From contig NZ_LT963430.1 of assembly GCF_900199405.1 (NCBI RefSeq), positions 62,001-126,000 on the forward strand: a DNA stretch of 64,000 bases. The letters run 5' to 3'. The notes beneath the pieces are model-generated. The model worked only from the letters and a program-made list of their open reading frames with translations. It did no database searches and was not told the DNA's origin. Below, in pieces: positions 1 through 64,000 of this stretch. Numbering within the stretch: position 1 is the stretch's first letter; each line of letters starts with the position of its first letter. Source of the stretch: Beduinella massiliensis. Its GTDB lineage: Bacteria; Bacillota; Clostridia; Christensenellales; Aristaeellaceae. Position numbers and translations under genes: made by a program.

Positions 1-1
1 A

Positions 2-445
2 ACGAATCCCGAAATTTTGAAAAACGCCCTGGTTTCCCTCAGGTTCTCCACAGAAATTGTGCGAAAAACGGCTATTTTTGTGGAAAACCTTTGGGATACT
101 GTGGATAACTCTTCTTTGCGACAAAAGCTGGCCCAAATGGGTTATACACAAGGAACAGCGCTCGCCTGCATCCTTCTTGCGCGCAATCGTCCACAGGAAG
201 CCCGCGCGGTTTTCTCCACGCTCGCCGCATTGGAGCGCGAAAACGCGCCTATGGACGTGCGGGCGCTGCGCGTGAATGGAAACGACCTGCTGCCGCTGCT
301 AGAGGGAAAGGACAGACGGATCATGACCCCTCTTCTGGAGGCGCTGCGCGTACATTGCGTGGATGATCCCAGCGAAAACGAGCGGGAAAAGCTGCTTCTT
401 TTCGCAAAAAAATATCTGAGGAATCAAATTCCTCAGAATAACTGA
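2..445 (+). CDS. cca: CCA tRNA nucleotidyltransferase, C-terminal part (5' end outside window)
   Basis: The frame is open to the left edge, so the head and catalytic nucleotidyltransferase domain lie outside the window. What remains is the helical tail. A stretch reading DVRALRVNGNDLLPL followed by ENEREKLLLFAKKYL matches the body/tail region of bacterial CCA-adding enzymes, where the last helices close with a similar NxREKLLxxA pattern. The enzyme adds or repairs the 3' CCA of tRNAs in the cytoplasm. It converges on recF, with 28 bases between the two stops. Its first 150 bases are unusually rich in DnaA-box-like words, annotated separately. A poly(A) polymerase of the same superfamily cannot be excluded from the tail alone. 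Confidence 0.72.
   Translation, partial: TNPEILKNALVSLRFSTEIVRKTAIFVENLWDTVDNSSLRQKLAQMGYTQGTALACILLARNRPQEARAVFSTLAALERENAPMDVRALRVNGNDLLPLLEGKDRRIMTPLLEALRVHCVDDPSENEREKLLLFAKKYLRNQIPQNN
44..150. other. Cluster of four DnaA-box-like 9-mers inside cca
   Basis: Within 107 bases there are two exact matches to TTATNCACA: 142-150 forward (TTATACACA) and 100-108 reverse (TGTGGATAA). Two further words have one mismatch: TTCTCCACA at 44-52 and TGTGGAAAA at 79-87. A weaker word lies at 187-195. The cluster lies about 2.6 kb from a second group upstream of dnaN. Binding by DnaA is inferred from consensus only, and the words fall in a coding region. Confidence 0.4.
405..436 (-). terminator. Intrinsic terminator for recF, embedded in the cca 3' end
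   Basis: On the minus strand a 9-bp perfect stem (CTGAGGAAT / ATTCCTCAG, loop of 3) is followed by ATA and a run of seven T. It lies 38 bases beyond the recF stop and inside the last codons of the convergent cca gene. On the plus strand the hairpin has no U-tract. Confidence 0.65.
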
Positions 446-473
446 ATCCGTACGCGCAATATGGAAAAAGTCC

Positions 474-1574
474 TCATGATTCCCGGAAAAGGCTGCCCGC
501 TTCCACGCGGTAGACGGCCCCCTTCGGCGCGCCCGCGAGGTCAGACAGATCCGTGCACGTCACGATGGTCTGCACGCGGTCGATACGCTCGATGAGCTGC
601 TGCCTGCGGCGCGGATCGAGCTCGCTCATCACGTCGTCGAGCATCAAAATGGGCGTTTCACCGCGCTCCTGCTCGATAACGGAGAGTTCTGCGAGCTTGA
701 GCGAAAGCACGACCGTCCGCTGCTGCCCCTGCGAACCGAAGACGCGCACCTCCTTGCCGGAGATGGAGAGCTTCAGGTCGTCCCGATGTGGTCCCACGGT
801 GGTGGTTGCGCGGCGTACGTCCTCCGGACGCGCCGCTTTCAAACGGGCCATCATCGCTTGGACGAGGTCCGATTCCTCCTTCACCTGCGTCATATACGTC
901 ACTTCGAGCGCTTCCACGCCGCCCGCGATCGCCCGATGGCACTCGCCGGCGGCTTTCTTCAGCTTTTCAACGTATTCGCGGCGATGGCGGATGACCTCCG
1001 CCCCCGCGAGAGAAAGCTGTTCGTCCCACGCGTCCAGCGTTCCCTGCGCAGAAGGGCGCCGCTGGATTTCGCGCAGCAGGTTATTGCGCTGATTGAGCGC
1101 GCGTACATAGCGCTGAAGGGCATAAAAATAGGCCGGACGGAGCTGGGATAGCTCCATGTCGATGAACCGCCTGCGCTCGGAGGGGCCGTCCTTGACGATG
1201 GACAAATCCTCCGGCGCGAACAGCACGCCGTTCACGTGGCCCATCAGTTCACCGATACGTGCCACCTGCGTGCCGCCCACGCGTACGATCTTTCGCCTGC
1301 GATCCTCGCGCGATAGGGTGACGGAAACGTCGTGCGTGCCGTCGAGGTGGGAAACCTCCACGCCGACGAAAGCCGTGCCTTCTCCCCATCGGATGAGATC
1401 GCGGTCGTGCGGCGTGCGGTGTGAGCGCCCGAGGCAGCAAAGATGCAGTGCTTCGAGCACGTTGGTCTTTCCCTGGGCATTTTGTCCCGTCAAGACGGTC
1501 ATGCGCGCGTCGGGCAAGAGCTCGGCGCGCGCATAGTTTCGAAAGTTTTGAAGCCTGATCTTCGTCGCTTTCAT
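474..1574 (-). CDS. recF: DNA replication/repair protein RecF
   Basis: RecF is an SMC-like ATPase that loads RecA at single-strand gaps together with RecO and RecR. The Walker A motif GQNAQGKT is at residues 30-37, the ABC-type signature SQGQQ at 281-285 and the Walker B PILMLDD at 308-314, followed by the D-loop SELD. The 366-residue length is normal for the family. The start lies 4 bases after the dnaN stop, so the two genes are almost certainly translated together from one mRNA. The small S4-domain gene that often sits between dnaN and recF in Firmicutes is missing here. Confidence 0.96.
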   Translation of the reverse strand: MKATKIRLQNFRNYARAELLPDARMTVLTGQNAQGKTNVLEALHLCCLGRSHRTPHDRDLIRWGEGTAFVGVEVSHLDGTHDVSVTLSREDRRRKIVRVGGTQVARIGELMGHVNGVLFAPEDLSIVKDGPSERRRFIDMELSQLRPAYFYALQRYVRALNQRNNLLREIQRRPSAQGTLDAWDEQLSLAGAEVIRHRREYVEKLKKAAGECHRAIAGGVEALEVTYMTQVKEESDLVQAMMARLKAARPEDVRRATTTVGPHRDDLKLSISGKEVRVFGSQGQQRTVVLSLKLAELSVIEQERGETPILMLDDVMSELDPRRRQQLIERIDRVQTIVTCTDLSDLAGAPKGAVYRVEAGSLFRES

Positions 1575-1578
1575 GGTC

Positions 1579-2688
1579 TTAGGACGCGAAGACGCGCACC
1601 GGGAGCACCAGATAGAGGTAATCCTCGCCCTCCGGCGGGCAGATGACGCAGGGACTGACGTTCGAGTTGAAGCGCATACACACGCTCTCTTCGCCGAGCA
1701 CCTTGAGCACGTCCGAGATGTAACGCACGTTAAAGGCGATGTCCATGTCCTTTCCTTCGGTCAGGATGTTCATCTGCTCCTGCACGTCGCCCAGCTCCGC
1801 GTTGGAGGTGAGCGTCAGCGTGTCGCCCTCGATGTGGAAGCGAACGAGGTTGTTCTTTCCCTCGCGGGCAATCAGGCTCGCGCGGTCGATAGAGTTGCCC
1901 AGATCCTCGCATTTGACCTGAATGCGCGTCTGCCATTCCGTCGGCAGAATCTGGCGATAGCGGATGTATTCGCCCTCGAGCAGGCGGGTGACTACGCGCG
2001 TGCTGCCCATGTCCGCCGAAAGATGCGTGCGGCCGATGTTGAGTTCCACCGGCTCCTCCTCGTCCGCGAGCACCTTGGCGAGCTCGGAGAGCATCTTGCC
2101 GCCGACGACCGCCTGCACGGGCTGCTCCACCGGCTGGGCGAGATCCGCACGGCGCATTGCCAGGCGGAAGCCGTCCAGCGCCACCATGCGAACCTCCTGT
2201 TCGCTGATCTCCATCAGACAGCCGGTGAGGATCGGGCGCGTCTCGTCCGTCGCGATGGCGAAGCAGGTCTTCTGAACCATGTCCTTCAGCGTCTTTTGCG
2301 CGATAGAGACGCGGCTTCCACCCTCTACCTGCGGGAGCTCCGGATATTCGACGGGATTGAGTCCCGCCAGCGTAGTGCGGGAGGACTGGCAGCGGATGGT
2401 CGCCGCGTAACGGTCGTTTACCGAGATTTCGACCGAACCGCCGGGCAGCTTGCGCACGATTTCGCTGAAGAGTCTGCCGGGCAGCACCACGCGTCCATCC
2501 TCGCTGATTTCCGCGGCGATGGACGTTTCGATGCCCAACGCGAGGTCCGTGCAGGTGAGCTTGAGACCCTCTGGGCAGGATTCGATGAGGACACCTTCCA
2601 GGACCTGCAGAGTGGAGCGGACAGCCAGCGCGCGGCTCACCGTAGAAAGGGCGGTCATAAGGTCGGAAACTTGGCAGTTGAAACGCAT
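1579..2688 (-). CDS. dnaN: DNA polymerase III sliding clamp (beta subunit)
   Basis: This is the ring-shaped processivity clamp that tethers DNA polymerase III to DNA. The protein begins MRFNCQVSDLMTALSTVSRA and ends in the typical YLVLPVR motif. At 369 residues it has the usual length with three clamp folds. The frame stays open for 49 codons further upstream, but the ATG at 2688 is preceded by GGAG at good spacing and matches the family N-terminus, so I chose it. It heads a dnaN-recF operon. The normal upstream partner dnaA is replaced by an intergenic region with DnaA-box-like words and a tRNA gene. Confidence 0.97.
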   Translation of the reverse strand: MRFNCQVSDLMTALSTVSRALAVRSTLQVLEGVLIESCPEGLKLTCTDLALGIETSIAAEISEDGRVVLPGRLFSEIVRKLPGGSVEISVNDRYAATIRCQSSRTTLAGLNPVEYPELPQVEGGSRVSIAQKTLKDMVQKTCFAIATDETRPILTGCLMEISEQEVRMVALDGFRLAMRRADLAQPVEQPVQAVVGGKMLSELAKVLADEEEPVELNIGRTHLSADMGSTRVVTRLLEGEYIRYRQILPTEWQTRIQVKCEDLGNSIDRASLIAREGKNNLVRFHIEGDTLTLTSNAELGDVQEQMNILTEGKDMDIAFNVRYISDVLKVLGEESVCMRFNSNVSPCVICPPEGEDYLYLVLPVRVFAS

Positions 2689-2990
2689 CGTAAAAACTCC
2701 TTCCGGGTGTAGTAGCAGTATATATATCCGTAGTAATCGTAGGGGATTGGAAACTGTGGAAAACAGGAGAATATGACGGATATGCTCGAAAAATCGGGAC
2801 GGACGAACCTGTGGAAAACAGGATGGATTCTCCACAAGGAGGAGCCAAAACTGCTTTACAGTCTATGCCGGACACAATTTTTCTAGAACGCAGGCCCTGC
2901 GTTTGTGCAAAAATAGTCCACTTTCATTTATTCGCGGAAAGGACCGGGAAAACCTGCCGGAAGTGCCGCAATTGTTGAAAAAATGTTTCC
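2689..2990. other. dnaN upstream region with DnaA-box-like words (candidate oriC or DnaA-regulated promoter)
   Basis: No gene is visible in this stretch. It holds TGTGGAAAA at 2755-2763 and 2810-2818 and TTCTCCACA at 2828-2836, each one mismatch from the TTATCCACA consensus. An AT-rich run lies at 2717-2735, between these words and dnaN. An inverted repeat (AACGCAG, 3-base loop, CTGCGTT) lies at 2887-2903. Boxes beside an AT-rich stretch next to dnaN resemble a Firmicutes origin, but autoregulation of dnaN by DnaA would look the same. Confidence 0.4.
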
Positions 2991-2995
2991 GGCGC

Positions 2996-3024
2996 TTGAC
3001 AGGTTGAAACGAACCGCCTATAAT
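2996..3024 (+). promoter_or_regulatory. Sigma-A promoter of the tRNA-Ser gene
   Basis: There is a perfect TTGACA, a 17-base spacer and a perfect TATAAT. The mature tRNA begins 17 bases after the -10 box. Confidence 0.9.
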
Positions 3025-3040
3025 AATAGGCGTTGTGCAT

Positions 3041-3129
3041 GGAGCGGTATCGAAGTGGTCATAACGGGACTGACTCGAAATCAGTTGAGGGGCAACTCTC
3101 CGTGGGTTCGAATCCCACCCGCTCCGCCA
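3041..3129 (+). tRNA. tRNA-Ser, anticodon CGA
   Basis: The acceptor stem GGAGCGG pairs with CCGCTCC and is followed by discriminator G and an encoded CCA. The anticodon arm is ACTGA, loop CTCGAAA, TCAGT, giving anticodon CGA (reads UCG). A long variable arm and the T-arm GTGGG-TTCGAAT-CCCAC mark it as a class II serine tRNA. The length is 89 bases including CCA. Confidence 0.97.
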
Positions 3130-3130
3130 G

Positions 3131-3174
3131 ATCATCACTTGGTTTTTGTTGAAAACCGGGTGATGATTTTTTTT
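3131..3174 (+). terminator. Intrinsic terminator after tRNA-Ser
   Basis: ATCATCAC at 3131-3138 pairs with GTGATGAT at 3160-3167, with an inner GGTTTT/AAAACC stem. A run of at least seven T follows. Confidence 0.88.
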
Positions 3175-3319
3175 GTTCAAGGGATAGGAATGACCGGCTG
3201 CGAACAAGAATCATTCTGCCCTTTTGATATTTTACGTATATTTATGGAAAATGACAAATGCCTTAAACATCCCTGTGCTACGCTTCTTTCGGAATGAAGA
3301 AAGGGAGGAATGTAGTACT

Positions 3320-4786
3320 ATGAAAAAAACGATCCTGATGCTTCTCGCGCTTCTGGCAATGCTTTGTCTGCTCTGCGCGAGCGCTTCTGCCGGCTCTGCG
3401 GTGGAAGCGCTCACCTATACCGAGCCCTACATGGTCAGCCTGAATCCGTCTCATGAGATGAACATTCTTTGGTTGACGAAGTCGCCCTGTGAAGGAACCA
3501 TAGAATACGGACCGACTCCGGCGATGGGCAGCAGCGTTACCGCAGAGGCCTTTGAAATCAAAGGTTTCCGCACCTCTGCGACGGCGGAAGGCTATGACGA
3601 CGACCCGAAGAAAAACCCCGCGCTTCCCGTCTACCAACTTATCGGCAAGCTTGAAGGCCTCAAGCCCGGGACGATTTACTACTATCGCGTCACGACTACC
3701 TGCGACGGCGTTGTGCAGCAAGGCGAGCGCTACTATTTCAAAACTGCGCCTGAAAAAGGCGGCGATTTCGACTATGCGCTGCTCAGCGACATGCAGCTCA
3801 AGGTCAAGACTAAGGAAACCCTGAAGCTGTTGGGACAGGAAAACAAGGACTTCCTGATTTTCGCGGGCGATATGTGCAACACCCCGTGGAAGGCCGGCGA
3901 ATGGTTCAACGTCGAGGGATGCTTTCAGGCCGAGGGTGAATCTGACCGTACCTTCTTTGGATGCCTTCAGCAAACCAGCGACAACTGCCATCTGGCACAG
4001 TATATGCCCATCTTCCCTTGCCCCGGCAACCATGAGGTGGACGACCAGCGCGTGTTCACCGACAAGGAGATGGCGCAGAATGACGATATGTGGAGCTGGG
4101 CCATCTACATGCAGATCTTCCGTCCACTCTATCCGGAACAGGATTATACCGTGAACGGCACCCGATGGTACAGCGCTGACTACGGCGACCTGCACATCAG
4201 CTCGATTTCTGTGAGTCGTTGGCAGTCCTGGGATGGCTTTGAGTTCCCTGGCTGGATCACGAAGGATGATATTTCTCCCGACAGCGCACAGGTCCAGTGG
4301 CTGGTTGACGACTTGAAGAATACTGATGCAAAGTACAAGTGGACCGTCATGCATTGGCATATGCTCAATCGCGGCGAGGACGGTTACTTCCCGGTTTCTC
4401 AGGCGATTGCGGATCCTAAGGATTCCACCAAGGCAATCTATCCCGATGGGGACTACTGTTGGGATGTGCTGCGCCCGATTTACGAGACCTACGGTGTAGA
4501 CGCGGTGAACTTTGGCCATAGCCACGTATACGAGCGGTATCAGATTAACGGCGTCAACTACATCGAAGCGGCCTCAATCGGAAACAATTACCGTGGAACC
4601 GGAGATGCCTACCATTTTTCCGGCAACCTGCCGGTGGTGGAGGAAAATAATTTCCGCTCCTACATGCTGGTACATGTAGGCGATGAGGGCGTCACCGCAC
4701 GCGGCATCCAGGCCAGCGTGGAAGACAACGGCATCGGTTATATCGGCCGCGTGATCGACAACTTCACCATCGCGGAGGCTGAATAA
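3320..4786 (+). CDS. Secreted metallophosphoesterase, purple-acid-phosphatase type
   Basis: This is a predicted exported phosphohydrolase with a two-metal active site. After a signal peptide (about residues 1-25, ending SASA) comes a fibronectin-like N-terminal domain with the wording typical of purple acid phosphatases. The calcineurin-like core follows, with its metal-ligand motifs in order: LLSDMQ, FAGDM, PGNHE, VMHWH and NFGHSH. The ATG at 3320 follows GGGAGG; the open frame extends 32 codons further upstream without a good ribosome site. The 488-residue length fits the family. It is a single-gene unit with its own terminator. The substrate is unknown, and no phosphate-type operator is visible upstream. 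Confidence 0.85.
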   Translation: MKKTILMLLALLAMLCLLCASASAGSAVEALTYTEPYMVSLNPSHEMNILWLTKSPCEGTIEYGPTPAMGSSVTAEAFEIKGFRTSATAEGYDDDPKKNPALPVYQLIGKLEGLKPGTIYYYRVTTTCDGVVQQGERYYFKTAPEKGGDFDYALLSDMQLKVKTKETLKLLGQENKDFLIFAGDMCNTPWKAGEWFNVEGCFQAEGESDRTFFGCLQQTSDNCHLAQYMPIFPCPGNHEVDDQRVFTDKEMAQNDDMWSWAIYMQIFRPLYPEQDYTVNGTRWYSADYGDLHISSISVSRWQSWDGFEFPGWITKDDISPDSAQVQWLVDDLKNTDAKYKWTVMHWHMLNRGEDGYFPVSQAIADPKDSTKAIYPDGDYCWDVLRPIYETYGVDAVNFGHSHVYERYQINGVNYIEAASIGNNYRGTGDAYHFSGNLPVVEENNFRSYMLVHVGDEGVTARGIQASVEDNGIGYIGRVIDNFTIAEAE

Positions 4787-4818
4787 AAAAAGATTCCAAT
4801 TTCTGCGCAGCGCAATCG

Positions 4819-4851
4819 CCGGCGGCTCCTGACGGGGCTGCCGGTAATTTT
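4819..4851 (+). terminator. Probable terminator of the metallophosphoesterase gene
   Basis: An 11-bp stem (CCGGCGGCTCC / GGGGCTGCCGG, two G-U pairs, 4-base loop) is followed by TAATTTT. Confidence 0.5.
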
Positions 4852-5203
4852 GCATAGCAGGAACCAGAAAGCGCGAGGTTTAATGCGTTGATTTAAGGAT
4901 GAAGAGAAAGATGCAGGTGAAACTGAGTGCGGATGTTGCACAGAGCTTGCTGACGTGCGATTGGCTGAAGAATTGCAGCAAGGCGCAGCGGGGGGCGTGC
5001 CTCTTCGGGAGGATAAGGCGAATATGGAAAAATACAAGCTAACCAATTTGAAGAAATCGGAGAGCGTCTCACGCACGGTGAAGAGAAAGGTTTTCAAAAA
5101 GGCTGATGAAAATGAAAAGGACCGCGTACAGGCAGCTTTTCCGCCGGTGCGCCGTCCTTCGGGCTTTTTTATCTGCATATGCGTATCATCGGCGTATACG
5201 CGC
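4852..5203. other. Gap without a convincing gene
   Basis: A plus-strand frame from about 4892 stays open with a highly charged composition (Lys/Glu-rich, including MEKYKLTNLKKSE). It has no good start at its 5' end and runs on into the antisense of the next gene, so it may be a gene remnant. The opposite frame is serine-rich and looks like its shadow. A weak minus-strand hairpin (AAGGAC at 5117-5122 with GTCCTT at 5154-5159, then T-rich) may terminate the methyltransferase transcript. Confidence 0.3.
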
Positions 5204-6571
5204 TTAGATTCTGCGCTCAAAGCACATCACGCTTTCGACCGCGCCCGTCCAGCAGAACATGTCCACGCACTGGATGCGAGTGGGGTCGTAACCGAGGGAG
5301 GACAGCAAGCCTGCGTCGCGCGCGAGCGTGGCGGGGTTGCAGGACACGTAGACCACGCGGCGGGGAGCGGACTCGGCGATAGCGCGCAGAACCGCCTCTT
5401 CGCAGCCCTTGCGCGGCGGATCGACGACGACCACGTCCGGGGTAAGTCCCTCCCTTACGAGGCGCGGAAGCACCTCCTCCGACGCGCCCACGAGGAAATC
5501 CGCGTTTTCAATGCCGTTTCGCGCGGCGTTTTCCTTCGCGTCCGCGATGGCCTCCGGCACGATCTCGATGCCGATGACGCGCCTGGCTGCGCGGGCGAGC
5601 AGCAGCGAAATCGTGCCCGCGCCGCAGTAGGCGTCCACCACGGTCTGAGAGCCCGTGAGTTCCGCAAATTCGAGCGCGAGGCCGTAAAGCTTTTCCGTCT
5701 GATCGGGATTGACCTGGAAGAAGGAGAGGGGAGACACGCGAAAGCGCAGGCCGCAGAGCGTGTCGATCATCGAATCTGCCCCCCAGAGCGTGACGAGGCG
5801 CTTTCCGAGGATGACGTTCGTTCGCGCTGTGTTGACGCTGAGCATTACGCCCGTGAGCGTGGGAACGGCCTCTTGAAGCGCCTTTACGAGCGCATCGGGA
5901 TGGGGCACGCCTTCGCCGTTTACCGCGAGCACCACCATCGTTTCCCCTGTGCGGGCGACGCGTGCCATGACGTGGCGGACGAGTCCCTTATGCAAAGTTT
6001 CATCGTAGGGCTCCGCGCCGCTTTTTTTCATCCATTCCTTTACAGCTCCGACAGCGGCATTGGCCTCCCCGCGCTGAATGGCGCAGCCCATCTGCGGTAA
6101 ATCGACGAGATCATGGCTGCGCGGCGCAAAGAACCCGATCCGGGGAGCGGAGGAAGTGCCCCCGACAGGGTAAGCGCCCTTGTTGCGGTAATGCCAGGGA
6201 TCCTCCATGCCCAGAACAGGGGGGACTTCGATAGAAAGTCCGCCGATGCGGGAAAGGCAATCCTGCACCTGGCGCTGCTTGTAAAGAAGGGTTTCCTCAT
6301 AGCGCATGTGCTGTGCGGCGCAGCCCCCGCAGCGGCGGTAAATGGGGCAAGGAGGCTCTGCGCGCGCGGGAGAAGGCGAGAGGACTTCTTCCACGCGCCC
6401 AAAGGCATAGCGGCGTTCGACCTTGACAATGCGCACGCGTACCCGTTCTCCGTCTATCGCGCCGGGCACAAACACCGTAAACCCGTCGGCGCGGCAGACG
6501 CCTTGGGCATCCATGCCATAGCCCTCCACGGTCAGGTCGAGCAGCTGATTTTTATGAAGCGGCGTCGGCAT
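5204..6571 (-). CDS. rlmD: 23S rRNA (uracil-5-)-methyltransferase, RlmD/RumA type
   Basis: This is an S-adenosylmethionine-dependent enzyme that makes 5-methyluridine in RNA, most likely U1939 and/or U747 of 23S rRNA. An N-terminal TRAM domain (about 1-66) is followed by an iron-sulfur cluster motif with Cys75, Cys81 and Cys84 and a distant Cys163. The SAM motif VVDAYCGAGT is at 311-320, DPPRKGC at 384-390, and the catalytic Cys411 lies in VSCNPATLARD. The 455-residue length is normal. A strong AAGGAG precedes the ATG, and the start lies 12 bases after the stop of the Nudix gene, so the two form an operon. Whether it modifies one or both rRNA sites cannot be told from sequence. Confidence 0.93.
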   Translation of the reverse strand: MPTPLHKNQLLDLTVEGYGMDAQGVCRADGFTVFVPGAIDGERVRVRIVKVERRYAFGRVEEVLSPSPARAEPPCPIYRRCGGCAAQHMRYEETLLYKQRQVQDCLSRIGGLSIEVPPVLGMEDPWHYRNKGAYPVGGTSSAPRIGFFAPRSHDLVDLPQMGCAIQRGEANAAVGAVKEWMKKSGAEPYDETLHKGLVRHVMARVARTGETMVVLAVNGEGVPHPDALVKALQEAVPTLTGVMLSVNTARTNVILGKRLVTLWGADSMIDTLCGLRFRVSPLSFFQVNPDQTEKLYGLALEFAELTGSQTVVDAYCGAGTISLLLARAARRVIGIEIVPEAIADAKENAARNGIENADFLVGASEEVLPRLVREGLTPDVVVVDPPRKGCEEAVLRAIAESAPRRVVYVSCNPATLARDAGLLSSLGYDPTRIQCVDMFCWTGAVESVMCFERRI

Positions 6572-6583
6572 TGAAACACTCCT

Positions 6584-7048
6584 TTATTCGATAAAGCAGG
6601 TACCGAGATACACGGGGACTTCTGGCACGCCGGACAGCAGGGTTCCGATGCCGCGGGGATAGAGGACGGGCAGGGAAGAGGCTTCCTCCAGCGTGTGCCA
6701 CTCGCTCGCTTTCTGGTTCCGGTCTGTTTCTGTCGGGTCACGTCTGGGAGAATCGAGCAGATGCGCAAGAAAAACGTGATAAATTCTGTGCGTATAATCG
6801 GGGAATTGCTTGCGAAGTGCGTCGTCTTCGTAGATTTCTTCTGCAAGCGCCGCGAAACGATCGATTGCAATGGGATAGCCCGTCTCTTCGAGCACTTCGC
6901 GTTTGACGGCGTCCTCCATGGTTTCGTAGGGCTGCTGGCCGCCGCCGGGCAGGTCATAATAAACATGGCCCTCCGGATCCTGACAGCGATTCAACAGAAC
7001 CCTGCCTTCGCTGATGACGAGCGCCTTGGCAGCGCAGCGTATGGACAT
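6584..7048 (-). CDS. Nudix hydrolase
   Basis: This is a small cytoplasmic pyrophosphohydrolase of nucleoside-diphosphate-linked compounds. The Nudix box is intact: the stretch beginning GGGQQPYE and continuing AVKREVLEETGY fits GX5EX7REUXEEXGU at about residues 36-58. The 154-residue length is typical. The start has GGAGAGG upstream. It is the first gene of a two-gene unit with the rRNA methyltransferase and lies downstream of the pfkA terminator. The substrate cannot be predicted. Confidence 0.9.
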   Translation of the reverse strand: MSIRCAAKALVISEGRVLLNRCQDPEGHVYYDLPGGGQQPYETMEDAVKREVLEETGYPIAIDRFAALAEEIYEDDALRKQFPDYTHRIYHVFLAHLLDSPRRDPTETDRNQKASEWHTLEEASSLPVLYPRGIGTLLSGVPEVPVYLGTCFIE

Positions 7049-7116
7049 GGAATCCTCTCCGTTTCAGGTTTCTTTTTATCCTACGGTAGTATACTTTCAT
7101 TCTTTTGTCAAGCGAT

Positions 7117-7161
7117 CAAAAAAAGGCCCGTCCGCTCGCGCGGAGGGCTTGATAGGCCTTT
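7117..7161 (-). terminator. Intrinsic terminator of the mtrB-pfkA unit
   Basis: On the minus strand AAAGGCC pairs with GGCCTTT around a 26-base apical region with its own GC-rich pairing. The stem runs straight into a T-tract, one base after the pfkA stop codon. Confidence 0.7.
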
Positions 7162-7162
7162 C

Positions 7163-8212
7163 TTACAGGCTGTTGACGAGATTGTACAGCTCCATATTGA
7201 ACGGACGCTTGCAGCGAAGCGCTTCCGCGATGGGCATATGGAAGATGCGCCCGTCCTTGATGCCGAGCACCTGATTGCTGATGCCGTTGTTCAGCAGCTT
7301 GACGGCCAGGTTGCCCGCCTCGAACGCGAAGGACGAGTCGTAGGCGGAGGGCTGCTGGCCGCGCTGGGTGTAGCCCAGCACCGTAGCGCGCGCCTCGACC
7401 ATGCCGCACTTGCGCTTGAGGATGGAGGCCAGCCGCAGGGACGAGATACCTTCGCCCGGGTAGCACTGCTTGCCGTGGCTGGTCAGGAAGCCGTAGACGT
7501 CGAAGGGCTCCATGGAATCCCAGGCGCCCTCCGCCACCACGACGGAGACGCGGTTGTTGCCGCGTGCGATGAGCGCGTTGAGACGGTCCGCCACCTGATC
7601 GATCGACCACGGCACCTCCGGCACCACGACGATTTCCGCACCGGTGGAGGCCGCGGATTTGAGCGCGATGTCTCCGCAGTGGCGGCCCATGACCTCGATG
7701 ACCGCAGGACGGTCGTGCGAGCGGCTGGTCGCGCGGATCGCGCGGATGTCGGACACGCAGGAGTTGACGGCGGTGTCGTAGCCGAGCGTCATTTCGGTGT
7801 ACGCGAGGTCGTTGTCGATCGTGCCGGGAATGCCGATGGTGGGAATGCCTAGCTCGCTCAGACGCATCGCGCCCTGATAGCTGCCGTCGCCGCCGATGAC
7901 CACGAGTCCTTCGACGCCCATCTCGTGTAGGTTTGCCACCGCGTGCGCGCGTACCTCTGGCTGCTTGAACTCGACGCATCGCGCCGTGCGCAGGTAGGTG
8001 CCGGGCTGATCCGCGATGTCCAGCACCGTATCCAGGTCGAGTTCGACCATGTCGTCTTCAATACGCTGGCTCTTGCACAGCAGGCCGTTATAGCCCCGCT
8101 TGACACCAATCAGGGTGATGCCGTAGTAAGACGCGCTGCGGGCGATGGACATGACCGCAGCGTTCATTCCCGGCGAGTCGCCGCCGGAGGTCAGGACGCC
8201 AATTCGACGCAT
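7163..8212 (-). CDS. pfkA: ATP-dependent 6-phosphofructokinase
   Basis: The enzyme catalyses the committed step of glycolysis, fructose-6-phosphate to fructose-1,6-bisphosphate. TSGGDSPGMNA at 8-18 and IGGDGSYQG at 106-114 form the nucleotide site. The Gly in GGDGS, rather than Asp, argues for ATP over pyrophosphate as donor. The catalytic TIDND lies at 131-135. At 349 residues it is about 25 longer than the E. coli or Bacillus enzymes, with some of the excess near the C-terminus. It is the last gene of the mtrB - small protein - pfkA cluster and is preceded by GAGG at 9-base spacing. Confidence 0.95.
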   Translation of the reverse strand: MRRIGVLTSGGDSPGMNAAVMSIARSASYYGITLIGVKRGYNGLLCKSQRIEDDMVELDLDTVLDIADQPGTYLRTARCVEFKQPEVRAHAVANLHEMGVEGLVVIGGDGSYQGAMRLSELGIPTIGIPGTIDNDLAYTEMTLGYDTAVNSCVSDIRAIRATSRSHDRPAVIEVMGRHCGDIALKSAASTGAEIVVVPEVPWSIDQVADRLNALIARGNNRVSVVVAEGAWDSMEPFDVYGFLTSHGKQCYPGEGISSLRLASILKRKCGMVEARATVLGYTQRGQQPSAYDSSFAFEAGNLAVKLLNNGISNQVLGIKDGRIFHMPIAEALRCKRPFNMELYNLVNSL

Positions 8213-8248
8213 AGACGATGCCTCTTTCTCAATTTAGTCATTTTTTCA

Positions 8249-8446
8249 TTACAACCCAAGCTCCATGAGAATCTCCCGGGCTTCTTGCAGCTCGGACTTG
8301 AGAACCTGAAGCTCAAAATAGTTTTCCTCTGGCGGCATGGCTTTGTAAACGGGGCGCATGCGCACGAAAATATTTTCGTCCTTGAGTCTGTCGCTGATTC
8401 GGTCGGCTGCTTCCTTGCCCTTAATCATGTGAATGACGACCCACAT
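8249..8446 (-). CDS. Small conserved protein of about 65 residues between mtrB and pfkA
   Basis: The product begins MWVVIHMIKGKEAADRI and is a short alpha/beta protein with a hydrophobic first strand and a closing ELQEAREILMELGL helix. It resembles the roughly 60-residue proteins encoded beside pfkA in other Clostridia, which lack a firm function; this is memory of the family rather than a search. The ATG at 8446 is chosen because GGGAGG lies 7 bases upstream. Six more upstream codons are open but overlap the mtrB stop. It lies 14 bases after mtrB and 36 before pfkA, so all three are probably co-transcribed. A role linked to glycolysis is a guess from position. Confidence 0.62.
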   Translation of the reverse strand: MWVVIHMIKGKEAADRISDRLKDENIFVRMRPVYKAMPPEENYFELQVLKSELQEAREILMELGL

Positions 8447-8460
8447 ATGAACGCCTCCCG

Positions 8461-8703
8461 TCAATCCAGGCCGGAGCGGATACAGCCGTGGCGGGTGAGA
8501 ATCTCCGCCTTGCCGCGAACCTTGACGGCCGATGTATTGTCGGTAAACTGCGCGACCATGACTTCGCCCGCGTCGAGCCGTTCGGTGTGATGCAGACGCG
8601 TGTCGCGTCCGCGCGTCATACCGATGATGGTGACGCCGTTTTCAAGCGCTTTGACGACGATGAAGTCCCCGCAGACGGCACTTTCGTTTAAATCGCCTTG
8701 CAA
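8461..8703 (-). CDS. mtrB: Tryptophan RNA-binding attenuation protein TRAP
   Basis: TRAP is a ring of eleven small subunits that binds tryptophan and then wraps GAG/UAG-repeat RNA to terminate or block translation of trp genes. The match to the Bacillus protein is extensive: [37 protein letters not shown] and KVRG. The Trp-binding residues (TRGxDT and the FTxxTS loop) are kept, and RNA-contact Lys56 and Arg58 are present; the Lys37 position is Arg. A GTG at 8712 is possible, but GGGGGG lies 8 bases before the TTG at 8703, so I prefer TTG. Being first in a pfkA operon is unlike Bacillus, where it pairs with mtrA. Confidence 0.9.
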
Positions 8704-8745
8704 ATGAAACACCCCCCGTCATGAAAAGCCAAGTCCACCATTTTT

Positions 8746-8774
8746 ATTATAGCATGTGTTTGTTTATGGTGCCA
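8746..8774 (-). promoter_or_regulatory. Promoter of the mtrB-pfkA operon
   Basis: The minus strand shows a perfect TATAAT at 8746-8751 and, 17 bases upstream, TGGCAC, a weak -35. The -10 box ends 33 bases before the alternative GTG start. Confidence 0.6.
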
Positions 8775-8877
8775 CAGTTTTTCTTTCGATTCGTGATTGT
8801 GCCCCGCATGCTTCGCCGTTTTTTCATCCTTTTAAACAAATTCCGGCGCCAATAGATGAATGCGCGAAAGACCAATC

Positions 8878-8906
8878 TTGCAATGCGGCCTTAAAGAAGG
8901 TATCAT
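8878..8906 (+). promoter_or_regulatory. Promoter of manA
   Basis: TTGCAA, a 17-base spacer and TATCAT lie just upstream of the manA start. Confidence 0.65.
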
Positions 8907-8940
8907 AAGAAAAAAGACAAAAGCAGAAGGGGGTCTTTTC

Positions 8941-9912
8941 ATGCATCCGATTAAGATGACGCCGGCCTATCGCTTCGGCGCGATGACGCCCTGGGGCGGC
9001 AGCGCTCTCAGGGACGTATTTGGCAAGGACATTCCAAACGAGCGCACGGGCGAGAGCCTGGAGGTATCCGTGCTTCCCGGCCTGGAGAGCCGCACCCCGG
9101 ACGGCAGAACGCTTTCGCAGGTACTCGCACAGGGAGGCGAGGACGCGCGCGGGACGGAGGTGGGAGAGGAGTTTCCGCTGCTGCTCAAGCTCATCAGCGC
9201 GCGGGAGCGCCTTTCCGTACAGGTACACCCGGGCGACGACTACGCGCGCACAAACGAGGGAGGAAAGCTCGGAAAGACGGAGGCGTGGGTGATTTTAAGC
9301 TGCAAGGAGGATGCGCAGATCGTCTACGGCATCCGCGAGGGCGTCACGAAGGAGGACCTCGCCGCAGCGTGCGAGGAGGGCGGCAAGGCGGTGGAGGACT
9401 GCCTGCGCTATCTGAACGTGCGCCCGGGCGACGTGGTGTACATCCCCGCCGGCATGGTGCACGCTATCGGCGAGGACATTCTCCTCCTGGAAATTCAGCA
9501 ATCCAGCGACGTGACCTATCGCTTCTGGGACTGGGGAAGGCTCGACAAGGACGGCAACCCGCGGGAGCTGCACGTCAAAAAAGGGTTGGACGTGACGGAC
9601 GTTTTCCTGCACCTGGAGCCCTGCAAGGGCGAACGCCTGCGCGCCATGGGCGGCACGCGCGTTCGTTATATCGAGGACAAAAACTTCGTGCTCGAGCGCC
9701 TGAGCGTCAAGGGAAGCATGCCCCTTGAGGTCATGCCAAAGCGATTCCGCCTGCTGACGGCGCTTTGCGACGGGTACCTCACGGAGGAAGGCTGCACGAT
9801 CAAATTCAAGGCGGGCGACAGCGTCTTTATCCCGGCCAGCGCAGGGCGCATCAAGCTGGAATGCGAGGGCGATCTTATGCTTTCCTATCCGGGCAGGATG
9901 GAAAATGCATAA
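8941..9912 (+). CDS. manA: Mannose-6-phosphate isomerase, class I
   Basis: This zinc enzyme interconverts mannose-6-phosphate and fructose-6-phosphate. The type I cupin signatures are present: LSVQVHPGDDYA with the QVHP zinc ligands, KTEAW, IPAGMVHAI and the EIQQSSDVTYRFWDWGR block. The ATG at 8941 (MHPIKMTP) follows a GGGGG ribosome site; 27 further upstream codons overlap the promoter and were excluded. The 323-residue length matches the short bacterial form. It is a single gene, divergent from mtrB. It may link mannose or mannan sugars to the glycolytic pool fed by the neighbouring pfkA. Confidence 0.93.
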   Translation: MHPIKMTPAYRFGAMTPWGGSALRDVFGKDIPNERTGESLEVSVLPGLESRTPDGRTLSQVLAQGGEDARGTEVGEEFPLLLKLISARERLSVQVHPGDDYARTNEGGKLGKTEAWVILSCKEDAQIVYGIREGVTKEDLAAACEEGGKAVEDCLRYLNVRPGDVVYIPAGMVHAIGEDILLLEIQQSSDVTYRFWDWGRLDKDGNPRELHVKKGLDVTDVFLHLEPCKGERLRAMGGTRVRYIEDKNFVLERLSVKGSMPLEVMPKRFRLLTALCDGYLTEEGCTIKFKAGDSVFIPASAGRIKLECEGDLMLSYPGRMENA

Positions 9913-10021
9913 GCCTATTTTCTGAAAAAGACGGAAAACGAGAAAAAACGCAGAATCATATGCAGATTCGGGTTACAAAATGCAGGATATGAGAAAAAAT
10001 TGCACAATTAGGATTTTCTGT

Positions 10022-10050
10022 TTGCATTTTTGCCTTTGCTGTTGTATACT
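10022..10050 (+). promoter_or_regulatory. Promoter of gdhA
   Basis: TTGCAT, a 17-base spacer and TATACT. Transcription would start near 10057, giving a leader of about 93 bases. Confidence 0.7.
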
Positions 10051-10089
10051 GAAGCGGAAAGAGCAATGGCAAAGGATAATGCCTGTCTG

Positions 10090-10115
10090 GGCGCGGCCTT
10101 GCGGCCGCGCCTTTT
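10090..10115 (+). terminator. GC-rich terminator-like hairpin in the gdhA leader
   Basis: A perfect 9-bp stem (GGCGCGGCC / GGCCGCGCC, 4-base loop) is followed by four T. It begins only about 33 bases after the predicted start of transcription and 35 bases before the coding region. It could be an attenuator for gdhA, or the distal terminator of manA with a second promoter overlapping it. The short U-run makes full termination uncertain. Confidence 0.55.
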
Positions 10116-10134
10116 CATTGGACCTGCATCATGA

Positions 10135-11487
<1,353 letters not shown>

Positions 11488-11507
11488 GCACAGGGCGCGC
11501 AGTTCAG

Positions 11508-11537
11508 CCGGTCCTTCTTCGGAAGGACCGGTTTTTT
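11508..11537 (+). terminator. Intrinsic terminator of gdhA
   Basis: A 10-bp stem (CCGGTCCTTC / GAAGGACCGG, loop TTCG) is followed by six T. Confidence 0.92.
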
Positions 11538-11546
11538 GTATTTGAC

Positions 11547-11613
11547 GTAAAGTACGCTTGACATTTCGTCGCGATGCTGCTATGATGCAAGTAATGTAAA
11601 GCAAACTTTACAT
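11547..11613 (+). promoter_or_regulatory. Promoter with twin operators for the XRE-hydrolase operon
   Basis: The promoter is TTGACA (11558-11563), a 17-base spacer and TATGAT (11581-11586). A perfect 8-bp-arm palindrome ATGTAAAG-CAAA-CTTTACAT at 11594-11613 covers the start of transcription. A second copy of the same design, GTAAAG-TACG-CTTGAC at 11547-11562, overlaps the -35 box. Both have the GTAAAG-N4-CTTTAC layout. They are most simply the binding sites of the XRE regulator encoded 15 bases downstream, giving autorepression. Confidence 0.72.
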
Positions 11614-11628
11614 AAAAGGAGGGAGCAG

Positions 11629-11835
11629 ATGAAGAACTGCGTAGAGCAAATCAGGAAAGAAAAGGGGGTCCGTCAGGAGGAGCTGGCGGCTGCGCTGGAG
11701 GTGTCGCGCCAGACGATCAGTTCGCTGGAGAACGGCCGATACAACCCGTCGATTCTGCTGGCATTCCGCATCGCGCGCTACTTCGACAAGCCGATCGAGG
11801 AAATATTTCTGTATGAGGAGGAAGGAACATGTTGA
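11629..11835 (+). CDS. XRE-family DNA-binding regulator, small (YozG/YgzD-like)
   Basis: This is a 68-residue protein that is almost only a helix-turn-helix: QEELAAALEVSRQTISSLENGRYNPS at about residues 19-44 is the canonical Cro/CI-type motif, and the tail has the usual PIEEIFLYEEEG ending. It is probably an autorepressor acting on the flanking twin operators. AGGAGGG precedes the ATG. Its last 7 bases overlap the start of the next gene, an arrangement common for this regulator family and a partner small membrane protein. Confidence 0.9.
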   Translation: MKNCVEQIRKEKGVRQEELAAALEVSRQTISSLENGRYNPSILLAFRIARYFDKPIEEIFLYEEEGTC

Positions 11836-12245
11836 AGAAAACGTCTTATTACGTGGCGGGACTCACCGCGGGGCTCGCGCTGATGTGCGCGTTTTTCTTC
11901 CTGCGCGGCGCGGTCGCGAAGGGTGTGGAGGCCGTGCTGCTGGCAGCGGGCGTCAGTCTCTCCGCAGGCAGCGGCGTAAGCCTTTTTTTCAAGCGGGAGG
12001 AAAGGCGGCATCCGGAGCAGACGCGTCGGGAACACATCGAATACGCGGACGAGCGCAGCGTCATGATCCGCGAGCGCGCCAAGGCAAAGGCGGGGGACAT
12101 CGTCTGCTGGCTCGTGATGGGAATCGCCTATGTGCTGATCTGGCAGGACGCACCCCTGTGGCTGACAGGCCTTTGCGTGGGCGTCTTCTGCGTGTACCAC
12201 CTGATGACGGTGCTGCTTTGCAGGCGCCTTGATAAGACATTATGA
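11829..12245 (+). CDS. Small integral membrane protein partnered with the XRE regulator
   Basis: The 138 residues form about four hydrophobic segments (roughly 8-27, 33-52, 87-105 and 109-130). A charged cytoplasmic loop rich in Arg/Glu (EERRHPEQTRREHIEYADER) lies between the second and third. The layout resembles the DUF2178-type membrane proteins found beside small XRE regulators, but I am not certain of the family. The start lies inside the XRE gene with GAGGAGG as ribosome site, so translation is coupled. No enzymatic motif is visible. Confidence 0.72.
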   Translation: MLKKTSYYVAGLTAGLALMCAFFFLRGAVAKGVEAVLLAAGVSLSAGSGVSLFFKREERRHPEQTRREHIEYADERSVMIRERAKAKAGDIVCWLVMGIAYVLIWQDAPLWLTGLCVGVFCVYHLMTVLLCRRLDKTL

Positions 12246-12257
12246 GGGGGAAATTCA

Positions 12258-13403
12258 ATGAAAAGAATGTTATCCGTGCTTCTGCTGTCGATGCTGCTGG
12301 GAATATCGCTCGCGTCGGCGCAGGCGGAGATGGCGCAGGAGGCGCGCGTGACCGAGCTGATGGAGATTGAGGCCTACGACGGCTATGCGCTGCAGGGAAA
12401 GCTCGACCTTCCCGCATCGGGTTCGGCAGACAAGCTCGTTTTGTTCGTAAACGGCTCCGGCCCGAACACCTACGACAACCATCGTCTGATGGGCGAGATC
12501 GAGTTTAACTACTACGACGTGTTTGCCGAGCAGCTGACGCAGCGGGGCATCGCTTTTTTTCGGATGAGCACGCGCGGCGTGACGCCGGGCGAGACGCCTC
12601 CGCTTTACGCGGAGATCGATGAGGAGGCCTATAAGACGTACATCCCCTCCAATACGGTGCGGGATGTCGAATCGGCGGTCACCGCGCTCAAGGCGGACGC
12701 GCGCCTGAAGGACGCCAGGGTTTATTTGCTCGGTTGGAGCGAGGGCACAGCCATCGCGCCTCTGGTCGCCCAGCGGGAACAGGTGCCCGTAGACGGGCTG
12801 CTGCTGGCGGGCTACATGAACGAGCGCATGGAGGACGTGCTGAACTGGCAGCAGACGGGCGGCTCCAGCATGGTCTTTTACCGTCAGTATTTTGATTACG
12901 ACGGCGATGGGGCCGTATCGAAGGAGGAGTTTGAAGAAGACCGATATGGTGTGTCGGCAGTCCTGGGCGGCGCCGCTTTCAGCGACGTGGACGCAGATCA
13001 GGACGGAAAGCTGACTGCAGCGGATTTTTCGATCCTGCTGAAGCCCAGCCGTGAGGCGCTCTTCGACGCCATCGAGCGGGGGGACGACGAGTGGCTGGCG
13101 CAGAATTATTCCGTGCACCTGACCGGGGCGTGGTTCGCCGACCATCGCAAGCTTTCGCCGAACAGCGAGGTGCTGCCGACGCTCGACCTTCCGATTCACA
13201 TCTTCCACGGCGATTGTGACGCGAACGTGGACGTGCAGGGCGTGCTGGACGTGCAGGAGACGTTCCAATCGCTTGGCAAGGAAAACCTGACGGTTCACAT
13301 CTATCCGGGCGCGGATCACGACCTGAACTACGCGCAGTACGTGGTGTCGGGCGAATTGCCGCAGGGCTTTCAGGACATCTTCGCGGTATGCGAAACGCTG
13401 TGA
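12258..13403 (+). CDS. Secreted alpha/beta hydrolase with an inserted EF-hand pair
   Basis: This is a predicted exported serine hydrolase. A signal peptide (about 1-23) precedes an alpha/beta hydrolase core. The nucleophile elbow GWSEG is at 159-163 (Ser161), the acid is probably Asp319 or Asp321 (HGDCDAN) and His354 lies in GADHDLNY. Between the core halves are two canonical calcium loops: DYDGDGAVSKEE at 213-224 and DADQDGKLTAAD at 245-256. This implies a calcium-dependent lid or cap. The closest named relatives would be dienelactone-hydrolase or acyl-peptidase-like esterases. It is third in the XRE operon, 12 bases after the membrane protein, and ends with a terminator. The substrate is unknown. 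Confidence 0.85.
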   Translation: MKRMLSVLLLSMLLGISLASAQAEMAQEARVTELMEIEAYDGYALQGKLDLPASGSADKLVLFVNGSGPNTYDNHRLMGEIEFNYYDVFAEQLTQRGIAFFRMSTRGVTPGETPPLYAEIDEEAYKTYIPSNTVRDVESAVTALKADARLKDARVYLLGWSEGTAIAPLVAQREQVPVDGLLLAGYMNERMEDVLNWQQTGGSSMVFYRQYFDYDGDGAVSKEEFEEDRYGVSAVLGGAAFSDVDADQDGKLTAADFSILLKPSREALFDAIERGDDEWLAQNYSVHLTGAWFADHRKLSPNSEVLPTLDLPIHIFHGDCDANVDVQGVLDVQETFQSLGKENLTVHIYPGADHDLNYAQYVVSGELPQGFQDIFAVCETL

Positions 13404-13448
13404 TTACAAAGCGCGCGGGTACTTCATACGATGAAGCCTGAGATTAAG

Positions 13449-13487
13449 AACGCCGTTCCGGGACTTTTCGTCCTGGAACGGCGTTTT
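13449..13487 (+). terminator. Intrinsic terminator of the XRE-hydrolase operon
   Basis: A long stem (AACGCCGTTCC ... GGAACGGCGTT, with an inner GGAC/GTCC) is followed by TTTT. Confidence 0.85.
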
Positions 13488-13656
13488 GCATGGAAATGGA
13501 GAGGGCTTTTTTCGACCCTCTCATCGGGGAGGAATGGCAGCCCATGGGCGGCTTGTCCCCGTTTTCAGACCTGACAGGCAGGTGAACGAGCCGGCAGAAC
13601 ACAAAACGTTGGCTGCTTCACAAGCTCTGCCGCAAAGAGGGGTACTTCTTTTAAAA

Positions 13657-14445
13657 CTAAAACGGAAATACCGTCCGCGGCATCGCCCAGTCTACGGGGA
13701 TGGAGAGCTGCGCGCGCGCGGCTGCCAGGGCCGCTTCGCGCTTGGGCTCATACGTATGCGTCAATAAAAGGCGTTTCGCACCGGCTTCGCGCGCCACGCG
13801 CGCCGCTTCCTGTGCGCTGGAATGCTTACAGACCGCATTTGATTCCGGCGCAATGGGTCCCGCGCCAAAGGAGGCTTCGTACACGAGCAGTTCGGCGTCC
13901 GAGAAGAAAGAGCCGAACGCCTCGCGATAGCGCGTGTCGCCGGAAAAGCAGGCCGAGTGTTCCGTGCCTTTGTGGGTGAAACGATAACACAGGCCGGGGC
14001 AGGCATGATCGGAATCGATGACCTGTACGTCGTACTGCGGCGTGCTGAACGAATCGCCGTCGTGGAGCTCTAAAATGCGCGGCATGCCCCGCAGCTCCTG
14101 CGTCACATCGTGCGCGTCGTGGAACACGTATTCAAAGGCCCGCTGGAATTGCATGCGCACGCTGGGCGCGGGCCCGGCGATCGTCAGCTCCTCCAAAGAA
14201 CAGCGCTTGATGCGCCAGTACAGCAGGAGCTGGAGCAGACCGATGCAGTGATCCGCGTGCATGTGGGTAAAGCAGATGGTGTCGAGCTGCACCGGATCGA
14301 TTCCTTCGTCGATCAGGGTCAGGCCGGCGGCGCTGCCCGTGTCGATCAAGATACGGTCGCTGAGGGAGTAGCAGGAACCGTCGTTGCCGGGCGACTGTAG
14401 CCAGTCGGCGGAGCCCAGAACGCGGAGAAAAGGTCTGTCTTCCAT
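13657..14445 (-). CDS. Metallo-beta-lactamase-fold hydrolase, RNase Z-like
   Basis: The metal-binding FTHMHADHCIG (HxHxDH) lies near residues 59-69, GDTRY supplies the bridging Asp, and the C-terminal HSSAQEAARVAREAGAKRLLLTH block matches RNase Z/ElaC-type proteins. The stretch SDHACPGLCYRF is also typical of that group. At 262 residues it is shorter than true tRNase Z (about 305) and lacks an obvious exosite arm, so tRNA 3'-processing is not assured. I start at the second ATG (14445) because AAGGAT lies at proper spacing there. It lies 30 bases downstream of the sugar-transporter genes and may be read from the same mRNA. Confidence 0.78.
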   Translation of the reverse strand: MEDRPFLRVLGSADWLQSPGNDGSCYSLSDRILIDTGSAAGLTLIDEGIDPVQLDTICFTHMHADHCIGLLQLLLYWRIKRCSLEELTIAGPAPSVRMQFQRAFEYVFHDAHDVTQELRGMPRILELHDGDSFSTPQYDVQVIDSDHACPGLCYRFTHKGTEHSACFSGDTRYREAFGSFFSDAELLVYEASFGAGPIAPESNAVCKHSSAQEAARVAREAGAKRLLLTHTYEPKREAALAAARAQLSIPVDWAMPRTVFPF

Positions 14446-14475
14446 ACGAATCATCCTTTCAGGGCGGCAAGCATG

Positions 14476-15363
14476 TCATCCCTTGATGGCGCCGATCATG
14501 ACGCCCTGTACAAAATACTTTTGCAGGAACGGATAGAGCACGACGATGGGCAGGATGGTCACGATGATGACCGCGTACTTGAGCTGTTCCACCACCAGCG
14601 CGCGCGAGTAACCGGCCGAACCTTCCTCAGCGAGCGCCTCGGAGTTTTGAATGAGCACACGAATGAGGTATACCTGAACCGGCTGCAGGGCGGGTTTGGA
14701 GATGAAGAGCATCGCGGGAAAATAGCTGTTCCAATGGCCTACCGCGTAGAAGAGGACGAGCACCGCGACGATTGCTCCCGACAGCGGCAGAACGATGGAA
14801 AAAAGAATGCGCAGGTCGTTTGCGCCGTCCAGCCTGGCCGATTCCATCAGGCTCTCCGGAATCCCTTCAAAAAAGGAGCGGCAGACGATCAGGTTGTAGG
14901 TGGAGATGGCGTAGGGCAGGATGACCGCCCAGCGGGAGTTGTAGAGGCCCAGCCTGCTCACCATGAGGAAGAGGGGGATGAGCCCGCCGGAAAAGAACAT
15001 GGTGAACGTCACAAGGATCATGAGCGTGCGGCGCAGAAAAAACTCTCTTCGCGACAGCGCGTAGGCCAGCGCGACGGTCAGTGCGATGTTGACCGCCGTA
15101 CCGAAGAAGACGATCCAGATCGTGTTGCCGTAGTTGCTCCAGAACACCTTGTTTTCCAGCACCAATCGATAGGCGTCCCACTGGATCTGCTTGGGCAGGA
15201 GGAAGACTTCCTGCCTGGCCACGAGCAGCGGATCGCTCATCGACATGGCGATCACGTGAAGGAACGGCACGAGCGTGACGATGACGGCCAGAATGCCGAC
15301 GCCATAGATCAGCACGTCGCCCAGCACCGCGCCCGGCGCACGCCTGAGTTTTACGGTTTTCAA
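14476..15363 (-). CDS. ABC sugar transporter permease (LplC/YtcP type)
   Basis: This is an inner permease of a carbohydrate uptake transporter of the CUT1 family. Six hydrophobic segments are visible. The cytoplasmic EAA loop reads ESARLDGANDLRILFSIVLPLS, and the tail PFLQKYFVQGVMIGAIKG is the usual ending. The start is TTG at 15363, preceded by AAGGAGG at 7 bases; a longer ATG-less extension overlaps the partner gene and was rejected. The 295-residue length is normal. It is the last of three transporter genes. No ATPase gene is present, as is usual for this class, which shares a general MsmX-like ATPase. Confidence 0.9.
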   Translation of the reverse strand: MKTVKLRRAPGAVLGDVLIYGVGILAVIVTLVPFLHVIAMSMSDPLLVARQEVFLLPKQIQWDAYRLVLENKVFWSNYGNTIWIVFFGTAVNIALTVALAYALSRREFFLRRTLMILVTFTMFFSGGLIPLFLMVSRLGLYNSRWAVILPYAISTYNLIVCRSFFEGIPESLMESARLDGANDLRILFSIVLPLSGAIVAVLVLFYAVGHWNSYFPAMLFISKPALQPVQVYLIRVLIQNSEALAEEGSAGYSRALVVEQLKYAVIIVTILPIVVLYPFLQKYFVQGVMIGAIKG

Positions 15364-15376
15364 TGCGCAGCCCTCC

Positions 15377-16306
15377 TTACCATAAGCTGACGTCGCCCAA
15401 GCGGCGGCTGACGGCATTGACCGACACCAGCAGCACCATATTGATGAGCGAATTGAAAAGGCCTACCGCCGTCGCGAAGCTGAACTGGCCGTTTACAATG
15501 CCCCGTCTGTAGACGTAGGTGGAGATGACGTCGGCTACCTCGTATGTGGCGGGCTGGTACATCAGGATGATCTTCTCGTAGCCGACGGACATCGTACGGC
15601 CGAGCTGCATGATGAGCAGGATGACCATCGTAGGCAGGATGCAGGGGAGGGAGACGTGAAGCGTCTGCTGCCAGCGGTTCGCGCCGTCGATGCGCGCCGC
15701 CTCGTACAGCGTCGGATCCGCGTTCGTGAGGGCGGCAAGGTAGATGATGGAATTCCATCCAAAGCTTTGCCAGATGCCCGATCCGACGTACAGCGGACGG
15801 AACCATTGATTGGATCCGAAGAAGTTGATGACGTTGCCCCCGCTTGCACGGATCAGGTTGTTGACGACGCCGTCGGTCGTGGAGAGCATGGTTTGCAGCA
15901 TGCCCACGACCACGACGACCGAGATGAAGTGCGGCAGGTACGAAACCGTCTGCACGACGCGTTTGAACATCCGGTTTTGTGTCTCGTGGAGGACGAGCGC
16001 AAACAAAATGGGCAGCGGGAAGCCGAAGACGAGGTTATACAGGCTGATGAGCAGCGTATTGCGCAGCAGCCGTCCAAAGTAAATGGAACCGAAAAATTCC
16101 TCGAACCACTTCAGGCCGACCCAAGGCGCCTGCATCATGCTGGCGCCACCCTTGTAGTTCTTAAAGGCGATGATGACCCCGTACATGGGGGCGTAATGAA
16201 ACAGGAAGTAGTAGACGATGCCGGGAAGCGCGAGTAGCAGCAGGTATTTGCTCTGCCTGCACTTGTGCCGTAGGCTCGTTTTGCGAATCGGTTTTGTCGT
16301 AACCAT
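15377..16306 (-). CDS. ABC sugar transporter permease (LplB type)
   Basis: This is the second permease of the same carbohydrate transporter. The N-terminus with PGIVYYFLFHYAPMYGVIIAFKNY is characteristic of LplB-like permeases, and the EAA loop is YEAARIDGANRWQQTLHVSLPCI. At 309 residues with about six membrane helices it has normal length. GAGGCGG precedes the ATG. It lies 63 bases after the binding-protein gene and 13 bases before the next permease. Confidence 0.92.
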   Translation of the reverse strand: MVTTKPIRKTSLRHKCRQSKYLLLLALPGIVYYFLFHYAPMYGVIIAFKNYKGGASMMQAPWVGLKWFEEFFGSIYFGRLLRNTLLISLYNLVFGFPLPILFALVLHETQNRMFKRVVQTVSYLPHFISVVVVVGMLQTMLSTTDGVVNNLIRASGGNVINFFGSNQWFRPLYVGSGIWQSFGWNSIIYLAALTNADPTLYEAARIDGANRWQQTLHVSLPCILPTMVILLIMQLGRTMSVGYEKIILMYQPATYEVADVISTYVYRRGIVNGQFSFATAVGLFNSLINMVLLVSVNAVSRRLGDVSLW

Positions 16307-16369
16307 GCGGGCCGCCTCGTTTCTGTCGGCGCGCGGCGGGAAGCTCCGCTCCCCGCCGTGCGCTGGAGA

Positions 16370-17950
16370 TTACTTCTGATAATAACGATCCAACTGATCC
16401 TGATAGATCTGCGTCAGCTCGTCTCCGCCCATGGCCTTGACCGTTTGAATGAAGGTATCGAATTCCGTCAGCGGCACCTGCCCCATGACGAATTTTTGAA
16501 TCATCTCGTTTTCATAGGTTTCGATGTCCGCATTCAGAGACGCGATACGGTCCAGTTCGTCCTCTAGGCCCATCACCTGCGGGAAAGGCTGGATCATATA
16601 TTTCTGCAAGATTTCCCCCTCTTCGGCGGCGGACTTGGAGACGATCATCTTATAAAATTCGACCGTGCGGTTTGTAAACTGCGCCGGGAACGCGCCGACG
16701 GAGCGCAGCGCGGTGGCGATGCTCAGGCCGTCGGGATTGTTTGCGATGTTGTCCATCCAGACCTTGTTTCCGTCAGCGTCCAGCGTGTAGGTCAGCCCCT
16801 CCAGACCGTACAGCAGCGTATCGCGTCCCTCGTCGGAGCCGTAGATGTAGTCGAGCCACTTGATGGCCTTGATCGGGTCCTTGCAATCACGCGTGATGCC
16901 GTAGCAGAAGCCTGTGAGCGCGCGGCTGATGATGCGGATGCTGCCGTCCGGATTGGCCGGAGAGAGCATGAGATGGTACTCCGCCTTTGCGCTGTTGGGA
17001 TTGCCCGCCTTGGCCGCGGTGCCCGCCCAGAGATCCGTCTTCGTGGCGTAATGCGCGCTCGCCCCCACGATGTCCTTTGCGCACATTGCGTCCAGCTTCG
17101 CTTCGTCTCCGGTGGAGTACTGCGGGTCGAGCAATCCTTCGCTGTAGAGCTTGTTGAGGAAGGAGAGGAAGTCCTTGAAGCCGGGCTGCTCGTATTGGTT
17201 GACGGCCACCCCATCCACGTCGATGTACTTGGTGACGGGCGCCGCCAGGTTGAATGCGGTGGCGAGATAGCCGTATTCCTCCAGGCCGTTGCCGGTGCTG
17301 AACGCGGTCATCGGGATCTCGTCGGCCAGGCCGTTGCCGTTGGGATCGCCCTCTTTAAAGGCCTTGAGCACATGATACCAGTCGTCCGCCGTCACCGGCT
17401 GTTCGAGCCCCAGGGTGTCCAGCCAGTCGGTGCGCAGGAGCAGCCCCTTGACCTCTACCTTGTTGCCGCCGTCGTAGTTCTGGGCGATATGGTAGATGTG
17501 GCCGTCCGGGGCGGTGTAGATGCGCCCCAGTTCCGGCATGTCCTCCCAGATCAGCTTGGCGAGGTTGGGCGCGTATTCGCGGATGAGATCGTCCAGCGGG
17601 AGGAGGATTCCCTGCTGGGCATACTTGTACACTTCCTTTAGCCCGCCCGGCACCTGCACGATGTCCGGCAGGTCCTGCCCGGCCGCCAGGCGCACGCGCA
17701 TGATCTCGTCGTATTGGCTGGGCACCGTCACATCCCAGTCGATCTGGATGCCCGTACGTTTTTCCACCCACTCCAGCACGGGCAGGGGATCCGCATAGCT
17801 GGCGGCCGCGTAGTAGTTGTCGTAAACCGCCACCGTCAGCTTATCCGTATCGTAGTCGCCGATCGGCAGCTCGATGGGTTCGTTGGCCGCGAGCGATAAG
17901 GAAGGCAGGAAGAGCAGCAGCGCGAGGAACAGACACAATTCCTTTTTCAT
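16370..17950 (-). CDS. Extracellular sugar-binding protein of the LplA type
   Basis: This is the solute-binding component of the LplBC-type transporter. The signal peptide is about 22 residues and ends SLSLAAN with no lipobox cysteine, so membrane anchoring is not evident. The mature part has the family pattern: TGIQIDWDVTVPSQYDEIMRV, then DLPDIVQV, and later calcium-like DPNGNGLADEIP. At 526 residues it has the large size typical of LplA proteins that bind oligosaccharides. The ATG at 17950 follows AAGGAGAG; a 23-codon upstream extension was rejected. It heads the transporter operon and has its own promoter next to the AraC regulator. Confidence 0.88.
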   Translation of the reverse strand: MKKELCLFLALLLFLPSLSLAANEPIELPIGDYDTDKLTVAVYDNYYAAASYADPLPVLEWVEKRTGIQIDWDVTVPSQYDEIMRVRLAAGQDLPDIVQVPGGLKEVYKYAQQGILLPLDDLIREYAPNLAKLIWEDMPELGRIYTAPDGHIYHIAQNYDGGNKVEVKGLLLRTDWLDTLGLEQPVTADDWYHVLKAFKEGDPNGNGLADEIPMTAFSTGNGLEEYGYLATAFNLAAPVTKYIDVDGVAVNQYEQPGFKDFLSFLNKLYSEGLLDPQYSTGDEAKLDAMCAKDIVGASAHYATKTDLWAGTAAKAGNPNSAKAEYHLMLSPANPDGSIRIISRALTGFCYGITRDCKDPIKAIKWLDYIYGSDEGRDTLLYGLEGLTYTLDADGNKVWMDNIANNPDGLSIATALRSVGAFPAQFTNRTVEFYKMIVSKSAAEEGEILQKYMIQPFPQVMGLEDELDRIASLNADIETYENEMIQKFVMGQVPLTEFDTFIQTVKAMGGDELTQIYQDQLDRYYQK

Positions 17951-18030
17951 GTGGATCTCTCCTTTTTCGTGGTTGGGGTCCGGTTTCCACTTCATGCGGA
18001 ACTGCGCGCCGTTCCACATGCTCTGCGCTT

Positions 18031-18058
18031 ATTATAGGATGAAGAACACACATGTAAA
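18031..18058 (-). promoter_or_regulatory. Promoter of the LplABC-type operon
   Basis: The minus strand reads TTTACA, a 16-base spacer and a perfect TATAAT at 18031-18036. The -35 overlaps an ACATGTAAATGT-like inverted repeat (about 18051-18062) that may bind the neighbouring AraC regulator. Confidence 0.6.
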
Positions 18059-18140
18059 TGTATTTGTTATTGCAATGCGCACAAAAATCGACCTTTTAAA
18101 CGCACGGCAGAGCGTCCAAAAATTGCGCGAAGTCGTTTTC

Positions 18141-20324
18141 TTATGGTTTTTCCCCGATTTCCGACTGCTGCGCATGGCTCGGCGCCATGCCCTCGTACTT
18201 TTTAAATACCCGGCGGAACGTCGCGTCGTTGCCGAAGCCGGAGGCGACGGCGACCTCCCTGATGCTCAGGTGCGTCTCGTTTAACATCCGTTTAGCCAGC
18301 AGGATGCGCTTCTTGTTGACGTAATCGAGATATCCCATGTGGAACTGTTCCTTAAAGTAACGACTCAGGTAGGTAGGCGTGACGCCAAGACGGCCCGCGA
18401 GGACGCTGAGGCTGAGCTGTTCGTCCGTGATGTGCTCGTCGATCAGGGAAAGCATCTCCTCCGCGAAAGCGCTCTTCGTCTGCTCGATGCGCTCCCGATG
18501 GTACGCGGCCGCCTGCTTTAGGAGTTCGCGCGTCCCGGCCACGCGGGCCTCGATGGCAGCCTGAGGCGGAAGTCCCTTGAGCCTGCGAGAAAGATAGCCC
18601 TTGCCGTCGTCCGTCTTGATCGCTGTCCATTCCACGGCGACGAGCAGTTTGCCCCGCGTGTCGGCACGACGGTTCATCTGGAGCAGCTCGTCAAGCAGCG
18701 AGAGCGTCTTTTCCGCATTTCCTTCACGGAGCGCGGAGAGCAGCGCCTTTTCGAGCTCCGGCGGATAGTACAGCGTCCCGGGCTGCCGGTTTTCCTGATA
18801 GAAGCAGATAGAGGACTCCAGCGGACGCAGAAGCATAGCTTCCCGCGCTTCCCGCATCGCCTCCGCGAGCATGTCCGCGCCCTCGCAAACCCGGGAAAAG
18901 CACGCGCAGGCGCACAGGGATCCAAGTGCATGGTAGACGAACCCGTCCAGCGATTCCCCCTGCCAATTCAGAACCACGACGAATTGATCCCGCTGCCTGA
19001 GCGGGTAAAACTTGATCGCGCGCCCTTCCTGCAGCGCGGAAAGGCGGTCGGGCACCTTGGCGGGATCGGAGACGTTCACCAATACGGCGACGGCAAACCG
19101 GTCGTAAGGCATGGGCAGGTCCAGCAGCTCCAGCGCCATCCCCTTAGACAGAGAGCCAAACGACGTGTCCCCCTCCAGAAGGTGCGAAAGCGCTGCGTAT
19201 TGCAGCATGTCCCGGCTTTCCGCCATTCTGCTTTGCAGGTTCTCCTGCTCGCGCAGGATGTCCAGCAGTTTCTTTTCCACGCCTTCCATGTCCTGGCGGG
19301 TGGGTGCGCCGCGGGTAAAGCGCGCGCCAAGCGTGGCGAGCAGACGCTCCATGGGACGGTAGTTGATCGCAGCGAGTTCCCAGGAGAGTGCCAGTCCGAT
19401 AGCGGTCATCGCAAGCAGGATCAGACCCATGGCAAACATCAGGCCGTGTACTTCGCCGTAAAGCGCGTCGCGCGGCAGCAGGGCGCACAGCGTGAACCCG
19501 GAGGGAGCGCTGCGAAGCCGGAGCAGTTCGTACGGCGCACCCGCAAGCGGGAAGACCTTGCCGTCCTCAGAACATTCCAGGCAGGCGGAGAGCAGCTCAT
19601 CCCGCCGCAGGTTGCCTTCGAGTGCCTGAATAAGTGTCCCATCCGGCGCGAGGAGAGCCGCCGAAGTGCCGGGAAAGAGCGCCAAATCCTCCAAATACCC
19701 TTTCAGCGTGTCGGCACCGGCAAAGAAGATCACCGTCATCAGCGGTTCGCCCTGCGTTCCGTTTTCACCCGGCTGCACCCAGACGACGCCTTGCTTCGCG
19801 TAGCCAAAGTTAAGGACCTTTTTTCCATACAGCGTGCCGCCCGCGCGAAAGAGCTCCTTCCACTGCGCAGAGGTGACGTCCTGTACGTGAAACTCGTCCT
19901 GAAGGAACCAATCGAGATTCCAGAGTCCTAAGGAAGAGATGACCAGGTTCTTTTTCGGGAAGCAGACGGCGATTTCATCAAAGATCGGACTGCCCGCGCA
20001 GTGAAAGACGAGCTGGGTCTTGTATTCGTGCAGGTCATCCACGTTTACCCGGCTGTAGTCCACCGTCTCACCCTGCATGTACGTCAGCTTTCGCAGCAGC
20101 AGCGTCTTGTTAAAGAGGGTTACGATGTTCTTCCGGTTCTCAATGTCCCGTTCCAGCCGTTCAGCGGTGTTCTGCATGGCCGCCTGATAGGTCGATTTCG
20201 CATTTTTGACAATATTTATGCGCGCCCAGTGATAGCCCAACAGGCAAAACAGAAAGGTGGGTATCAAAAAGAGTGCCATCAAGGTCGCGAACATCTGGAA
20301 TCGTACCGTCACCTTTTTCCTCAT
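18141..20324 (-). CDS. Membrane-bound AraC-family regulator with extracellular sensor
   Basis: This is a one-component sugar sensor-regulator. The N-terminus has a first membrane helix (about 9-33) and an extracellular sensing region of about 230 residues. A second helix (around 275-300) is followed by a cytoplasmic linker. The C-terminal AraC double helix-turn-helix spans about the last 100 residues (LSVLAGRLGVTPTYLSRYFKEQF and IREVAVASGFGNDATFRRVFKKY). This design is typical of Paenibacillus/Clostridia regulators beside LplABC transporters. The ATG at 20324 has GGAGG at 6 bases; an upstream ATG 24 codons earlier lacks one. At 727 residues it fits the class. It presumably activates the transporter operon downstream. 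Confidence 0.9.
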   Translation of the reverse strand: MRKKVTVRFQMFATLMALFLIPTFLFCLLGYHWARINIVKNAKSTYQAAMQNTAERLERDIENRKNIVTLFNKTLLLRKLTYMQGETVDYSRVNVDDLHEYKTQLVFHCAGSPIFDEIAVCFPKKNLVISSLGLWNLDWFLQDEFHVQDVTSAQWKELFRAGGTLYGKKVLNFGYAKQGVVWVQPGENGTQGEPLMTVIFFAGADTLKGYLEDLALFPGTSAALLAPDGTLIQALEGNLRRDELLSACLECSEDGKVFPLAGAPYELLRLRSAPSGFTLCALLPRDALYGEVHGLMFAMGLILLAMTAIGLALSWELAAINYRPMERLLATLGARFTRGAPTRQDMEGVEKKLLDILREQENLQSRMAESRDMLQYAALSHLLEGDTSFGSLSKGMALELLDLPMPYDRFAVAVLVNVSDPAKVPDRLSALQEGRAIKFYPLRQRDQFVVVLNWQGESLDGFVYHALGSLCACACFSRVCEGADMLAEAMREAREAMLLRPLESSICFYQENRQPGTLYYPPELEKALLSALREGNAEKTLSLLDELLQMNRRADTRGKLLVAVEWTAIKTDDGKGYLSRRLKGLPPQAAIEARVAGTRELLKQAAAYHRERIEQTKSAFAEEMLSLIDEHITDEQLSLSVLAGRLGVTPTYLSRYFKEQFHMGYLDYVNKKRILLAKRMLNETHLSIREVAVASGFGNDATFRRVFKKYEGMAPSHAQQSEIGEKP

Positions 20325-20363
20325 GTCTTGCCTCCATCCAAACTTTTTTCGCATTTCATCTAA

Positions 20364-20392
20364 ATCATAGAGGCTTGTTTTGCACAAGTCAA
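20364..20392 (-). promoter_or_regulatory. Promoter of the AraC sensor-regulator gene
   Basis: TTGACT, a 17-base spacer and TATGAT on the minus strand, 40 bases before the chosen start codon. Confidence 0.75.
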
Positions 20393-20485
20393 GCAAAAAA
20401 TAGGGAAAAAGACCCCTGAGGCAGACAGAGCTTGTCTATTGACAACATAGAGAGAATCAGATCATGTGCAAGGACGGCCCGAAAC

Positions 20486-20525
20486 AAAAAAGACCCTTCG
20501 CACACCTGCGTGGCGAAAGGTCTTT
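20486..20525 (-). terminator. Terminator of the addA - PHP - small membrane protein unit
   Basis: On the minus strand AAAGACCTTTCGC pairs with GCGAAGGGTCTTT (one bulged or mismatched base) and runs into a T-tract. Confidence 0.82.
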
Positions 20526-20544
20526 GAAGAAAGCTAAGTAGGGA

Positions 20545-20844
20545 TCACCTGTCGCGGCCGCTTTCCTTGCCCGGAAATTCCACGATCTTCCCCCTGTCCC
20601 GCCGGGATACCCTGCGCACCGCGTGCGCGTTTTTTAGCGTCTTGATCGCCGCACGGATGCGCAGGCGGTTGACCGCGCTCAAGAACAGCAGCAGCAGCGT
20701 GATGCATACGAGCCATCCGAGACGCGGATAGCCGCGCACGGCTGCGACGCAGGTGATGATGGCGGACACCGCGCTGAGCAGGGAGAGGCACAGCATGGAG
20801 GCCTCGTTTGTATAGCGAAGACGGCGCTTGCGGCTGTTACGCAT
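20545..20844 (-). CDS. Small two-helix membrane protein
   Basis: The 99 residues begin with a basic segment (RNSRKRRLRY), followed by two hydrophobic helices (about 17-36 and 43-59) and a strongly basic tail (AVRRVSRRDRGK). I do not recognise a family. GGAGGAG precedes the ATG and the start lies 3 bases after the PHP gene stop, so it is translationally coupled. A terminator follows at once. A hairpin topology with both basic ends in the cytoplasm is the simplest reading. Confidence 0.65.
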   Translation of the reverse strand: MRNSRKRRLRYTNEASMLCLSLLSAVSAIITCVAAVRGYPRLGWLVCITLLLLFLSAVNRLRIRAAIKTLKNAHAVRRVSRRDRGKIVEFPGKESGRDR

Positions 20845-20847
20845 CGA

Positions 20848-21651
20848 TCACTCCTCCAGTTTATAGGGGGTCGGTTTGCGGTTTTTGAAGGTGACGCCCC
20901 ACTTCAGCCCGGCGGAGACGGCAATACGGCGGGCGTCGTCGAAGCGATAGGCCAAATATTCCGGCGCGTGCGCGTCCGAACCGAGCGTCACGAACTCCCC
21001 GCCCAGTTCTGCGAAGCGGCGCAGGATGTCCCAGCCTGGGATGGGGGAGTCGGTCTGCTTGAGCCCGGAGGTGTTGATCTCCAGCGCCTTGCCGTTTTGC
21101 GCCAGGAAGCGCAGCAGCATGTCGATGTGATCCGGCGCATGCCGCCAGCGCAGGGCGCGGACGGCAGGCGGATAGGGTGCGAACTTGCCGCAGTAGCCCA
21201 GGTGCGCGACCGCGTCGTAATCGCGAAAGTGCAGCACGCTCTCCAGCTTTACCTCCACATAGCGGCGATAGGCCTCCTCCTGCGTGCGTCCCTCGAAGAA
21301 GGCGCTGTCGTAGGGATCCAGCCCGTCCACGAGGTGGAGGGAGAGGAGCCGGAAGTCGAGCGGCAGGGGATCGATCATGCGAAGAATGTCCTCGCGCAGG
21401 GCGGCGTTGTCGCCGATCTCCAGGCCCGTGCGGATGACGAGGCCGGGGTATTCTTCCCGGCAGCGCGCAATGTCCGCAAGCCAGGCGTCGAAGACGGGCG
21501 GCTGATCGCAGATGGGGTGGCCGGGATCGATATGGTCGGTCACGCAAAACTCGCGTACATCCTTCGCGAGTGCCGCGTCGCAGATGAGTTCGAGCTCCGC
21601 CGTGCTGTCCGGCGAGTGCTCGCTGTGTACATGGTAGTCTGCCCAAGACAT
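20848..21651 (-). CDS. PHP-domain phosphoesterase, histidinol-phosphatase (HisJ/HisK) type
   Basis: This is a predicted metal-dependent phosphatase, in the family that converts histidinol phosphate to histidinol. PHP metal motifs appear in order: DYHVHSEHSPD near residues 4-14, TDHID, the Glu in GLEIGD, the LSLH region, DAVAHLGY, EINTSG and LGSDAH near the end. The length of 267 is typical of HisJ. GAGGAGG lies 7 bases before ATG. It sits 90 bases downstream of addA in the same direction. No other his gene is present, so the true substrate may differ. Confidence 0.85.
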   Translation of the reverse strand: MSWADYHVHSEHSPDSTAELELICDAALAKDVREFCVTDHIDPGHPICDQPPVFDAWLADIARCREEYPGLVIRTGLEIGDNAALREDILRMIDPLPLDFRLLSLHLVDGLDPYDSAFFEGRTQEEAYRRYVEVKLESVLHFRDYDAVAHLGYCGKFAPYPPAVRALRWRHAPDHIDMLLRFLAQNGKALEINTSGLKQTDSPIPGWDILRRFAELGGEFVTLGSDAHAPEYLAYRFDDARRIAVSAGLKWGVTFKNRKPTPYKLEE

Positions 21652-21740
21652 CGAGCGTTCCTCCTCCGTCGTGGTTCATTCATGGGGATCTCCTTCATCA
21701 ATTCGACGTTCGAGGGGCAAATCCTCCGCCATGCGGGCGC

Positions 21741-24700
21741 TTAACAGACATACGCCTTTCCTTTTTGCGTCAGATAGAGCACGCGCTCTTTCACCGGGAT
21801 GCCGGTGATCTCCGCGAGCGCCTGCGCGTACAGCGTGATCTGCGGGCGGTAGCGCGATAGCACCTGTGCCGCGTCCTCTGCGCTGTCCGTCTTATAATCC
21901 AGCAGAACCCATTCTCCTTTTTCGATAAAGCAGCAGTCGATGACGCCCTGCACGAGCGAGACGCGCCCTTTGTCGTCCGCCCTGCGCCAGTTGAAGGGCC
22001 ATTCGCGTTCCACGCGGGGAGACAGGAGCATCCGCTGCCCAATGGAACTAGAAAAAAATGTAAAAATATCGCTTTCGCGCAGAACTTTGCGCTCTTCAGG
22101 CGTGAAGACGCCGTCCGAGCAAAGCGCATCCAGCGTGCGCCTGATCTCAGTCAGGGCATTTGATCCCGCTGCGCGCAGGCGCGGAAGGTCCATGGCGCGC
22201 AGGGCGGCATGGAAGAGCGTTCCGCGCTGAGCGCCGCTGAACGCGCGCTGCTCCATGTACAGCGGCCGTCTGACGATTTCAGGCAGCTCCTCTTTTACGT
22301 GCGGCGCACGCACGAGCGCGGAAACGCTCGTCTTTGCGGGCGGCGCCGCCGCATTCTCCACATCCGGCCGCCAGCGAAGCGCCCGAGCGACCGGTCCGGG
22401 GGGGACGTCCGCCTCTTCCAGCTTAAACAGGGACTCGCGAAGCTTTATAGCGCTGTCGCCCGCATTCTCCAAAGAAGGCGGCGCGCGGTGGATGGAAAGC
22501 TGCCAGACGGCGTCGCTCGTCTCAAGCGTCTGCGAGGCCCGCAGCTCCGCTCCGGCATGAACCAGGGGAGGCATCAGCATGTCCAGCGGCGTGGCGATGG
22601 CGCGCACGGAGAGCGCATCCATCGGCTGAGCCCATTTTGCAAAGCGCTTTTGCGCGTTCTTTGCCCGGCCCACGAGGATCAGACGGTCGCGGGCGCGCGT
22701 CATGGCGACGTACAGGATGCGCGTCTCTTCTGCCAACGATTCCCGCTGCATCCGCAGGCGAATCGCCGCCTGCATGAGGGTGGGGCGCACGACGCGAAGC
22801 TCCGGGTCGATGCACTTGACGCCGATACCCAGCTCCGGGTGGAGCAGCATGCGCTCGTTCAGGCTCCGGGCGTTGAAGCGCTTGCCGAGGCCGAGCGCGA
22901 TGACGATGGGGTACTCCAGCCCCTTGCTCTTGTGCATGGACAGGATACGCACCACGTCTTCGCCTTCGCCGAGCGTCTTGGCGGTGCGGCTGTCCTCGCT
23001 GCGCCGCAGGTGCTCCGCAAGGCGCAGGAAGCCGTACAGCCCGCCGCCCTGAGTGGATTCGTATTCCTCCGCTCGCAGCACGAGAAGACGCAGGTTGGCC
23101 CGCCGTCCGGCCCCTCCGGGCAGCGCGCCGGCCCGCGCGTACAGGCCGGTTTCGTCCATGAGGCCCAGCATCAGGCGCGAAAGCGGCTGATAGCGCGCGA
23201 GCATACGCCACCTTGAAAGCGACGCATAGAACACAAGAAGCCGCCTGCCGAGGGCGTTTTCCTGCTTAGCATAGGCGCGGGCAGCGTCGGAGTAGCTTCC
23301 CTCCGGCTGCGCGATGCGAACCTCGGCCAGCTCCTCGTCCGTCAGCCGCACCGCAGGCCCGCGCAGGACAGCCAGCAGCGGTTCGTCCTGCGCGGCGTTG
23401 TCGATGACGCGCAGGAGGTCGAGCATCATGCGCACCTCCGGCATGTCGAAATAGCCTTCGCCCGCATCGCAGAACGCCGGGATACCCTGTGAAAGCAGCA
23501 GGCGCGCGACCTTTGGGGCGCTCTGCCGGGTGGAGCGCAGGAGGATGGCGAAGTCGCGGTAGGTGACAGGTCGGAAGGCGCTCTGCTTTTCATCCCACAG
23601 CGGCGTACCCAGCAGGGACCTGATGCGCGCGCAGGCGAGCGAGGCCTCCTGCTCGACGCCTTCGATCGGCGCGTCCTCGTCCGGCGCTTCGTCTTCGGGC
23701 TCGTCCGTTTCCGCGGCGTCCTCTTCCGTGATGAGGTGAAGCTCGACCGGCGGGTCGCTGTCGGGGTGGGTCAGGCCGGGGTAAAGGCGGGCTTTTTCGT
23801 CGTACTCGATCTCGGTGACGTTCGAGCGCATGCAATAGGAAAAGACCGCGTTGATCGCTTCGAGGATGTTTTTGCGCGAGCGGAAGTTGCGGTTGAGGTC
23901 AATTCGCCGCTCTGGCGCGCCTTCCTCGTCCGAAAAACGCGCGTACTTTTGCAGAAACAGCCCCGGATCGGCCTGGCGGAAGCGATAGATGCTCTGCTTC
24001 ACGTCGCCGACAAAGAAAAGGTTGTCCGCGCGCGCGATGCGCGCGAGCAGTGCCTCTTGTATAGAACTGGAATCCTGGTATTCATCCACGAAGATGGCGT
24101 CGTAATGCGCGCGCAGAGACTGCGATACCGCGTCATCGGAGAGCGCGAGCAGCGCCTTATGCTCCAGATCGTGAAAGTCCAGTAAATTTCGTTCAGCCTT
24201 CGCCGCTGTGAAGAGCGCATGATAGGTCTTTACCAGCGTGCGCAGGCCGCACAGCGCGGGCGCCATGCAGGCCATGTCCTGCGCCGCCTCCTCTGGCGAG
24301 GATTCGAGCAGCTTGGAAAGCTTCTTTTGCAATATCTCCTTGAGCGCGTCCCGCGCCTCGCGGAAGGCGCAGAGGGCGTCGTCATCCAGCGCCTTCGCGG
24401 CCTTGCCGACGGGCAGACGCGCGAAGGAGAGGGAGGGATAGGCCCGTTGCAGGGGGCCGTAGCCCTTTTCGCTGTGCGCTTGAAGCTGCCCGACGATTTG
24501 CGCGTCCTGTTCCGCGACGGCCTCGTGCGCGGGAGAACCTATCGCTGCCTTGCGTTCTGCATTCAAAAGTCGTTCGCACTGTGCGAGCTGGGCGCGCGCC
24601 TCTTCCAGCAGCGCGGCGGCGGCGGGCGAGCGCTCCACCTCCTCAACGCTCATGCGGTTGTCCGCGATTGCCTGGTCGAGCCAGGGCCAGGGATCGCTGC

Positions 24701-25217
24701 GTGAGAGCAAAAAGTCGTACAGCGTATCCGCAGCGGCGGCGATTTCCTCGTCCGTCATACGGGCAGAGAGCGCGAGAAAGTCCTCGTCGCCGCTTTCGTA
24801 GCAGGCGTCGATGGCGTCCGCAAGCGCGGCTTCGCGCAGCGGCTGCACAGCGCTCTCGTCTCCAAGACGGAAGGAGGGATCGACGCCAGCCGCCTGGAAG
24901 TGTGCCCGGAGGACCGTCATGCAGAACTTGTGAAGCGTGCAGATGTCTGCGCGTTCCACGAGCGCCGCCTGCGCGCCAAACGCTTCGTCGCCCGCGTCTG
25001 CGGCGCTGCTGAACGCGGCGAGGATGCGCGCGCGCATTTCCGCGGCCGCGGCGTTGGTAAACGTGACGATCAGCATGCGGTCGATGGAACCGCCCTCGCG
25101 GCAGAGCGCGAGGATGCGCTCCACCAGCACGGCAGTCTTGCCGGAACCGGCGGCTGCGGCAACCAGCAGGCTGCTGCCGCGCGCGTCGATAGCGCTTTGT
25201 TGTTCCTTCGTCCACAT
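21741..25217 (-). CDS. addA: ATP-dependent helicase/nuclease AddA
   Basis: AddA is the UvrD-type helicase and nuclease subunit of the AddAB complex, which resects double-strand breaks for RecA loading. Walker A AAAAGSGKT is at residues 20-28. Helicase motifs include DEYQDSS, GDVKQSIYRFRQADP, LNRNFRS, LSMHKSKGLEYP and the motif VI stretch VAMTRARDRL. The C-terminal nuclease has the expected QGVIDC and LLDYKTDS signatures. The length of 1158 is slightly short of the usual 1200-1250. addB, normally directly upstream, is not here, so the partner must be elsewhere. The start follows GGAGGG and the promoter contains a parS site. Confidence 0.95.
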   Translation of the reverse strand: MWTKEQQSAIDARGSSLLVAAAAGSGKTAVLVERILALCREGGSIDRMLIVTFTNAAAAEMRARILAAFSSAADAGDEAFGAQAALVERADICTLHKFCMTVLRAHFQAAGVDPSFRLGDESAVQPLREAALADAIDACYESGDEDFLALSARMTDEEIAAAADTLYDFLLSRSDPWPWLDQAIADNRMSVEEVERSPAAAALLEEARAQLAQCERLLNAERKAAIGSPAHEAVAEQDAQIVGQLQAHSEKGYGPLQRAYPSLSFARLPVGKAAKALDDDALCAFREARDALKEILQKKLSKLLESSPEEAAQDMACMAPALCGLRTLVKTYHALFTAAKAERNLLDFHDLEHKALLALSDDAVSQSLRAHYDAIFVDEYQDSSSIQEALLARIARADNLFFVGDVKQSIYRFRQADPGLFLQKYARFSDEEGAPERRIDLNRNFRSRKNILEAINAVFSYCMRSNVTEIEYDEKARLYPGLTHPDSDPPVELHLITEEDAAETDEPEDEAPDEDAPIEGVEQEASLACARIRSLLGTPLWDEKQSAFRPVTYRDFAILLRSTRQSAPKVARLLLSQGIPAFCDAGEGYFDMPEVRMMLDLLRVIDNAAQDEPLLAVLRGPAVRLTDEELAEVRIAQPEGSYSDAARAYAKQENALGRRLLVFYASLSRWRMLARYQPLSRLMLGLMDETGLYARAGALPGGAGRRANLRLLVLRAEEYESTQGGGLYGFLRLAEHLRRSEDSRTAKTLGEGEDVVRILSMHKSKGLEYPIVIALGLGKRFNARSLNERMLLHPELGIGVKCIDPELRVVRPTLMQAAIRLRMQRESLAEETRILYVAMTRARDRLILVGRAKNAQKRFAKWAQPMDALSVRAIATPLDMLMPPLVHAGAELRASQTLETSDAVWQLSIHRAPPSLENAGDSAIKLRESLFKLEEADVPPGPVARALRWRPDVENAAAPPAKTSVSALVRAPHVKEELPEIVRRPLYMEQRAFSGAQRGTLFHAALRAMDLPRLRAAGSNALTEIRRTLDALCSDGVFTPEERKVLRESDIFTFFSSSIGQRMLLSPRVEREWPFNWRRADDKGRVSLVQGVIDCCFIEKGEWVLLDYKTDSAEDAAQVLSRYRPQITLYAQALAEITGIPVKERVLYLTQKGKAYVC

Positions 25218-25246
25218 GGCGATCCCTCCGTAAACCCGATGTACGT

Positions 25247-25275
25247 ATTGTATTGTTTCACGTGAAACATTGCAA
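25247..25275 (-). promoter_or_regulatory. addA promoter with a parS site filling the spacer
   Basis: The minus strand reads TTGCAA (25270-25275), exactly 17 bases, then TACAAT (25247-25252). The 17-base spacer consists of one base plus the whole 16-bp parS palindrome. ParB bound there would cover the RNA polymerase site. Confidence 0.65.
25254..25269. other. parS site 1 (ParB/Spo0J binding palindrome)
   Basis: The site is TGTTTCACGTGAAACA, a perfect 16-bp palindrome that matches the universal chromosomal parS consensus. It lies within the addA promoter spacer. Confidence 0.92.
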
Positions 25276-25288
25276 GACGGTATGCGGA

Positions 25289-25304
25289 TGTTTCACGTGA
25301 AACA
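25289..25304. other. parS site 2
   Basis: A second identical 16-bp palindrome lies 35 bases from the first (centre to centre). Confidence 0.92.
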
Positions 25305-25391
25305 ATGAATCGAGACCGCGTTTCCCGTTTGCAGAGCAGAGGCATAGTATGCTGAAAAGGGGAAATCGCAATTCGGCATCCACGACCGCAT

Positions 25392-25407
25392 TGTTTCACG
25401 TGAAACA
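25392..25407. other. parS site 3
   Basis: A third identical 16-bp palindrome lies 103 bases beyond the second. The stretch between holds no gene. Confidence 0.92.
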
Positions 25408-25443
25408 AGCGCTGGAATAGGGCGAAAAGATTTGGTTATATTA

Positions 25444-25472
25444 TTGCTTGAATTGGTGGATTGTGGTATGAT
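25444..25472 (+). promoter_or_regulatory. Promoter of glgP
   Basis: TTGCTT, a 17-base spacer and TATGAT. Transcription would start near 25479, about 200 bases before the start codon. Confidence 0.65.
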
Positions 25473-25489
25473 AGAACGTGCGTAAATTG

Positions 25490-25654
25490 CGTTCCGACCG
25501 CGGAACGTTCAGCGCCCGGACGATGACGTGCCGGGCAATCAGGCGGACGGATCCCGTCCGCGCGTCGCGGACATTCGCGACGCACAAATTAGGCCCGGTG
25601 GACTTGCGCGAAAGCGAATTCTGCCGGACCATCCATTCCGGCGTCCATCGCCGG
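25490..25654 (+). promoter_or_regulatory. Highly structured glgP leader: six consecutive hairpins
   Basis: Perfect or near-perfect stems follow one another: 25490-25507 (CGTTCCG/CGGAACG), 25514-25536 (GCCCGG/CCGGGC), 25543-25561 (GCGGACGG/CCGTCCGC), 25562-25583 (GCGTCGCG/CGCGACGC), 25592-25630 (GGCCCGG/CCGGACC with an inner stem capped by a GAAA tetraloop) and 25638-25654 (CCGGCG/CGCCGG). None has a U-tract, so these are not ordinary terminators. The ribosome site AGGAGG lies just after the last hairpin. I do not recognise a known riboswitch class. Confidence 0.6.
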
Positions 25655-25676
25655 TCAAAAAGAGGAGGAACCCTAC

Positions 25677-28136
25677 ATGCCGCTCATGCCGGAATATAAT
25701 AGGGAATCGATCAAGACTTCCATCCTGGGCAAACTGCAGCGCTACGACGGCTGCTCGCTGGAAGAGGCGACGCCTAAGCAGGTCTACAAAGCGGTCGCTT
25801 CGACCGTCCGCGACCAGATCATGCAGAAGTGGCGCTTTGAGAAGGAAGCCCGGAAGAACGAAAAGGCGAAGCGCCTGTACTACCTGTCTATCGAGTTCCT
25901 GACAGGCCGCTGGCTGCACAACAACATGCTCAACCTCTGCGCAACGGAGGATTACAAGGCCGCCTTCAAGGATCTTGGCATCAAGATGGAGGATGTGCTG
26001 CGGGAAGAGCCGGAGCCCGCGCTGGGCAACGGCGGCCTGGGCCGCCTCGCCGCCTGCTTCATGGACTCTCTGGCGACGTTGGACCTGCCCGCGATGGGTT
26101 GTTCCATTCGCTACGAATACGGCCTCTTCCGCCAGCGCATCGTCGACGGGCAGCAGGTCGAGCTGCCGGACAGCTGGCTCGAATACGGCAACTCCTGGGA
26201 GATACCCGCCCTTGAGGATGCGGTGGAGATTCACTTCGGCGGCACGGTCGAAGAAGAATGGGTGAACGGCCAGCTGCGCGCCACGCTGAAGGATTACAAG
26301 ACCGTCATCGCCGTGCCTTACGACATGCCGGTCGTCGGTTATGACTCCGACGTGGTGGACTGCCTGCGCATGTGGAGCGCCCGTTCGCCGCAGCGCATCG
26401 ATCTGGCGTCCTTCAGCCGCGGCGATTTTGCGCGCGCAGCGGAGGAACGCGAGCTCGCGGAGGTCATCTCCAAGGTGCTCTACCCGGAAGACAAGCATTA
26501 CGAGGGCAAGATGCTGCGCCTCAAGCAGCACTACTTCTTCACCAGCGCGACGCTGCAATACGCGATTAAGGATTATAAGCGCACCTACGGCCCGGACCTT
26601 TCGCACCTGCCGGACAAGGTCGCCTTCCACATCAATGATACGCATCCGGGCCTCGTAATCCCGGAGCTCATGCGCATCCTCGTGGACGAGGAGGGCCTTT
26701 CCTGGGAGCAGGCGGAGGATTTGACGATCCGTTCCGTCGCCTATACGAACCATACCATCATGCCCGAAGCGCTGGAGCGCTGGCCCGAAAGCATGATGCG
26801 CGACGTGCTGCCGCGCATCTACGCCATCCTGCAGGAGCTCAACCGCCGCCTGTGCGCCCGCCTTTTTGAGCGCTTCCCGGGCGAGTGGGACCGCATCGGC
26901 GGTATGGCGATCCTGGCGTACGATCAGGTGCATATGGCCAACCTGTGCATCGCGTACAGCCACAGCGTGAACGGCGTGTCGCAGCTTCATGGCGAGATCC
27001 TCAAGGAGCAGACGTTCCATGACTACTATACGGTCATGCCTGAAAAATTCTCCGCCATCACCAACGGCATCACTCCGCGCCGCTGGCTGATGCTGGCGAA
27101 TCCCGGGCTGTCGAGCCTGTTGGACGAAAGCATCGGGACGGGATGGCGCCACGACATCGCTGAACTCAGAAATGCGCTGCCTCTGCGGGACGACGCGGCT
27201 TTCCGCGACGCCTTTGAAAAGGTTAAGTATGGGAATAAGGTGCGCTTCTCCGAATGGCTGGAGCGCAAGCAAGGCGTGAAGATCGATCCGGCGACGATGT
27301 TCGACGTACAGGTGAAGCGCCTGCACGAGTACAAGCGCCAGCTGCTCAACGCGATTCATATCCTGGTGCTCTACAACCGCATCGACGCGGACCCGAGCTA
27401 CGAAATCGCCCCGCGCACGTTCATCTTCGGCGCCAAGGCGGCGCCCGGCTACGCGCGCGCCAAACAGATCATCCGCTTTATCAACGTCGTGGCGCAGCTG
27501 ATTGAACGCCATCCGCGCGCGAGCAAGATGATCAAGGTGGTCTTCCTCGAAAACTACGACGTCTCCACCGCCGAGATGCTGATGCCTGCGGCGGAGGTCT
27601 CCGAGCAGCTTTCCACCGCGAGCAAAGAGGCTTCGGGCACGGGCAACATGAAGTTCATGATGAACGGCGCGGTGACCATCGGCACGATGGACGGCGCCAA
27701 CGTCGAGATTCACGACGAGGTCGGCATCGACAACATCTACATTTTCGGCATGCGCGCGCACGAGGTCGAGGCGCTGTACGCGGCGGGCACCTATAACTCC
27801 GCGCTGATTTTCGAGACGAACCAGGAGATCCGCAAGGCGCTCACCATGATGATCGACGGCTCCCTGACCCCGGATAACCCGATCGTCTTTCAGGATCTCT
27901 ATCACGCGCTGCTGTTCGGCGAGTACGGAAACATGGCCGATCCCTATCTGGTGCTCAAGGATTTCGGCTCCTACTCGATGGCGCAGCGCCGCCTGAATGA
28001 CGACTACCTCAACCGCGAGAAATGGCTGCGCATGGCGATTACGAACACCGCCTGCTCCGGCGTGTTCTCCTCCGACCGCACGATTGAGGAGTACAACAGC
28101 AAGATTTGGCATCTGAAGGCGCTCAAAAGGCATTAA
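25677..28136 (+). CDS. glgP: Glycogen/alpha-glucan phosphorylase
   Basis: This PLP enzyme releases glucose-1-phosphate from glycogen or maltodextrins. Hallmarks are YLSIEFLTGR near residue 63, ALGNGGLGRLAACFMDS, the GT35 block DVQVKRLHEYKRQLLN, and EASGTGNMKFMMNGA with the PLP-binding Lys followed by GTMDGANVEI. The length of 819 matches family members. AGGAGG precedes the ATG. It is a single gene with its own promoter, a long structured leader and a terminator. No other glycogen gene is in the window. The preferred substrate (glycogen or maltodextrin) is not predictable here. Confidence 0.96.
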   Translation: MPLMPEYNRESIKTSILGKLQRYDGCSLEEATPKQVYKAVASTVRDQIMQKWRFEKEARKNEKAKRLYYLSIEFLTGRWLHNNMLNLCATEDYKAAFKDLGIKMEDVLREEPEPALGNGGLGRLAACFMDSLATLDLPAMGCSIRYEYGLFRQRIVDGQQVELPDSWLEYGNSWEIPALEDAVEIHFGGTVEEEWVNGQLRATLKDYKTVIAVPYDMPVVGYDSDVVDCLRMWSARSPQRIDLASFSRGDFARAAEERELAEVISKVLYPEDKHYEGKMLRLKQHYFFTSATLQYAIKDYKRTYGPDLSHLPDKVAFHINDTHPGLVIPELMRILVDEEGLSWEQAEDLTIRSVAYTNHTIMPEALERWPESMMRDVLPRIYAILQELNRRLCARLFERFPGEWDRIGGMAILAYDQVHMANLCIAYSHSVNGVSQLHGEILKEQTFHDYYTVMPEKFSAITNGITPRRWLMLANPGLSSLLDESIGTGWRHDIAELRNALPLRDDAAFRDAFEKVKYGNKVRFSEWLERKQGVKIDPATMFDVQVKRLHEYKRQLLNAIHILVLYNRIDADPSYEIAPRTFIFGAKAAPGYARAKQIIRFINVVAQLIERHPRASKMIKVVFLENYDVSTAEMLMPAAEVSEQLSTASKEASGTGNMKFMMNGAVTIGTMDGANVEIHDEVGIDNIYIFGMRAHEVEALYAAGTYNSALIFETNQEIRKALTMMIDGSLTPDNPIVFQDLYHALLFGEYGNMADPYLVLKDFGSYSMAQRRLNDDYLNREKWLRMAITNTACSGVFSSDRTIEEYNSKIWHLKALKRH

Positions 28137-28146
28137 ACCTTTTCCG

Positions 28147-28178
28147 GCAAAGCGGCGTTACTCCGCTTTGCTTTTTTT
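28147..28178 (+). terminator. Intrinsic terminator of glgP
   Basis: A 9-bp stem (GCAAAGCGG / CCGCTTTGC) is followed by seven T. Confidence 0.92.
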
Positions 28179-28261
28179 GTAGTAACCGGAGCTGTGCAAA
28201 GAAATCGAACATACATTCTGATTTGTGCGGGCAAAAAAATATATTTCCCGATATTTTCTGC

Positions 28262-28290
28262 TTGACAATCGGATCGTCCTGCGCTAAAAT
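28262..28290 (+). promoter_or_regulatory. Promoter of the T-box transporter operon
   Basis: A perfect TTGACA, a 17-base spacer and TAAAAT lie about 30 bases before the T-box leader structure. Confidence 0.85.
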
Positions 28291-28317
28291 ACAGACAACT
28301 TCAAATGAAACCGCCAA

Positions 28318-28569
28318 GAAGAGAGGAGTACACGCCCTCGATTCATCGAAGCGAGCCGCGGAGAGTGAGAGCGCGGCATGATAGAAGCGTGGAATGGGCT
28401 TTTCGAGGGTCTTCCTGAAATACGAAGTAGGGAGGAACGGGGGAGCGAACCCGTTATCAGGTCGCAGCGCATGCTTGTGCGCGCAGAGTGGACCGAAAGG
28501 TCAATATGAGTGGTACCACGGATAGAAAAATCCGCCTCATGCTTTAATAAAAGCATGAGGCGTTTTTTT
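28318..28569 (+). promoter_or_regulatory. T-box riboswitch, probably tRNA-Tyr specific
   Basis: The T-box core GAGTGGTACCACGG lies at 28508-28521. A 13-bp terminator (CGCCTCATGCTTT at 28533-28545 with its complement at 28550-28562) is followed by seven T. The competing antiterminator pairs ATGAG (28506-28510) with CTCAT (28536-28540). Stem I has an AGTA (28327-28330) and a helix CCCTCGA/TCGAGGG. On the 3' side GAAA-TAC-GA (28417-28425) has the usual specifier context, which gives TAC (Tyr). The UGGU in the T-box would pair with an ACCA tRNA end (A73), as in tRNA-Tyr but not tRNA-Trp. A TGG at 28390-28392 is the rival specifier. Confidence 0.85.
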
Positions 28570-28622
28570 ATCGGACCCCAGACGAGAAGAGAAAGACGAG
28601 AAGAGAATGGAGGAACCCCCAC

Positions 28623-29597
28623 ATGAAAAAGCTGCTTTGCGTCCTGACTGCCCTTGCGATGATGATGACCGCCTGCCTTGCGCTCGCGGAGGAGAACTAC
28701 ACCATCGGCATCGCTCAATTCGCCGTACACGGCTCCTTGGACAACTGCCGCGAAGGCTTCCTGGCCGGGCTCGCGGAAAACGGCATCGTGGAAGGTGAAA
28801 ACCTGAAGGTCGAATACCAGAACGCACAGGCGGACATGGGCATCACCAACCAGATCGCCCAGCAGTTCGTGTCCGAAAAGGTCGATCTGATCTGCGCCAT
28901 CGCCACCCCGATCGCCCAAGCCTGCTTCAACGCTGCGGACGGCACGGGGATTCCGACGATTTACACTGCGGTGACCGATCCGGTCGCGGCCATGCTGGCC
29001 GCTGCGGACGGCACGCCGAGCGGCAACGCCACGGGCACCAGCGATACGCTGCCGATCGAGGCGCAGCTCAAGATGATCCGCGCGCTCATGCCGGACGCTG
29101 CAAAGATCGGCATCCTCTATTCCACCAGCGAGGTCAACAGCGAGAGCGCGATCAAGGAATACGAGGCGCTGGCCCCGAACTACGGCTTTGAAATCGTCGT
29201 TTCCGGCATCAGCGCCACCGCGGACATCCCGCTCGCGCTCGACTCCCTGCTGCCGAAGGTGGACTGCCTCACGAACCTCACGGACAACACCGTGGTTTCA
29301 TCTCTTGCCGTGCTGCTGGACAAGGCAGGCGCTGCGGGCAAGCCGGTCTTCGGCAGCGAGGTAGAGCAGGTGAAACTGGGCTGCGCGGCGAGCGAGGGCT
29401 TGGAGTACTTTGAACTGGGCAAGCAGACCGGCGCGATGGCCGCCAAGGTGCTCAAGGGCGAGGCAAAGGCTGAAGAGATCCCGTATGAAATCATCGCGGG
29501 CAGCAGCCTCTACGTAAACTACGAGGCACTCGCTGCGGTCGGCATCACCCTTCCGGAGAATATGACCGCGCGCGCTATCGACGTTTCCAAGTTGTAA
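28623..29597 (+). CDS. ABC transporter substrate-binding protein, TrpX family
   Basis: This is the periplasmic-type binding component of an amino-acid importer of the ABC_sub_bind (COG2984) family. The typical opening reads TIGIAQFAVHGSLDNCREGF, followed by GITNQIAQQFVSEKVDLICAIATP and AVTDPVAA. The signal peptide contains MMTAC, a possible lipobox, but a normal cleavage site LALA-EE is equally visible. At 324 residues the length is as expected. It is the first gene of a three-gene operon under the T-box. Family relatives are usually called tryptophan transporters; the leader here suggests tyrosine. No terminator separates it from the permease gene 177 bases on. Confidence 0.9.
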   Translation: MKKLLCVLTALAMMMTACLALAEENYTIGIAQFAVHGSLDNCREGFLAGLAENGIVEGENLKVEYQNAQADMGITNQIAQQFVSEKVDLICAIATPIAQACFNAADGTGIPTIYTAVTDPVAAMLAAADGTPSGNATGTSDTLPIEAQLKMIRALMPDAAKIGILYSTSEVNSESAIKEYEALAPNYGFEIVVSGISATADIPLALDSLLPKVDCLTNLTDNTVVSSLAVLLDKAGAAGKPVFGSEVEQVKLGCAASEGLEYFELGKQTGAMAAKVLKGEAKAEEIPYEIIAGSSLYVNYEALAAVGITLPENMTARAIDVSKL

Positions 29598-29774
29598 GAC
29601 GATCTCCGGGCGAAAGACCGCTGCGGGAGGAAATTTTCCGGGCATCCCATCCCTGCGCGTCGGGGGTGGGTTCCCGCGCGCAGAGGCGAGGTCATCGCGC
29701 CGTCCCCTCAAAGCGGCGCGCCGGGCAGATGAATTTTCAGGGAAAGGGCGGAAGCCCGACGAGGAGGCCCGAAG

Positions 29775-30659
29775 ATGGGTATTGTGCTGGGTACGATTGA
29801 ACAGGGACTGATTTACGCGATCCTCGCGCTGGGCGTGTACATCACCTATAAAATTCTGGACTTTCCCGACCTTTCGGTGGATTCCAGCTTTCCCCTCGGC
29901 GCGGCGGTCACGGCGGTGTTGATTTCGCACGGCGTGCATCCGTTGCTGACGCTGCCGGTCGCGACGCTGGCTGGGGCGCTGGCGGGCGTGATCACGGGCG
30001 TCATCCACGTGAAGTGCCACGTGCGCGACCTGCTTTCGGGCATCATCACGATGACGGGCCTTTATTCGATCAACCTGCGCATCGCGGAGGGAAAGGCCAA
30101 CCTGCCCATCTTCGGCTCGCCGACGCTCTTCAAAAACGATCTCACCGCGGCGCTCCCCAAGGAGCTGGCCGCGTATGCTCCCGTTGTGATCCTGCTCGCG
30201 TTGGTGATCCTGTGCAAGCTGATCCTCGACTGGTTCCTGCGCACGCGCGCGGGCTACCTGCTGCGCGCGGTCGGCGACAACCCGACGCTCGTGACGTCGC
30301 TTGCAAAGGACGGGGGCATGGTCAAAATTCAGGGACTCGCCATCGCCAACGCCTTTGTCGCGCTCTCCGGTTGCATCATGGGCCAGTACCAGCGCTTTTT
30401 TGAAATCTCGATGGGAACGGGCGCGATCGTCATCGGCCTTGCCTCCGTCATCATCGGCACCAACGTGTTCCGTAACTTCACCCTCATGCGTGCGACGACG
30501 GCCGTGATCGTCGGCTCCATCCTCTACAAGGCGTGCGTGGCGCTCGCCCTGTCGCTCGGCCTTTCGCCGCAGGACATGAAGCTCGTCACCGCCGTGCTCT
30601 TCCTGCTCATCCTCGCGCTGGGCGAGATCAGGAGAAAGAAGGTGAAGGCCCGTGCTTGA
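29775..30659 (+). CDS. ABC transporter permease, TrpY family
   Basis: This is the membrane component of the same importer. About eight hydrophobic segments are spread over 294 residues. The N-terminus GTIEQGLIYAILALGVYITYKILDFPDLSVD is characteristic of this family (COG4120, related to branched-chain and ribose-type permeases). GAGGAGG lies upstream of the ATG. Its last 8 bases overlap the ATPase gene. The preceding 177-base gap carries GC-rich inverted repeats that may adjust the ratio of binding protein to permease. Confidence 0.9.
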   Translation: MGIVLGTIEQGLIYAILALGVYITYKILDFPDLSVDSSFPLGAAVTAVLISHGVHPLLTLPVATLAGALAGVITGVIHVKCHVRDLLSGIITMTGLYSINLRIAEGKANLPIFGSPTLFKNDLTAALPKELAAYAPVVILLALVILCKLILDWFLRTRAGYLLRAVGDNPTLVTSLAKDGGMVKIQGLAIANAFVALSGCIMGQYQRFFEISMGTGAIVIGLASVIIGTNVFRNFTLMRATTAVIVGSILYKACVALALSLGLSPQDMKLVTAVLFLLILALGEIRRKKVKARA

Positions 30660-31425
30660 GCTGAAACACATCACGAAGATCTATCAGGCCGGCACGGTCA
30701 ACGAGACCTGCCTGTTCGACGACTTCAGCCTCGCCGTGCCGGACGGGCAGTTCGTCTCCGTCGTGGGCTCCAACGGCTCCGGCAAGACCTCCATGCTCAA
30801 CATCATCTGCGGCTCCATCGACATCGAGGAGGGACAGGTGCTCGTGGGCGGAAAAAACATCGCGCGAATGAGCGAATTTCGCCGCCACCGCACCGTGGGC
30901 CGCGTCTATCAGAACCCCGCCATGGGCACCTGCCCGACGATGACCATTCTGGAAAACATGGCGCTCGCGGACAACAAGGGCAAGCCCTTTAACCTGCGCC
31001 GGGGGACGGACAAGCGACGCGTCGAGTTTTACCGGGATCAGCTTTCGCGCCTGAACCTCGGGCTCGAGGACAAGCTGAACGTACGCGTGGGCAGCCTCTC
31101 CGGCGGCCAGCGGCAGGCGATGGCGCTTTTGATGAGCACGATGACGCCGATCGACTTCCTGATCCTCGACGAGCATACGGCGGCCCTCGACCCCAAGACC
31201 GCCGAGACCATCATGCAGCTGACCGGAAAGATCGTGACGGAAAAGCGGCTGACCACCATCATGGTGACGCACAACCTGCGTTACGCGGTGGAGTACGGCG
31301 ATCGGGTGCTCATGATGCACCAGGGCAAGGTCGTCTACGACAAGGCAGGCGCCGAAAAGCAGGAGGTTACTACCGACACACTGCTGGGTCTTTTCAACGA
31401 GATCAGCATTGAGTGCGGCAACTGA
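30652..31425 (+). CDS. ABC transporter ATP-binding protein, TrpZ family
   Basis: This is the nucleotide-binding subunit of the importer. Walker A GSNGSGKT is near residues 39-46, the Q-loop is YQNPAMG, the signature VGSLSGGQRQA is near 144-154, Walker B FLILDEHTAALDP follows and the switch His lies in MVTHN. The length of 257 is normal. The start is GTG, overlapping the permease stop. It completes a full T-box-regulated amino-acid uptake system, so a generic ATPase is not needed. Confidence 0.93.
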   Translation: MLELKHITKIYQAGTVNETCLFDDFSLAVPDGQFVSVVGSNGSGKTSMLNIICGSIDIEEGQVLVGGKNIARMSEFRRHRTVGRVYQNPAMGTCPTMTILENMALADNKGKPFNLRRGTDKRRVEFYRDQLSRLNLGLEDKLNVRVGSLSGGQRQAMALLMSTMTPIDFLILDEHTAALDPKTAETIMQLTGKIVTEKRLTTIMVTHNLRYAVEYGDRVLMMHQGKVVYDKAGAEKQEVTTDTLLGLFNEISIECGN

Positions 31426-31458
31426 CGCGGGCCTCTGCTTCATTTTAATAGGAATTCT

Positions 31459-31497
31459 ATACAAAATCTCCGCTTTTGTGCGGAGATTTTGTATGTT
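31459..31497 (+). terminator. Intrinsic terminator of the T-box transporter operon
   Basis: A perfect 15-bp stem (ATACAAAATCTCCGC / GCGGAGATTTTGTAT) has a 6-base loop. The U-rich part lies within the 3' arm. A TATAAT at 31506-31511 directly after it is the likely -10 box of the next gene. Confidence 0.75.
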
Positions 31498-31553
31498 AAA
31501 AGTTGTATAATGAATGCATCTGGGTTATCCCTTGAAAATTCGGGAGGAAGCAT

Positions 31554-32948
31554 ATGATTTACGAAAAAAACCGTGTGAAGGATTTGAAGATCGCCTATGT
31601 GGGCGGCGGGTCGAGGGGTTGGGCGTGGGGATTCATGACAGACCTCACGAACGACGGACAGCTTTGCGGCACCGTCCGGCTCTACGACATCGACCGGGAG
31701 GCGGCCGAAAAAAACGCGCGGATCGGGCGCAGGCTGTCGGAGCATCCGGAGGCGAAGTCCCGGTGGAGCTATGAGGTCAGCGGTTCCCTGGAGGAGGCAC
31801 TGGCGGGCGCGGACTTCGTCGTCATCTCTATCCTGCCGGGCACGTTCGACGAAATGGAATCGGACGTTCACCTGCCTGAGCGCGTCGGCGTGTACCAGTC
31901 CGTTGGGGACACGGTAGGGCCAGGCGGTCTCGTGCGCGCCCTGCGCACGCTGCCCATGATGGCGGAAATCGCAAGAGCGGTCAGGGATTACGCGCCGAAT
32001 GCCTGGGTCATCAATTACACCAATCCTATGACCACGTGTATCCGAACGCTGTACGCCGTGTACCCTGAAATCAAGGCCTTCGGCTGCTGTCATGAGGTGT
32101 TCGGCACGCAAAAGCTTTTGTGCGCCATGCTCGAGGATCTCTGCGGCATCGCGGGCGTCGGGCGCGAGGAAATCAAGACCAGCGTCACCGGCATCAATCA
32201 CTTCACCTGGCTCACCAGCGCATCCTATCGGGGAACCGACCTGTTCCCGCTCTATCGAACGTTTGCGCAGAAATACCGCGAGAGCGGGTTCGTCAAGGGC
32301 AAGGACGACAACTGGATGAACAACTCGTTTGATTGCAGCCACAAGGTCAAGTTCGACCTGTTCCTGCGCTACGGGCTGATCGCCGCGGCGGGAGACCGGC
32401 ACCTGGCCGAATTCTTGCCGCCTTGGTACCTGAAAAACCCGGAGACAGCGCGTGCATGGGGCTTTTCGCTGACCCACGTCGCCTGGCGAAAGGAAGATCT
32501 CAAAAGGCGGCTGGCCCGGCAGGCGCGGCTGCTCAGCGGCGAGGAGGCGCTGGAGCTGAAGGGCTCCGGCGAGGAAGGGCATATGCTCATCAAGGCGCTG
32601 CTCGGCCTTGGAGACCTGGTCTCAAACGTCAACATCCCCAACCGGGGGCAGGTGGAAAACCTGCCGCTGGGCGCGATGGTGGAGACGAACGCGCTGTTCA
32701 GGCGGGACGAAATCAGTCCCGCGCTCGCGGGCGCGATCCCGGCGGGCATCGACGCGCTGGTGATGCGCCACGTGCTGGGGCAGGAAGCGACGGTGAAGGC
32801 GGCGCTTTCCTGCGACCGGGAGCTGGCGTTTAACGTATTTATGAACGACCCGCAGATGGGCGGCGTGGGCTTGGCGGACGGCAGGGCGCTGTTTGACGAC
32901 ATGATTCATAATACCCTGACCTACCTGCCGGAGGCCTGGAGGGCGTAA
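31554..32948 (+). CDS. Glycoside hydrolase family 4 (alpha-glucosidase/galactosidase type)
   Basis: This is an NAD- and Mn-dependent glycosidase acting in the cytoplasm by an oxidation-elimination mechanism. The Rossmann motif IAYVGGGSRGW is near residues 13-23, then YDIDREAA, VISILPG, NYTNPMT, the metal-site GCCHEVFG and the GINHFTW block. At 464 residues it fits GH4. GGGAGG lies before the ATG, and a TATAAT lies 42 bases upstream. It is a single gene. GH4 covers alpha-glucosidases, alpha-galactosidases, alpha-glucuronidases and 6-phospho-glycosidases; Cys-His in the metal motif leaves the substrate open. Confidence 0.9.
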   Translation: MIYEKNRVKDLKIAYVGGGSRGWAWGFMTDLTNDGQLCGTVRLYDIDREAAEKNARIGRRLSEHPEAKSRWSYEVSGSLEEALAGADFVVISILPGTFDEMESDVHLPERVGVYQSVGDTVGPGGLVRALRTLPMMAEIARAVRDYAPNAWVINYTNPMTTCIRTLYAVYPEIKAFGCCHEVFGTQKLLCAMLEDLCGIAGVGREEIKTSVTGINHFTWLTSASYRGTDLFPLYRTFAQKYRESGFVKGKDDNWMNNSFDCSHKVKFDLFLRYGLIAAAGDRHLAEFLPPWYLKNPETARAWGFSLTHVAWRKEDLKRRLARQARLLSGEEALELKGSGEEGHMLIKALLGLGDLVSNVNIPNRGQVENLPLGAMVETNALFRRDEISPALAGAIPAGIDALVMRHVLGQEATVKAALSCDRELAFNVFMNDPQMGGVGLADGRALFDDMIHNTLTYLPEAWRA

Positions 32949-32954
32949 AATGCT

Positions 32955-33006
32955 GGCCATCGACAAAGCCGATGGCCTCGTGCAAGATGAATAAACATTT
33001 TGCACG
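32955..33006. repeat. Two-hairpin dispersed repeat, copy 1
   Basis: Hairpin A is GGCCATCG/CGATGGCC with an ACAAAGC loop (32955-32977). Hairpin B is CGTGCAAGATG/CATTTTGCACG (32979-33006). The same pair, with near-identical sequence, occurs at 50966-51014. The copy starts 7 bases after the GH4 stop codon. Confidence 0.7.
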
Positions 33007-33243
33007 AATGTCACGGGAGATGTTTTCCTCCGCAAATGCTGCGCATTTGACTACGGAAAACGCCCCGCCCGACAAGGACGCGAAGCGTCTAGGCGCGTCG
33101 GCAGCGCATAGCGCTCCGCAGCGCCGTACCCTGCGCCCGAAGGGGGCAGGGCGCAGCAGGCAAAGCCGGTCGATACGATTCCCCATGAAGGGGAAACTTC
33201 CCCTTCATGCATCCCCTTTTACAAGACGATACTTTGTCAACAG
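33007..33243. other. Non-coding, hairpin-rich intergenic stretch
   Basis: No gene is visible. Successive inverted repeats include GTTTTCC...GGAAAAC enclosing GCAAATG/CATTTG(C) near 33022-33062, a GC-rich CTGCGCCC-GAAG-GGGGCAGGGCGCAG region near 33131-33157, and a perfect 12-bp stem CATGAAGGGGAA/TTCCCCTTCATG at 33184-33209. It may be a small RNA, an old insertion or 3'-end structure of the GH4 transcript; I cannot decide. Confidence 0.4.
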
Positions 33244-33247
33244 TTTG

Positions 33248-33281
33248 AAATGGGGGCGCGGCTTTTGCCGCGCCCCCATTT
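33248..33281. terminator. Bidirectional terminator between convergent genes
   Basis: A perfect 15-bp stem (AAATGGGGGCGCGGC / GCCGCGCCCCCATTT) has a TTTT loop and serves the GH4 gene from the left and the XRE gene from the right. Confidence 0.8.
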
Positions 33282-33284
33282 CCA

Positions 33285-34115
33285 TCATAACAGCCCCGCG
33301 ATCAGCGCCATGACCCAACCCGGAATGCCCGGGTACACGCTTCGAATGAGCGCGCGCGCCGCCTCCCCGTCAAACGTAGAGGATGGGAAGCTGCGCGGGT
33401 CCGGGCCTTCGTCCACCAGCGTGTGCAGGCCGTTTACGATGCGCCCAATGGCTACGGGCGCGTCCGCGTAGTAACCGACGGCGACGCGCGATCCGCCCGC
33501 GACAGCGCCCAGAGAGTAGACGCCCGCGCTCAGCGCCCCCCAGGACACGTACCCCAGGGCGATGGCGCCCATCGCGAATGTGCCCAGGGCAATGGTGCCG
33601 CAGGCGACGGCCAGTCCCAGCGCGAGCAAGCCGAAGGCGAGCAGGCCCAGAGAGACGAAACCGATGGAAAGCAGCCCCATCGAAACGAGGCCGATGGAAA
33701 CGACGCCCTGCGAGACGAGGCCGACCGCGATCACGCCCCGCGCGATGCGGTGGTTCTTGCCAAACCCCGCGTGCACGCACACGAGGGGCAGGCTGCCGAT
33801 GCGGGCCTTGCTTTCGTAATGCACGACCCGTCGCCCGGCGGGGAGCGTGATGACAATTTTCTCCGCTTCCCCCTCCGCGTCGGGGGCTTCCTCGGGCGCC
33901 CCCTCTCCGGCGTCAGGAGCGCGCCCGCGCACCAGCTCGTCCAGCGAGACGCCGAGCAGCTCGCACAGGCTCAGCAGCTTCTCCATCTCCGGGCAGGCGG
34001 CGTCCGACTCCCACTTGGAGACGGCCTGACGCGAGACGCCCAGGACGGACGCGATGTATTCCTGCGAGTAGCCGCGCTGTTTGCGCAGCGTGTAAAGGTT
34101 CTGGCCTAAAGACAA
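33285..34115 (-). CDS. XRE regulator with a C-terminal glycine-pentad repeat domain
   Basis: The N-terminal helix-turn-helix (YSQEYIASVLGVSRQAVSKWE, about residues 17-37 from the chosen start) is a Cro/CI type. An acidic linker (APEEAPDAEGEAE) and a short ordered segment follow. Then come sixteen near-perfect five-residue repeats of the form G-h-h-[S/A]-h (for example GLVSQ GVVSI GLVSM GLLSI), at about 127-203. The repeat could form a beta-solenoid or a membrane-inserted zipper. The TTG at 34115 is chosen because GAGGTGAT precedes it and it matches family N-termini; an ATG lies 8 codons upstream. It is monocistronic, and its target is unknown. Confidence 0.78.
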   Translation of the reverse strand: MSLGQNLYTLRKQRGYSQEYIASVLGVSRQAVSKWESDAACPEMEKLLSLCELLGVSLDELVRGRAPDAGEGAPEEAPDAEGEAEKIVITLPAGRRVVHYESKARIGSLPLVCVHAGFGKNHRIARGVIAVGLVSQGVVSIGLVSMGLLSIGFVSLGLLAFGLLALGLAVACGTIALGTFAMGAIALGYVSWGALSAGVYSLGAVAGGSRVAVGYYADAPVAIGRIVNGLHTLVDEGPDPRSFPSSTFDGEAARALIRSVYPGIPGWVMALIAGLL

Positions 34116-34257
34116 TACAATCACCTCGAAAAGAAGCATAGCACATCGCGCGAAAAAGCGCTACCAAGCGGCGTTTGCACATTGTCAACCAGCGGTTGCA
34201 CCTGACAGAACATGGGTGACCGCCCGCCGTGCGCGACGATATTCGCAGCGTACCGGG

Positions 34258-34284
34258 CAAAAAGGCCGCGCAGCCGCGCGGCCT
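34258..34284 (-). terminator. Terminator of the CapA-like gene
   Basis: On the minus strand AGGCCGCGC/GCGCGGCCT, a 9-bp stem with a 4-base loop, runs into TTTTT. Confidence 0.82.
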
Positions 34285-34333
34285 CTGGACATGAATTTTT
34301 TTCGACGACCCTGTGCAAAATCAACCCGGACGA

Positions 34334-35458
34334 TCATTCCCAGGCGAGCGGGTATTCGTCCAGCGCGTAGTCCAGCTTCTTGCCCAGATCGACCAGCTTT
34401 TTCGCGATGCGCAGGGCGTCCTCGCCGCCCTCCTCGAAGGGGGTCGGCATGAAGTCGTTGGACTTCTGGATCGAGCTGATGCGGCAGGGAATGATGCGCA
34501 TGCCCGCGTCCTCTACCGTACCGTCGGGCCTCACCCGGATGCGCTGCTGAAAGATGTAGGTGTCCATATCGGAGGGCTTTTCGTTGCCCGCGAACGAAAA
34601 GTTGCCCAGCGAATAGCAGATGTACTTGCCCTTGTAGTATTCGATGGGATTGATCCGGTGGCTGTGGTGCCCCAGCACGAGGTCCGCGCCCGCGTCGATG
34701 GTCGCGCGTCCAAGGGGGACCTGGCGCTCGTTGGGCGCGTAGTCCTTCTCCTCGCCCCAATGATAGCTCACGATGACGATTTGGCAGCCGTCGTCGCGAA
34801 GCGTCTGAATGTCCTTCGGCATGTTTTCGTAGATCTCCGGGTACTTGCCGTTGAACGTCTGATAGCTGAGCATGCCGATCTTGATGCCCGTTTCCGTCGT
34901 AAAGACGCTGGAGCCCAGATGCCCGCTGTAAAGCACGCCCGCGCCCTGAAGCGCCTCGCAGGTGTCCGAATAGCCCTGCTCGCCGTGGTCCATCACGTGG
35001 TTGTTTTCCAGCGATACGGCTTCGATGCCGCTGCCCTCGAACATCGCCGCGTATTCCGGCGGGGCGGAGAAGACGAAGGAATTGTTCTTCTTGTCCTTGC
35101 CCACAGGCGCGGTGGTCAGGGTGCCCTCAAAGTTGACGATCGTGAGGTCGTCGGCGTTGAAAATGTCTTTTACGTTCCGAAAGGGGAAGGTGATGTCCTC
35201 ATCCTGCTTGGCGAGCTGCTTGTCGAAGATGCTCTTTCCGCTCTTGCGCACGTCGCCGCCGATGGTGACGTCGCCCGTCGCGCTGATGGTGACGAGGATG
35301 CTGCCGTCTTCCTCATAGGGCGAAAAGCCGCCGTCCGCCGGCTCCTCCGGCAGCTCGTCCCCGGCGATGTATTGCAGGCCGAAGCCGGAGGCGTAACAGA
35401 AGGATGGAAGGGCGAAGGCGAAGAGGCAGGCGAAAAGGATGGCGAAGACACGTTTCAT
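34334..35458 (-). CDS. CapA-family secreted phosphatase-like protein
   Basis: This protein is related to the poly-gamma-glutamate capsule protein CapA/PgsA, a calcineurin-like metallophosphatase fold. A signal peptide (about 1-23) is followed by the family blocks SATGDVTIGGD, IVNFEGTLTT, AVSLENNHVMDHG, IVSYHWGEE, ADLVLGHHSHR and YYKGKYICYSLGNF. At 374 residues it has normal size. The ATG at 35458 follows AGGAGG; an upstream extension of 13 codons was rejected. There are no capB/capC polymer synthase genes nearby, so capsule synthesis is unlikely and a cell-envelope hydrolase role is more plausible. Confidence 0.87.
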   Translation of the reverse strand: MKRVFAILFACLFAFALPSFCYASGFGLQYIAGDELPEEPADGGFSPYEEDGSILVTISATGDVTIGGDVRKSGKSIFDKQLAKQDEDITFPFRNVKDIFNADDLTIVNFEGTLTTAPVGKDKKNNSFVFSAPPEYAAMFEGSGIEAVSLENNHVMDHGEQGYSDTCEALQGAGVLYSGHLGSSVFTTETGIKIGMLSYQTFNGKYPEIYENMPKDIQTLRDDGCQIVIVSYHWGEEKDYAPNERQVPLGRATIDAGADLVLGHHSHRINPIEYYKGKYICYSLGNFSFAGNEKPSDMDTYIFQQRIRVRPDGTVEDAGMRIIPCRISSIQKSNDFMPTPFEEGGEDALRIAKKLVDLGKKLDYALDEYPLAWE

Positions 35459-35494
35459 AAAGACAACCTCCTGGCGGATTCTGTTAAATAGACG

Positions 35495-35520
35495 CAAAAA
35501 GGGAGCGCATTGCTCCCTTT
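35495..35520 (-). terminator. Terminator of the GT2-GtrA gene
   Basis: On the minus strand AAAGGGAGC/GCTCCCTTT has a 5-base loop followed by T residues. The stem overlaps the last two bases of the stop codon. Confidence 0.75.
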
Positions 35521-36604
35521 AAGACTTCGCAGAAGACTTCGCGGATTCATTTTTTTCTTTATTTTTGAAAACAAAATCCCGCTGAATGATAAAGCTGATG
35601 AAGAACAGGCAGATGTCGATGGGCAGCTTGGCGAACCGTGCGGATATGACGTTCGAGAGCAGCGCCGTCAGGCCCGCGCCGACGCCGAGCTGAACGACCG
35701 CGAGCAGGTAATAGCGCAGGATCGCGCTGCGCCCGCCGAGCCCGCCGAAGACCGTGTGCTTGTTGAGGTGGTAGTTGAAAAGCGAAGAGACGACGCGCGC
35801 CCCGCCGTAGCTGCACCCCACCGCCCAGCCCGGCGGCAGCATGCGCAAGAAGATCGGATAGAGCAGCAGGTAGAGGCCGTAGTCGATCAGGAACGACGCG
35901 GCGGAGGAAAAGATAAAGCGGAAGATGACCCGATAGATGCGCCAGGCGTCCCGCACGGGGTTGAAGTGCGAGCCCTTGTTGTCGTCGATGTAGATCGTCT
36001 CGATCGGAATCTCGACGACGGGCATGTTCATCTCGCGCAGCTTGAGCAGCACGTTCATCTCGTACTCATAGCGTTCGCCGTCGATGCGCGCCATCGCGCA
36101 CAGGGAATCGGCGGGAAGGCCGCGAAGGCCCGTCTGCGTGTCGTGTACGCGGATGCCGCTCGCCAGGTGATACACGACGCGGGTAATCGCATTGCCCGCG
36201 CGGCTCTTGAAGGGCACATTGCCCGTAAAGGCGCGGGAGCCGAGCACGAGCGCGCGCGGATGCTCCGCCATCGCGGCGATGACCCTTTCGATGTCGTCCG
36301 GCGTGTGCTGACCGTCCGCGTCGGCGGTGACCACGCCCAGGACGTCCGGGTAGCGTAGCAAGATTTCGTTGAGACCTGTCTTGAGCGCGCGTCCCTTGCC
36401 CATGTTGACTGCGTGGCGCGTGACGGCCGCGCCCGCCTGCTCGCAGCGCGTGAAAATGTGCAGGAATTTTTCCTGGCCGCCGTCGTCCACGACCAGCACG
36501 TGCAGCCCACGGACGATCAGCGTTTCTACCAGGGTGACGAGGCGCTCATCCGGCTTGTACGCGGGGATGAGCACCAGATAGCGGCTCTTTGTTGCCGTTG
36601 GCAT
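35519..36604 (-). CDS. Glycosyltransferase family 2 fused to a GtrA membrane domain
   Basis: The first 220 residues are a DPM1-like GT2 domain: VLIPAYKPDERL, VDDGG, GKGRALKTGL, TADADGQHTPDD, LGSRAF and TQTGLRGLP. They are followed by a GtrA-type domain of about 120 residues with four hydrophobic segments, including FNYHLNKHTVFGG. Together they would charge a polyprenyl phosphate with a sugar and help move it across the membrane for decoration of envelope polymers. The start (MPTATKSR) lies 55 bases after the -10 box. It is monocistronic with its own promoter and terminator. The sugar and acceptor are not predictable. Confidence 0.88.
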   Translation of the reverse strand: MPTATKSRYLVLIPAYKPDERLVTLVETLIVRGLHVLVVDDGGQEKFLHIFTRCEQAGAAVTRHAVNMGKGRALKTGLNEILLRYPDVLGVVTADADGQHTPDDIERVIAAMAEHPRALVLGSRAFTGNVPFKSRAGNAITRVVYHLASGIRVHDTQTGLRGLPADSLCAMARIDGERYEYEMNVLLKLREMNMPVVEIPIETIYIDDNKGSHFNPVRDAWRIYRVIFRFIFSSAASFLIDYGLYLLLYPIFLRMLPPGWAVGCSYGGARVVSSLFNYHLNKHTVFGGLGGRSAILRYYLLAVVQLGVGAGLTALLSNVISARFAKLPIDICLFFISFIIQRDFVFKNKEKNESAKSSAKS

Positions 36605-36659
36605 CAGGGAGTGCCTCCAATTTTCTGATCAATAATGAAGGTTTTTTAAACCGGGTTTT

Positions 36660-36688
36660 AGTATAAGGGTTCGCGCAGTTTTTGTCAA
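36660..36688 (-). promoter_or_regulatory. Promoter of the GT2-GtrA gene
   Basis: A perfect TTGACA, a 17-base spacer and TATACT on the minus strand. Confidence 0.82.
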
Positions 36689-36708
36689 ATGCAGAGTTGG
36701 GCGGGAAA

Positions 36709-38229
36709 TCAATTCTGCTCCCAAAGGATGAACGTGAAGCCGGGCACCGTGACATCGGCGCCCTCGGCATCCTGCTCGATAAAGGGCTCCGCGACGCTGG
36801 CGTAGATGACGATATTGGAGCCCGTCTCGATGCCTGGATTCTCTCCGCACGAGATGAGCACCGGGCTTCCCCAGGTTCCCTTAGCGCTTTTGACGATGTT
36901 CAGGCGGATGAACCAGGAGCCCTGGCCCTCGGTCACCTCGGCGACTTGGCCCGACAGGCGCATGACCGTGCCCAGATACTGCCCGCTCTTCTTTTGCAGG
37001 TTGGCGTAGGAGATGCGCTGCGCGGAATCCTTGATCTTCTGCATCTGCTGCTGGTCGGTGATGACGCGGGTGAAGTGAACGGGAATGCGCCGCTGATCGT
37101 AGCCGGTCTTGTCCACCGCCAGGGTATAGCTGTACTCGCCCGCCTCCCTGGTGGTGAGCTCAAAGGAGAACGTGCCGGTGGAACCCGCGCGCTTGGTGGT
37201 GACGCCCTTGTCCGTGAGCAGCTGCAGCGTCGCGCCTGCGACCGTCACGCCGGAAAGCGGCGTCGTGTCGCCGGTCACCTCGCCTTCCGGCAGCTCCGTA
37301 AAGTTTACGGGCAGGAGCTTGGGCTCATAGGTGAGCTGGCCGGAGATGGAGGCCGGGGTATACCCCTCCTTTTCGGCCGTGAGGGTAATCGTATAGACGC
37401 CTGCCTGCGGCAGCTCGAAGTTCAGGGTAAAGGTGCCGTCGGAATTGGCCGAGCCTACGGAGAGCACCTCCTCTGCGGATTCACCGTCCATGTAAGTCAA
37501 GGAAAGCCCGGCGTTCGCGCTCGTCCGGCCCTCCAGGCGCAGGGCCGCGTTGCCCGTCTCCGAGGGAAGCGACGCCTCGAGCGTCACGGGGAGGGGCGGC
37601 GGGTCGATCTGCACGGTAAAGATGAAGTTTTCCAATATGCCCTGGCGAAACCACGTGAGGTCCGCGTTGGTCAGCCTGCGGCCTGTGACCGACCAGTCGA
37701 TGACGTAATTTACGCCGTTGCGGATGGTGAAGTATTGCAGTCCGCGCGCTGTAATCTCGTCGTTTTCCTTTACGTTGTAGCGCGTGAGCAGAAAACGGCC
37801 CATCGTGGAATGCGTCACCCAGGAGGCGGATTGGTAGCGGACGTTGCTCTTCTGTCCTTCGTAGCGGTTGTTTTCAAAGAGATTTTTGATCGTGCTGCGT
37901 TCGCCGTCCGTCGCGCGCTCGATGTCGTGGATGCGCTGGCTGCGCTCATCGGTGGTGAGGGTGAGGCGAAGGCACTGCGTAAAGTCCTCCGACCAGGCTT
38001 CGCAGACGACGCCGTCCTGCGCGTAGCGCGCGGCCATCGCATCGGCGTCCATTCCGGCGTCGGAAAGCACGCTCGCATAGACGCGTACCGTGGCGGGGGA
38101 GAGGACGAGCCAGGGATCGGGGAACTCCATCGCCGCGCCGGAGTCCTCCATGACGACCTGCTGCGCCAGCGCACAGGGGCAGGCCATGAGGAGCATGAGC
38201 GTCAAGAAAATGAACAGTGCGCGTTTCAT
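36709..38229 (-). CDS. Secreted multidomain protein with Ig-like repeats, paralogue B
   Basis: I do not recognise a named family. A signal peptide (about 1-22, ending CALA) precedes an alpha/beta domain of about 190 residues that begins with VVMEDSGAAMEFPDPW. Two Ig-like beta domains follow (the stretches around TFTLNFELPQAGVYTITLTA and TFSFELTTREAGEYSYTLAV). The C-terminus is an OB-like domain (YANLQKKSGQYLGTVMRLSG ... VPGFTFILWEQN). The upstream neighbour has the same order of domains, so the pair arose by duplication. It lies 30 bases after its paralogue in one operon. A role in binding envelope or substrate outside the membrane is inferred only from export and Ig domains. Confidence 0.78.
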   Translation of the reverse strand: MKRALFIFLTLMLLMACPCALAQQVVMEDSGAAMEFPDPWLVLSPATVRVYASVLSDAGMDADAMAARYAQDGVVCEAWSEDFTQCLRLTLTTDERSQRIHDIERATDGERSTIKNLFENNRYEGQKSNVRYQSASWVTHSTMGRFLLTRYNVKENDEITARGLQYFTIRNGVNYVIDWSVTGRRLTNADLTWFRQGILENFIFTVQIDPPPLPVTLEASLPSETGNAALRLEGRTSANAGLSLTYMDGESAEEVLSVGSANSDGTFTLNFELPQAGVYTITLTAEKEGYTPASISGQLTYEPKLLPVNFTELPEGEVTGDTTPLSGVTVAGATLQLLTDKGVTTKRAGSTGTFSFELTTREAGEYSYTLAVDKTGYDQRRIPVHFTRVITDQQQMQKIKDSAQRISYANLQKKSGQYLGTVMRLSGQVAEVTEGQGSWFIRLNIVKSAKGTWGSPVLISCGENPGIETGSNIVIYASVAEPFIEQDAEGADVTVPGFTFILWEQN

Positions 38230-38259
38230 CGCGGGACCCTCCCGTCTTGTCCTTTTGCG

Positions 38260-39798
38260 TCAGTTGTTGTAGAACATGAGCCGCACCACGGGCAGAACCT
38301 GCCCCTCGTGCCCGGCGGTCGTTCCTTCCGGGGTGACGTACACCGTGAGGATGTCGCCCTCGCTGAAGGAGAGGATTTCGTCACAGACGATCCACAGCGG
38401 ATCGACCCACTCGCCGCGGCTCGGATTTCGAGTGTACAGCAGCATGCAGGGCATGCCGTCCATGTCCCCGAACGCCCCGATGCGCCCGCGGAAGGAAAGG
38501 TTCTGCCCCTTGCAGCCCTCGGGATCGGCGGCGAGCTGGGCGTAGGTTGTGGGCGACAGGCTGCTGCGGAAGGCCGCGAGGCGCTCGCGCTCGCTGAAGC
38601 GGCGGGTGATCGTGACCGACGTGGTCCCGTCGTGCAGTCCCTTGGCCTTGACGGTCAGCTCGTAGGTCGCGTCGCCTTCCTTTTCCTGCGTTACCGGCAC
38701 GGAGAACACGCCGTTCCCGTTCGACTTCACGTTCGTGGAGAGGTTCGGCCCCTTGGCGTAGACGGTCGCGTTCGGCTCGGTGACGCCACGCAGGTAAAAC
38801 TTGCTCTGCTCGACGATGGATTCGGGCTCGTTGACCGTGATCTGGGCGGTGCGGCGCTCGAAGCGGAGGCTGTAGGTCTGATAGGCGGAGGCCTGACCGG
38901 AGAGCTCCGCCGTGACGGTGAGGGAGAGCTCTCCTTCCTCCGGCAGCGTAGCGCGCAGCTTGAAGGCGCCGCCGCGGTCCGCGGTCGCGCGCGCGATCTG
39001 CGCTTCCCCGCAGAGCAGTCTGACCGATGCGCCGGACATCGTCGTACCGGAGACGGTGATCTCCTCCTCGTCCGTCCAGGCGGGCAGGCCCGAAACGATC
39101 AGGGTAAGGCCCTCCTGCGACTGCGTCATTTGGGCGCTGCCGGGCGTGGGGCGGGGCGTAGGGCTGGGCGTGGGCACGGGGGTCGCGGTAGCGGTGGGCT
39201 CAGGCGTCGCCAGGCGGCCCAGATATTCTACGCGGGAGAGCAGCGATTCCAGGACGTCGGCGTCCTGCGCGTTCGGCTCCCTGCCGATGACGGTGGCGCT
39301 CATCAGGTAGAGGTTGCTGTGGCGCAGCGTCACGTACGTGAGGCGGTAGAGCGCGACGTCCCCTTGCAGGGTGGAAGAGACCATGGTGAGGTATTCGGGC
39401 AGGTTTTGCGACCACGCGACGTCCCGGTACATGCCCGTGTCCGCGAAGGAGGCAAGAAACGCAGCGCGCGCCTCTTCGTCCATGCGCGCGGCGCTCTGAA
39501 AGTCAGCAAACGCACCCGCGGAGGCCACGGAGAGCGTGAATTGCCCGCCGGTCTCCGGCAGCACCTCCATGACCGTCTGGCTTGCCGCGAAGCTGGAAAG
39601 CATGATCTCCGGTGTGGTGCCGAGCTGAGAGAGCAGATCCGCGTGCTCGCCCAGGTTTTGCTGCGTAAGCACGCGCTCGCCGGCCTCCGCCGTGAAGCGG
39701 AAGCCCTCGTAGGGGAACACGTAGGTGGGCACGTCCTCTGCGCGCGCCAGGGGCGCTAAGAGCAGCAGAAGCAGGCAAAGCGTGAGCAGTCGTTTCAT
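38260..39798 (-). CDS. Secreted multidomain protein with Ig-like repeats, paralogue A
   Basis: It has a signal peptide (about 1-19, ending ARA) and an N-terminal domain of about 180 residues that begins VPTYVFPYEGFRFTAEAGER. A low-complexity Thr-Pro linker (TATATPVPTPSPTPRPTPG) leads into two Ig-like domains and a C-terminal OB-like domain (YAQLAADPEGCKGQNLSFRG ... LPVVRLMFYNN). Linkers of this sort are usual in cell-surface proteins. The ATG at 39798 has AAAGGAAA upstream; a 16-codon extension was rejected. An extended -10 promoter lies 62 bases upstream. The function is unknown. Confidence 0.78.
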   Translation of the reverse strand: MKRLLTLCLLLLLLAPLARAEDVPTYVFPYEGFRFTAEAGERVLTQQNLGEHADLLSQLGTTPEIMLSSFAASQTVMEVLPETGGQFTLSVASAGAFADFQSAARMDEEARAAFLASFADTGMYRDVAWSQNLPEYLTMVSSTLQGDVALYRLTYVTLRHSNLYLMSATVIGREPNAQDADVLESLLSRVEYLGRLATPEPTATATPVPTPSPTPRPTPGSAQMTQSQEGLTLIVSGLPAWTDEEEITVSGTTMSGASVRLLCGEAQIARATADRGGAFKLRATLPEEGELSLTVTAELSGQASAYQTYSLRFERRTAQITVNEPESIVEQSKFYLRGVTEPNATVYAKGPNLSTNVKSNGNGVFSVPVTQEKEGDATYELTVKAKGLHDGTTSVTITRRFSERERLAAFRSSLSPTTYAQLAADPEGCKGQNLSFRGRIGAFGDMDGMPCMLLYTRNPSRGEWVDPLWIVCDEILSFSEGDILTVYVTPEGTTAGHEGQVLPVVRLMFYNN

Positions 39799-39859
39799 GG
39801 GCGAAGTTTCCTTTCTATATCCAGATTCCGCTTCGGATGTGTACAATTTCCTACTTTCT

Positions 39860-39889
39860 ATTATATCACAAGCCGGGCAAGGCTGTCAT
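39860..39889 (-). promoter_or_regulatory. Promoter of the secreted-paralogue operon
   Basis: ATGACA, an 18-base spacer and TATAAT with an upstream TG (extended -10) on the minus strand. Confidence 0.68.
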
Positions 39890-39998
39890 CTCTTCCAGTG
39901 CGTGCAAATGATGGCAGAATTGTGAAATATAGGCCTGGGAAATGCGCCGGCGGATGGGGGCGGGATTGCAAACGCAAGGCAGAACATTTTCCCTTTTA

Positions 39999-40027
39999 TT
40001 GCACGCGCTATGAGCCTGTGATATGAT
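39999..40027 (+). promoter_or_regulatory. Promoter of the AraC/MutL-like gene pair
   Basis: TTGCAC, a 17-base spacer and TATGAT, 41 bases before the AraC start codon. Confidence 0.72.
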
Positions 40028-40067
40028 GAACCCGTATAACAAGTAAAACAGGACGGAAGGAATGTAA

Positions 40068-41027
40068 ATGAGCGATAGAGAAGCGCTTTCTTTATTTTTT
40101 AATCATCTTTGCCCCTATATCCGGCGCGCCTGGGACGGAACCGTTTATGAGGGCTGGCATCTCAACGAACGGGTCATATTCGATTATGAAATTATCTACA
40201 TCATGTCTGGAAGCGCGACCGTCACGGTAGGCAGCGAGGCCTATGAAGCGCAGCAGGGAGACTTGTTCTTTTTGAAGCCACTCATTCCGCATTCCATTAC
40301 CCCTCGTCCCGGAACACCTTTTCGGCAGCCCCATATTCACTTTGACATGTTTTATCAGGACAACAGCGAGGAGGTCTACGTGTCGTTCTGGAACCGGGAC
40401 GAGTTGGGGAGCGACATCCGCCTGGCGCGCGACGACGGGTACTGGCTTTCCGCGCTCGAGATTCCGGACAAGATCGTGGTCGAAGACCCCGCCTGCGTCG
40501 AAGGGCTGATGATGAAGATCATCGACCGCGCAGAAAGCCCTGACCCGGTGGATGCGCTTCTCAACAAAGCGTACTTGCTGGAGCTGCTGGCCTATTTGTT
40601 CGGCGGCATCGTGAAAAAGCGAGACCGGGAAGCGCTGGACGCGGATGACCTGGCGGAGATCGAACAGAATTTGGAACGGGCTAGGCAGTACATCCTCGAT
40701 CACGTCAACCGTAGCATCACTACGGAGGAGGTGGCCCGTGAAGCAGGGTTCAGCAAAGGTTATTTTGCCAAGGTATTCAAGGAACGCTATAATCAGTCGC
40801 CGATAACGATGCACGCGCGGCTGCGGATGGAACGGGCCAAACAAATGCTGATCTACTCGTCCATGTCCGTGACGGCTGTGGCGCAGGAACTGGGCTTTGA
40901 CAACATCCACGCATTTTCCCGGTCGTTTAAAGAGATGTATCAGCTTTCACCCAAGGCGTATCGGCAAAAACATGCCGTAGCGACGGATGAAACGTCCGTA
41001 GGGGAGGAAACACGCAATGACGAATGA
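40068..41027 (+). CDS. AraC-family regulator with cupin sensor
   Basis: This is a one-component sugar regulator. An N-terminal cupin-like domain (IIYIMSGSATVTVGSEAYEAQQGDLFFLKP and PHIHFDMF) occupies about 30-120. A helical linker and the AraC tandem helix-turn-helix follow at about 205-305 (TTEEVAREAGFSKGYFAKVFKERY and VTAVAQELGFDNIHAFSRSFKEMY). The length of 319 is slightly above average. Its last 11 bases overlap the next gene, so the two proteins are translationally coupled. It probably controls the sugar transporter operon that starts about 1.7 kb downstream. Confidence 0.93.
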   Translation: MSDREALSLFFNHLCPYIRRAWDGTVYEGWHLNERVIFDYEIIYIMSGSATVTVGSEAYEAQQGDLFFLKPLIPHSITPRPGTPFRQPHIHFDMFYQDNSEEVYVSFWNRDELGSDIRLARDDGYWLSALEIPDKIVVEDPACVEGLMMKIIDRAESPDPVDALLNKAYLLELLAYLFGGIVKKRDREALDADDLAEIEQNLERARQYILDHVNRSITTEEVAREAGFSKGYFAKVFKERYNQSPITMHARLRMERAKQMLIYSSMSVTAVAQELGFDNIHAFSRSFKEMYQLSPKAYRQKHAVATDETSVGEETRNDE

Positions 41028-42585
41028 ACGAATCGTCAATATTCCGAAGCGAATGAATACGCCGCGGTGCATCGTGGAGCTCTTCTTCGCCATCGCGCAG
41101 GCCTTTTCAATAAAGAGCCTTTCCCTGAGCGTGCGCAACGGGGGGCTGTCACTCATCCGCATTTCTGCGATGGGAAAAGGCGAATATGGCCCTGCCCTGC
41201 GTGATGTCATGAGCAGACTTTTGGACGGCGAGAAACAGGCTGATTATGGAGGCGCGCGATCATGGGAGGAAGCGTTGATCTACCTTTGTGGTTGTTCGGA
41301 ATGGCGGTTTAGCTGTTACGACGAGCGGGATGGCCTGTGGCATGAGGCATCCAACATTCAAGGACAGCGGGAGGAGGCCTGCTATGCGGGGGAACCTGGG
41401 TATGAGCTTACGGTTATCAACGCGTTTTCAAGCGTACCGGAAATCTACCGGAATCTGGAGCGCGATTACATCCAGACGATGAACATCGTACACGAAGCGC
41501 GCCGCTTTTGCCTGGAAAACCCGCAGATCGCCTTACGGCTGGAAAACAACGGGAGACCGTTTTTCCGTACGCCTGGTGACGGCTCGATGGATGGGTGTCT
41601 TACCCATTTGTTTTCAAGGATGATCACGGCGCAACTGCAAAGGCTTGAAGAGGCGTTTGCGGGCGGTGTCGCGCACGCGTATTTTATGACGGCGGCGGCC
41701 TCGAGCGTAGAACGCGACCTGGCGGTCGTCCGTTTAAACGGTAGGGCTGTCCGTGAAGAATGGGTGCTGTGTGAGCTGCAAAAGCGTTATCAAAACGATT
41801 TTTCCGCGTGCCACTTCGTATTCGTGCTCGACGTGGAAAGTCCAAGCCTCCGCGAGCTTCCCTACGATTTATTTCTTGCATTTGTTGGGACGCTGCCCAT
41901 TCAGGAAATTCCCGTGCAGCGACGAGAGAAGGAAGAGCACGAGGAGAGAGAACCGTACGTGAACCTGCCGGCATTCCTTTCTCCAGGACACATGGAGCAA
42001 GCGGTGCTTCCGGACGTACGGGGAAAGCTCGAAGTGGAAAAGGTATTCGGGCGCTTCTTTCTGATTCGGCAGGAGCAGTGGCTCTATCTTTTTGACTATA
42101 TGGAAGTGCTCACACGGTTTCGGATGACGGAAATTCAGCAGGAGTATCAAGGCGGAAAGATTCTGACGACGGCGTGTTACCTGGAAATTGCGGAAAAGCC
42201 GGGGGAGCGCGGGGTGGATGCGGCCTTTAAAGAACGATGCCGGGCATTAGGATTCACGATCGAGGAGGACGGCGAGGGCCGGAAGATCGTGCGCTCCTAT
42301 CCCTATTATTTAAAGGCCGGGATGGTACCTGCAATCGCAGAAAACCTGCTGAGCTGTAGGGGAACGGCGCATGCAGAGCCTTCACACGAGGAGTTACTCT
42401 ATCTGATTGCCTATAGCATTGTTTCTGCTGAAAACAGCAACCGAAGCACGGCGGCCTCGGAGAACGTCGTCATGCTGATGGAAATGGCCCATCGGATGCT
42501 GCAAACCGGCTTCCTGCCCCGGGAGAGCGTCCCCATTTATCGGATTGGATGCAATGCGTATGACCGAAGGGACCGGGAAAAATGA
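41017..42585 (+). CDS. Degenerate MutL-like protein (no ATPase or nuclease motifs)
   Basis: The whole chain follows the MutL layout. NGGLSLIRISAMGKG (41-55) lines up with the GHKL strand before DNGxG. SWEEALIYLCG (82-92) matches the RGEALxSI region. LTVINAFSSVPEIYRNLERD (131-150) matches the TxVxVxxLFxNxPARxKFL block. IALRLENNGRPFFRTPGDG follows, and RLNGRAVREEWV (239-250) matches the VNGR motif. A C-terminal domain ends RCRALGFTIEEDGEGRKIVRSYP. The catalytic residues are gone: ELVENSLDAG becomes ELFFAIAQAF (Asn to Ala25, Asp to Gln28), DNG becomes AMG (Ala51), and the DQHAxxER endonuclease motif becomes DYMEVLTRF (360-368). The frame is intact over 522 residues and overlaps an AraC gene. Its role is unknown; a scaffold or regulator is inferred. 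Confidence 0.72.
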   Translation: MTNERIVNIPKRMNTPRCIVELFFAIAQAFSIKSLSLSVRNGGLSLIRISAMGKGEYGPALRDVMSRLLDGEKQADYGGARSWEEALIYLCGCSEWRFSCYDERDGLWHEASNIQGQREEACYAGEPGYELTVINAFSSVPEIYRNLERDYIQTMNIVHEARRFCLENPQIALRLENNGRPFFRTPGDGSMDGCLTHLFSRMITAQLQRLEEAFAGGVAHAYFMTAAASSVERDLAVVRLNGRAVREEWVLCELQKRYQNDFSACHFVFVLDVESPSLRELPYDLFLAFVGTLPIQEIPVQRREKEEHEEREPYVNLPAFLSPGHMEQAVLPDVRGKLEVEKVFGRFFLIRQEQWLYLFDYMEVLTRFRMTEIQQEYQGGKILTTACYLEIAEKPGERGVDAAFKERCRALGFTIEEDGEGRKIVRSYPYYLKAGMVPAIAENLLSCRGTAHAEPSHEELLYLIAYSIVSAENSNRSTAASENVVMLMEMAHRMLQTGFLPRESVPIYRIGCNAYDRRDREK

Positions 42586-42747
42586 CGCTTTTATGGCATG
42601 GGACGCCATGAAAGGCCGCGTAAATTGAGAGACATTTGATAAAAACAACGTTTTTTTTGCTACATACACCGCGCTTCCTGTGCGATAAAGTATAGGCAGA
42701 AACAGCGCCCGGAACGATGGGGCGCAAGAACAGAAAGGATGGGGAAG

Positions 42748-44040
42748 ATGAAAAAGACAGTCGCTTTCGTATTGAGCTTGCTGCTTTGCCTGTCGGCGAT
42801 GCCGGTCTTCGCGGCGGAGGACGCCCTGCCCGTGAACGACATGAAAGGCGAGGTGACGTTTTCCTTCTGGGGGACGCCGGAAGAGGTCGAGATTCAGGAA
42901 AAAATCACGGCGGAGTTTAACAAGTACTATCCGAACATCAAGGTAAACCTGGATCACGTCTCTGGCGCTGGGGACTTCAACACGGCGATTCTGACCCGTA
43001 TGAGCGGCGGAAACGCACCCGACGTCTTCTACCTGGGCGAGATCTCCGTGGAGATCTTCCGAGACAAGGGACTGCTATGCGATATGCTGCCCTTCGCTCA
43101 GCGCGACAACCTGGACCTTGGCGATTACTGGGACGGCGTGCTGTCGCCGGCCGGCTACAATGAAGGGCATATGTGGGCGTTCCCTAAGGACTGCACGCCC
43201 TACATGATCTACTACAACAAAGATCACTTTGACGAACTCGGCCTCGAATACCCCAGTGCGGACTGGACGTTCGAGGATTTTACCGAAACCGCGAAGAAGC
43301 TGACGGTGACCGCAGACAACGGCAAGACCACGCGCTATGGCTACTGGGCAGAACATGGCTGGTGCGCCTGGTTCGCCGCAGCGTACAAGAACGGCGGAGC
43401 GATCATGAACGAGGACTGCACGCGTCTGGTCGCGGACCCGAAGACCGCGGAAGCGCTGCAGTGGTACTTCGACCTGGCGAACGTGCATAACGTTTCGCCG
43501 GCACCGGAGGCGCAGACCTCGATGGGCGGCAGCGCGACCGATGCTTTCATGTCCGGCCTGACCTCTATGATGATCGGCGGCCGCTTCGCGACCTACTGGC
43601 TCAAGGATTGGGACGGCAATTATGATTACACCCTGTTCCCCTTTGGGGAGGGCGTGTATCAGCCTCTGCAGTTCGTCGCGCTGGGCATCCCGGAGGCAAG
43701 CAAGAACAAAGACGCCGCCTGGGAATTCATCAAGTTTTACTGCGGCAAGACAGGCCAGGAGATCAACTCCGCCAGCGGCATGGGCCTGCCGGTCATGAAG
43801 AGCGTACACGAATCCGGCGTATGGCTCCAGGAGTGGGAGACGGAGAACAATCGTGAAATGCTGACGGCGCAGTTCAACAACACCAAGGACCTCCCCTTCC
43901 ACCCCGACTGGGCGAAGCTGATCGACGACGTGTTCTACCGCAACCTGATGGAAGCGGCCGGAGGCCTGAAGAGTGCGGCGGAGGCGCTCGACCTGGCAGT
44001 CGCTGAAGGAAACGCTTATCTGGAGAACAACGGGAAATAG
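42748..44040 (+). CDS. Sugar ABC transporter substrate-binding protein (family 1)
   Basis: This is the solute-binding component of a CUT1 carbohydrate importer. The signal peptide (about 1-21, ending VFA) lacks a lipobox cysteine. The mature protein begins with VTFSFWGTPEEVEIQEKITAEFNKYYPNIKV, a typical family 1 opening, and continues with NAPDVFYLGE, MWAFPKDCTPYMIYYNKDHFDELGL and DAFMSGLTSMMIGG. The length of 430 is typical for monosaccharide or small oligosaccharide binders. I start at the second ATG (42748), where AAAGG is correctly spaced. It follows the MutL-like gene after 162 bases. Downstream GH172 suggests furanose-type sugars. Confidence 0.92.
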   Translation: MKKTVAFVLSLLLCLSAMPVFAAEDALPVNDMKGEVTFSFWGTPEEVEIQEKITAEFNKYYPNIKVNLDHVSGAGDFNTAILTRMSGGNAPDVFYLGEISVEIFRDKGLLCDMLPFAQRDNLDLGDYWDGVLSPAGYNEGHMWAFPKDCTPYMIYYNKDHFDELGLEYPSADWTFEDFTETAKKLTVTADNGKTTRYGYWAEHGWCAWFAAAYKNGGAIMNEDCTRLVADPKTAEALQWYFDLANVHNVSPAPEAQTSMGGSATDAFMSGLTSMMIGGRFATYWLKDWDGNYDYTLFPFGEGVYQPLQFVALGIPEASKNKDAAWEFIKFYCGKTGQEINSASGMGLPVMKSVHESGVWLQEWETENNREMLTAQFNNTKDLPFHPDWAKLIDDVFYRNLMEAAGGLKSAAEALDLAVAEGNAYLENNGK

Positions 44041-44118
44041 GTACCGGCCGCGGGGAGGGGAATCGCCCCTCCCCGCGCCGGTTTCACGAACCAGTTTCAT
44101 CGTAGAAAGGGTGAGCTT

Positions 44119-45030
44119 ATGCGGCCCGCGCGCACGAACGGCCCCGGGACGGGGATGCTTTCCGCCAGAAAGGACGAGCAATTCTGGGGCTATACCTTTA
44201 TCCTCCCCAACTTCCTGGCGACAGCCGTTTTTCTTTTCATTCCCCTGATCTATTCGCTGTACATCTCCTTTATGGACTGGGATATGATTAAGCAGCCGGA
44301 GTTTATCGGGCTCGCCAATTACACCGTAAAGCTCGCGCAGGACACGCAGTTCTTCCTCGCGCTCAAGAATACGGTCGTCTATTCAGTCGTCAGCATTCCG
44401 CTCGGCATTGCGCTGGCGATCTTTGTTGCCTACCTGCTGTCCGGAAACCTGAAGGGTAACTCGGTGTTCCGCAGCGTCGTCTTCATGCCGGTTATCATCT
44501 CTACCGTGGCGGTATCGATGATCTGGAAGTGGTTGCTCAACGGCGATTACGGCGTGGTGAACTATCTCTTGTCCCTCGTAGGCCTACAGGGCGTACACTG
44601 GCTTGGCGATGCCAAGTACGCCATGGGGACGATCATCGCCATTTCGATCTGGAAAAACCTCGGGTTCAACGTCGTCATCCTGATCGCGGCGTTCAAGGAC
44701 GTGCCATCCAGCTACTTCGAGTCAGCGGCGCTTGACGGTGCGAATGAATGGCAAAAGCTGACCCGCATATCGCTGCCGCTGATCGCGCCCTCGGTCTTCT
44801 TCGTCACGATCATGTCGGTCATCAATTCCTTTCAAGTCTTCGACCTCATTTATAACCTTACGCTGGGCGGGCCCAACGGCGCCACGACGGTGCTCTATTA
44901 CCTCGTCTATCAAAATGCGTTCAGGTTCTTTGATATGGGATATGCCTCCGCGCTTTCGTGGATCGTGTTCGCGATCATATTCCTCTTTACGATGCTCCAG
45001 ATGCGGATGAATAAAGAGCAGAGCATCTGA
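44119..45030 (+). CDS. Sugar ABC transporter permease, first subunit
   Basis: A six-helix permease of the same importer (MalF/UgpA-like). FILPNFLATAVFLFIPLIYSLYISFMDWDM is the typical first helix region, and the EAA loop is FESAALDGANEWQKLTRISLPLI. The length of 303 is normal. GGGTGAG precedes the ATG. It lies 28 bases before the second permease. Confidence 0.94.
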   Translation: MRPARTNGPGTGMLSARKDEQFWGYTFILPNFLATAVFLFIPLIYSLYISFMDWDMIKQPEFIGLANYTVKLAQDTQFFLALKNTVVYSVVSIPLGIALAIFVAYLLSGNLKGNSVFRSVVFMPVIISTVAVSMIWKWLLNGDYGVVNYLLSLVGLQGVHWLGDAKYAMGTIIAISIWKNLGFNVVILIAAFKDVPSSYFESAALDGANEWQKLTRISLPLIAPSVFFVTIMSVINSFQVFDLIYNLTLGGPNGATTVLYYLVYQNAFRFFDMGYASALSWIVFAIIFLFTMLQMRMNKEQSI

Positions 45031-45058
45031 GGCGACAAGCAGAAAGGAGAACGCGGAT

Positions 45059-45892
45059 ATGGGTAAAGACATGAGCAGGTCTGCGAAGGCGCTGAGCTAT
45101 CTGTTTTTGATCATCCTTTCCTTCGTCATGATCCTGCCCTTTTTCTGGACGGTCGTCACTTCGTTCAAGCAGCAGACGGAGATTTTGACGTGGCCGCCCC
45201 AGTTCCTTCCGTCCAAGCTGTACTTGGGGAATTATCAATACGTCATCGAAAAGATCAAGATCGGGACGATGTTCGTCAATTCGCTCTACATCGCCGTGCT
45301 CACGACGGTGGGGCAGCTCGTGTTTTGCTCTCTGGCGGGCTTTTCGTTCGCAAAGCTCCGCTTCCGATTTAAGGACGGGCTGTTTAAGGCGTACCTTGCG
45401 ACGATGATGGTGCCGGCGATGCTGACACTGATCCCGCGTTATGTCATCATGAAGAACATCGGCATGGTGGATACGCACATGTCGCTGATCCTTCCGGCGC
45501 TGTTTGGAGGTCCCTTCGGCGTCTTCCTCATGCGCCAGTTTTACATAGGGCTTCCCGACGAGCTGATGGAGGCTGCGCGCATCGACGGGGCGAGCTATCC
45601 CTATATCTTCGCTAGAATCTATACGCCGCTGACGCGTCCCATTTTGTCGACGCTGGCCGTTTTCAGCTTTATGGGCTCTTGGAACGACTTCCTTTGGCCG
45701 CTGATTACGATCCAGTCCAACGGGCTCAAGACGCTGCCCATCGGCCTCGCGTCGTTTCAAAGCCTGTACGGCATCAAGTACAGCCTGCTGATGGCGGGCG
45801 CGGTGCTGGCAATGCTGCCGGTTCTCGTCGCCTTCCTCTTCGCGCAGAAGCAGTTTATCGAAGGAATCGCCGTTACCGGCCTGAAAGGATGA
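45059..45892 (+). CDS. Sugar ABC transporter permease, second subunit
   Basis: A MalG/UgpE-like permease of the same importer. ILPFFWTVVTSFKQQTEILTWPP is typical of the N-terminal region, and the EAA loop is MEAARIDGASYPYIFARIYTPLT. It ends FIEGIAVTGLKG as usual for this family. The length is 277. AAAGGAG lies upstream. No ATPase gene follows, so a shared MsmX-type ATPase elsewhere is needed. Confidence 0.94.
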   Translation: MGKDMSRSAKALSYLFLIILSFVMILPFFWTVVTSFKQQTEILTWPPQFLPSKLYLGNYQYVIEKIKIGTMFVNSLYIAVLTTVGQLVFCSLAGFSFAKLRFRFKDGLFKAYLATMMVPAMLTLIPRYVIMKNIGMVDTHMSLILPALFGGPFGVFLMRQFYIGLPDELMEAARIDGASYPYIFARIYTPLTRPILSTLAVFSFMGSWNDFLWPLITIQSNGLKTLPIGLASFQSLYGIKYSLLMAGAVLAMLPVLVAFLFAQKQFIEGIAVTGLKG

Positions 45893-45897
45893 TGCAC

Positions 45898-46971
45898 ATG
45901 CTTCCGATCGTTTCCGCCTCCGTAGAACCCCGCTGCAGCGTGATTACGCAAAGCGACGGAGACCTCTTTCCCTGTGCCTGGGCCGACGACGGCGCGCTGT
46001 ACGCAGCCAACGGGGACGGCAAGGGCTTTGACCTGTCTGCGGAGTGGTGCGACATCGTAGTGAACCGCATCGACGGCGGCATCGGCGCGCTGAAGGGCGT
46101 GCGGCTTACCGGGCAGGAGGGCGTGGGCAGCGTGTTCGCCGACCCCGCGCACTACAACAGGAAACCCACGGGGATGGCCTGCGTGGACGGCGTGCTGTAC
46201 CTCGCGGTGCAGAACCTCAACAAGGACCCCGGACAGTTTGGGTTCGACGACGTGCCCTGCGCGACGATCTGCCGCTCGGACGACAAGGGGAAGACCTGGA
46301 CTTGGGACCGGGAAAAGCCAATGTTCGACGGCTACCGCTTCACGACGCTCATGTTTCTCGACTACGGCAAAAACTACGAAAACTGCCCCGACGACTACGT
46401 GCTCACGTATGGCATGGATGACAACTGGCGGGCTTCCATCAGCGGCAAGGTGCGGGATCCACAGGAGCTGTACCTGGCGCGAGTGCGAAGAGATCAGATC
46501 ATGAATCGCGAGGCTTGGACATTTTTTTGTGGTATGGAGGGCGACTCACCGCTGTTTTCAAAGGACATAGGCCTTAGAAAGCCCGTGCTGACCGATACCC
46601 GGCGGGTGCTCGTCACGCCGCCGGAAGGCAAAGGCAGCCCGAAGCAGAGCATGTCGGTTATCTCGCAGGGAAGCGTCGTATACAACAAGCCGCTGGGGCG
46701 CTACCTGTACACCTCCTGGACGGAAAACACGTTTGAGTTTTACGAAGCCCCGGCCCCTTGGGGCCCGTTCCGGCTTTTTCTCTCGTATGACTTCGGCTTC
46801 TATCCTTGGACCGAGGAACGTTATGGAGGCTACGCTACGGTGATTCCCTCGAAGTTCATCAGTGAGGACGGAAAGACGATGTACGTGCAGTCAAATACCT
46901 TTGTGGGCGGCACGCACAAATATGCGTTCAATCTGCGAAAGCTCACGGTGGAAACCGGCGAAGCGAGATAA
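45898..46971 (+). CDS. DUF4185-like beta-propeller protein
   Basis: A cytoplasmic protein (no signal peptide) of 357 residues that resembles the DUF4185/sialidase-like propellers. Repeated blades show CAWADDGALYAANGDGKGFD, GVLYLAVQN, CRSDDKGKTWTWDREKP with an Asp-box-like motif, and GRYLYTSWTENTFEFYEAPAPWGPF. It starts 5 bases after the permease gene; three in-frame ATGs are close together, and the third has AAAGG at 9 bases, so I chose it. Context between a sugar transporter and a GH172 enzyme suggests carbohydrate processing, perhaps as a glycosidase. Its catalytic residues are not assigned. Confidence 0.7.
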   Translation: MLPIVSASVEPRCSVITQSDGDLFPCAWADDGALYAANGDGKGFDLSAEWCDIVVNRIDGGIGALKGVRLTGQEGVGSVFADPAHYNRKPTGMACVDGVLYLAVQNLNKDPGQFGFDDVPCATICRSDDKGKTWTWDREKPMFDGYRFTTLMFLDYGKNYENCPDDYVLTYGMDDNWRASISGKVRDPQELYLARVRRDQIMNREAWTFFCGMEGDSPLFSKDIGLRKPVLTDTRRVLVTPPEGKGSPKQSMSVISQGSVVYNKPLGRYLYTSWTENTFEFYEAPAPWGPFRLFLSYDFGFYPWTEERYGGYATVIPSKFISEDGKTMYVQSNTFVGGTHKYAFNLRKLTVETGEAR

Positions 46972-46991
46972 CGAAAGGGCGGTATATAGAG

Positions 46992-48068
46992 ATGATGGAT
47001 CAAATTTCGAAGGTGCTGAACTGGAAATCGCGCTCGATTTCACCGGAACATCTTTCCGGAGAGCCGGGAAAGGGCGGTATGACGCCGCTGGAGATGGGCA
47101 GCGCGCGCAGCGCAGCACGAGCGCTGGGCACCGGATGGAAGGTCAACCCCTATTTCGACATTCCCGCAGGGCAGACGTTCGAGCTGGCGAACATCGCGGG
47201 AAGCGGCGCGATCAAACATATCTGGATGACGCCGACGGGTAAGTGGCGCCTGTCCATCCTGCGCATGTACTGGGACGGGCAGGAAATACCCAGCGTCGAA
47301 TGCCCGGTCGGGGACTTTTTCTGCATGGGCTGGCAGGAATACGCGCAGGTGACCTCGGCGGCCGTGTGCGTAAACCCCGGCAGCGCGTTCAACTGCTACT
47401 GGGATATGCCTTTTCGCGCACAGGTGCGCATTACGCTGGAAAACCTGGACGACGTGCCAATGCGCATCTATTATCAGATCGACTACGCGCTGTACGACCA
47501 GCCGGAGGAAATTGTCTATTTCCATGCGCAGTTTCGCCGCGTGAATCCGCTGCCCTATAAAGAGGTCTACACCATTCTGGACGGCGTCCAGGGAAAGGGG
47601 CATTACGTGGGCACCTATATGGCCTGGGGTGTCAACAACAACGGATGGTGGGGAGAAGGTGAAATCAAGTTCTATCTGGACGGAGACAAGGAATATCCCA
47701 CCATCTGCGGAACGGGTACGGAGGACTACTTCTGTGGTTCCTACGATTTTGAGGATCCCCGTACGCACGACCGCTACCTGCCCTTCACCACGCCCTTTGC
47801 AGGGCTTCCGCAGGTGATCGAGCCCGATCGCCTCTACGCCAGCCAGTTCCGCTTCGGCATGTACAGGTGGCATATCACCGACCCCATCTGCTTTGAACGG
47901 GAGCTGCGTGTGACGATTCAGGCGCTTGGATGGTTCAATATGGGCAAGCCGGACTGTCGCTATCTGCCGCTGAAGGACGACATCGCTTCTGTCGCCTTCT
48001 GGTATCAGGCGCAGCCCGCAAGGTCGGTACCCAGGCTCCCGGAGCGTGACGAACTGGAGGTCATTTAA
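46992..48068 (+). CDS. DUF2961 protein, glycoside hydrolase family 172
   Basis: The DUF2961 hallmarks are all present: GSGAIKHIWMTP near residues 69-80, LRMYWDGQEIPSVECPVGDFF, CYWDMPFRAQVRITLEN, YYQIDYALYD and CGTGTEDYFCGSY. GH172 members act on furanosides (difructose dianhydride, D-arabinofuranosides, fructofuranosides) as trimers. The length of 358 is usual for the small form. There is no signal peptide, so the substrate would be imported first by the transporter encoded upstream. It is the last gene of the operon and is followed by a strong terminator. Confidence 0.88.
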   Translation: MMDQISKVLNWKSRSISPEHLSGEPGKGGMTPLEMGSARSAARALGTGWKVNPYFDIPAGQTFELANIAGSGAIKHIWMTPTGKWRLSILRMYWDGQEIPSVECPVGDFFCMGWQEYAQVTSAAVCVNPGSAFNCYWDMPFRAQVRITLENLDDVPMRIYYQIDYALYDQPEEIVYFHAQFRRVNPLPYKEVYTILDGVQGKGHYVGTYMAWGVNNNGWWGEGEIKFYLDGDKEYPTICGTGTEDYFCGSYDFEDPRTHDRYLPFTTPFAGLPQVIEPDRLYASQFRFGMYRWHITDPICFERELRVTIQALGWFNMGKPDCRYLPLKDDIASVAFWYQAQPARSVPRLPERDELEVI

Positions 48069-48072
48069 GAAT

Positions 48073-48105
48073 AAACGGGCCCGCGCCTTCGCGCGGGCCC
48101 GTTTT
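48073..48105. terminator. Strong terminator between convergent operons
   Basis: A 13-bp perfect stem (AAACGGGCCCGCG / CGCGGGCCCGTTT) has a 6-base loop followed by T. It can work in both directions between the GH172 and pepF genes. Confidence 0.88.
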
Positions 48106-48112
48106 ATATGAG

Positions 48113-49795
48113 TCAGCCTTTTATGAGCTCCCTGCAAAAGGGAAGCAGCGCGTCAAAGCACTTCTCATCGAACGGGGAGAGCAGGCCGCACGCGCGGACG
48201 ATCTGCGGAAAGGGCTGCGTGCCCGCGAAGTCTACGAAACGCAGGTATCGCTGAAAGGCTCCCTCCGGGTCCTTTTGCGACTCCGCGTAGAAGAGCAGCG
48301 CCTGCGTCTGCGCGAGCGCGTAGTCGATGAAGTAGAAGGGCATCGCGTAGATGACGGACATGTCCTGCCACTGCGACCCCCAGGAGGCAAAGGGCAGGTC
48401 GCTCGTGTCGAGGTAGGGGTTGTATCGCAGGTAGATGCGCGCATAGGCGGCGTTTCGCTCGGAGGGAGTCATCTCCGGATGATCGTATATTTCGTGCTGA
48501 AATTCGTCGCCCACGCAGATGGAGCAAATGAAGTAGGCGGCGTATTCGATCTGCTTGATCCGGTACTTGCGCAGGTCCTCCCGAGTGAAGAACGGCTCCA
48601 GATAGGGGAGCGTGAGCAGCTCCATCGACGTGGAATGCGTCTCCGCGATCTCCTGCGTGCCGCTTCGCAGGAGATACGGCACGCGTGGATTCCGGCGCGC
48701 GCGGCAGGCCGCGAGCGCGTGGCCGAACTCGTGCACCAGCACCTCCAGGTCTGTTTGGTCGCCCGCGAAGTGGCCGAAGATGAAGTCGGTGTTATAATCG
48801 GTCAGTTCGACGCAGAAGCCGTCGTAGGCGACCTTTCCCTTTCGGTCAAAGAGATCGAACATGCCGTTTTGGCGCAGCTCGTCAAAGTAAGCGCCCGCCT
48901 CGCGGTTCATCTGGTGGAAGACGTCTCCGACCGCGCGGACGAAAGCGTCGCCCGTGAGCTGAAGGCGCGGATTGCCGTCTGCGAAGCGCAGCGGAGAGTC
49001 GTACAACCTAAAGGAGGGTACGCCGAGGCGCTTGCGCTGATTCTCCTTGATTTCGCACACGAAGGGCACCCATTTTTCGAGCACCTGCGCGCGGAATGCC
49101 TCGATCTGTTCGCGTCCGAAGCCAAAGCGGCTCGCGTACTTCATGTCCGTATAGCTGCAAAAGCCCAGGCGGCGCGCCTGCTCCGTGCGGTTCTTCACCA
49201 GCGCGTCAAAGATCTCGTCCAGCTCCGCGGCGTGCGCCTCGTACCAGGCGTTTGTCGCGCGCACGGCTTCCCGCCTGCGCGCGCGGTCGGTATCGGCATA
49301 ATGGACGGACATGGAGGAGAGGGGCAGTTCCTCTCCGCAGTAGGAGACGGTCGCCTGGCCCGTGAGGTCCGTATAGCGCTGACACAGCGCCTGCTCGTCT
49401 GCGCAGAGGTCGAGAACCGAGTCGTCCGATAGGCGCGCTTCTGCCTCGACCTTTTCAAAGAAAAAGGAGCCGAGGGAAGCGGTGAGCTCGCGGCGGAAGG
49501 GAGAGGCGGCGATCGAGCGGTAGAGTTTCTGGACAAAGAGGTCGAGCCGGGGGCTGTTTTGCCCGACATAGGCCATCTCCCCGGCGTAAAATGCATCGGC
49601 GGTATTCAGAAAATAGCGAAGCTGCGCAAGGGTTGAGAACGTGCTCGCATGCTGTATCAGCTCTTCGCCTTCCGAAAGCAGGGCGAGCTGCGCTTCGGGG
49701 CTCTTTGCGGCAGCGATCTGCTCGCTCAGCGATTCAAGTGTCCTGCAGGCGGCGTCCATGTCGAAGCGCGCGTAGGAAATCTGGTGAAAGTTCAT
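48113..49795 (-). CDS. Oligoendopeptidase of the M3 family (PepF-like)
   Basis: A cytoplasmic zinc metallopeptidase that degrades oligopeptides. The catalytic motif VLVHEFGHA (HExxH) lies near residues 354-362, and a downstream Glu in EIAETHSTSMELL supplies the third zinc ligand. The length of 560 is in the range of M3B enzymes. GGGAGGT precedes the ATG. It is the last gene of a minus-strand group with two small membrane proteins. Confidence 0.93.
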   Translation of the reverse strand: MNFHQISYARFDMDAACRTLESLSEQIAAAKSPEAQLALLSEGEELIQHASTFSTLAQLRYFLNTADAFYAGEMAYVGQNSPRLDLFVQKLYRSIAASPFRRELTASLGSFFFEKVEAEARLSDDSVLDLCADEQALCQRYTDLTGQATVSYCGEELPLSSMSVHYADTDRARRREAVRATNAWYEAHAAELDEIFDALVKNRTEQARRLGFCSYTDMKYASRFGFGREQIEAFRAQVLEKWVPFVCEIKENQRKRLGVPSFRLYDSPLRFADGNPRLQLTGDAFVRAVGDVFHQMNREAGAYFDELRQNGMFDLFDRKGKVAYDGFCVELTDYNTDFIFGHFAGDQTDLEVLVHEFGHALAACRARRNPRVPYLLRSGTQEIAETHSTSMELLTLPYLEPFFTREDLRKYRIKQIEYAAYFICSICVGDEFQHEIYDHPEMTPSERNAAYARIYLRYNPYLDTSDLPFASWGSQWQDMSVIYAMPFYFIDYALAQTQALLFYAESQKDPEGAFQRYLRFVDFAGTQPFPQIVRACGLLSPFDEKCFDALLPFCRELIKG

Positions 49796-49816
49796 GCGTA
49801 CCTCCCGGTAATCGTG

Positions 49817-50356
49817 TTATCGCGCGCCGCGCATCAGACGGGGACGCACTTTTTTGACGTAATAGAGTGCGAAGACGTCCAGCGCGCGGTCGTAGACGAG
49901 CATCGTGAAGTTCGCGAGTAGCACCATCGCGGCGGTCATGATCCGCGTTGCGCTCTGATAGTCGGCCGCGATGTCCTCCATGTGCAGGACGAAAAGGAGA
50001 AAGGCGTACATCGCGCCGATCGCCGCGTTGAAGAGCACCAGCTTGAGGGCAAGGCGCAGGGGCCGCGCTGGAATTTTCTGCAGCCGGGGCTTAAGCAGCG
50101 GGTAATAGCCGAAGAAGACGACCAGAAACGCCGCCTCCTTGTCCGGGCCCATCAGCACGGAAAGCAGGGCGACCGCGATATACGCCGCAAGCCCCAGCTT
50201 CGTTCCGCACTCCATCACGATGGGAATGAACAGGATGCCCACGAGCACCGGGCAGCAATAGGTAGCCAGCGGGATCAGCCCGCCCATCATCATCACGACG
50301 ACGCTGAGCGCGCAGAGCATGCCGCACAGTGCCATTTGACGCGTCTTCTTACTCAT
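49817..50356 (-). CDS. Integral membrane protein, possibly an ECF-type S component
   Basis: A 179-residue protein of about five or six hydrophobic segments. The N-terminus ALCGMLCALSVVVMMMGGLIPLATYCCPVL looks like the opening of ECF-transporter substrate-binding subunits, where a short basic tail precedes the first helix. The identification is weak, and no energising ATPase is near. The start overlaps the end of the preceding gene region with GAGGAA as ribosome site. It sits 21 bases before pepF, so the two are probably co-transcribed. Confidence 0.6.
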   Translation of the reverse strand: MSKKTRQMALCGMLCALSVVVMMMGGLIPLATYCCPVLVGILFIPIVMECGTKLGLAAYIAVALLSVLMGPDKEAAFLVVFFGYYPLLKPRLQKIPARPLRLALKLVLFNAAIGAMYAFLLFVLHMEDIAADYQSATRIMTAAMVLLANFTMLVYDRALDVFALYYVKKVRPRLMRGAR

Positions 50357-50363
50357 GAGCGAT

Positions 50364-50867
50364 TCATTCCTCGATCAGCGTATTGGGTACCGCCCAGCCT
50401 TCGGGCGAAGCGATGCGGCGGTAGGTATCGAAAGAGCCGCCGGGCCCTTTGAGAAAGTAGGAGAAACTGTCGGTCGCCTGAAGCTCTACGCCCACGGGGC
50501 CGCTCGTCTCCAAGATCGTGAGCGTCGCCTTGGGGGCGGAGGTCCCCTCCTCGGTAAATGTGAACACGATGCGGCCGTCCTTGACGGCGTTCTTCGTCAC
50601 GCTGACGCGGGTGTTGTTGGTCGTGAGCAGGTTGTAAAGCGGACTCAGGTTTTCATAGGCGAGCCGCGTCTCTACGTCTCCATTCTGCGCACAGACGGTG
50701 AGCGCGGGATCGCCGGTGAGCGAGGCGAGCTCCGTCTTAAAGCGATTGAACGTGTACGACGCGGACAGCATCCGCAGGACGGCGATGATGAGGAGAACGA
50801 GGAGCAGCAGGGAGACGGACAGGAGCATGATAAATCCCTTGGGTTCGGCGCGTCTCATCTTTGTCAT
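50364..50867 (-). CDS. Membrane-anchored protein of unknown function
   Basis: A single N-terminal membrane helix (about 12-33, rich in Leu and Val) precedes a roughly 130-residue extracellular domain with alternating beta-strand pattern (GRIVFTFTEEG, KATLTILETS, GVELQATDSFSYFLKGPGGSF). The ATG at 50867 has AGGAGG at correct spacing; a further 43 open codons upstream were rejected. It lies 7 bases before the next membrane protein gene. No family is recognised. Confidence 0.68.
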   Translation of the reverse strand: MTKMRRAEPKGFIMLLSVSLLLLVLLIIAVLRMLSASYTFNRFKTELASLTGDPALTVCAQNGDVETRLAYENLSPLYNLLTTNNTRVSVTKNAVKDGRIVFTFTEEGTSAPKATLTILETSGPVGVELQATDSFSYFLKGPGGSFDTYRRIASPEGWAVPNTLIEE

Positions 50868-50941
50868 GTGAATGCCTCCTTTAAATTGGTATGGCACCCT
50901 TTCGACGCGCGCCGTCCGATTACCTGCTGAACGCGGCAAAC

Positions 50942-50962
50942 AAAAAGCGGGCAATGCCCGCT
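50942..50962 (-). terminator. Terminator downstream of pepT and the second repeat copy
   Basis: On the minus strand a GCGGG/CCCGC stem is followed by TTTTTG. Another hairpin (GGCAGGGGCC/GGCCCCTGCC at 51019-51043) lies directly after the pepT stop but has no U-tract. Confidence 0.65.
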
Positions 50963-50965
50963 CCG

Positions 50966-51014
50966 GGCCATCGGCAAAGCCGATGGCCCCGTGCAAAATG
51001 AAGGTTCATTTTAC
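50966..51014. repeat. Two-hairpin dispersed repeat, copy 2
   Basis: Hairpin A is GGCCATCGGC-AAA-GCCGATGGCC (50966-50988). Hairpin B is GTGCAAAATGAA/TTCATTTTAC (50991-51014). It is nearly identical to 32955-33006 and here sits between the pepT stop and its terminator. Confidence 0.7.
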
Positions 51015-51049
51015 AGAAGGCAGGGGCCGCATGGGCCCCTGCCAAAATA

Positions 51050-52270
51050 TCAGTCCTTGGAGTAGAGCCCTACGAGCGCTACGAGCATGCGCGTGCAGGC
51101 GTCCATGTCCTCCACGGCGATGTGTTCAAAGCGTCCGTGGAACGCGTAGCCCCCCGTGCAGAGGTTCGGGCAGGGCAGCCCCATGTAGCACAGGCGCGCG
51201 CCGTCCGTACCGCCACGTACCGGTACGTCGCGCGGCTCCATGCCCGCGGCGCGCATCGCTGAGCGCGCGTTTTCGACCAGATGAAAGTGCGGGCGTATCA
51301 TTTCCGCCATGTTGCGATACTGCTCCTTGATCGTAAGCTTCACCGTGCCAACACCATAACGGTGGTTCAGAATCTTTTCAATATGGCGAAGCTGTTGCTT
51401 GCGCACCTCGAAATGCGCGGCGTCGTGCTCACGCACGATGTAGCGCAGGCGCGCCTTTTCTACGTCGCCCTGCATGTCGGTCAGGTGGAAGAATCCCTCG
51501 CGGTCCTCGGTGTCGCGGGGTGTTTCGCCCGCGGGCAGCATCGCGTTTATTTCCATGGCCACCAGCGAGGCGTTGATCATCGTATCCTTGGAGCTGCCGG
51601 GGTGCACGCTCATGCCCTGCACGTCAAAGCACGCGCCGCAGGCGTTGAAGTTTTCGTAGCCCAGCTCGCCCAGGTCGCCGCCGTCCACGGTGTAAGCGAA
51701 GGCCGCGCCGAACCCCTCCACGTCGAAGTGTTCGATGCCCTCGCCGATTTCCTCGTCCGGTGTGAAGGAGACGGCCAGACGGCAATGCGGCATGCCGGAG
51801 CGCACGATTTCTTCGCAGGCGGTGAGAATCTCCGCGACACCCGCCTTGTCGTCCGCGCCCAGCAGGGTCGTCCCGTCGGTGGTGATGAGCGTCTTGCCCT
51901 TGAGCGAGGCGAGCGTAGGGAACTGCGCGGGCGAGAGCACGTCTCCGGAGCCCGCGAGCACGACCTCGCCGCCGTCGTAATTTTCGACGATCTGCGGACG
52001 CACGTCCTTGCCGGAAATGTCGGGCGCGGTGTCCATGTGGGCGATGAGGCCCAGACAGGGCAGGGCCTCCAGCCCCGGCGTCGCGGGGAGGACGCCGTAA
52101 ACGAAGCCGTCGTCCGATACCCTCACGCCCTCAAAGGAGAGGGAGCGCAGTTCGTCCGCGAGCTGCGCGGCCAAGTCAAGCTGGCCGGGGGTAGAGGGGG
52201 TGACGCCGGTCGTCTCGTCGGAGGTGGTGTCGACACGGGCATAGCGGAGCAGGCGTTCGAATGCGCGCAT
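51050..52270 (-). CDS. pepT: Peptidase T (tripeptide aminopeptidase, M20)
   Basis: A di-zinc aminopeptidase for tripeptides. Metal-site and catalytic motifs appear in order: IAHMDTAPD, LLGADDKAG, SFTPDEEIGEG, VDGGDLGEL and PVRGGTDGARL. At 406 residues it has the usual length. The ATG at 52270 follows GAAGGAA; 12 further codons upstream were rejected. It is separated from the rlmH gene by 32 bases in the same direction, and its transcript would carry the dispersed two-hairpin repeat in its 3' region. Confidence 0.95.
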   Translation of the reverse strand: MRAFERLLRYARVDTTSDETTGVTPSTPGQLDLAAQLADELRSLSFEGVRVSDDGFVYGVLPATPGLEALPCLGLIAHMDTAPDISGKDVRPQIVENYDGGEVVLAGSGDVLSPAQFPTLASLKGKTLITTDGTTLLGADDKAGVAEILTACEEIVRSGMPHCRLAVSFTPDEEIGEGIEHFDVEGFGAAFAYTVDGGDLGELGYENFNACGACFDVQGMSVHPGSSKDTMINASLVAMEINAMLPAGETPRDTEDREGFFHLTDMQGDVEKARLRYIVREHDAAHFEVRKQQLRHIEKILNHRYGVGTVKLTIKEQYRNMAEMIRPHFHLVENARSAMRAAGMEPRDVPVRGGTDGARLCYMGLPCPNLCTGGYAFHGRFEHIAVEDMDACTRMLVALVGLYSKD

Positions 52271-52302
52271 GGAAAAATTCCTTCTTTCGTCGTAAATTGG
52301 AT

Positions 52303-52782
52303 TCATTTATGGTAGCGCTCGTTCGCGCCGATCTTGCGGGCGCGATAGAGCTGCTCGAGCAGCATCACGCGGGCGAGCTGATGGGGGAACGTCATCCTGG
52401 AAAAGGAGAGGCGTTCGTTTGCGCGGCGCATGACCGCCTCCGAGAGACCCAGCGAACCGCCGATCACGAATACCGCACGGCCTACGCCTCGCCCTTCGAG
52501 CTCCGAGACGCGCTCCGCGAGCTGCTCCGAGGAGAGCTGTTTCCCTTCGATGCACAGCGCCACGACGTGATCCGTAGGGCGGATGCGCGAAAGAATCGCC
52601 TCGCCCTCCTTTTCGCGAATCTTCTGTTCGATGGCGGGCGAGGTGTTCGCGGGCTCCGGCAGGTCCGGCAGCTCGATCTCCTCCACCGCGCCAAAGCGCC
52701 GCAGGCGCTTGACGTACTCGTCGGCGGCGTCGCGGTAAAACCGCTCGCGCAGCCTGCCGACGCCGAGAATGACGAGCGTCAC
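52303..52782 (-). CDS. rlmH: 23S rRNA pseudouridine-1915 N3-methyltransferase RlmH
   Basis: A SPOUT-fold enzyme that methylates pseudouridine 1915 in helix 69. The SAM-binding knot FVIGGSLGLS lies near residues 104-113, followed by SFSRMTFPHQLARVMLLEQLYRA and the terminal ERYHK. Starting at GTG 52782 with GGGGAGGAG gives 159 residues, exactly the classical length. Its 5' end overlaps the protease gene by 4 bases. rlmH is commonly found near the origin in Firmicutes, consistent with the rest of the window. Confidence 0.95.
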   Translation of the reverse strand: MTLVILGVGRLRERFYRDAADEYVKRLRRFGAVEEIELPDLPEPANTSPAIEQKIREKEGEAILSRIRPTDHVVALCIEGKQLSSEQLAERVSELEGRGVGRAVFVIGGSLGLSEAVMRRANERLSFSRMTFPHQLARVMLLEQLYRARKIGANERYHK

Positions 52783-53741
52783 AGCAGCACTCCTCCCCAC
52801 GTGTTATAAAGATAGGTAAATACGAGCAGCGCGCAGACGACCGCGAGCAATGCTTTTTCCAAAATCGTCAGCCTGGCGCTCCCTGCGGGCAGCGCATAGG
52901 CGGCGCCGGGCCCGTCGCTTTCGCGGGCGCGAAGGGGAAGCGCAATCAGCAGCGCCCATAGAATCAAGAAAAACAGCATGGAGGGCAGGAGCGAGAGCGT
53001 ATCCGAAAGGGAGAGCGCGGCCTCCGCCTCCTGCGCCGCTTCACCGGAACGGGCGAGCAGGTACGTGGCGACGAGAGACGCTCCGTTGTGAAAGGCGTGG
53101 TAGAGCATGGGCGCGAAGATCGAGCGGGTCTTCACCATGAGGTATCCGAAGAGGAAGCCCAAAAGCAGGTGCAGCGGCAAAGCGGTGAGCTGCCCGTGCA
53201 TGAGCGCGAAGAGCAGAGCGCTTACGGCCACCGCGCGTCCGGTTCCCTGGGGCTCAAAGGAAGAAAAGAGCAGGCCGCGGAAGAACGATTCCTCGCACAG
53301 CGCGGGCAGCACGGCGATGGCGAGCAGCGAGGCCGCCAGTTCCGCAGGGCCGGAGGGCGCGGGAACGGCCGTATCGAGGTTCAGCGGAACGCCCAGCCCG
53401 TCCAGCGCGAGAATCCACAGGTTTGAGAGGTAGGAAAAGAGGAAGACGCCCAGCACAGCCGCGAGCGAGAAGGAAACTGCCTCGCTCACGCGAAGCGGGC
53501 CGCGCCGCACCGAGGCGCGGGACGCAGGGTAGCGTACGTCCAGCATCAGGTAGGCGGGCAGCGAAAACAACACGATTTCCTGCAGCGCGGAGAGCAGGTA
53601 GTACGCACCCTCGCCGATGCCGCCCGGTAAGACCGCGCCGTAAAGCAACGCGAGCGCGGGCCTCGCGAGCACGACGGCGAGCAGGGATAAAAGCGCCGCG
53701 GATACCGGCGGGAAGGGGTACTCGCGGCGCTTATCGTCCAT
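52779..53741 (-). CDS. CPBP intramembrane metalloprotease family protein
   Basis: An eight-helix membrane protein of 320 residues in the Abi/CAAX-protease-like family. The catalytic motif CEESFFRGLL (EExxxR) is followed by LMHGQLTALPLHLLLGFLFGYL and MLYHAFHNGAS, which supply the conserved His residues. GGAGGAA precedes the ATG. It starts 3 bases after the LCP gene and overlaps rlmH, so the order LCP - CPBP - RlmH - PepT is one operon. In other bacteria these proteases act in prenyl-protein processing or self-immunity; the role here is open. Confidence 0.9.
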   Translation of the reverse strand: MDDKRREYPFPPVSAALLSLLAVVLARPALALLYGAVLPGGIGEGAYYLLSALQEIVLFSLPAYLMLDVRYPASRASVRRGPLRVSEAVSFSLAAVLGVFLFSYLSNLWILALDGLGVPLNLDTAVPAPSGPAELAASLLAIAVLPALCEESFFRGLLFSSFEPQGTGRAVAVSALLFALMHGQLTALPLHLLLGFLFGYLMVKTRSIFAPMLYHAFHNGASLVATYLLARSGEAAQEAEAALSLSDTLSLLPSMLFFLILWALLIALPLRARESDGPGAAYALPAGSARLTILEKALLAVVCALLVFTYLYNTWGGVLL

Positions 53742-53744
53742 AGA

Positions 53745-54632
53745 TCATTCCTCCGGCGGCGTATTCAGGAAGTCGTGAAAGAGGCTCTTATTGCGCACCC
53801 AGTTGGTGCTCAGCACAGAGGAGCTGTCCAGCTGGCCGTACTTGAAGGTGCCGTCGGCGGGAATGTGGTATTCGGCGAGGTCCGCGCCGAGCATTTTGTA
53901 ACCGAGCTGGATGGCCGAAAGGATTTCCAGCGGGTTCATGTCCGTCTCCACGCCGTCGCTGATGGCGTTGTATACCCCTGAAAGGTCCGACAGGCTGAGG
54001 TTCCGGCACTTGCGCAGCAGCTCGGTCAGCACCTTGCGCTGGCGCTGCGTGCGGCTGAAGTCGCCGCCCGTGCTGCCATCCAGCGTGTCCCAGCGGTTGC
54101 GCATGTAGGCCAGGGCGATGCGTCCCGTCATGTGCGTCATCCCCGCGCCTTTGGGTAGGTTCGGGTCGTCGTGGCGCAGGATGCTGGAAATGGTGTTGGC
54201 TTCGTTTTTGGTAATTTCAATGTCCACACCGCCCAACGCGTCGATGAGGAGCTTGACGTTCTCGTAATTGATGAGCACCGTGCCGGAGATGTCGATGGAA
54301 AGCTGTTTTTCGAGCACCTGCGTGACCCCGTCGATGCCGTAATGCTTGTAAAGCAGGTTGATCTTCGTGTCGTTTCCCTTGGGATTGGGAACCTTGGTGT
54401 CGCGAAGGATGGAGGTGAGGATGAGGCGGTCGTACTTCGTGTCGAAGGTCACGAGCATCATCGTGTCGGTGCGGGCGTCGCTCGCGATTTCGTCCGAGTA
54501 GGTATCCAGGCCGAGCAGCAGATAATGGCGAACCTGGGTGTTTTCTTCCGCCGCGGCTGCGTCCTCGCACAGCGCGGGCAGGGACAGGACGCTGAGAAGA
54601 ATCGTCAGACATATAAGAAGCTTTGAGCGCAA
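53745..54632 (-). CDS. LytR-CpsA-Psr (LCP) family protein
   Basis: A phosphotransferase-type protein that attaches anionic polymers or polysaccharides to peptidoglycan. LCP blocks are present: YLLLGLDTYSDEIASDARTDTMMLVTFD, LTSILRDTKV, KINLLYKHYG, VNYENVKLLIDALGGVDIEI and RWDTLDGSTGGDFSRTQRQRKVL. The conserved Arg and Asp residues of the polyprenyl-phosphate site are kept. Unusually, the N-terminus looks like a cleavable signal peptide (ending PALCEDAAA) rather than a membrane anchor. The length of 295 is at the short end. It is first in the four-gene operon. Confidence 0.9.
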   Translation of the reverse strand: MRSKLLICLTILLSVLSLPALCEDAAAAEENTQVRHYLLLGLDTYSDEIASDARTDTMMLVTFDTKYDRLILTSILRDTKVPNPKGNDTKINLLYKHYGIDGVTQVLEKQLSIDISGTVLINYENVKLLIDALGGVDIEITKNEANTISSILRHDDPNLPKGAGMTHMTGRIALAYMRNRWDTLDGSTGGDFSRTQRQRKVLTELLRKCRNLSLSDLSGVYNAISDGVETDMNPLEILSAIQLGYKMLGADLAEYHIPADGTFKYGQLDSSSVLSTNWVRNKSLFHDFLNTPPEE

Positions 54633-54724
54633 GGTGCGTTCCTCCTCCAGAATTTTAATCGGAAAGGCGGTTTGTCATTTAACGCGCCGGACGCGCAAAA
54701 GACTGCAAGGGAATAATCCCTATT

Positions 54725-54753
54725 ATTATACGCCGCGAGCGCTCGCCGGACAA
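54725..54753 (-). promoter_or_regulatory. Promoter of the LCP-CPBP-rlmH-pepT operon
   Basis: TTGTCC, a 17-base spacer and a perfect TATAAT on the minus strand. Confidence 0.55.
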
Positions 54754-54803
54754 GCCCCACAATCGCATTCCGGAAAATTGCACGGTGCACAAGGCGTGAA
54801 ACA

Positions 54804-54829
54804 CAAAAAAAGGGGGCGCATGGCCCCCT
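54804..54829 (-). terminator. Intrinsic terminator of the DUF255 gene
   Basis: On the minus strand GGGGGC pairs with GCCCCC around ATGC and is followed by seven T. Confidence 0.82.
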
Positions 54830-54847
54830 CTCCTTCAAGCGGATATT

Positions 54848-56614
54848 TTAATGATGCGACGCGATTTCCATGCCCGCGGTGAGCACGCCCGCGTGCGACA
54901 GCAGGCTGCTTCCGGCCGAGGGCAGGCTGGCGCCCAGGATGCGCTGCGCGTCGGACAGCCTGTCGGGATTTCCCGTAAACCGGTGCGCGGCGAGCAGACA
55001 TTCCAGCAGCAGCGAAGCGCCAGAGGGGACGCTCTCGTCCGTGACTGCGCTGATGCGCACCGGCAGGTCGCGCACGTCGCTGCCCGTGAGCGCGGGCCTG
55101 CCGTCCGGCGGAACGAACAGGCGCATCGTCTCGTCGAGGAAATGCAGCGCGCTCTTGCGCCAGGGCGTCTGCTTGTCGGCCTCTGAGAGCGCGAAGAGCG
55201 AAAGCGCGTAGGCGGCGTACCCGTCGAGCGTCGCGGGGCTGGAGGGCGTTCCGGCGGACCAGGCGCCGAAGAGCCGCCCGCGCTCCACCATGTATTCGCC
55301 CACGAAGCGCGCGGCCTGAGAAGCCGCCTGCACGTAATGCGACAAGCCGAGCTGGCGGCCGAGCACGGACAGCGCCAGAATGCTGAGCGCGTTGCCCGTC
55401 AGCGTCGCCTGCTCGATGACGCGGGGGGCGGGGCGTTCTTTCCTGATTTCCATCAGCTTCGGCCGCATTGCCCGCAGAAACGCTTCGTCCGCCTCGCGCA
55501 GGCCCGCGTCCAGATAGGGCAGAACGCCCTGATGCTTGCGGTCGCCCGGCGCGTGCAGGATATGCAGCAGCGCGCAACACCGCGCGCCGTCCTCCGGCCC
55601 GAGCGCCGCCTCCACCTCTTCGGGCGTCAGCAGGTAATAGGCGCCCTCGCCGCGCGGATCGTCCGCGTCTTGAGAGGAATAGAAGCCGCCCTCCTTGAAG
55701 CGCAGGGTGGAGAGCATGTAGTCCGCCGCGTCGATGGCCGGATCCGGCATGCCGCAGCGCAGGAACAGCAGCGCGAGCTGCGCGTTGTCCACCAGCATCT
55801 TTTCGTAGTGCGGCGTCCGCCACATCGCGTCCACCGCGTAGCGGAAGAAGCCCCCGCCCACCAGGTCGTGGATGCCGCCGCGCGCCATCGCATCCGCCGC
55901 CCGGTGCAGCATCTGCCCTGCGGGCGTCTCGTCCTCCGCGCCCGGCTGCGAGGCGGCGCGCGCGCGTTCCATCAGGAAGCGCAGCGCGGGCACGTTGGGG
56001 AATTTGGGCGCCTTGCCGATGCCACCGGCATGGCGGTCCTCGGCGGCGAGCAGATCGCGCTCGAGCTGGGTGCAAAGCGCGCCCATGTCCGCGTGCGCGC
56101 TGGCGTGCGCTTGAAACACCGCGCCCGAAAGCTGGTCGGCCCAGCTGTAGATGCGCGAGCGGTCGCTCGCCCATAGGCTGCTCAGGCGGCTGAGCAGCGC
56201 GCGCATGCCGGTCTGGCCGCCGCGCGTCTGCGCGGGAAAGTAGGTGCCCGCGAAGAAGGGGCGCCGGTCGGGCAGCAAAAAGACGGAGAGCGGCCAGCCC
56301 CCCTCGCCGTTGAGCGCGACGCACGATTCCATGTAATAGGCGTCTACGTCCGGACGCTGCTCTCGGTCCACCTTGACGGAGACAAAGTGCGCGTTCAGCA
56401 GCTCCGCGACGATGGGATCTTGAAAGGCGTCCTGCGCCATGCGGTGGCACCAGTGGCAGCTCGCGTAGCCGCTGGAGAGGAAGACGGGCACGTCCCTGCG
56501 CGCGGCCTCCTCAAACGCCTCGTCGCCCCAGGGGAACCACGCGATCGGCTGGGCGGCGTGTGCGAGAAGATAGGGGGAAGTTTCGCCTGAAAGGCGTGAA
56601 GATGCAAGCTGCAT
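54848..56614 (-). CDS. DUF255 thioredoxin-domain protein (YyaL/SPATA20 family)
   Basis: A 588-residue cytoplasmic protein. The thioredoxin-like N-terminus has SGYASCHWCHRMAQ with Cys53 and Cys56, KVDREQRPDVD, and GWPLSVFLLPDRRPFFAGTYFP. A long (alpha/alpha)6 barrel follows, with GGIHDLVGGGFFRYAVDAMWRTPHYEKML and EGAYYLLTPEEV. Family members have unclear function, and a sugar epimerase-like barrel has been proposed for relatives. The ATG at 56614 has GGAGGTGA, a near-perfect ribosome site. The frame is open for another 424 codons upstream but only as antisense of the next gene. Confidence 0.92.
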   Translation of the reverse strand: MQLASSRLSGETSPYLLAHAAQPIAWFPWGDEAFEEAARRDVPVFLSSGYASCHWCHRMAQDAFQDPIVAELLNAHFVSVKVDREQRPDVDAYYMESCVALNGEGGWPLSVFLLPDRRPFFAGTYFPAQTRGGQTGMRALLSRLSSLWASDRSRIYSWADQLSGAVFQAHASAHADMGALCTQLERDLLAAEDRHAGGIGKAPKFPNVPALRFLMERARAASQPGAEDETPAGQMLHRAADAMARGGIHDLVGGGFFRYAVDAMWRTPHYEKMLVDNAQLALLFLRCGMPDPAIDAADYMLSTLRFKEGGFYSSQDADDPRGEGAYYLLTPEEVEAALGPEDGARCCALLHILHAPGDRKHQGVLPYLDAGLREADEAFLRAMRPKLMEIRKERPAPRVIEQATLTGNALSILALSVLGRQLGLSHYVQAASQAARFVGEYMVERGRLFGAWSAGTPSSPATLDGYAAYALSLFALSEADKQTPWRKSALHFLDETMRLFVPPDGRPALTGSDVRDLPVRISAVTDESVPSGASLLLECLLAAHRFTGNPDRLSDAQRILGASLPSAGSSLLSHAGVLTAGMEIASHH

Positions 56615-56782
56615 GCGGTCACCTCCTGCGATGATGGCCCTAGTATGCGCTCGCGCGCCTGCATTTATGTGCGCGGATGCGGATGTTTTGAGTCGCGTGA
56701 AACGACGCTGTGAAAAATTTTGATCGCGCTTTGAGCCGCTTGGTGATATACTGAACTTATCAAGAATGAGGGATGTGTGCAA

Positions 56783-57895
56783 ATGAAGGCAGTCTGTTTT
56801 TCCGCGGCGACCGGCGGCGGGCACAACGCGGCGGCCCAGGGGGTCGCGCAGGCGCTGACGTCCCTGGGCGTTAAGGCGGATTGTCTGGACTGCCTGCGGT
56901 TCGCGGGCGAGCGCATGGCGCGCGCTGTGGAAGGCGCCTACGTCGGCGTGGTGCGCAATTATCCGTCCCTGTTCGGAAAGATCTACCGGGCGGGCGCGTT
57001 CGTCTCCTCGCCCCGACGCAAGAGCCCGGTCTACTACGCGAACGCGCTGTACAGGGATCGAATGGCCGCTTATCTGGACGCGGAGAAGCCGGACATCGTC
57101 GTGTGCCCGCACATCTTCGCCGCGCAGACGATCAGCAGCCTGCGCGCCGTACGTACGCTCCCCTTGACGGCGGGCGTGATGACGGACTACACCTGCGCGC
57201 CCTTTTGGGAAGAGGTCGATCTGGACGTTTTTTATACCCCAAGCGCGCGTCTTACAGAGGAATATACCGCACACGGAATGGATGCCGCGCGTCTCGTGCC
57301 GCTGGGCATTCCGGCCAGCCCGGCGTGCGTGCCCTGCGCGGACAGGGCCGCGGCAAAGTCTCTTCAGGGCATCGGCCCGACGGAGGCGCACGTGCTGCTC
57401 ATCGGCGGCTCGATGGGCGCGGGCAACCTGCCCGAGGTGCTGGCGGAGATTTTGACCCTGCCGGAGCGCGTGCGCGTCACGGTGGTGTGCGGCAGCAACG
57501 AGCGGGTGAAGGCGCAGATCGAGCGGTCGTTCGACGTGGGTTCCCGCCTGCGGGTGCTGGGGCGGGTGCAGCCGCTCTTTGACCTGCTCGACAGCGCGGA
57601 CGTGGTCGTCACCAAGCCGGGCGGCCTCACGAGCACGGAGGTCATGCAAAAGCGATTGCCGCTCGTGCTCATCCACCCCATCGAGGGCGTGGAGACGCAA
57701 AACGCGGCTTTCTTCGAGCGCGAGGGTGCGGCCTGTTGGGCGAAGCAGGCGGGGGAAACGGCGGCGTTCGCGCGGCATCTGCTGGAAGAAGACGCCGCAC
57801 GAGCCGCGCAGCGGGACGCGCAGGAACGGCTGGTTTCGGGCACGGCGGCGATGGACATCGCGCGCGACCTGATCGCCCGCGCGCACAGATTATAA
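56783..57895 (+). CDS. Diacylglycerol/MurG-type glycosyltransferase
   Basis: A GT28-family enzyme of the monogalactosyl/glucosyl-diacylglycerol synthase group. The N-terminal ATGGGHNAAAQGVAQAL near residues 7-23 is the conserved glycine loop, with DIVVCPHIFAAQ, then VLLIGGSMGAGNL at about 212 and the nucleotide-sugar motif VVTKPGGLTSTEVMQKRLPLV. It would add sugars to membrane diacylglycerol. The ATG at 56783 has GAGGG at 10 bases; an upstream GTG is 2 codons earlier. An extended -10 box lies at 56747-56752. It is followed 15 bases on by plsY, so membrane-lipid genes are grouped. Confidence 0.88.
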   Translation: MKAVCFSAATGGGHNAAAQGVAQALTSLGVKADCLDCLRFAGERMARAVEGAYVGVVRNYPSLFGKIYRAGAFVSSPRRKSPVYYANALYRDRMAAYLDAEKPDIVVCPHIFAAQTISSLRAVRTLPLTAGVMTDYTCAPFWEEVDLDVFYTPSARLTEEYTAHGMDAARLVPLGIPASPACVPCADRAAAKSLQGIGPTEAHVLLIGGSMGAGNLPEVLAEILTLPERVRVTVVCGSNERVKAQIERSFDVGSRLRVLGRVQPLFDLLDSADVVVTKPGGLTSTEVMQKRLPLVLIHPIEGVETQNAAFFEREGAACWAKQAGETAAFARHLLEEDAARAAQRDAQERLVSGTAAMDIARDLIARAHRL

Positions 57896-57910
57896 AAGGA
57901 GGGGAAGGCT

Positions 57911-58537
57911 ATGGCATGGAGAATGATCCTGTTTACCCTGGCGGGATACCTGTCGGGCGGCGTCATGTACTCTTATTACATTCCCCGGCTGATGACGGGG
58001 GGCGACGTGCGCACGCAGAACGACGACCAGAACCCCGGCGCAGCAAATGCCTTTCGGCTTTGCGGGCCGGCGGTGGGCGTCCTGTGCGCGATGCTGGACG
58101 TGCTCAAGGCGGCGGCGCCCGTCTACGCCGCGATCGTCTGGGGCGGCCTTAGCGGCTGGTATCTGGCGCCGGTCGCGCTTTCGCCGGTGCTGGGTCACGC
58201 GTACCCTGTGACGTTGGGTTTTCGGGGCGGCAAGGCAATCGCCTCGATGTTCGGCGCGCTGCTGGGCCTGTGGCCGGTGTCGCACGTCGTACTGCTGCTG
58301 GCGGGGGTCGTGCTGCTGCTCCTGCCGGTGCTGCGCAACCATGCGATGCTGATGTTCACCAGCGTCTGCGTCTTCGCAGCGCTGACGCTGCTGGTGGAGC
58401 CGCTGCGCTTCGTGCGTTTTGTCGCCGGCGGCGTGCTCGTCATCGTCGGCAGCCGCCACGTCCGCGAGGCGAATGCCGCGCTGGAGGCGGCAAAGGCGCA
58501 GCTCGCGGCCTGGCGCGAGGGGCGCAAGGCGGTCTGA
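57911..58537 (+). CDS. plsY: Glycerol-3-phosphate acyltransferase PlsY-like
   Basis: An integral membrane enzyme that makes lysophosphatidic acid from acyl phosphate and glycerol-3-phosphate. PlsY motifs are recognisable though divergent: GYLSGGVMYSYYIPRL (usually GSIPFG), DQNPGAANAFRLCG (usually GNIGATNxxR), DVLKAAAPVY and GHAYPVTLGFRGGKAIAS. Five hydrophobic segments and 208 residues fit the family. AGGAGGGG lies before the ATG. It is cotranscribed with the lipid glycosyltransferase and followed by a terminator. The divergence of the first two motifs suggests an altered acyl donor or a second PlsY elsewhere. Confidence 0.84.
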   Translation: MAWRMILFTLAGYLSGGVMYSYYIPRLMTGGDVRTQNDDQNPGAANAFRLCGPAVGVLCAMLDVLKAAAPVYAAIVWGGLSGWYLAPVALSPVLGHAYPVTLGFRGGKAIASMFGALLGLWPVSHVVLLLAGVVLLLLPVLRNHAMLMFTSVCVFAALTLLVEPLRFVRFVAGGVLVIVGSRHVREANAALEAAKAQLAAWREGRKAV

Positions 58538-58552
58538 ATTACAGGCAAAATG

Positions 58553-58590
58553 AAAATACCGTTTCGGGAAAGTCCCGGAACGGTATTTTT
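58553..58590. terminator. Bidirectional terminator after plsY
   Basis: A 17-bp imperfect stem (AAAATACCGTTTCGGGA / TCCCGGAACGGTATTTT) is followed by T on the plus strand and by T-rich sequence on the minus strand, where it would also serve the small peptide gene. Confidence 0.86.
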
Positions 58591-58650
58591 GTTGAATCAA
58601 ACGGCTTTCGCCGGCGCATGCGGGTGCAAGGCAGACGCGCGGGCTCTCGA

Positions 58651-58761
58651 TTATGGAACCCATACCTGCGGGGAATGTTCCGGAACGGACGGGCCGTCCG
58701 CACGCGCGGGAGAAAAGAGCGTCAGGAACACGAGAAGCAAAACAGCGGCAAACCGGCGCAT
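58651..58761 (-). CDS. Tiny predicted secreted peptide of 36 residues
   Basis: An ATG with GGAGGGG at 7 bases opens a 36-codon frame that encodes a good signal peptide (MRRFAAVLLLVFLTLFSPARA). A 15-residue mature tail DGPSVPEHSPQVWVP follows before a TAA. It is minus-strand, convergent with plsY and shares its bidirectional terminator. No family is recognised. The evidence is the ribosome site, the signal-sequence pattern and the clean stop; there is no conservation data. Confidence 0.45.
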   Translation of the reverse strand: MRRFAAVLLLVFLTLFSPARADGPSVPEHSPQVWVP

Positions 58762-58905
58762 GGCAACCCCTCCTATTTTGGAATGATGATCTGATCGTCT
58801 GTGTCTTGTCTATATATTAGACGCGGAATATGGCGGGAAGGTTGCAGGAAAAAGGAAGAATTGTAATATTTCGGGCGATTTTGACGTGTTGGCTTCGGAC
58901 CGTTG

Positions 58906-58993
58906 TGTAAAATCGCATTTTACATGGACGCTTTACATGTAACGCGCATTTTACATTTGCGCGCATGCTGATTTTACACGGGAAATGTATACT
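58906..58993 (+). promoter_or_regulatory. pst operon promoter with palindromic operator and TTTACA repeats
   Basis: A perfect palindrome TGTAAAAT-CGC-ATTTTACA lies at 58906-58924, followed by a palindromic TTACATGTAA at 58933-58942. TTTACA words lie at 58919, 58932, 58950 and 58973. The last word ends 9 bases before a TATACT -10 box (58988-58993), the usual position of a PhoP/PhoB-type activator box, and there is no good -35. The spacing is 13, 18 and 23 bases, not a strict 11-base period, so the identity of the regulator is inferred from the downstream genes. Confidence 0.62.
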
Positions 58994-59050
58994 GATCGCG
59001 TACAAAGAACCGAACGATGTGAAGCGGAAAAAGAAAGGATGACTCTGAAT

Positions 59051-59893
59051 ATGAAGAAGTTTGTTTCGACGGTACTGGCGGTTGCCCTGTGCGCGACGAG
59101 CGCGCTGGCCATGGCGGCCGACGACATCACGGTGGTTTCCCGCGAGGACGGCTCCGGCACGCGCGGCGCGTTCGTCGAGCTGATGGGCGTCGAGGTCAAG
59201 GGCGAGGACGGAAGCAAGAAGGACATGACCACCGAAGAGGCGGTCATCGCGAACAGCACCGACGTGGTGATGCAGAACGTGGCCTCCGACAAGAACGCGA
59301 TCGGCTACATCTCCCTGGGCAGCCTGAACGACACGGTCAAGGCGGTCACGATCGACGGCGCGGCCCCGAGCGTCGAGACCATCAAGGACGGCAGCTATAA
59401 GGTTTCCCGCCCCTTCTACATCGCCACCAAGGGCGAGGTCAGCGAGATCACGCAGGACTTCATCTCCTTCATCCTGAGCGCTGAGGGTCAGGAAGTCGTG
59501 GGCTCCAGCTACATCAAGGTGGACGACGCGGCCCCGGCCTACGCGGGCACGAAGCCGGAAGGCAAAATCGTCGTCGCCGGTTCCTCCTCCGTCACCCCGG
59601 TGATGGAGAAGCTGGCCGAGGCGTACAAGGCGGTCAACGACAAGGCGACCATCGAAATCCAGATGAGCGACTCCACCGCCGGCATGACGGGCGCGGTGGA
59701 CGGCACCTGCGACATCGGCATGGCCAGCCGCGAGCTGAAGGATTCTGAGGCGGAAGCGCTCACCGGCACGGTCATCGCGATGGACGGCATTGCGATCATC
59801 GTCAACAACGAGAACGCGGTGGACGGCCTCACCGTCGAGCAGGTGAATGGCATCTACACCGGCGAGATCACGAGCTGGGCGGGCGTGAAGTAA
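59051..59893 (+). CDS. pstS: Phosphate-binding protein PstS, circularly permuted
   Basis: The exported phosphate-capture protein of the Pst importer. A signal peptide of about 22 residues has no lipobox. The mature part begins with DDITVVSREDGSGTRGAFVE (24-43), which normally lies in the middle of PstS. The usual N-terminal lobe, GKIVVAGSSSVTPVMEKLAE (171-190), comes second, and the chain ends GIYTGEITSWAGVK at 280, where canonical PstS continues into VVSREDGSGTRG. Both phosphate-binding loops are retained. The ATG at 59051 has AAAGGA upstream with somewhat long spacing. It is the first gene of pstSCAB-phoU. Confidence 0.9.
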   Translation: MKKFVSTVLAVALCATSALAMAADDITVVSREDGSGTRGAFVELMGVEVKGEDGSKKDMTTEEAVIANSTDVVMQNVASDKNAIGYISLGSLNDTVKAVTIDGAAPSVETIKDGSYKVSRPFYIATKGEVSEITQDFISFILSAEGQEVVGSSYIKVDDAAPAYAGTKPEGKIVVAGSSSVTPVMEKLAEAYKAVNDKATIEIQMSDSTAGMTGAVDGTCDIGMASRELKDSEAEALTGTVIAMDGIAIIVNNENAVDGLTVEQVNGIYTGEITSWAGVK

Positions 59894-59908
59894 GCCCCAG
59901 AAAAGCTG

Positions 59909-59940
59909 AAGGATGCCGGGGATCTTCCCCCGGCATCCTT
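59909..59940 (+). terminator. Hairpin between pstS and pstC (attenuating or mRNA-stabilising)
   Basis: A perfect 13-bp stem AAGGATGCCGGGG / CCCCGGCATCCTT with a 6-base loop and only one T after the stem. It probably lowers expression of pstC onward relative to pstS, rather than fully terminating. Confidence 0.6.
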
Positions 59941-59961
59941 TGGGCGCGTTGGAGGACTGCG

Positions 59962-60819
59962 ATGAAACATTATAGAGAAGGCCTGATGCGCGGCGTGTTC
60001 GCCCTTTGCGCGATCACGTCCATCCTGGCCGTGGCCCTGATCTGCCTCTTCTTATTCGCAAACGGCATCCCCGCCATCGGCAAGATCGGTCCGCTGTCGT
60101 TCCTGCTGGGCAGGGAGTGGGCGCCGACGGACGTGCCCCCTTCCTTCGGCATTCTGCCGATGATTCTGGGCAGCGTGTACGTAACGGCGGGAGCGATTCT
60201 GATCGGCGTGCCGATTGGCCTGCTCACGGCGGTCTTCATGGCGCGCTACTGCCCGGCGGGCCTGTACCGGCTGCTCAAGCCCGCGCTCTCGCTGATGGCG
60301 GGCATCCCCTCGATCGTATACGGCTTTTTCGGCATGGTGTTCATCGTGCCCATGGTGCGTTCCCTCTTCGGCGGCAACGGCAACAGCATCCTTTCCGCAT
60401 CCCTATTGCTTGGACTCATGATTCTGCCGACCGTCACGGGCATCAGCGAGAGCGCCATCCGCGCGGTGCCCGCTCCCTATTACGAGGGCGCTCTGGCGCT
60501 GGGCGCGACGCACGAACGCGCGGTTTTCTTCGTGGAGCTGGGCGCCGCGCGGTCCGGCATCCTGGCGGCCGTCGTGCTGGGCATCGGCCGCGCCATCGGT
60601 GAGACGATGGCCGTCATCATGGTCGCTGGCAATCAAGCGCGCATGCCCAAGGGCATTCTCAAGGGCGTGCGTACGCTGACCGCGAACATCGTCATGGAGA
60701 TGGGCTACGCGGCGGAGCTGCACCGGGAAGCGCTGATCGCGACCGGCGTGGTGCTCTTCGTGTTCATCCTGCTCATCAACCTCTCGTGCAGCGCGCTCAG
60801 AAAGGGGAAGGACGCATGA
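59962..60819 (+). CDS. pstC: Phosphate ABC transporter permease PstC
   Basis: A six-helix inner-membrane permease of the phosphate importer. The family signature PLSFLLGREWAPT lies in the first half. GIPSIVYGFFGMVFIVP and ISESAIRAVPAPYYEGALALGATHERAVFFVEL (EAA-like loop) follow, and GRAIGETMAVIMVAGN is near the end. At 285 residues it fits the short PstC type. GGAGG precedes the ATG. It overlaps pstA by 4 bases. Confidence 0.95.
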   Translation: MKHYREGLMRGVFALCAITSILAVALICLFLFANGIPAIGKIGPLSFLLGREWAPTDVPPSFGILPMILGSVYVTAGAILIGVPIGLLTAVFMARYCPAGLYRLLKPALSLMAGIPSIVYGFFGMVFIVPMVRSLFGGNGNSILSASLLLGLMILPTVTGISESAIRAVPAPYYEGALALGATHERAVFFVELGAARSGILAAVVLGIGRAIGETMAVIMVAGNQARMPKGILKGVRTLTANIVMEMGYAAELHREALIATGVVLFVFILLINLSCSALRKGKDA

Positions 60820-61691
60820 CAAAACAGGGAATCAACCGCCTGACATTTGCCAAGAAGGCGCGGGCTTATGCGCGCAACCCCCTCTCCCTTGCGCTGATGC
60901 TGCTGGTGGTGATTTCAGCGGCGGCGACGTTTTCTGCGCTGCTGTTTTTGATCGGCTACATTCTGGCAAAGGGTATTCCGAACCTGACGCCCTCGCTCTT
61001 TGCCCTGGAGTACAACAGCGAGAACGTCTCCATGCTGCCGGCGATCATCACCACCCTCATGATGACGGGGCTTTCGCTGCTGATCGCCGTGCCGCTGGGC
61101 GTGTTCTCGGCGGTGTATCTGGTGGAGTACGCCAGGCGCGGCAGCAAGCTGGTCAAGGCCGTGCGCATGACGGCGGAGACGCTTTCGGGCATCCCCTCGA
61201 TCGTGTTCGGCCTGTTCGGCATGCTGTTCTTCGTGACGTTTCTCAGGTGGAATTACTCGCTGCTCGCGGGCGCGATGACGCTTGCGATCATGGTGCTGCC
61301 CGCGATCATGCGCACCACGGAGGAAGCGATGCTCGCCGTGCCGGACATGTACCGCGAGGCCAGCTTCGGCCTGGGCGCGGGCAGGCTTCGCACGGTGTTT
61401 CGCATCGTGCTGCCCAGCGCCATGCCGGGCATCGCCGCGGGCGTGATCCTGGCGGTGGGGCGCATCGTGGGCGAGACGGCGGCGCTGATCTACACCTCGG
61501 GCACGGTCGCCAAGGTGCCTGAAAATCTGTTTGCCTCGGGCCGCACGCTGGCGGTGCACATGTACTCGCTCTCGCGCGAGGGACTGCACACCGGGGAGGC
61601 CTACGCCACGGCCGTGGTGCTGCTGGTGGTGGTGCTTTTGATCAACGGCCTGTCGGAGCTGATCGCCCGCAGATGGACGAGGGGGAACTGA
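60816..61691 (+). CDS. pstA: Phosphate ABC transporter permease PstA
   Basis: The second permease of the importer. It has [76 protein letters not shown] (the EAA loop) and [16 protein letters not shown]. The ATG at 60816 lies inside the pstC stop (ATGA overlap) and has AGGGGAAGG upstream; a longer reading frame of 10 codons was rejected. The length is 291 residues. Confidence 0.95.
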
Positions 61692-61695
61692 TAAG

Positions 61696-62445
61696 ATGGA
61701 TACATTCACGATTGAAAAGCTGAACCTCTATTACGGCGACTTTCACGCGCTGAAGGACGTGTCGATGCACGTCGAAAAGAACGAAATCACGGCCTTCATC
61801 GGCCCCTCGGGCTGTGGAAAGTCCACGCTGCTCAAGTCGCTCAACCGCATGAACGACCTGGTAGAGGGCTGCCGCATCGAGGGAAGCGTGCGGCTTTGCG
61901 GCGAGGACATCTACGGCGACATGGACGTGAACCTGCTCAGGCGGCGCGTGGGCATGGTATTCCAAAAGCCGAACCCCTTCCCCATGAGCGTGTACGACAA
62001 CATCGCCTATGGCCCGCGCACGCACGGGGTTACGCAGCGCGCGCGGCTGGACGAAATCGTGGAAAGGAGCCTGCGCAGCGCGGCGATCTGGGACGAGCTC
62101 AAGGATCGCCTGAAGAAGAGCGCGCTGGGCCTCTCCGGCGGGCAGCAGCAGCGCCTTTGCATCGCCCGCGCGCTGGCGGTGGAGCCGGAGGTGCTGCTGA
62201 TGGACGAGCCCACCAGCGCGCTGGACCCGATCTCCACGACCAAGATCGAGGAGCTGGCGCAGACGCTGAAGGAGCGGTACACGATCGTCATCGTCACGCA
62301 CAACATGCAGCAGGCCACGCGCATCTCAGACAAAACGGCGTTCTTCCTGTTGGGCGAGGTCGTGGAGTTCGGCGCGACCGAACAGGTCTTTTCCATGCCG
62401 CGCGACAAACGCACGGAGGATTACATCACGGGGAGGTTCGGATAA
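61696..62445 (+). CDS. pstB: Phosphate ABC transporter ATPase PstB
   Basis: The nucleotide-binding subunit of the phosphate importer. Walker A GPSGCGKS is at residues 36-43, [22 protein letters not shown] is the PstB-specific Q-loop region, the signature [15 protein letters not shown] follows, and Walker [14 protein letters not shown] leads to the switch His in VTHNMQQA. The length of 249 is normal. It starts 4 bases after pstA. Confidence 0.97.
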
Positions 62446-62446
62446 G

Positions 62447-63097
62447 ATGCGCATTCGCTTTGACGGGCAGCTGGAGCGGCTCAGCGATCTTTTGATGGAA
62501 ATGGGCGGGCTGATCGAGCGCGCAATCGACGGCGCGGTGACGGCTCTGGAAAAGCGCGACGTGGAAAAGGCGCGCGCCGTCACAAGAAATGACGAGGAAA
62601 TCAACCGCATGGAGCAGGAAATCGAGAGCCTGTGCTTGAAACTTTTGTTGCAGCAGCAGCCTGTGGCACGGGATCTGCGCTTCATCTCTGCGGCGCTCAA
62701 GATGATCACGGACATGGAGCGCATCGGGGATCAGGCGGCGGACATCTGCGAGATCGTGGTGCTGCTGGCGAAGGACGGCGCGCAGGCGACGCCCGTGCAC
62801 ATCACGCAGATGGCGCGCGCGACCATCCAGATGGTGACGGACAGCCTGGACGCCTTCGTGCGCCGGGACGAGGAGCTGGCGCGGTCGGTCGTCAGCGAGG
62901 ACGACGAGGTGGATAAGCTCTTCAGCGCGGCGCGGGCCGACTTGATCGAGCGCATTCGCGAGCAGCGCGAGAGCGCTGAGGAGGCGATCGACCTGATGAT
63001 GATCGCCAAGTATCTGGAGCGCATCGGCGACCACGCGACGAACATCGCGGAGTGGGTGGTCTACTCCATTACGGGCGTGCACAGCAGCCTGCAATAG
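62447..63097 (+). CDS. phoU: Phosphate-system regulator PhoU
   Basis: A cytoplasmic helical protein that connects Pst activity to the PhoR/PhoP two-component system. Its two PhoU repeats each have the conserved metal-binding pattern: DLRFISAALKMITDMERIGDQAADI in the first and DLMMIAKYLERIGDHATNIAEWV in the second. The length of 216 is normal. It starts one base after pstB. The Pst-PhoU-PhoP-PhoR order in one run supports a complete phosphate regulon. Confidence 0.96.
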   Translation: MRIRFDGQLERLSDLLMEMGGLIERAIDGAVTALEKRDVEKARAVTRNDEEINRMEQEIESLCLKLLLQQQPVARDLRFISAALKMITDMERIGDQAADICEIVVLLAKDGAQATPVHITQMARATIQMVTDSLDAFVRRDEELARSVVSEDDEVDKLFSAARADLIERIREQRESAEEAIDLMMIAKYLERIGDHATNIAEWVVYSITGVHSSLQ

Positions 63098-63295
63098 GCG
63101 GCGCCCAAAGCGGGCGCGCCGCGTTTCAAGGCGTTTTTCCCCCGGCGCGCCGGCTTTACGGCAATGCGTCCGTCTTGAACCGCCTGCCTGCCCGCGGAAA
63201 AGGATGCGTCTGATGAAGGAATTCCCCCGCTCCGCCGTGAGGCGAAAGACGGGGTGTTGGGGGGGACAAAGCCTCTCAAATAAGGAGGGAAAGGC

Positions 63296-63976
63296 ATGCC
63301 TACGGTTTACTGCGTCGAGGACGACGCGAGCATTCGCGAGCTGGTGCTTTACGCGCTTTCCGCGGGCGGTTTTGAGGCGCGCGGCTTTGAGGACGGCGCC
63401 TCCATGCGGGCGGCGCTGGAAAAGGAGACGCCCGACCTGCTGCTGCTGGACATCATGCTGCCGGACGAGGACGGGCTTTCCATCCTTTCGCGCCTGCGCG
63501 CGGCGTCCAGGACGCAGAAGCTTCCAGTCATCATGCTGACAGCCAAGGGCTCGGAGTACGACAAGGTCAAGGGATTGGACGCGGGGGCGGACGACTACGT
63601 GACCAAGCCCTTTGGCGTGATGGAGCTGCTTTCGCGCGTGCGCGCGGTGCTTCGCCGCGCGGGCGTGGAGGAGAGGCCGGAGCGCCTGCGGCTCGGGAGC
63701 ATCGAGATGGACACGGCAGCGCATACCGTCGCCTCGGACGGCGCGGAGATCACCTTGACCCATAAGGAATACGAGCTGCTGTTCGCCCTGATGCAAAACG
63801 CGGGCCATGTGCTCTCGCGCGAGCAGCTCATGCAGAAGGTCTGGGGCTACGACTTTGAGGGCGAGAGCCGCACGGTGGACGTGCATGTGAAGACGCTGCG
63901 CCAGAAGCTGGGCGCGGGCGGCGCGCAGATCAAGACAGTGCGCGGCGCGGGGTATAAGCTGGAGGAGCGGGGATGA
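63296..63976 (+). CDS. phoP: Response regulator of the PhoP/PhoB (OmpR) family
   Basis: A transcription factor of 226 residues. The receiver domain has the acidic pocket VEDD (7-10), phosphoacceptor Asp52 in LLLLDIMLPDEDG, Thr81 and Lys103 (VTKPFG). The winged-helix output domain spans about 130-224 (LTHKEYELLFALMQNAGHVLSREQLMQKVWGYDFEGESRTVDVHVKTLRQKLG). Its position between phoU and a kinase gene identifies it as the phosphate regulator, and it is the likely ligand of the operator upstream of pstS. The start follows AGGAGGG. The 198-base gap before it holds a GC-rich hairpin (63099-63122) and no gene. Confidence 0.92.
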   Translation: MPTVYCVEDDASIRELVLYALSAGGFEARGFEDGASMRAALEKETPDLLLLDIMLPDEDGLSILSRLRAASRTQKLPVIMLTAKGSEYDKVKGLDAGADDYVTKPFGVMELLSRVRAVLRRAGVEERPERLRLGSIEMDTAAHTVASDGAEITLTHKEYELLFALMQNAGHVLSREQLMQKVWGYDFEGESRTVDVHVKTLRQKLGAGGAQIKTVRGAGYKLEERG

Positions 63977-64000
63977 AGAGAAGGCTGTATGCGCGCATGT
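63973..64000 (+). CDS. Sensor kinase of the phosphate two-component system (first codons only)
   Basis: An ATG overlaps the response-regulator stop by 4 bases and the frame (MKRRLYARM) runs off the window edge. A histidine kinase (PhoR-like) is expected from position but only nine codons are visible. Confidence 0.4.

Follow-up and report, generated by a model that had tools for sequence, protein, structure and literature searches.

Here we report a catalytically degenerate homologue of MutL from Beduinella massiliensis, encoded between an AraC-family regulator and a group of sugar-related genes. The gene (positions 41017–42585, forward strand; 522 amino acids) lies on contig NZ_LT963430.1 in a window of 64,000 nt (positions 62,001–126,000, forward strand), which is the whole stretch of DNA that was analysed and to which all coordinates refer. 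Judged from its sequence, the product is a full-length MutL homologue with significant matches over both halves, and it has lost key residues of the ATP site, the lid, the endonuclease, the zinc site and the DNA cleft. A bacterial protein that keeps the MutL architecture while lacking the residues on which all known MutL activities depend would offer a natural experiment on such a scaffold working without ATP or DNA, to which Mlh2/PMS1 would be the eukaryotic parallel with respect to nicking; a tie to the AraC regulator or the resident MutL, if there is one, would connect carbon metabolism with a DNA-repair fold.

The reading frame is free of internal stops across its 522 codons, whereas a random run of the same length and composition should contain about 23; the probability of such a run by chance is 7e-11 with the base composition of the gene and 3e-8 with that of the window. 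As described in an earlier sequence-only reading of this DNA, the frame is intact and its ATG sits inside the AraC gene (40068–41027, forward strand), with an overlap of 11 bp. A ribosome-binding-like GGAGG (41003–41007, forward strand), read from the sequence, stands 9 nt before this ATG. A promoter-like site within the AraC gene (40765–40793, forward strand; 11 of 12 matches, about 220 bp before the ATG) was found by consensus scan and could give the MutL-like gene a separate message; the scan returned three promoter-like sites in the region against 1.8 expected by chance. Between the MutL-like gene and that of the substrate-binding protein, a gap of 153 bp, the promoter and terminator scans found no site of either type on the forward strand. 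One terminator-like site was seen there on the reverse strand.

A significant match to MutL, on which the sequence-only reading hinged, was obtained in all profile comparisons. The NCBIfam model mutl (TIGR00585) matched the protein with an E-value of 1.5e-16 and 60.4 bits (best stretch residues 119–273), which falls short of the equivalog cut-off of 180 bits, while the resident MutL of the genome scored 527; Pfam MutL_C matched residues 343–466 (9e-06, 25.9 bits, cut-off 25); and hhalign against five canonical MutLs gave 98.8% and an E-value of 1.3e-16 over residues 32–267, with 0.04% for the AraC protein as negative control. An alignment of canonical MutLs (41 of 43 rows kept, including the resident MutL; two incomplete rows dropped) showed identities of 16–22% to the MutL-like protein, compared with a median of 42% among the 41 themselves; identity to the resident MutL was roughly 19%. 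The protein retains 33 of the 102 columns that are conserved in at least 90% of the canonical MutLs, many of them Gly or Pro, and 11 of the 44 such columns in residues 1–118. The landmarks NGGLSLIRI, EAL (residues 85–87), LTVINAF... and LNGR were found where they had been reported. In a tree of MutLs the protein formed an end branch of length 10 near class-level MutLs, a placement that is untrustworthy.

The aligned protein comprises a degenerate GHKL ATPase domain (41062–41370, residues 16–118, limits approximate, from the alignment to the 41 canonical MutLs), a transducer domain (41371–41886, residues 119–290), a short linker (41887–42024, residues 291–336; 46 residues as compared with 80–286 in the 41 canonical MutLs) and a MutL_C dimerisation-type domain without endonuclease motifs (42025–42582, residues 337–522), all on the forward strand. 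A structural model that used MutLs as its alignment reached a pLDDT of 69, with about 30 over most of the linker. VIA-align matched its N-terminal part to the B. subtilis MutL N-terminal domain (9n2k; Z 24.4, 285 aligned, rmsd 4.3), the best rows among other GHKL proteins reaching Z 14.4, and its C-terminal part to that of NgoL (3ncv; Z 14.1 and rmsd 4.6 over 177 aligned residues). Both domains proposed in the sequence-only reading have counterparts in the prediction, including the MutL-like C-terminal domain, which also scored just above the Pfam cut-off. Since an alignment of MutLs underlies the good model and the single-sequence fold was poor (pLDDT 40), the support for the fold depends on the homology to MutL.

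The motifs are named, and assigned to the ATP site, lid, endonuclease and zinc site, as is usual for MutL. In the ungapped alignment, the Asn and Asp of ENSIDAG are replaced by I26 and A29 and the glutamate of KEL by L22. An alternative register (A25 and Q28) needs two compensating gaps and would retain the KEL glutamate as E21; Asn and Asp are absent in both. The loss of these two residues from ELVENSLDAG, as first noticed, thus stands, and their assignment to Ala25 and Gln28 is one position off. The Asp of DNG is changed to A51 and GFRG to RSWE, both as previously seen, the transducer Lys is D284, and the segment IAAGEVVERP has lost IAAGEV by deletion, a change missing from the earlier list. 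NVHPxK reads RELPYD, ACKxA reads SIVSA, CPHGRP reads VPIYRI, QxLLVP reads KILTTA, and both F and R of FxR are missing. DQHAxxER is indeed altered, to DYMEVLTR; its loss is incomplete, as the first Asp (D360) and the last Arg (R367) survive. The description of a full-length, enzyme-dead MutL homologue is supported by the alignment to canonical MutLs, and the role of a DNA clamp, which had also been suggested, is not: the net charge of the transducer is −8 (−2 to +10 in the 41 canonical MutLs), the linker is short, and the positions of the DNA-cleft residues R162, R266 and R316 of E. coli are occupied by E148, E248 and L293. The resident MutL has Lys, Ala and Ala at these positions, so that the first alone departs in charge from the protein's own kin as a conserved column.

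The gene is part of an 11.1-kb island (39911–51059) that is absent at the same site from both same-genus genomes searched; in both, the window sequence up to 39910 joins that from 51060 onwards with 15 bp between (blastn). There were no direct repeats of at least 9 bp at the island ends. One 9-bp inverted match was present. The AraC-family regulator combines an AraC_binding cupin with HTH_18. Downstream of the MutL-like gene, where the sequence-only reading had placed a sugar ABC transporter and a GH172 enzyme, Pfam matches identify, on the same strand, a sugar ABC transporter substrate-binding protein (42739–44040; SBP_bac_1, 4.2e-34), two ABC permeases (44119–45030 and 45059–45892; BPD_transp_1, 2.6e-16 and 7.8e-17), a DUF4185-like protein (45889–46971; 2.8e-08, below the Pfam cut-off, start chosen by eye) and a GH172 (DUF2961) enzyme (46992–48068; 8.8e-95). 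GC3 was 0.675 for the AraC gene and 0.629 for the MutL-like gene, compared with 0.75–0.81 for the five sugar genes of the island and 0.775–0.86 for 14 of the 15 ORFs measured beyond its ends; the fifteenth (31440–32582), at 0.564, is perhaps no coding frame. The AraC and MutL-like genes, as seen in their shared low GC3, look as if they had arrived as a pair, which is weak evidence. PADLOC gave no match to a defence system, a search for phage origin gave one weak and uninformative match (2.1e-5), to an uncharacterised PHROG with 597 positions, and a search for AraC sites in the intergenic regions returned short repeats only.

The host genome also carries a canonical mutL in a normal miaB-mutS-mutL-miaA block. 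The MutL-like gene is thus not the only mutL in the genome but an extra pseudoenzyme. No orthologue outside its own genome was found in 150 relatives (limit 1e-3), 308 family genomes (1e-9), 391 class genomes (1e-11), 396 order genomes (1e-13) and 329 phylum genomes (1e-13), sets that overlap and each include the own genome; at the strict limits of the later sets a very diverged orthologue could escape. Peptide patterns of the protein (strict 8-mers, weak for distant kin) returned no orthologue from genome contigs or viral contigs, and a TIGR00585 search at 1e-8 recognised no second MutL in 69 other genomes. Within the searches made, the gene is an orphan: one gene in one genome. A profile of the protein and five canonical MutLs picked out two loci on viral contigs, both of which read as canonical MutLs, and the resident MutL, as sole query, gave no match in a viral scan. 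Searches by tblastn gave six weak matches on plasmids, annotated as mutL and not orthologues, and one on a phage, in an unannotated record, which was not taken as an orthologue.

The association with the regulator was followed in the best 80 of 101 confirmed AraC relatives from 84,980 species genomes, with flanks of 6 kb on each side where the contig allowed (15 of the 80 loci span less than 12 kb). These neighbourhoods, from Paenibacillus, Cohnella and Clostridia, contain a GH172 gene beside the same AraC type in 67 of the 80 loci, in 65 of those 67 on the strand opposite to AraC, whereas in the Beduinella island both are on the same strand. In the fetched flanks, a MutL-like gene occurs at none of the 80 loci, which means that a GH172 gene, and no MutL, commonly accompanies this AraC type. 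The neighbourhood of the MutL-like gene is accordingly not conserved, and the partnership with AraC put forward in the sequence-only reading gains no support from the comparison and is weakened.

We tentatively favour, at somewhat less than even probability, a non-catalytic MutL scaffold that acts by protein contacts, most likely on AraC, and tunes the sugar genes as a lineage-specific addition. The protein would still be MutL-folded and is predicted to dimerise through its C-terminal domain; judged from its residues, it would neither bind ATP nor nick DNA nor close as a DNA clamp, and protein contacts would be its sole mode of action. The AraC regulator, encoded by the overlapping gene and probably on the same transcript, would be its most likely target, through a putative contact; the protein would thereby modulate how the sugar-transport and GH172 genes downstream are expressed, and would be a late add-on to a regulator that works elsewhere without such a partner. 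Full-length homology, the modelled fold of both halves, the kept conserved columns, changes in most motif residues, the intact frame, the tight overlap with AraC, the good ribosome-binding site and, weakly, the shared low GC3 speak for this reading. The regulator, given the 80 loci, has no need of the MutL-like gene, and the lack of an orthologue in the searches made puts selection on the gene beyond measurement; both count against this reading. The internal promoter-like site and a model that is not independent of the MutL alignment also stand on the opposing side. The gene could instead be a MutL copy that drifted in a mobile or fast-evolving setting, was brought by the island by chance and is still open without a selected function, which we consider rather unlikely: the restriction to one genome in the searches made, the lack of a conserved neighbour, the lost enzyme motifs and the lack of a recognised second MutL in the 69 genomes agree with it, but neutral drift to 16–22% identity should have left stops in the 522-codon frame, which moreover has a ribosome-binding site and a start inside the AraC gene.

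The matched C-terminal fold and the canonical MutS and MutL of the genome would also allow the protein to form a dead heterodimer with the resident MutL and thereby lower mismatch repair when the island is expressed. Two sources offer a precedent: yeast Mlh2, which is without endonuclease motifs, pairs with Mlh1 and causes a repair defect when overexpressed (PMC4014439), and MLH2/hPMS1 dominant mutators are described (PMC7730388). Such antagonism is nevertheless unlikely, as identity to the putative partner is about 19% and no repair-related gene was seen in the island; because QxLLVP and the cleft residues are changed, the protein would hardly follow MutL to DNA. A carbon-source-controlled mutation switch, in which the pseudo-MutL would poison mismatch repair via the resident MutL when the sugar genes are on and diet would set the mutation rate, is a far-fetched extension of it. 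The GHKL fold kept in the model and the adjoining AraC gene and sugar transporter could, finally, suggest a pocket repurposed to sense a small molecule, such as a sugar, and to pass the signal on to AraC. A loose analogy comes from the GHKL domains of histidine kinases, which act together with response regulators of the AraC type. It makes such a sensor conceivable, yet quite improbable, since no ligand site was identified and AraC already has a cupin domain of its own.

Among the open-licence papers searched, judged by title and the start of the abstract, no report of a catalytically dead bacterial MutL or of a MutL–AraC system was found. Mlh2 is not known to have lost its ATP-binding residues. 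Bacterial MutL (TIGR00585; 9n2k, 3ncv) has the same order of GHKL, transducer, linker and MutL_C and the same fold in the model; the MutL-like protein differs in its lost key residues, in a linker of 46 rather than 80–286 residues and in a score of 60.4 bits where the TIGR00585 cut-off is 180. Yeast Mlh2 and human PMS1 (MutL-beta) are likewise MutL homologues without endonuclease motifs, accessories to a working MutL; Mlh2 is recruited by Msh2 complexes and, unlike the orphan described here, is widely conserved (PMC4014439). The Wolbachia phage WO allele WD0509 is described, in PMC9203015 and PMC12558409, as a second mutL beside the chromosomal one, in a mobile region with a transcription-regulator gene nearby; it is phage-borne and occurs in several strains, and is not described there as catalytically dead. 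Streptomyces SspH (142 aa, HATPase only) and other single-domain HATPase regulators are GHKL-type proteins that affect transcription outside a kinase (PMC9137472); mutation of N54 or D84 abolished SspH function, and the matching residues are those lost in the MutL-like protein.

The MutL-like gene (41017-42585, forward strand) is an intact frame of 522 codons that starts 11 bp within the AraC-family regulator gene (40068-41027), with GGAGG ahead of its start. Genes for a substrate-binding protein, a pair of permeases, a DUF4185-like protein and a GH172 enzyme come next on that strand. ORF reading and Pfam confirmed this arrangement, as described in the sequence-only reading. The AraC and MutL-like genes may share one message or lie on two, given a promoter-like site within the AraC gene. 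By sequence, the encoded protein (P0001) is a member of the MutL family, as had been proposed: it matched NCBIfam mutl at 1.5e-16 (60.4 bits, short of the 180 set as equivalog cut-off) and, slightly over the model cut-off, Pfam MutL_C (9e-06). When profiles were compared, five canonical MutLs matched it with 98.8% probability over residues 32-267, against 0.04% for the adjoining AraC protein as control. The best structural matches of an AlphaFold model (pLDDT 69, pTM 0.53) were MutL N-terminal structures, with Z 24.4 over 285 residues and an rmsd of 4.3; gyrase and topoisomerase VI scored far lower (Z 14.4). Residues 337-522 matched the C-terminal domain of NgoL (3ncv; Z 14.1). Both MutL domains were thus recovered, as support and not as independent proof, because the alignment used for the model consisted of eleven MutLs; folded without an alignment, the protein reached pLDDT 40.

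Aligned with 41 canonical MutLs (of 43 examined, the resident chromosomal MutL included; two short rows were left out), P0001 retains 33 of the 102 columns conserved at 90% or more, including G42, G43, R48, G53, G55, E85-L87, P141, P169, G187, N241, R243, G412, G419 and P429; many of the retained columns are probably structural. IAAGEV is deleted, the Asn and Asp of ENSIDAG, the Asp of DNG and GFRG are altered, and NVHPxK, ACKxA, CPHGRP and QxLLVP read RELPYD, SIVSA, VPIYRI and KILTTA, respectively. DQHAxxER is altered but keeps D360 and R367. The reported Asn/Asp change stands, but not the one-position shift of its register, which costs two gaps and would retain the KEL glutamate as E21; in the ungapped register this position is L22. 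E. coli R162, R266 and R316 (E. coli chain numbering), positively charged cleft residues that matter for DNA docking according to sections of PMC9530208, align with E148, E248 and L293. At these positions the residues of the resident MutL are Lys, Ala and Ala, so that the loss relative to its own kin is confined to the first position. The transducer domain has a net charge of -8 (-2 to +10 in canonical MutLs), and the linker has 46 residues (80-286 in canonical MutLs). Functionally, P0001 fails the defining MutL tests made here.

The genome (4.18 Mb, 3 contigs) also encodes the canonical MutL that the earlier reading wished to see elsewhere (527 bits against TIGR00585), next to MiaB, MutS and MiaA, each over its NCBIfam cut-off. 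TIGR00585 (limit 1e-8) matched 65 of 70 genomes, the own one counted, and no P0001-like row was found in any genome but its own. Nine others had more than one row, judged from profile matches alone: four had fragments of one frame, and G030 two adjacent fragments; three (G036, G108, G115) had rows on two contigs covering different profile parts, which we take to be one split gene each; and G098 and G101 also had a match to profile columns 28-77, about 50 columns long, the same range as a histidine kinase match in the own genome. Searched in overlapping sets that all include its own genome, P0001 matched 102 of 150 relatives (1e-3), 5 of 308 family (1e-9), 22 of 391 class (1e-11), 2 of 396 order (1e-13) and 1 of 329 phylum genomes (1e-13), the last being its own. 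Among the 150 relatives, two rows occurred only in the own genome and in G010 (within one frame). The top match beyond the own genome (4.9e-16) is a 655-aa frame reading as canonical MutL; all 43 MutL loci taken as proteins, the resident included, match the resident MutL, and matches beyond these were assessed by frame length alone.

The left flank of the region, up to 39910, is about 75% identical in both genomes of the same genus, where 15 bp separate it from 51060 onward, so 39911-51059 is absent at this site. The G + C content of this 11.1-kb island (57.5%) is lower than that of its flanks (61.5% and 64%). Its ends carry no direct repeats of at least 9 bp, and none of its ORFs run through Pfam was an integrase. 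Among the ten island ORFs measured, GC3 is lowest in the AraC (0.675) and MutL-like (0.629) genes. For the MutL-like gene, gain is likelier than loss because it is absent everywhere else searched; this is less clear for the right end, with its M3-type peptidase, DUF2232-like gene and ordinary GC3. Of 39 other genomes searched for the peptidase (48113-49795), 12 have relatives with 30-35% identity. Four further GH172 genes of the own genome (G000:C3 536102, 552357, 3419460, 2359593) are 51-72% identical to the window copy, and the three settings compared all differ from that in the window. The MutL-like, substrate-binding and DUF4185-like proteins had no match at another eight GH172 loci, of which three are in the own genome and five elsewhere; distant permeases and a distant AraC-type match each occurred at three.

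Three AraC relatives (1e-30, 31-36% identity) were found in 120 genomes, with no MutL-like gene seen beside them. A search of 84,980 species genomes with a four-member alignment gave 147 stretches, 101 of them confirmed, of which the best 80 were used, three being taken as loci of the other alignment rows. The proposed link between the MutL-like protein and AraC gained no support here: none of 6,071 frames (at least 60 aa) at these 80 loci matched P0001 at E up to 10, although 15 of the loci are shorter than 12 kb and may miss a gene lying farther off. The lone weak MutL-profile match (E 0.008, 37 columns), in a 407-aa frame, was rejected because the frame reads as a histidine kinase. Within the retrieved flanks of the same best 80 of 101 loci, GH172 occurred at 67 (27-68% identity; 46 at 40% or more), permeases at 30 and 32, the substrate-binding protein at 6 and the DUF4185-like protein (45889-46971, between permease and GH172, under the Pfam cut-off) at none. 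The AraC-GH172 association is thus widespread and the MutL-like gene an addition. Of the 67 GH172 genes, 65 lie on the strand opposite to AraC; regulators of this AraC type are common at GH172 clusters of Paenibacillus, Cohnella and Clostridia.

We tentatively favor, at somewhat less than even confidence, a non-catalytic protein scaffold that would most likely serve as an accessory of the AraC regulator in this lineage. A transient relic is less likely: the frame is intact at 16-22% identity, where about 23 stops are expected in random codons of the same composition, which argues against simple decay, although no orthologue was found in the sets searched and selection on the gene is only putative. 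Interference with the resident MutL is a little less probable still, and a GHKL-derived sensor is improbable. The nearest known kind is the eukaryotic accessory Mlh2/PMS1, which, in portions of PMC4014439 and PMC7730388, is without endonuclease motifs and whose overexpression can upset repair. Wolbachia also has a second bacterial mutL, one copy lying in prophage WO; the portions of PMC9203015 and PMC12558409 that treat it do not call it dead.

Single in-frame TAG codons were reported inside the AraC relative L050 (G019:C127:8476-9336) and the canonical mutL of another family member (G004:C112:2599-4446), both from the same family, and may reflect error, pseudogenes or recoding. A T-box leader (28305-28542; Rfam, 94.1 bits, cut-off 93) lies upstream of the ORF at 28623-29597.
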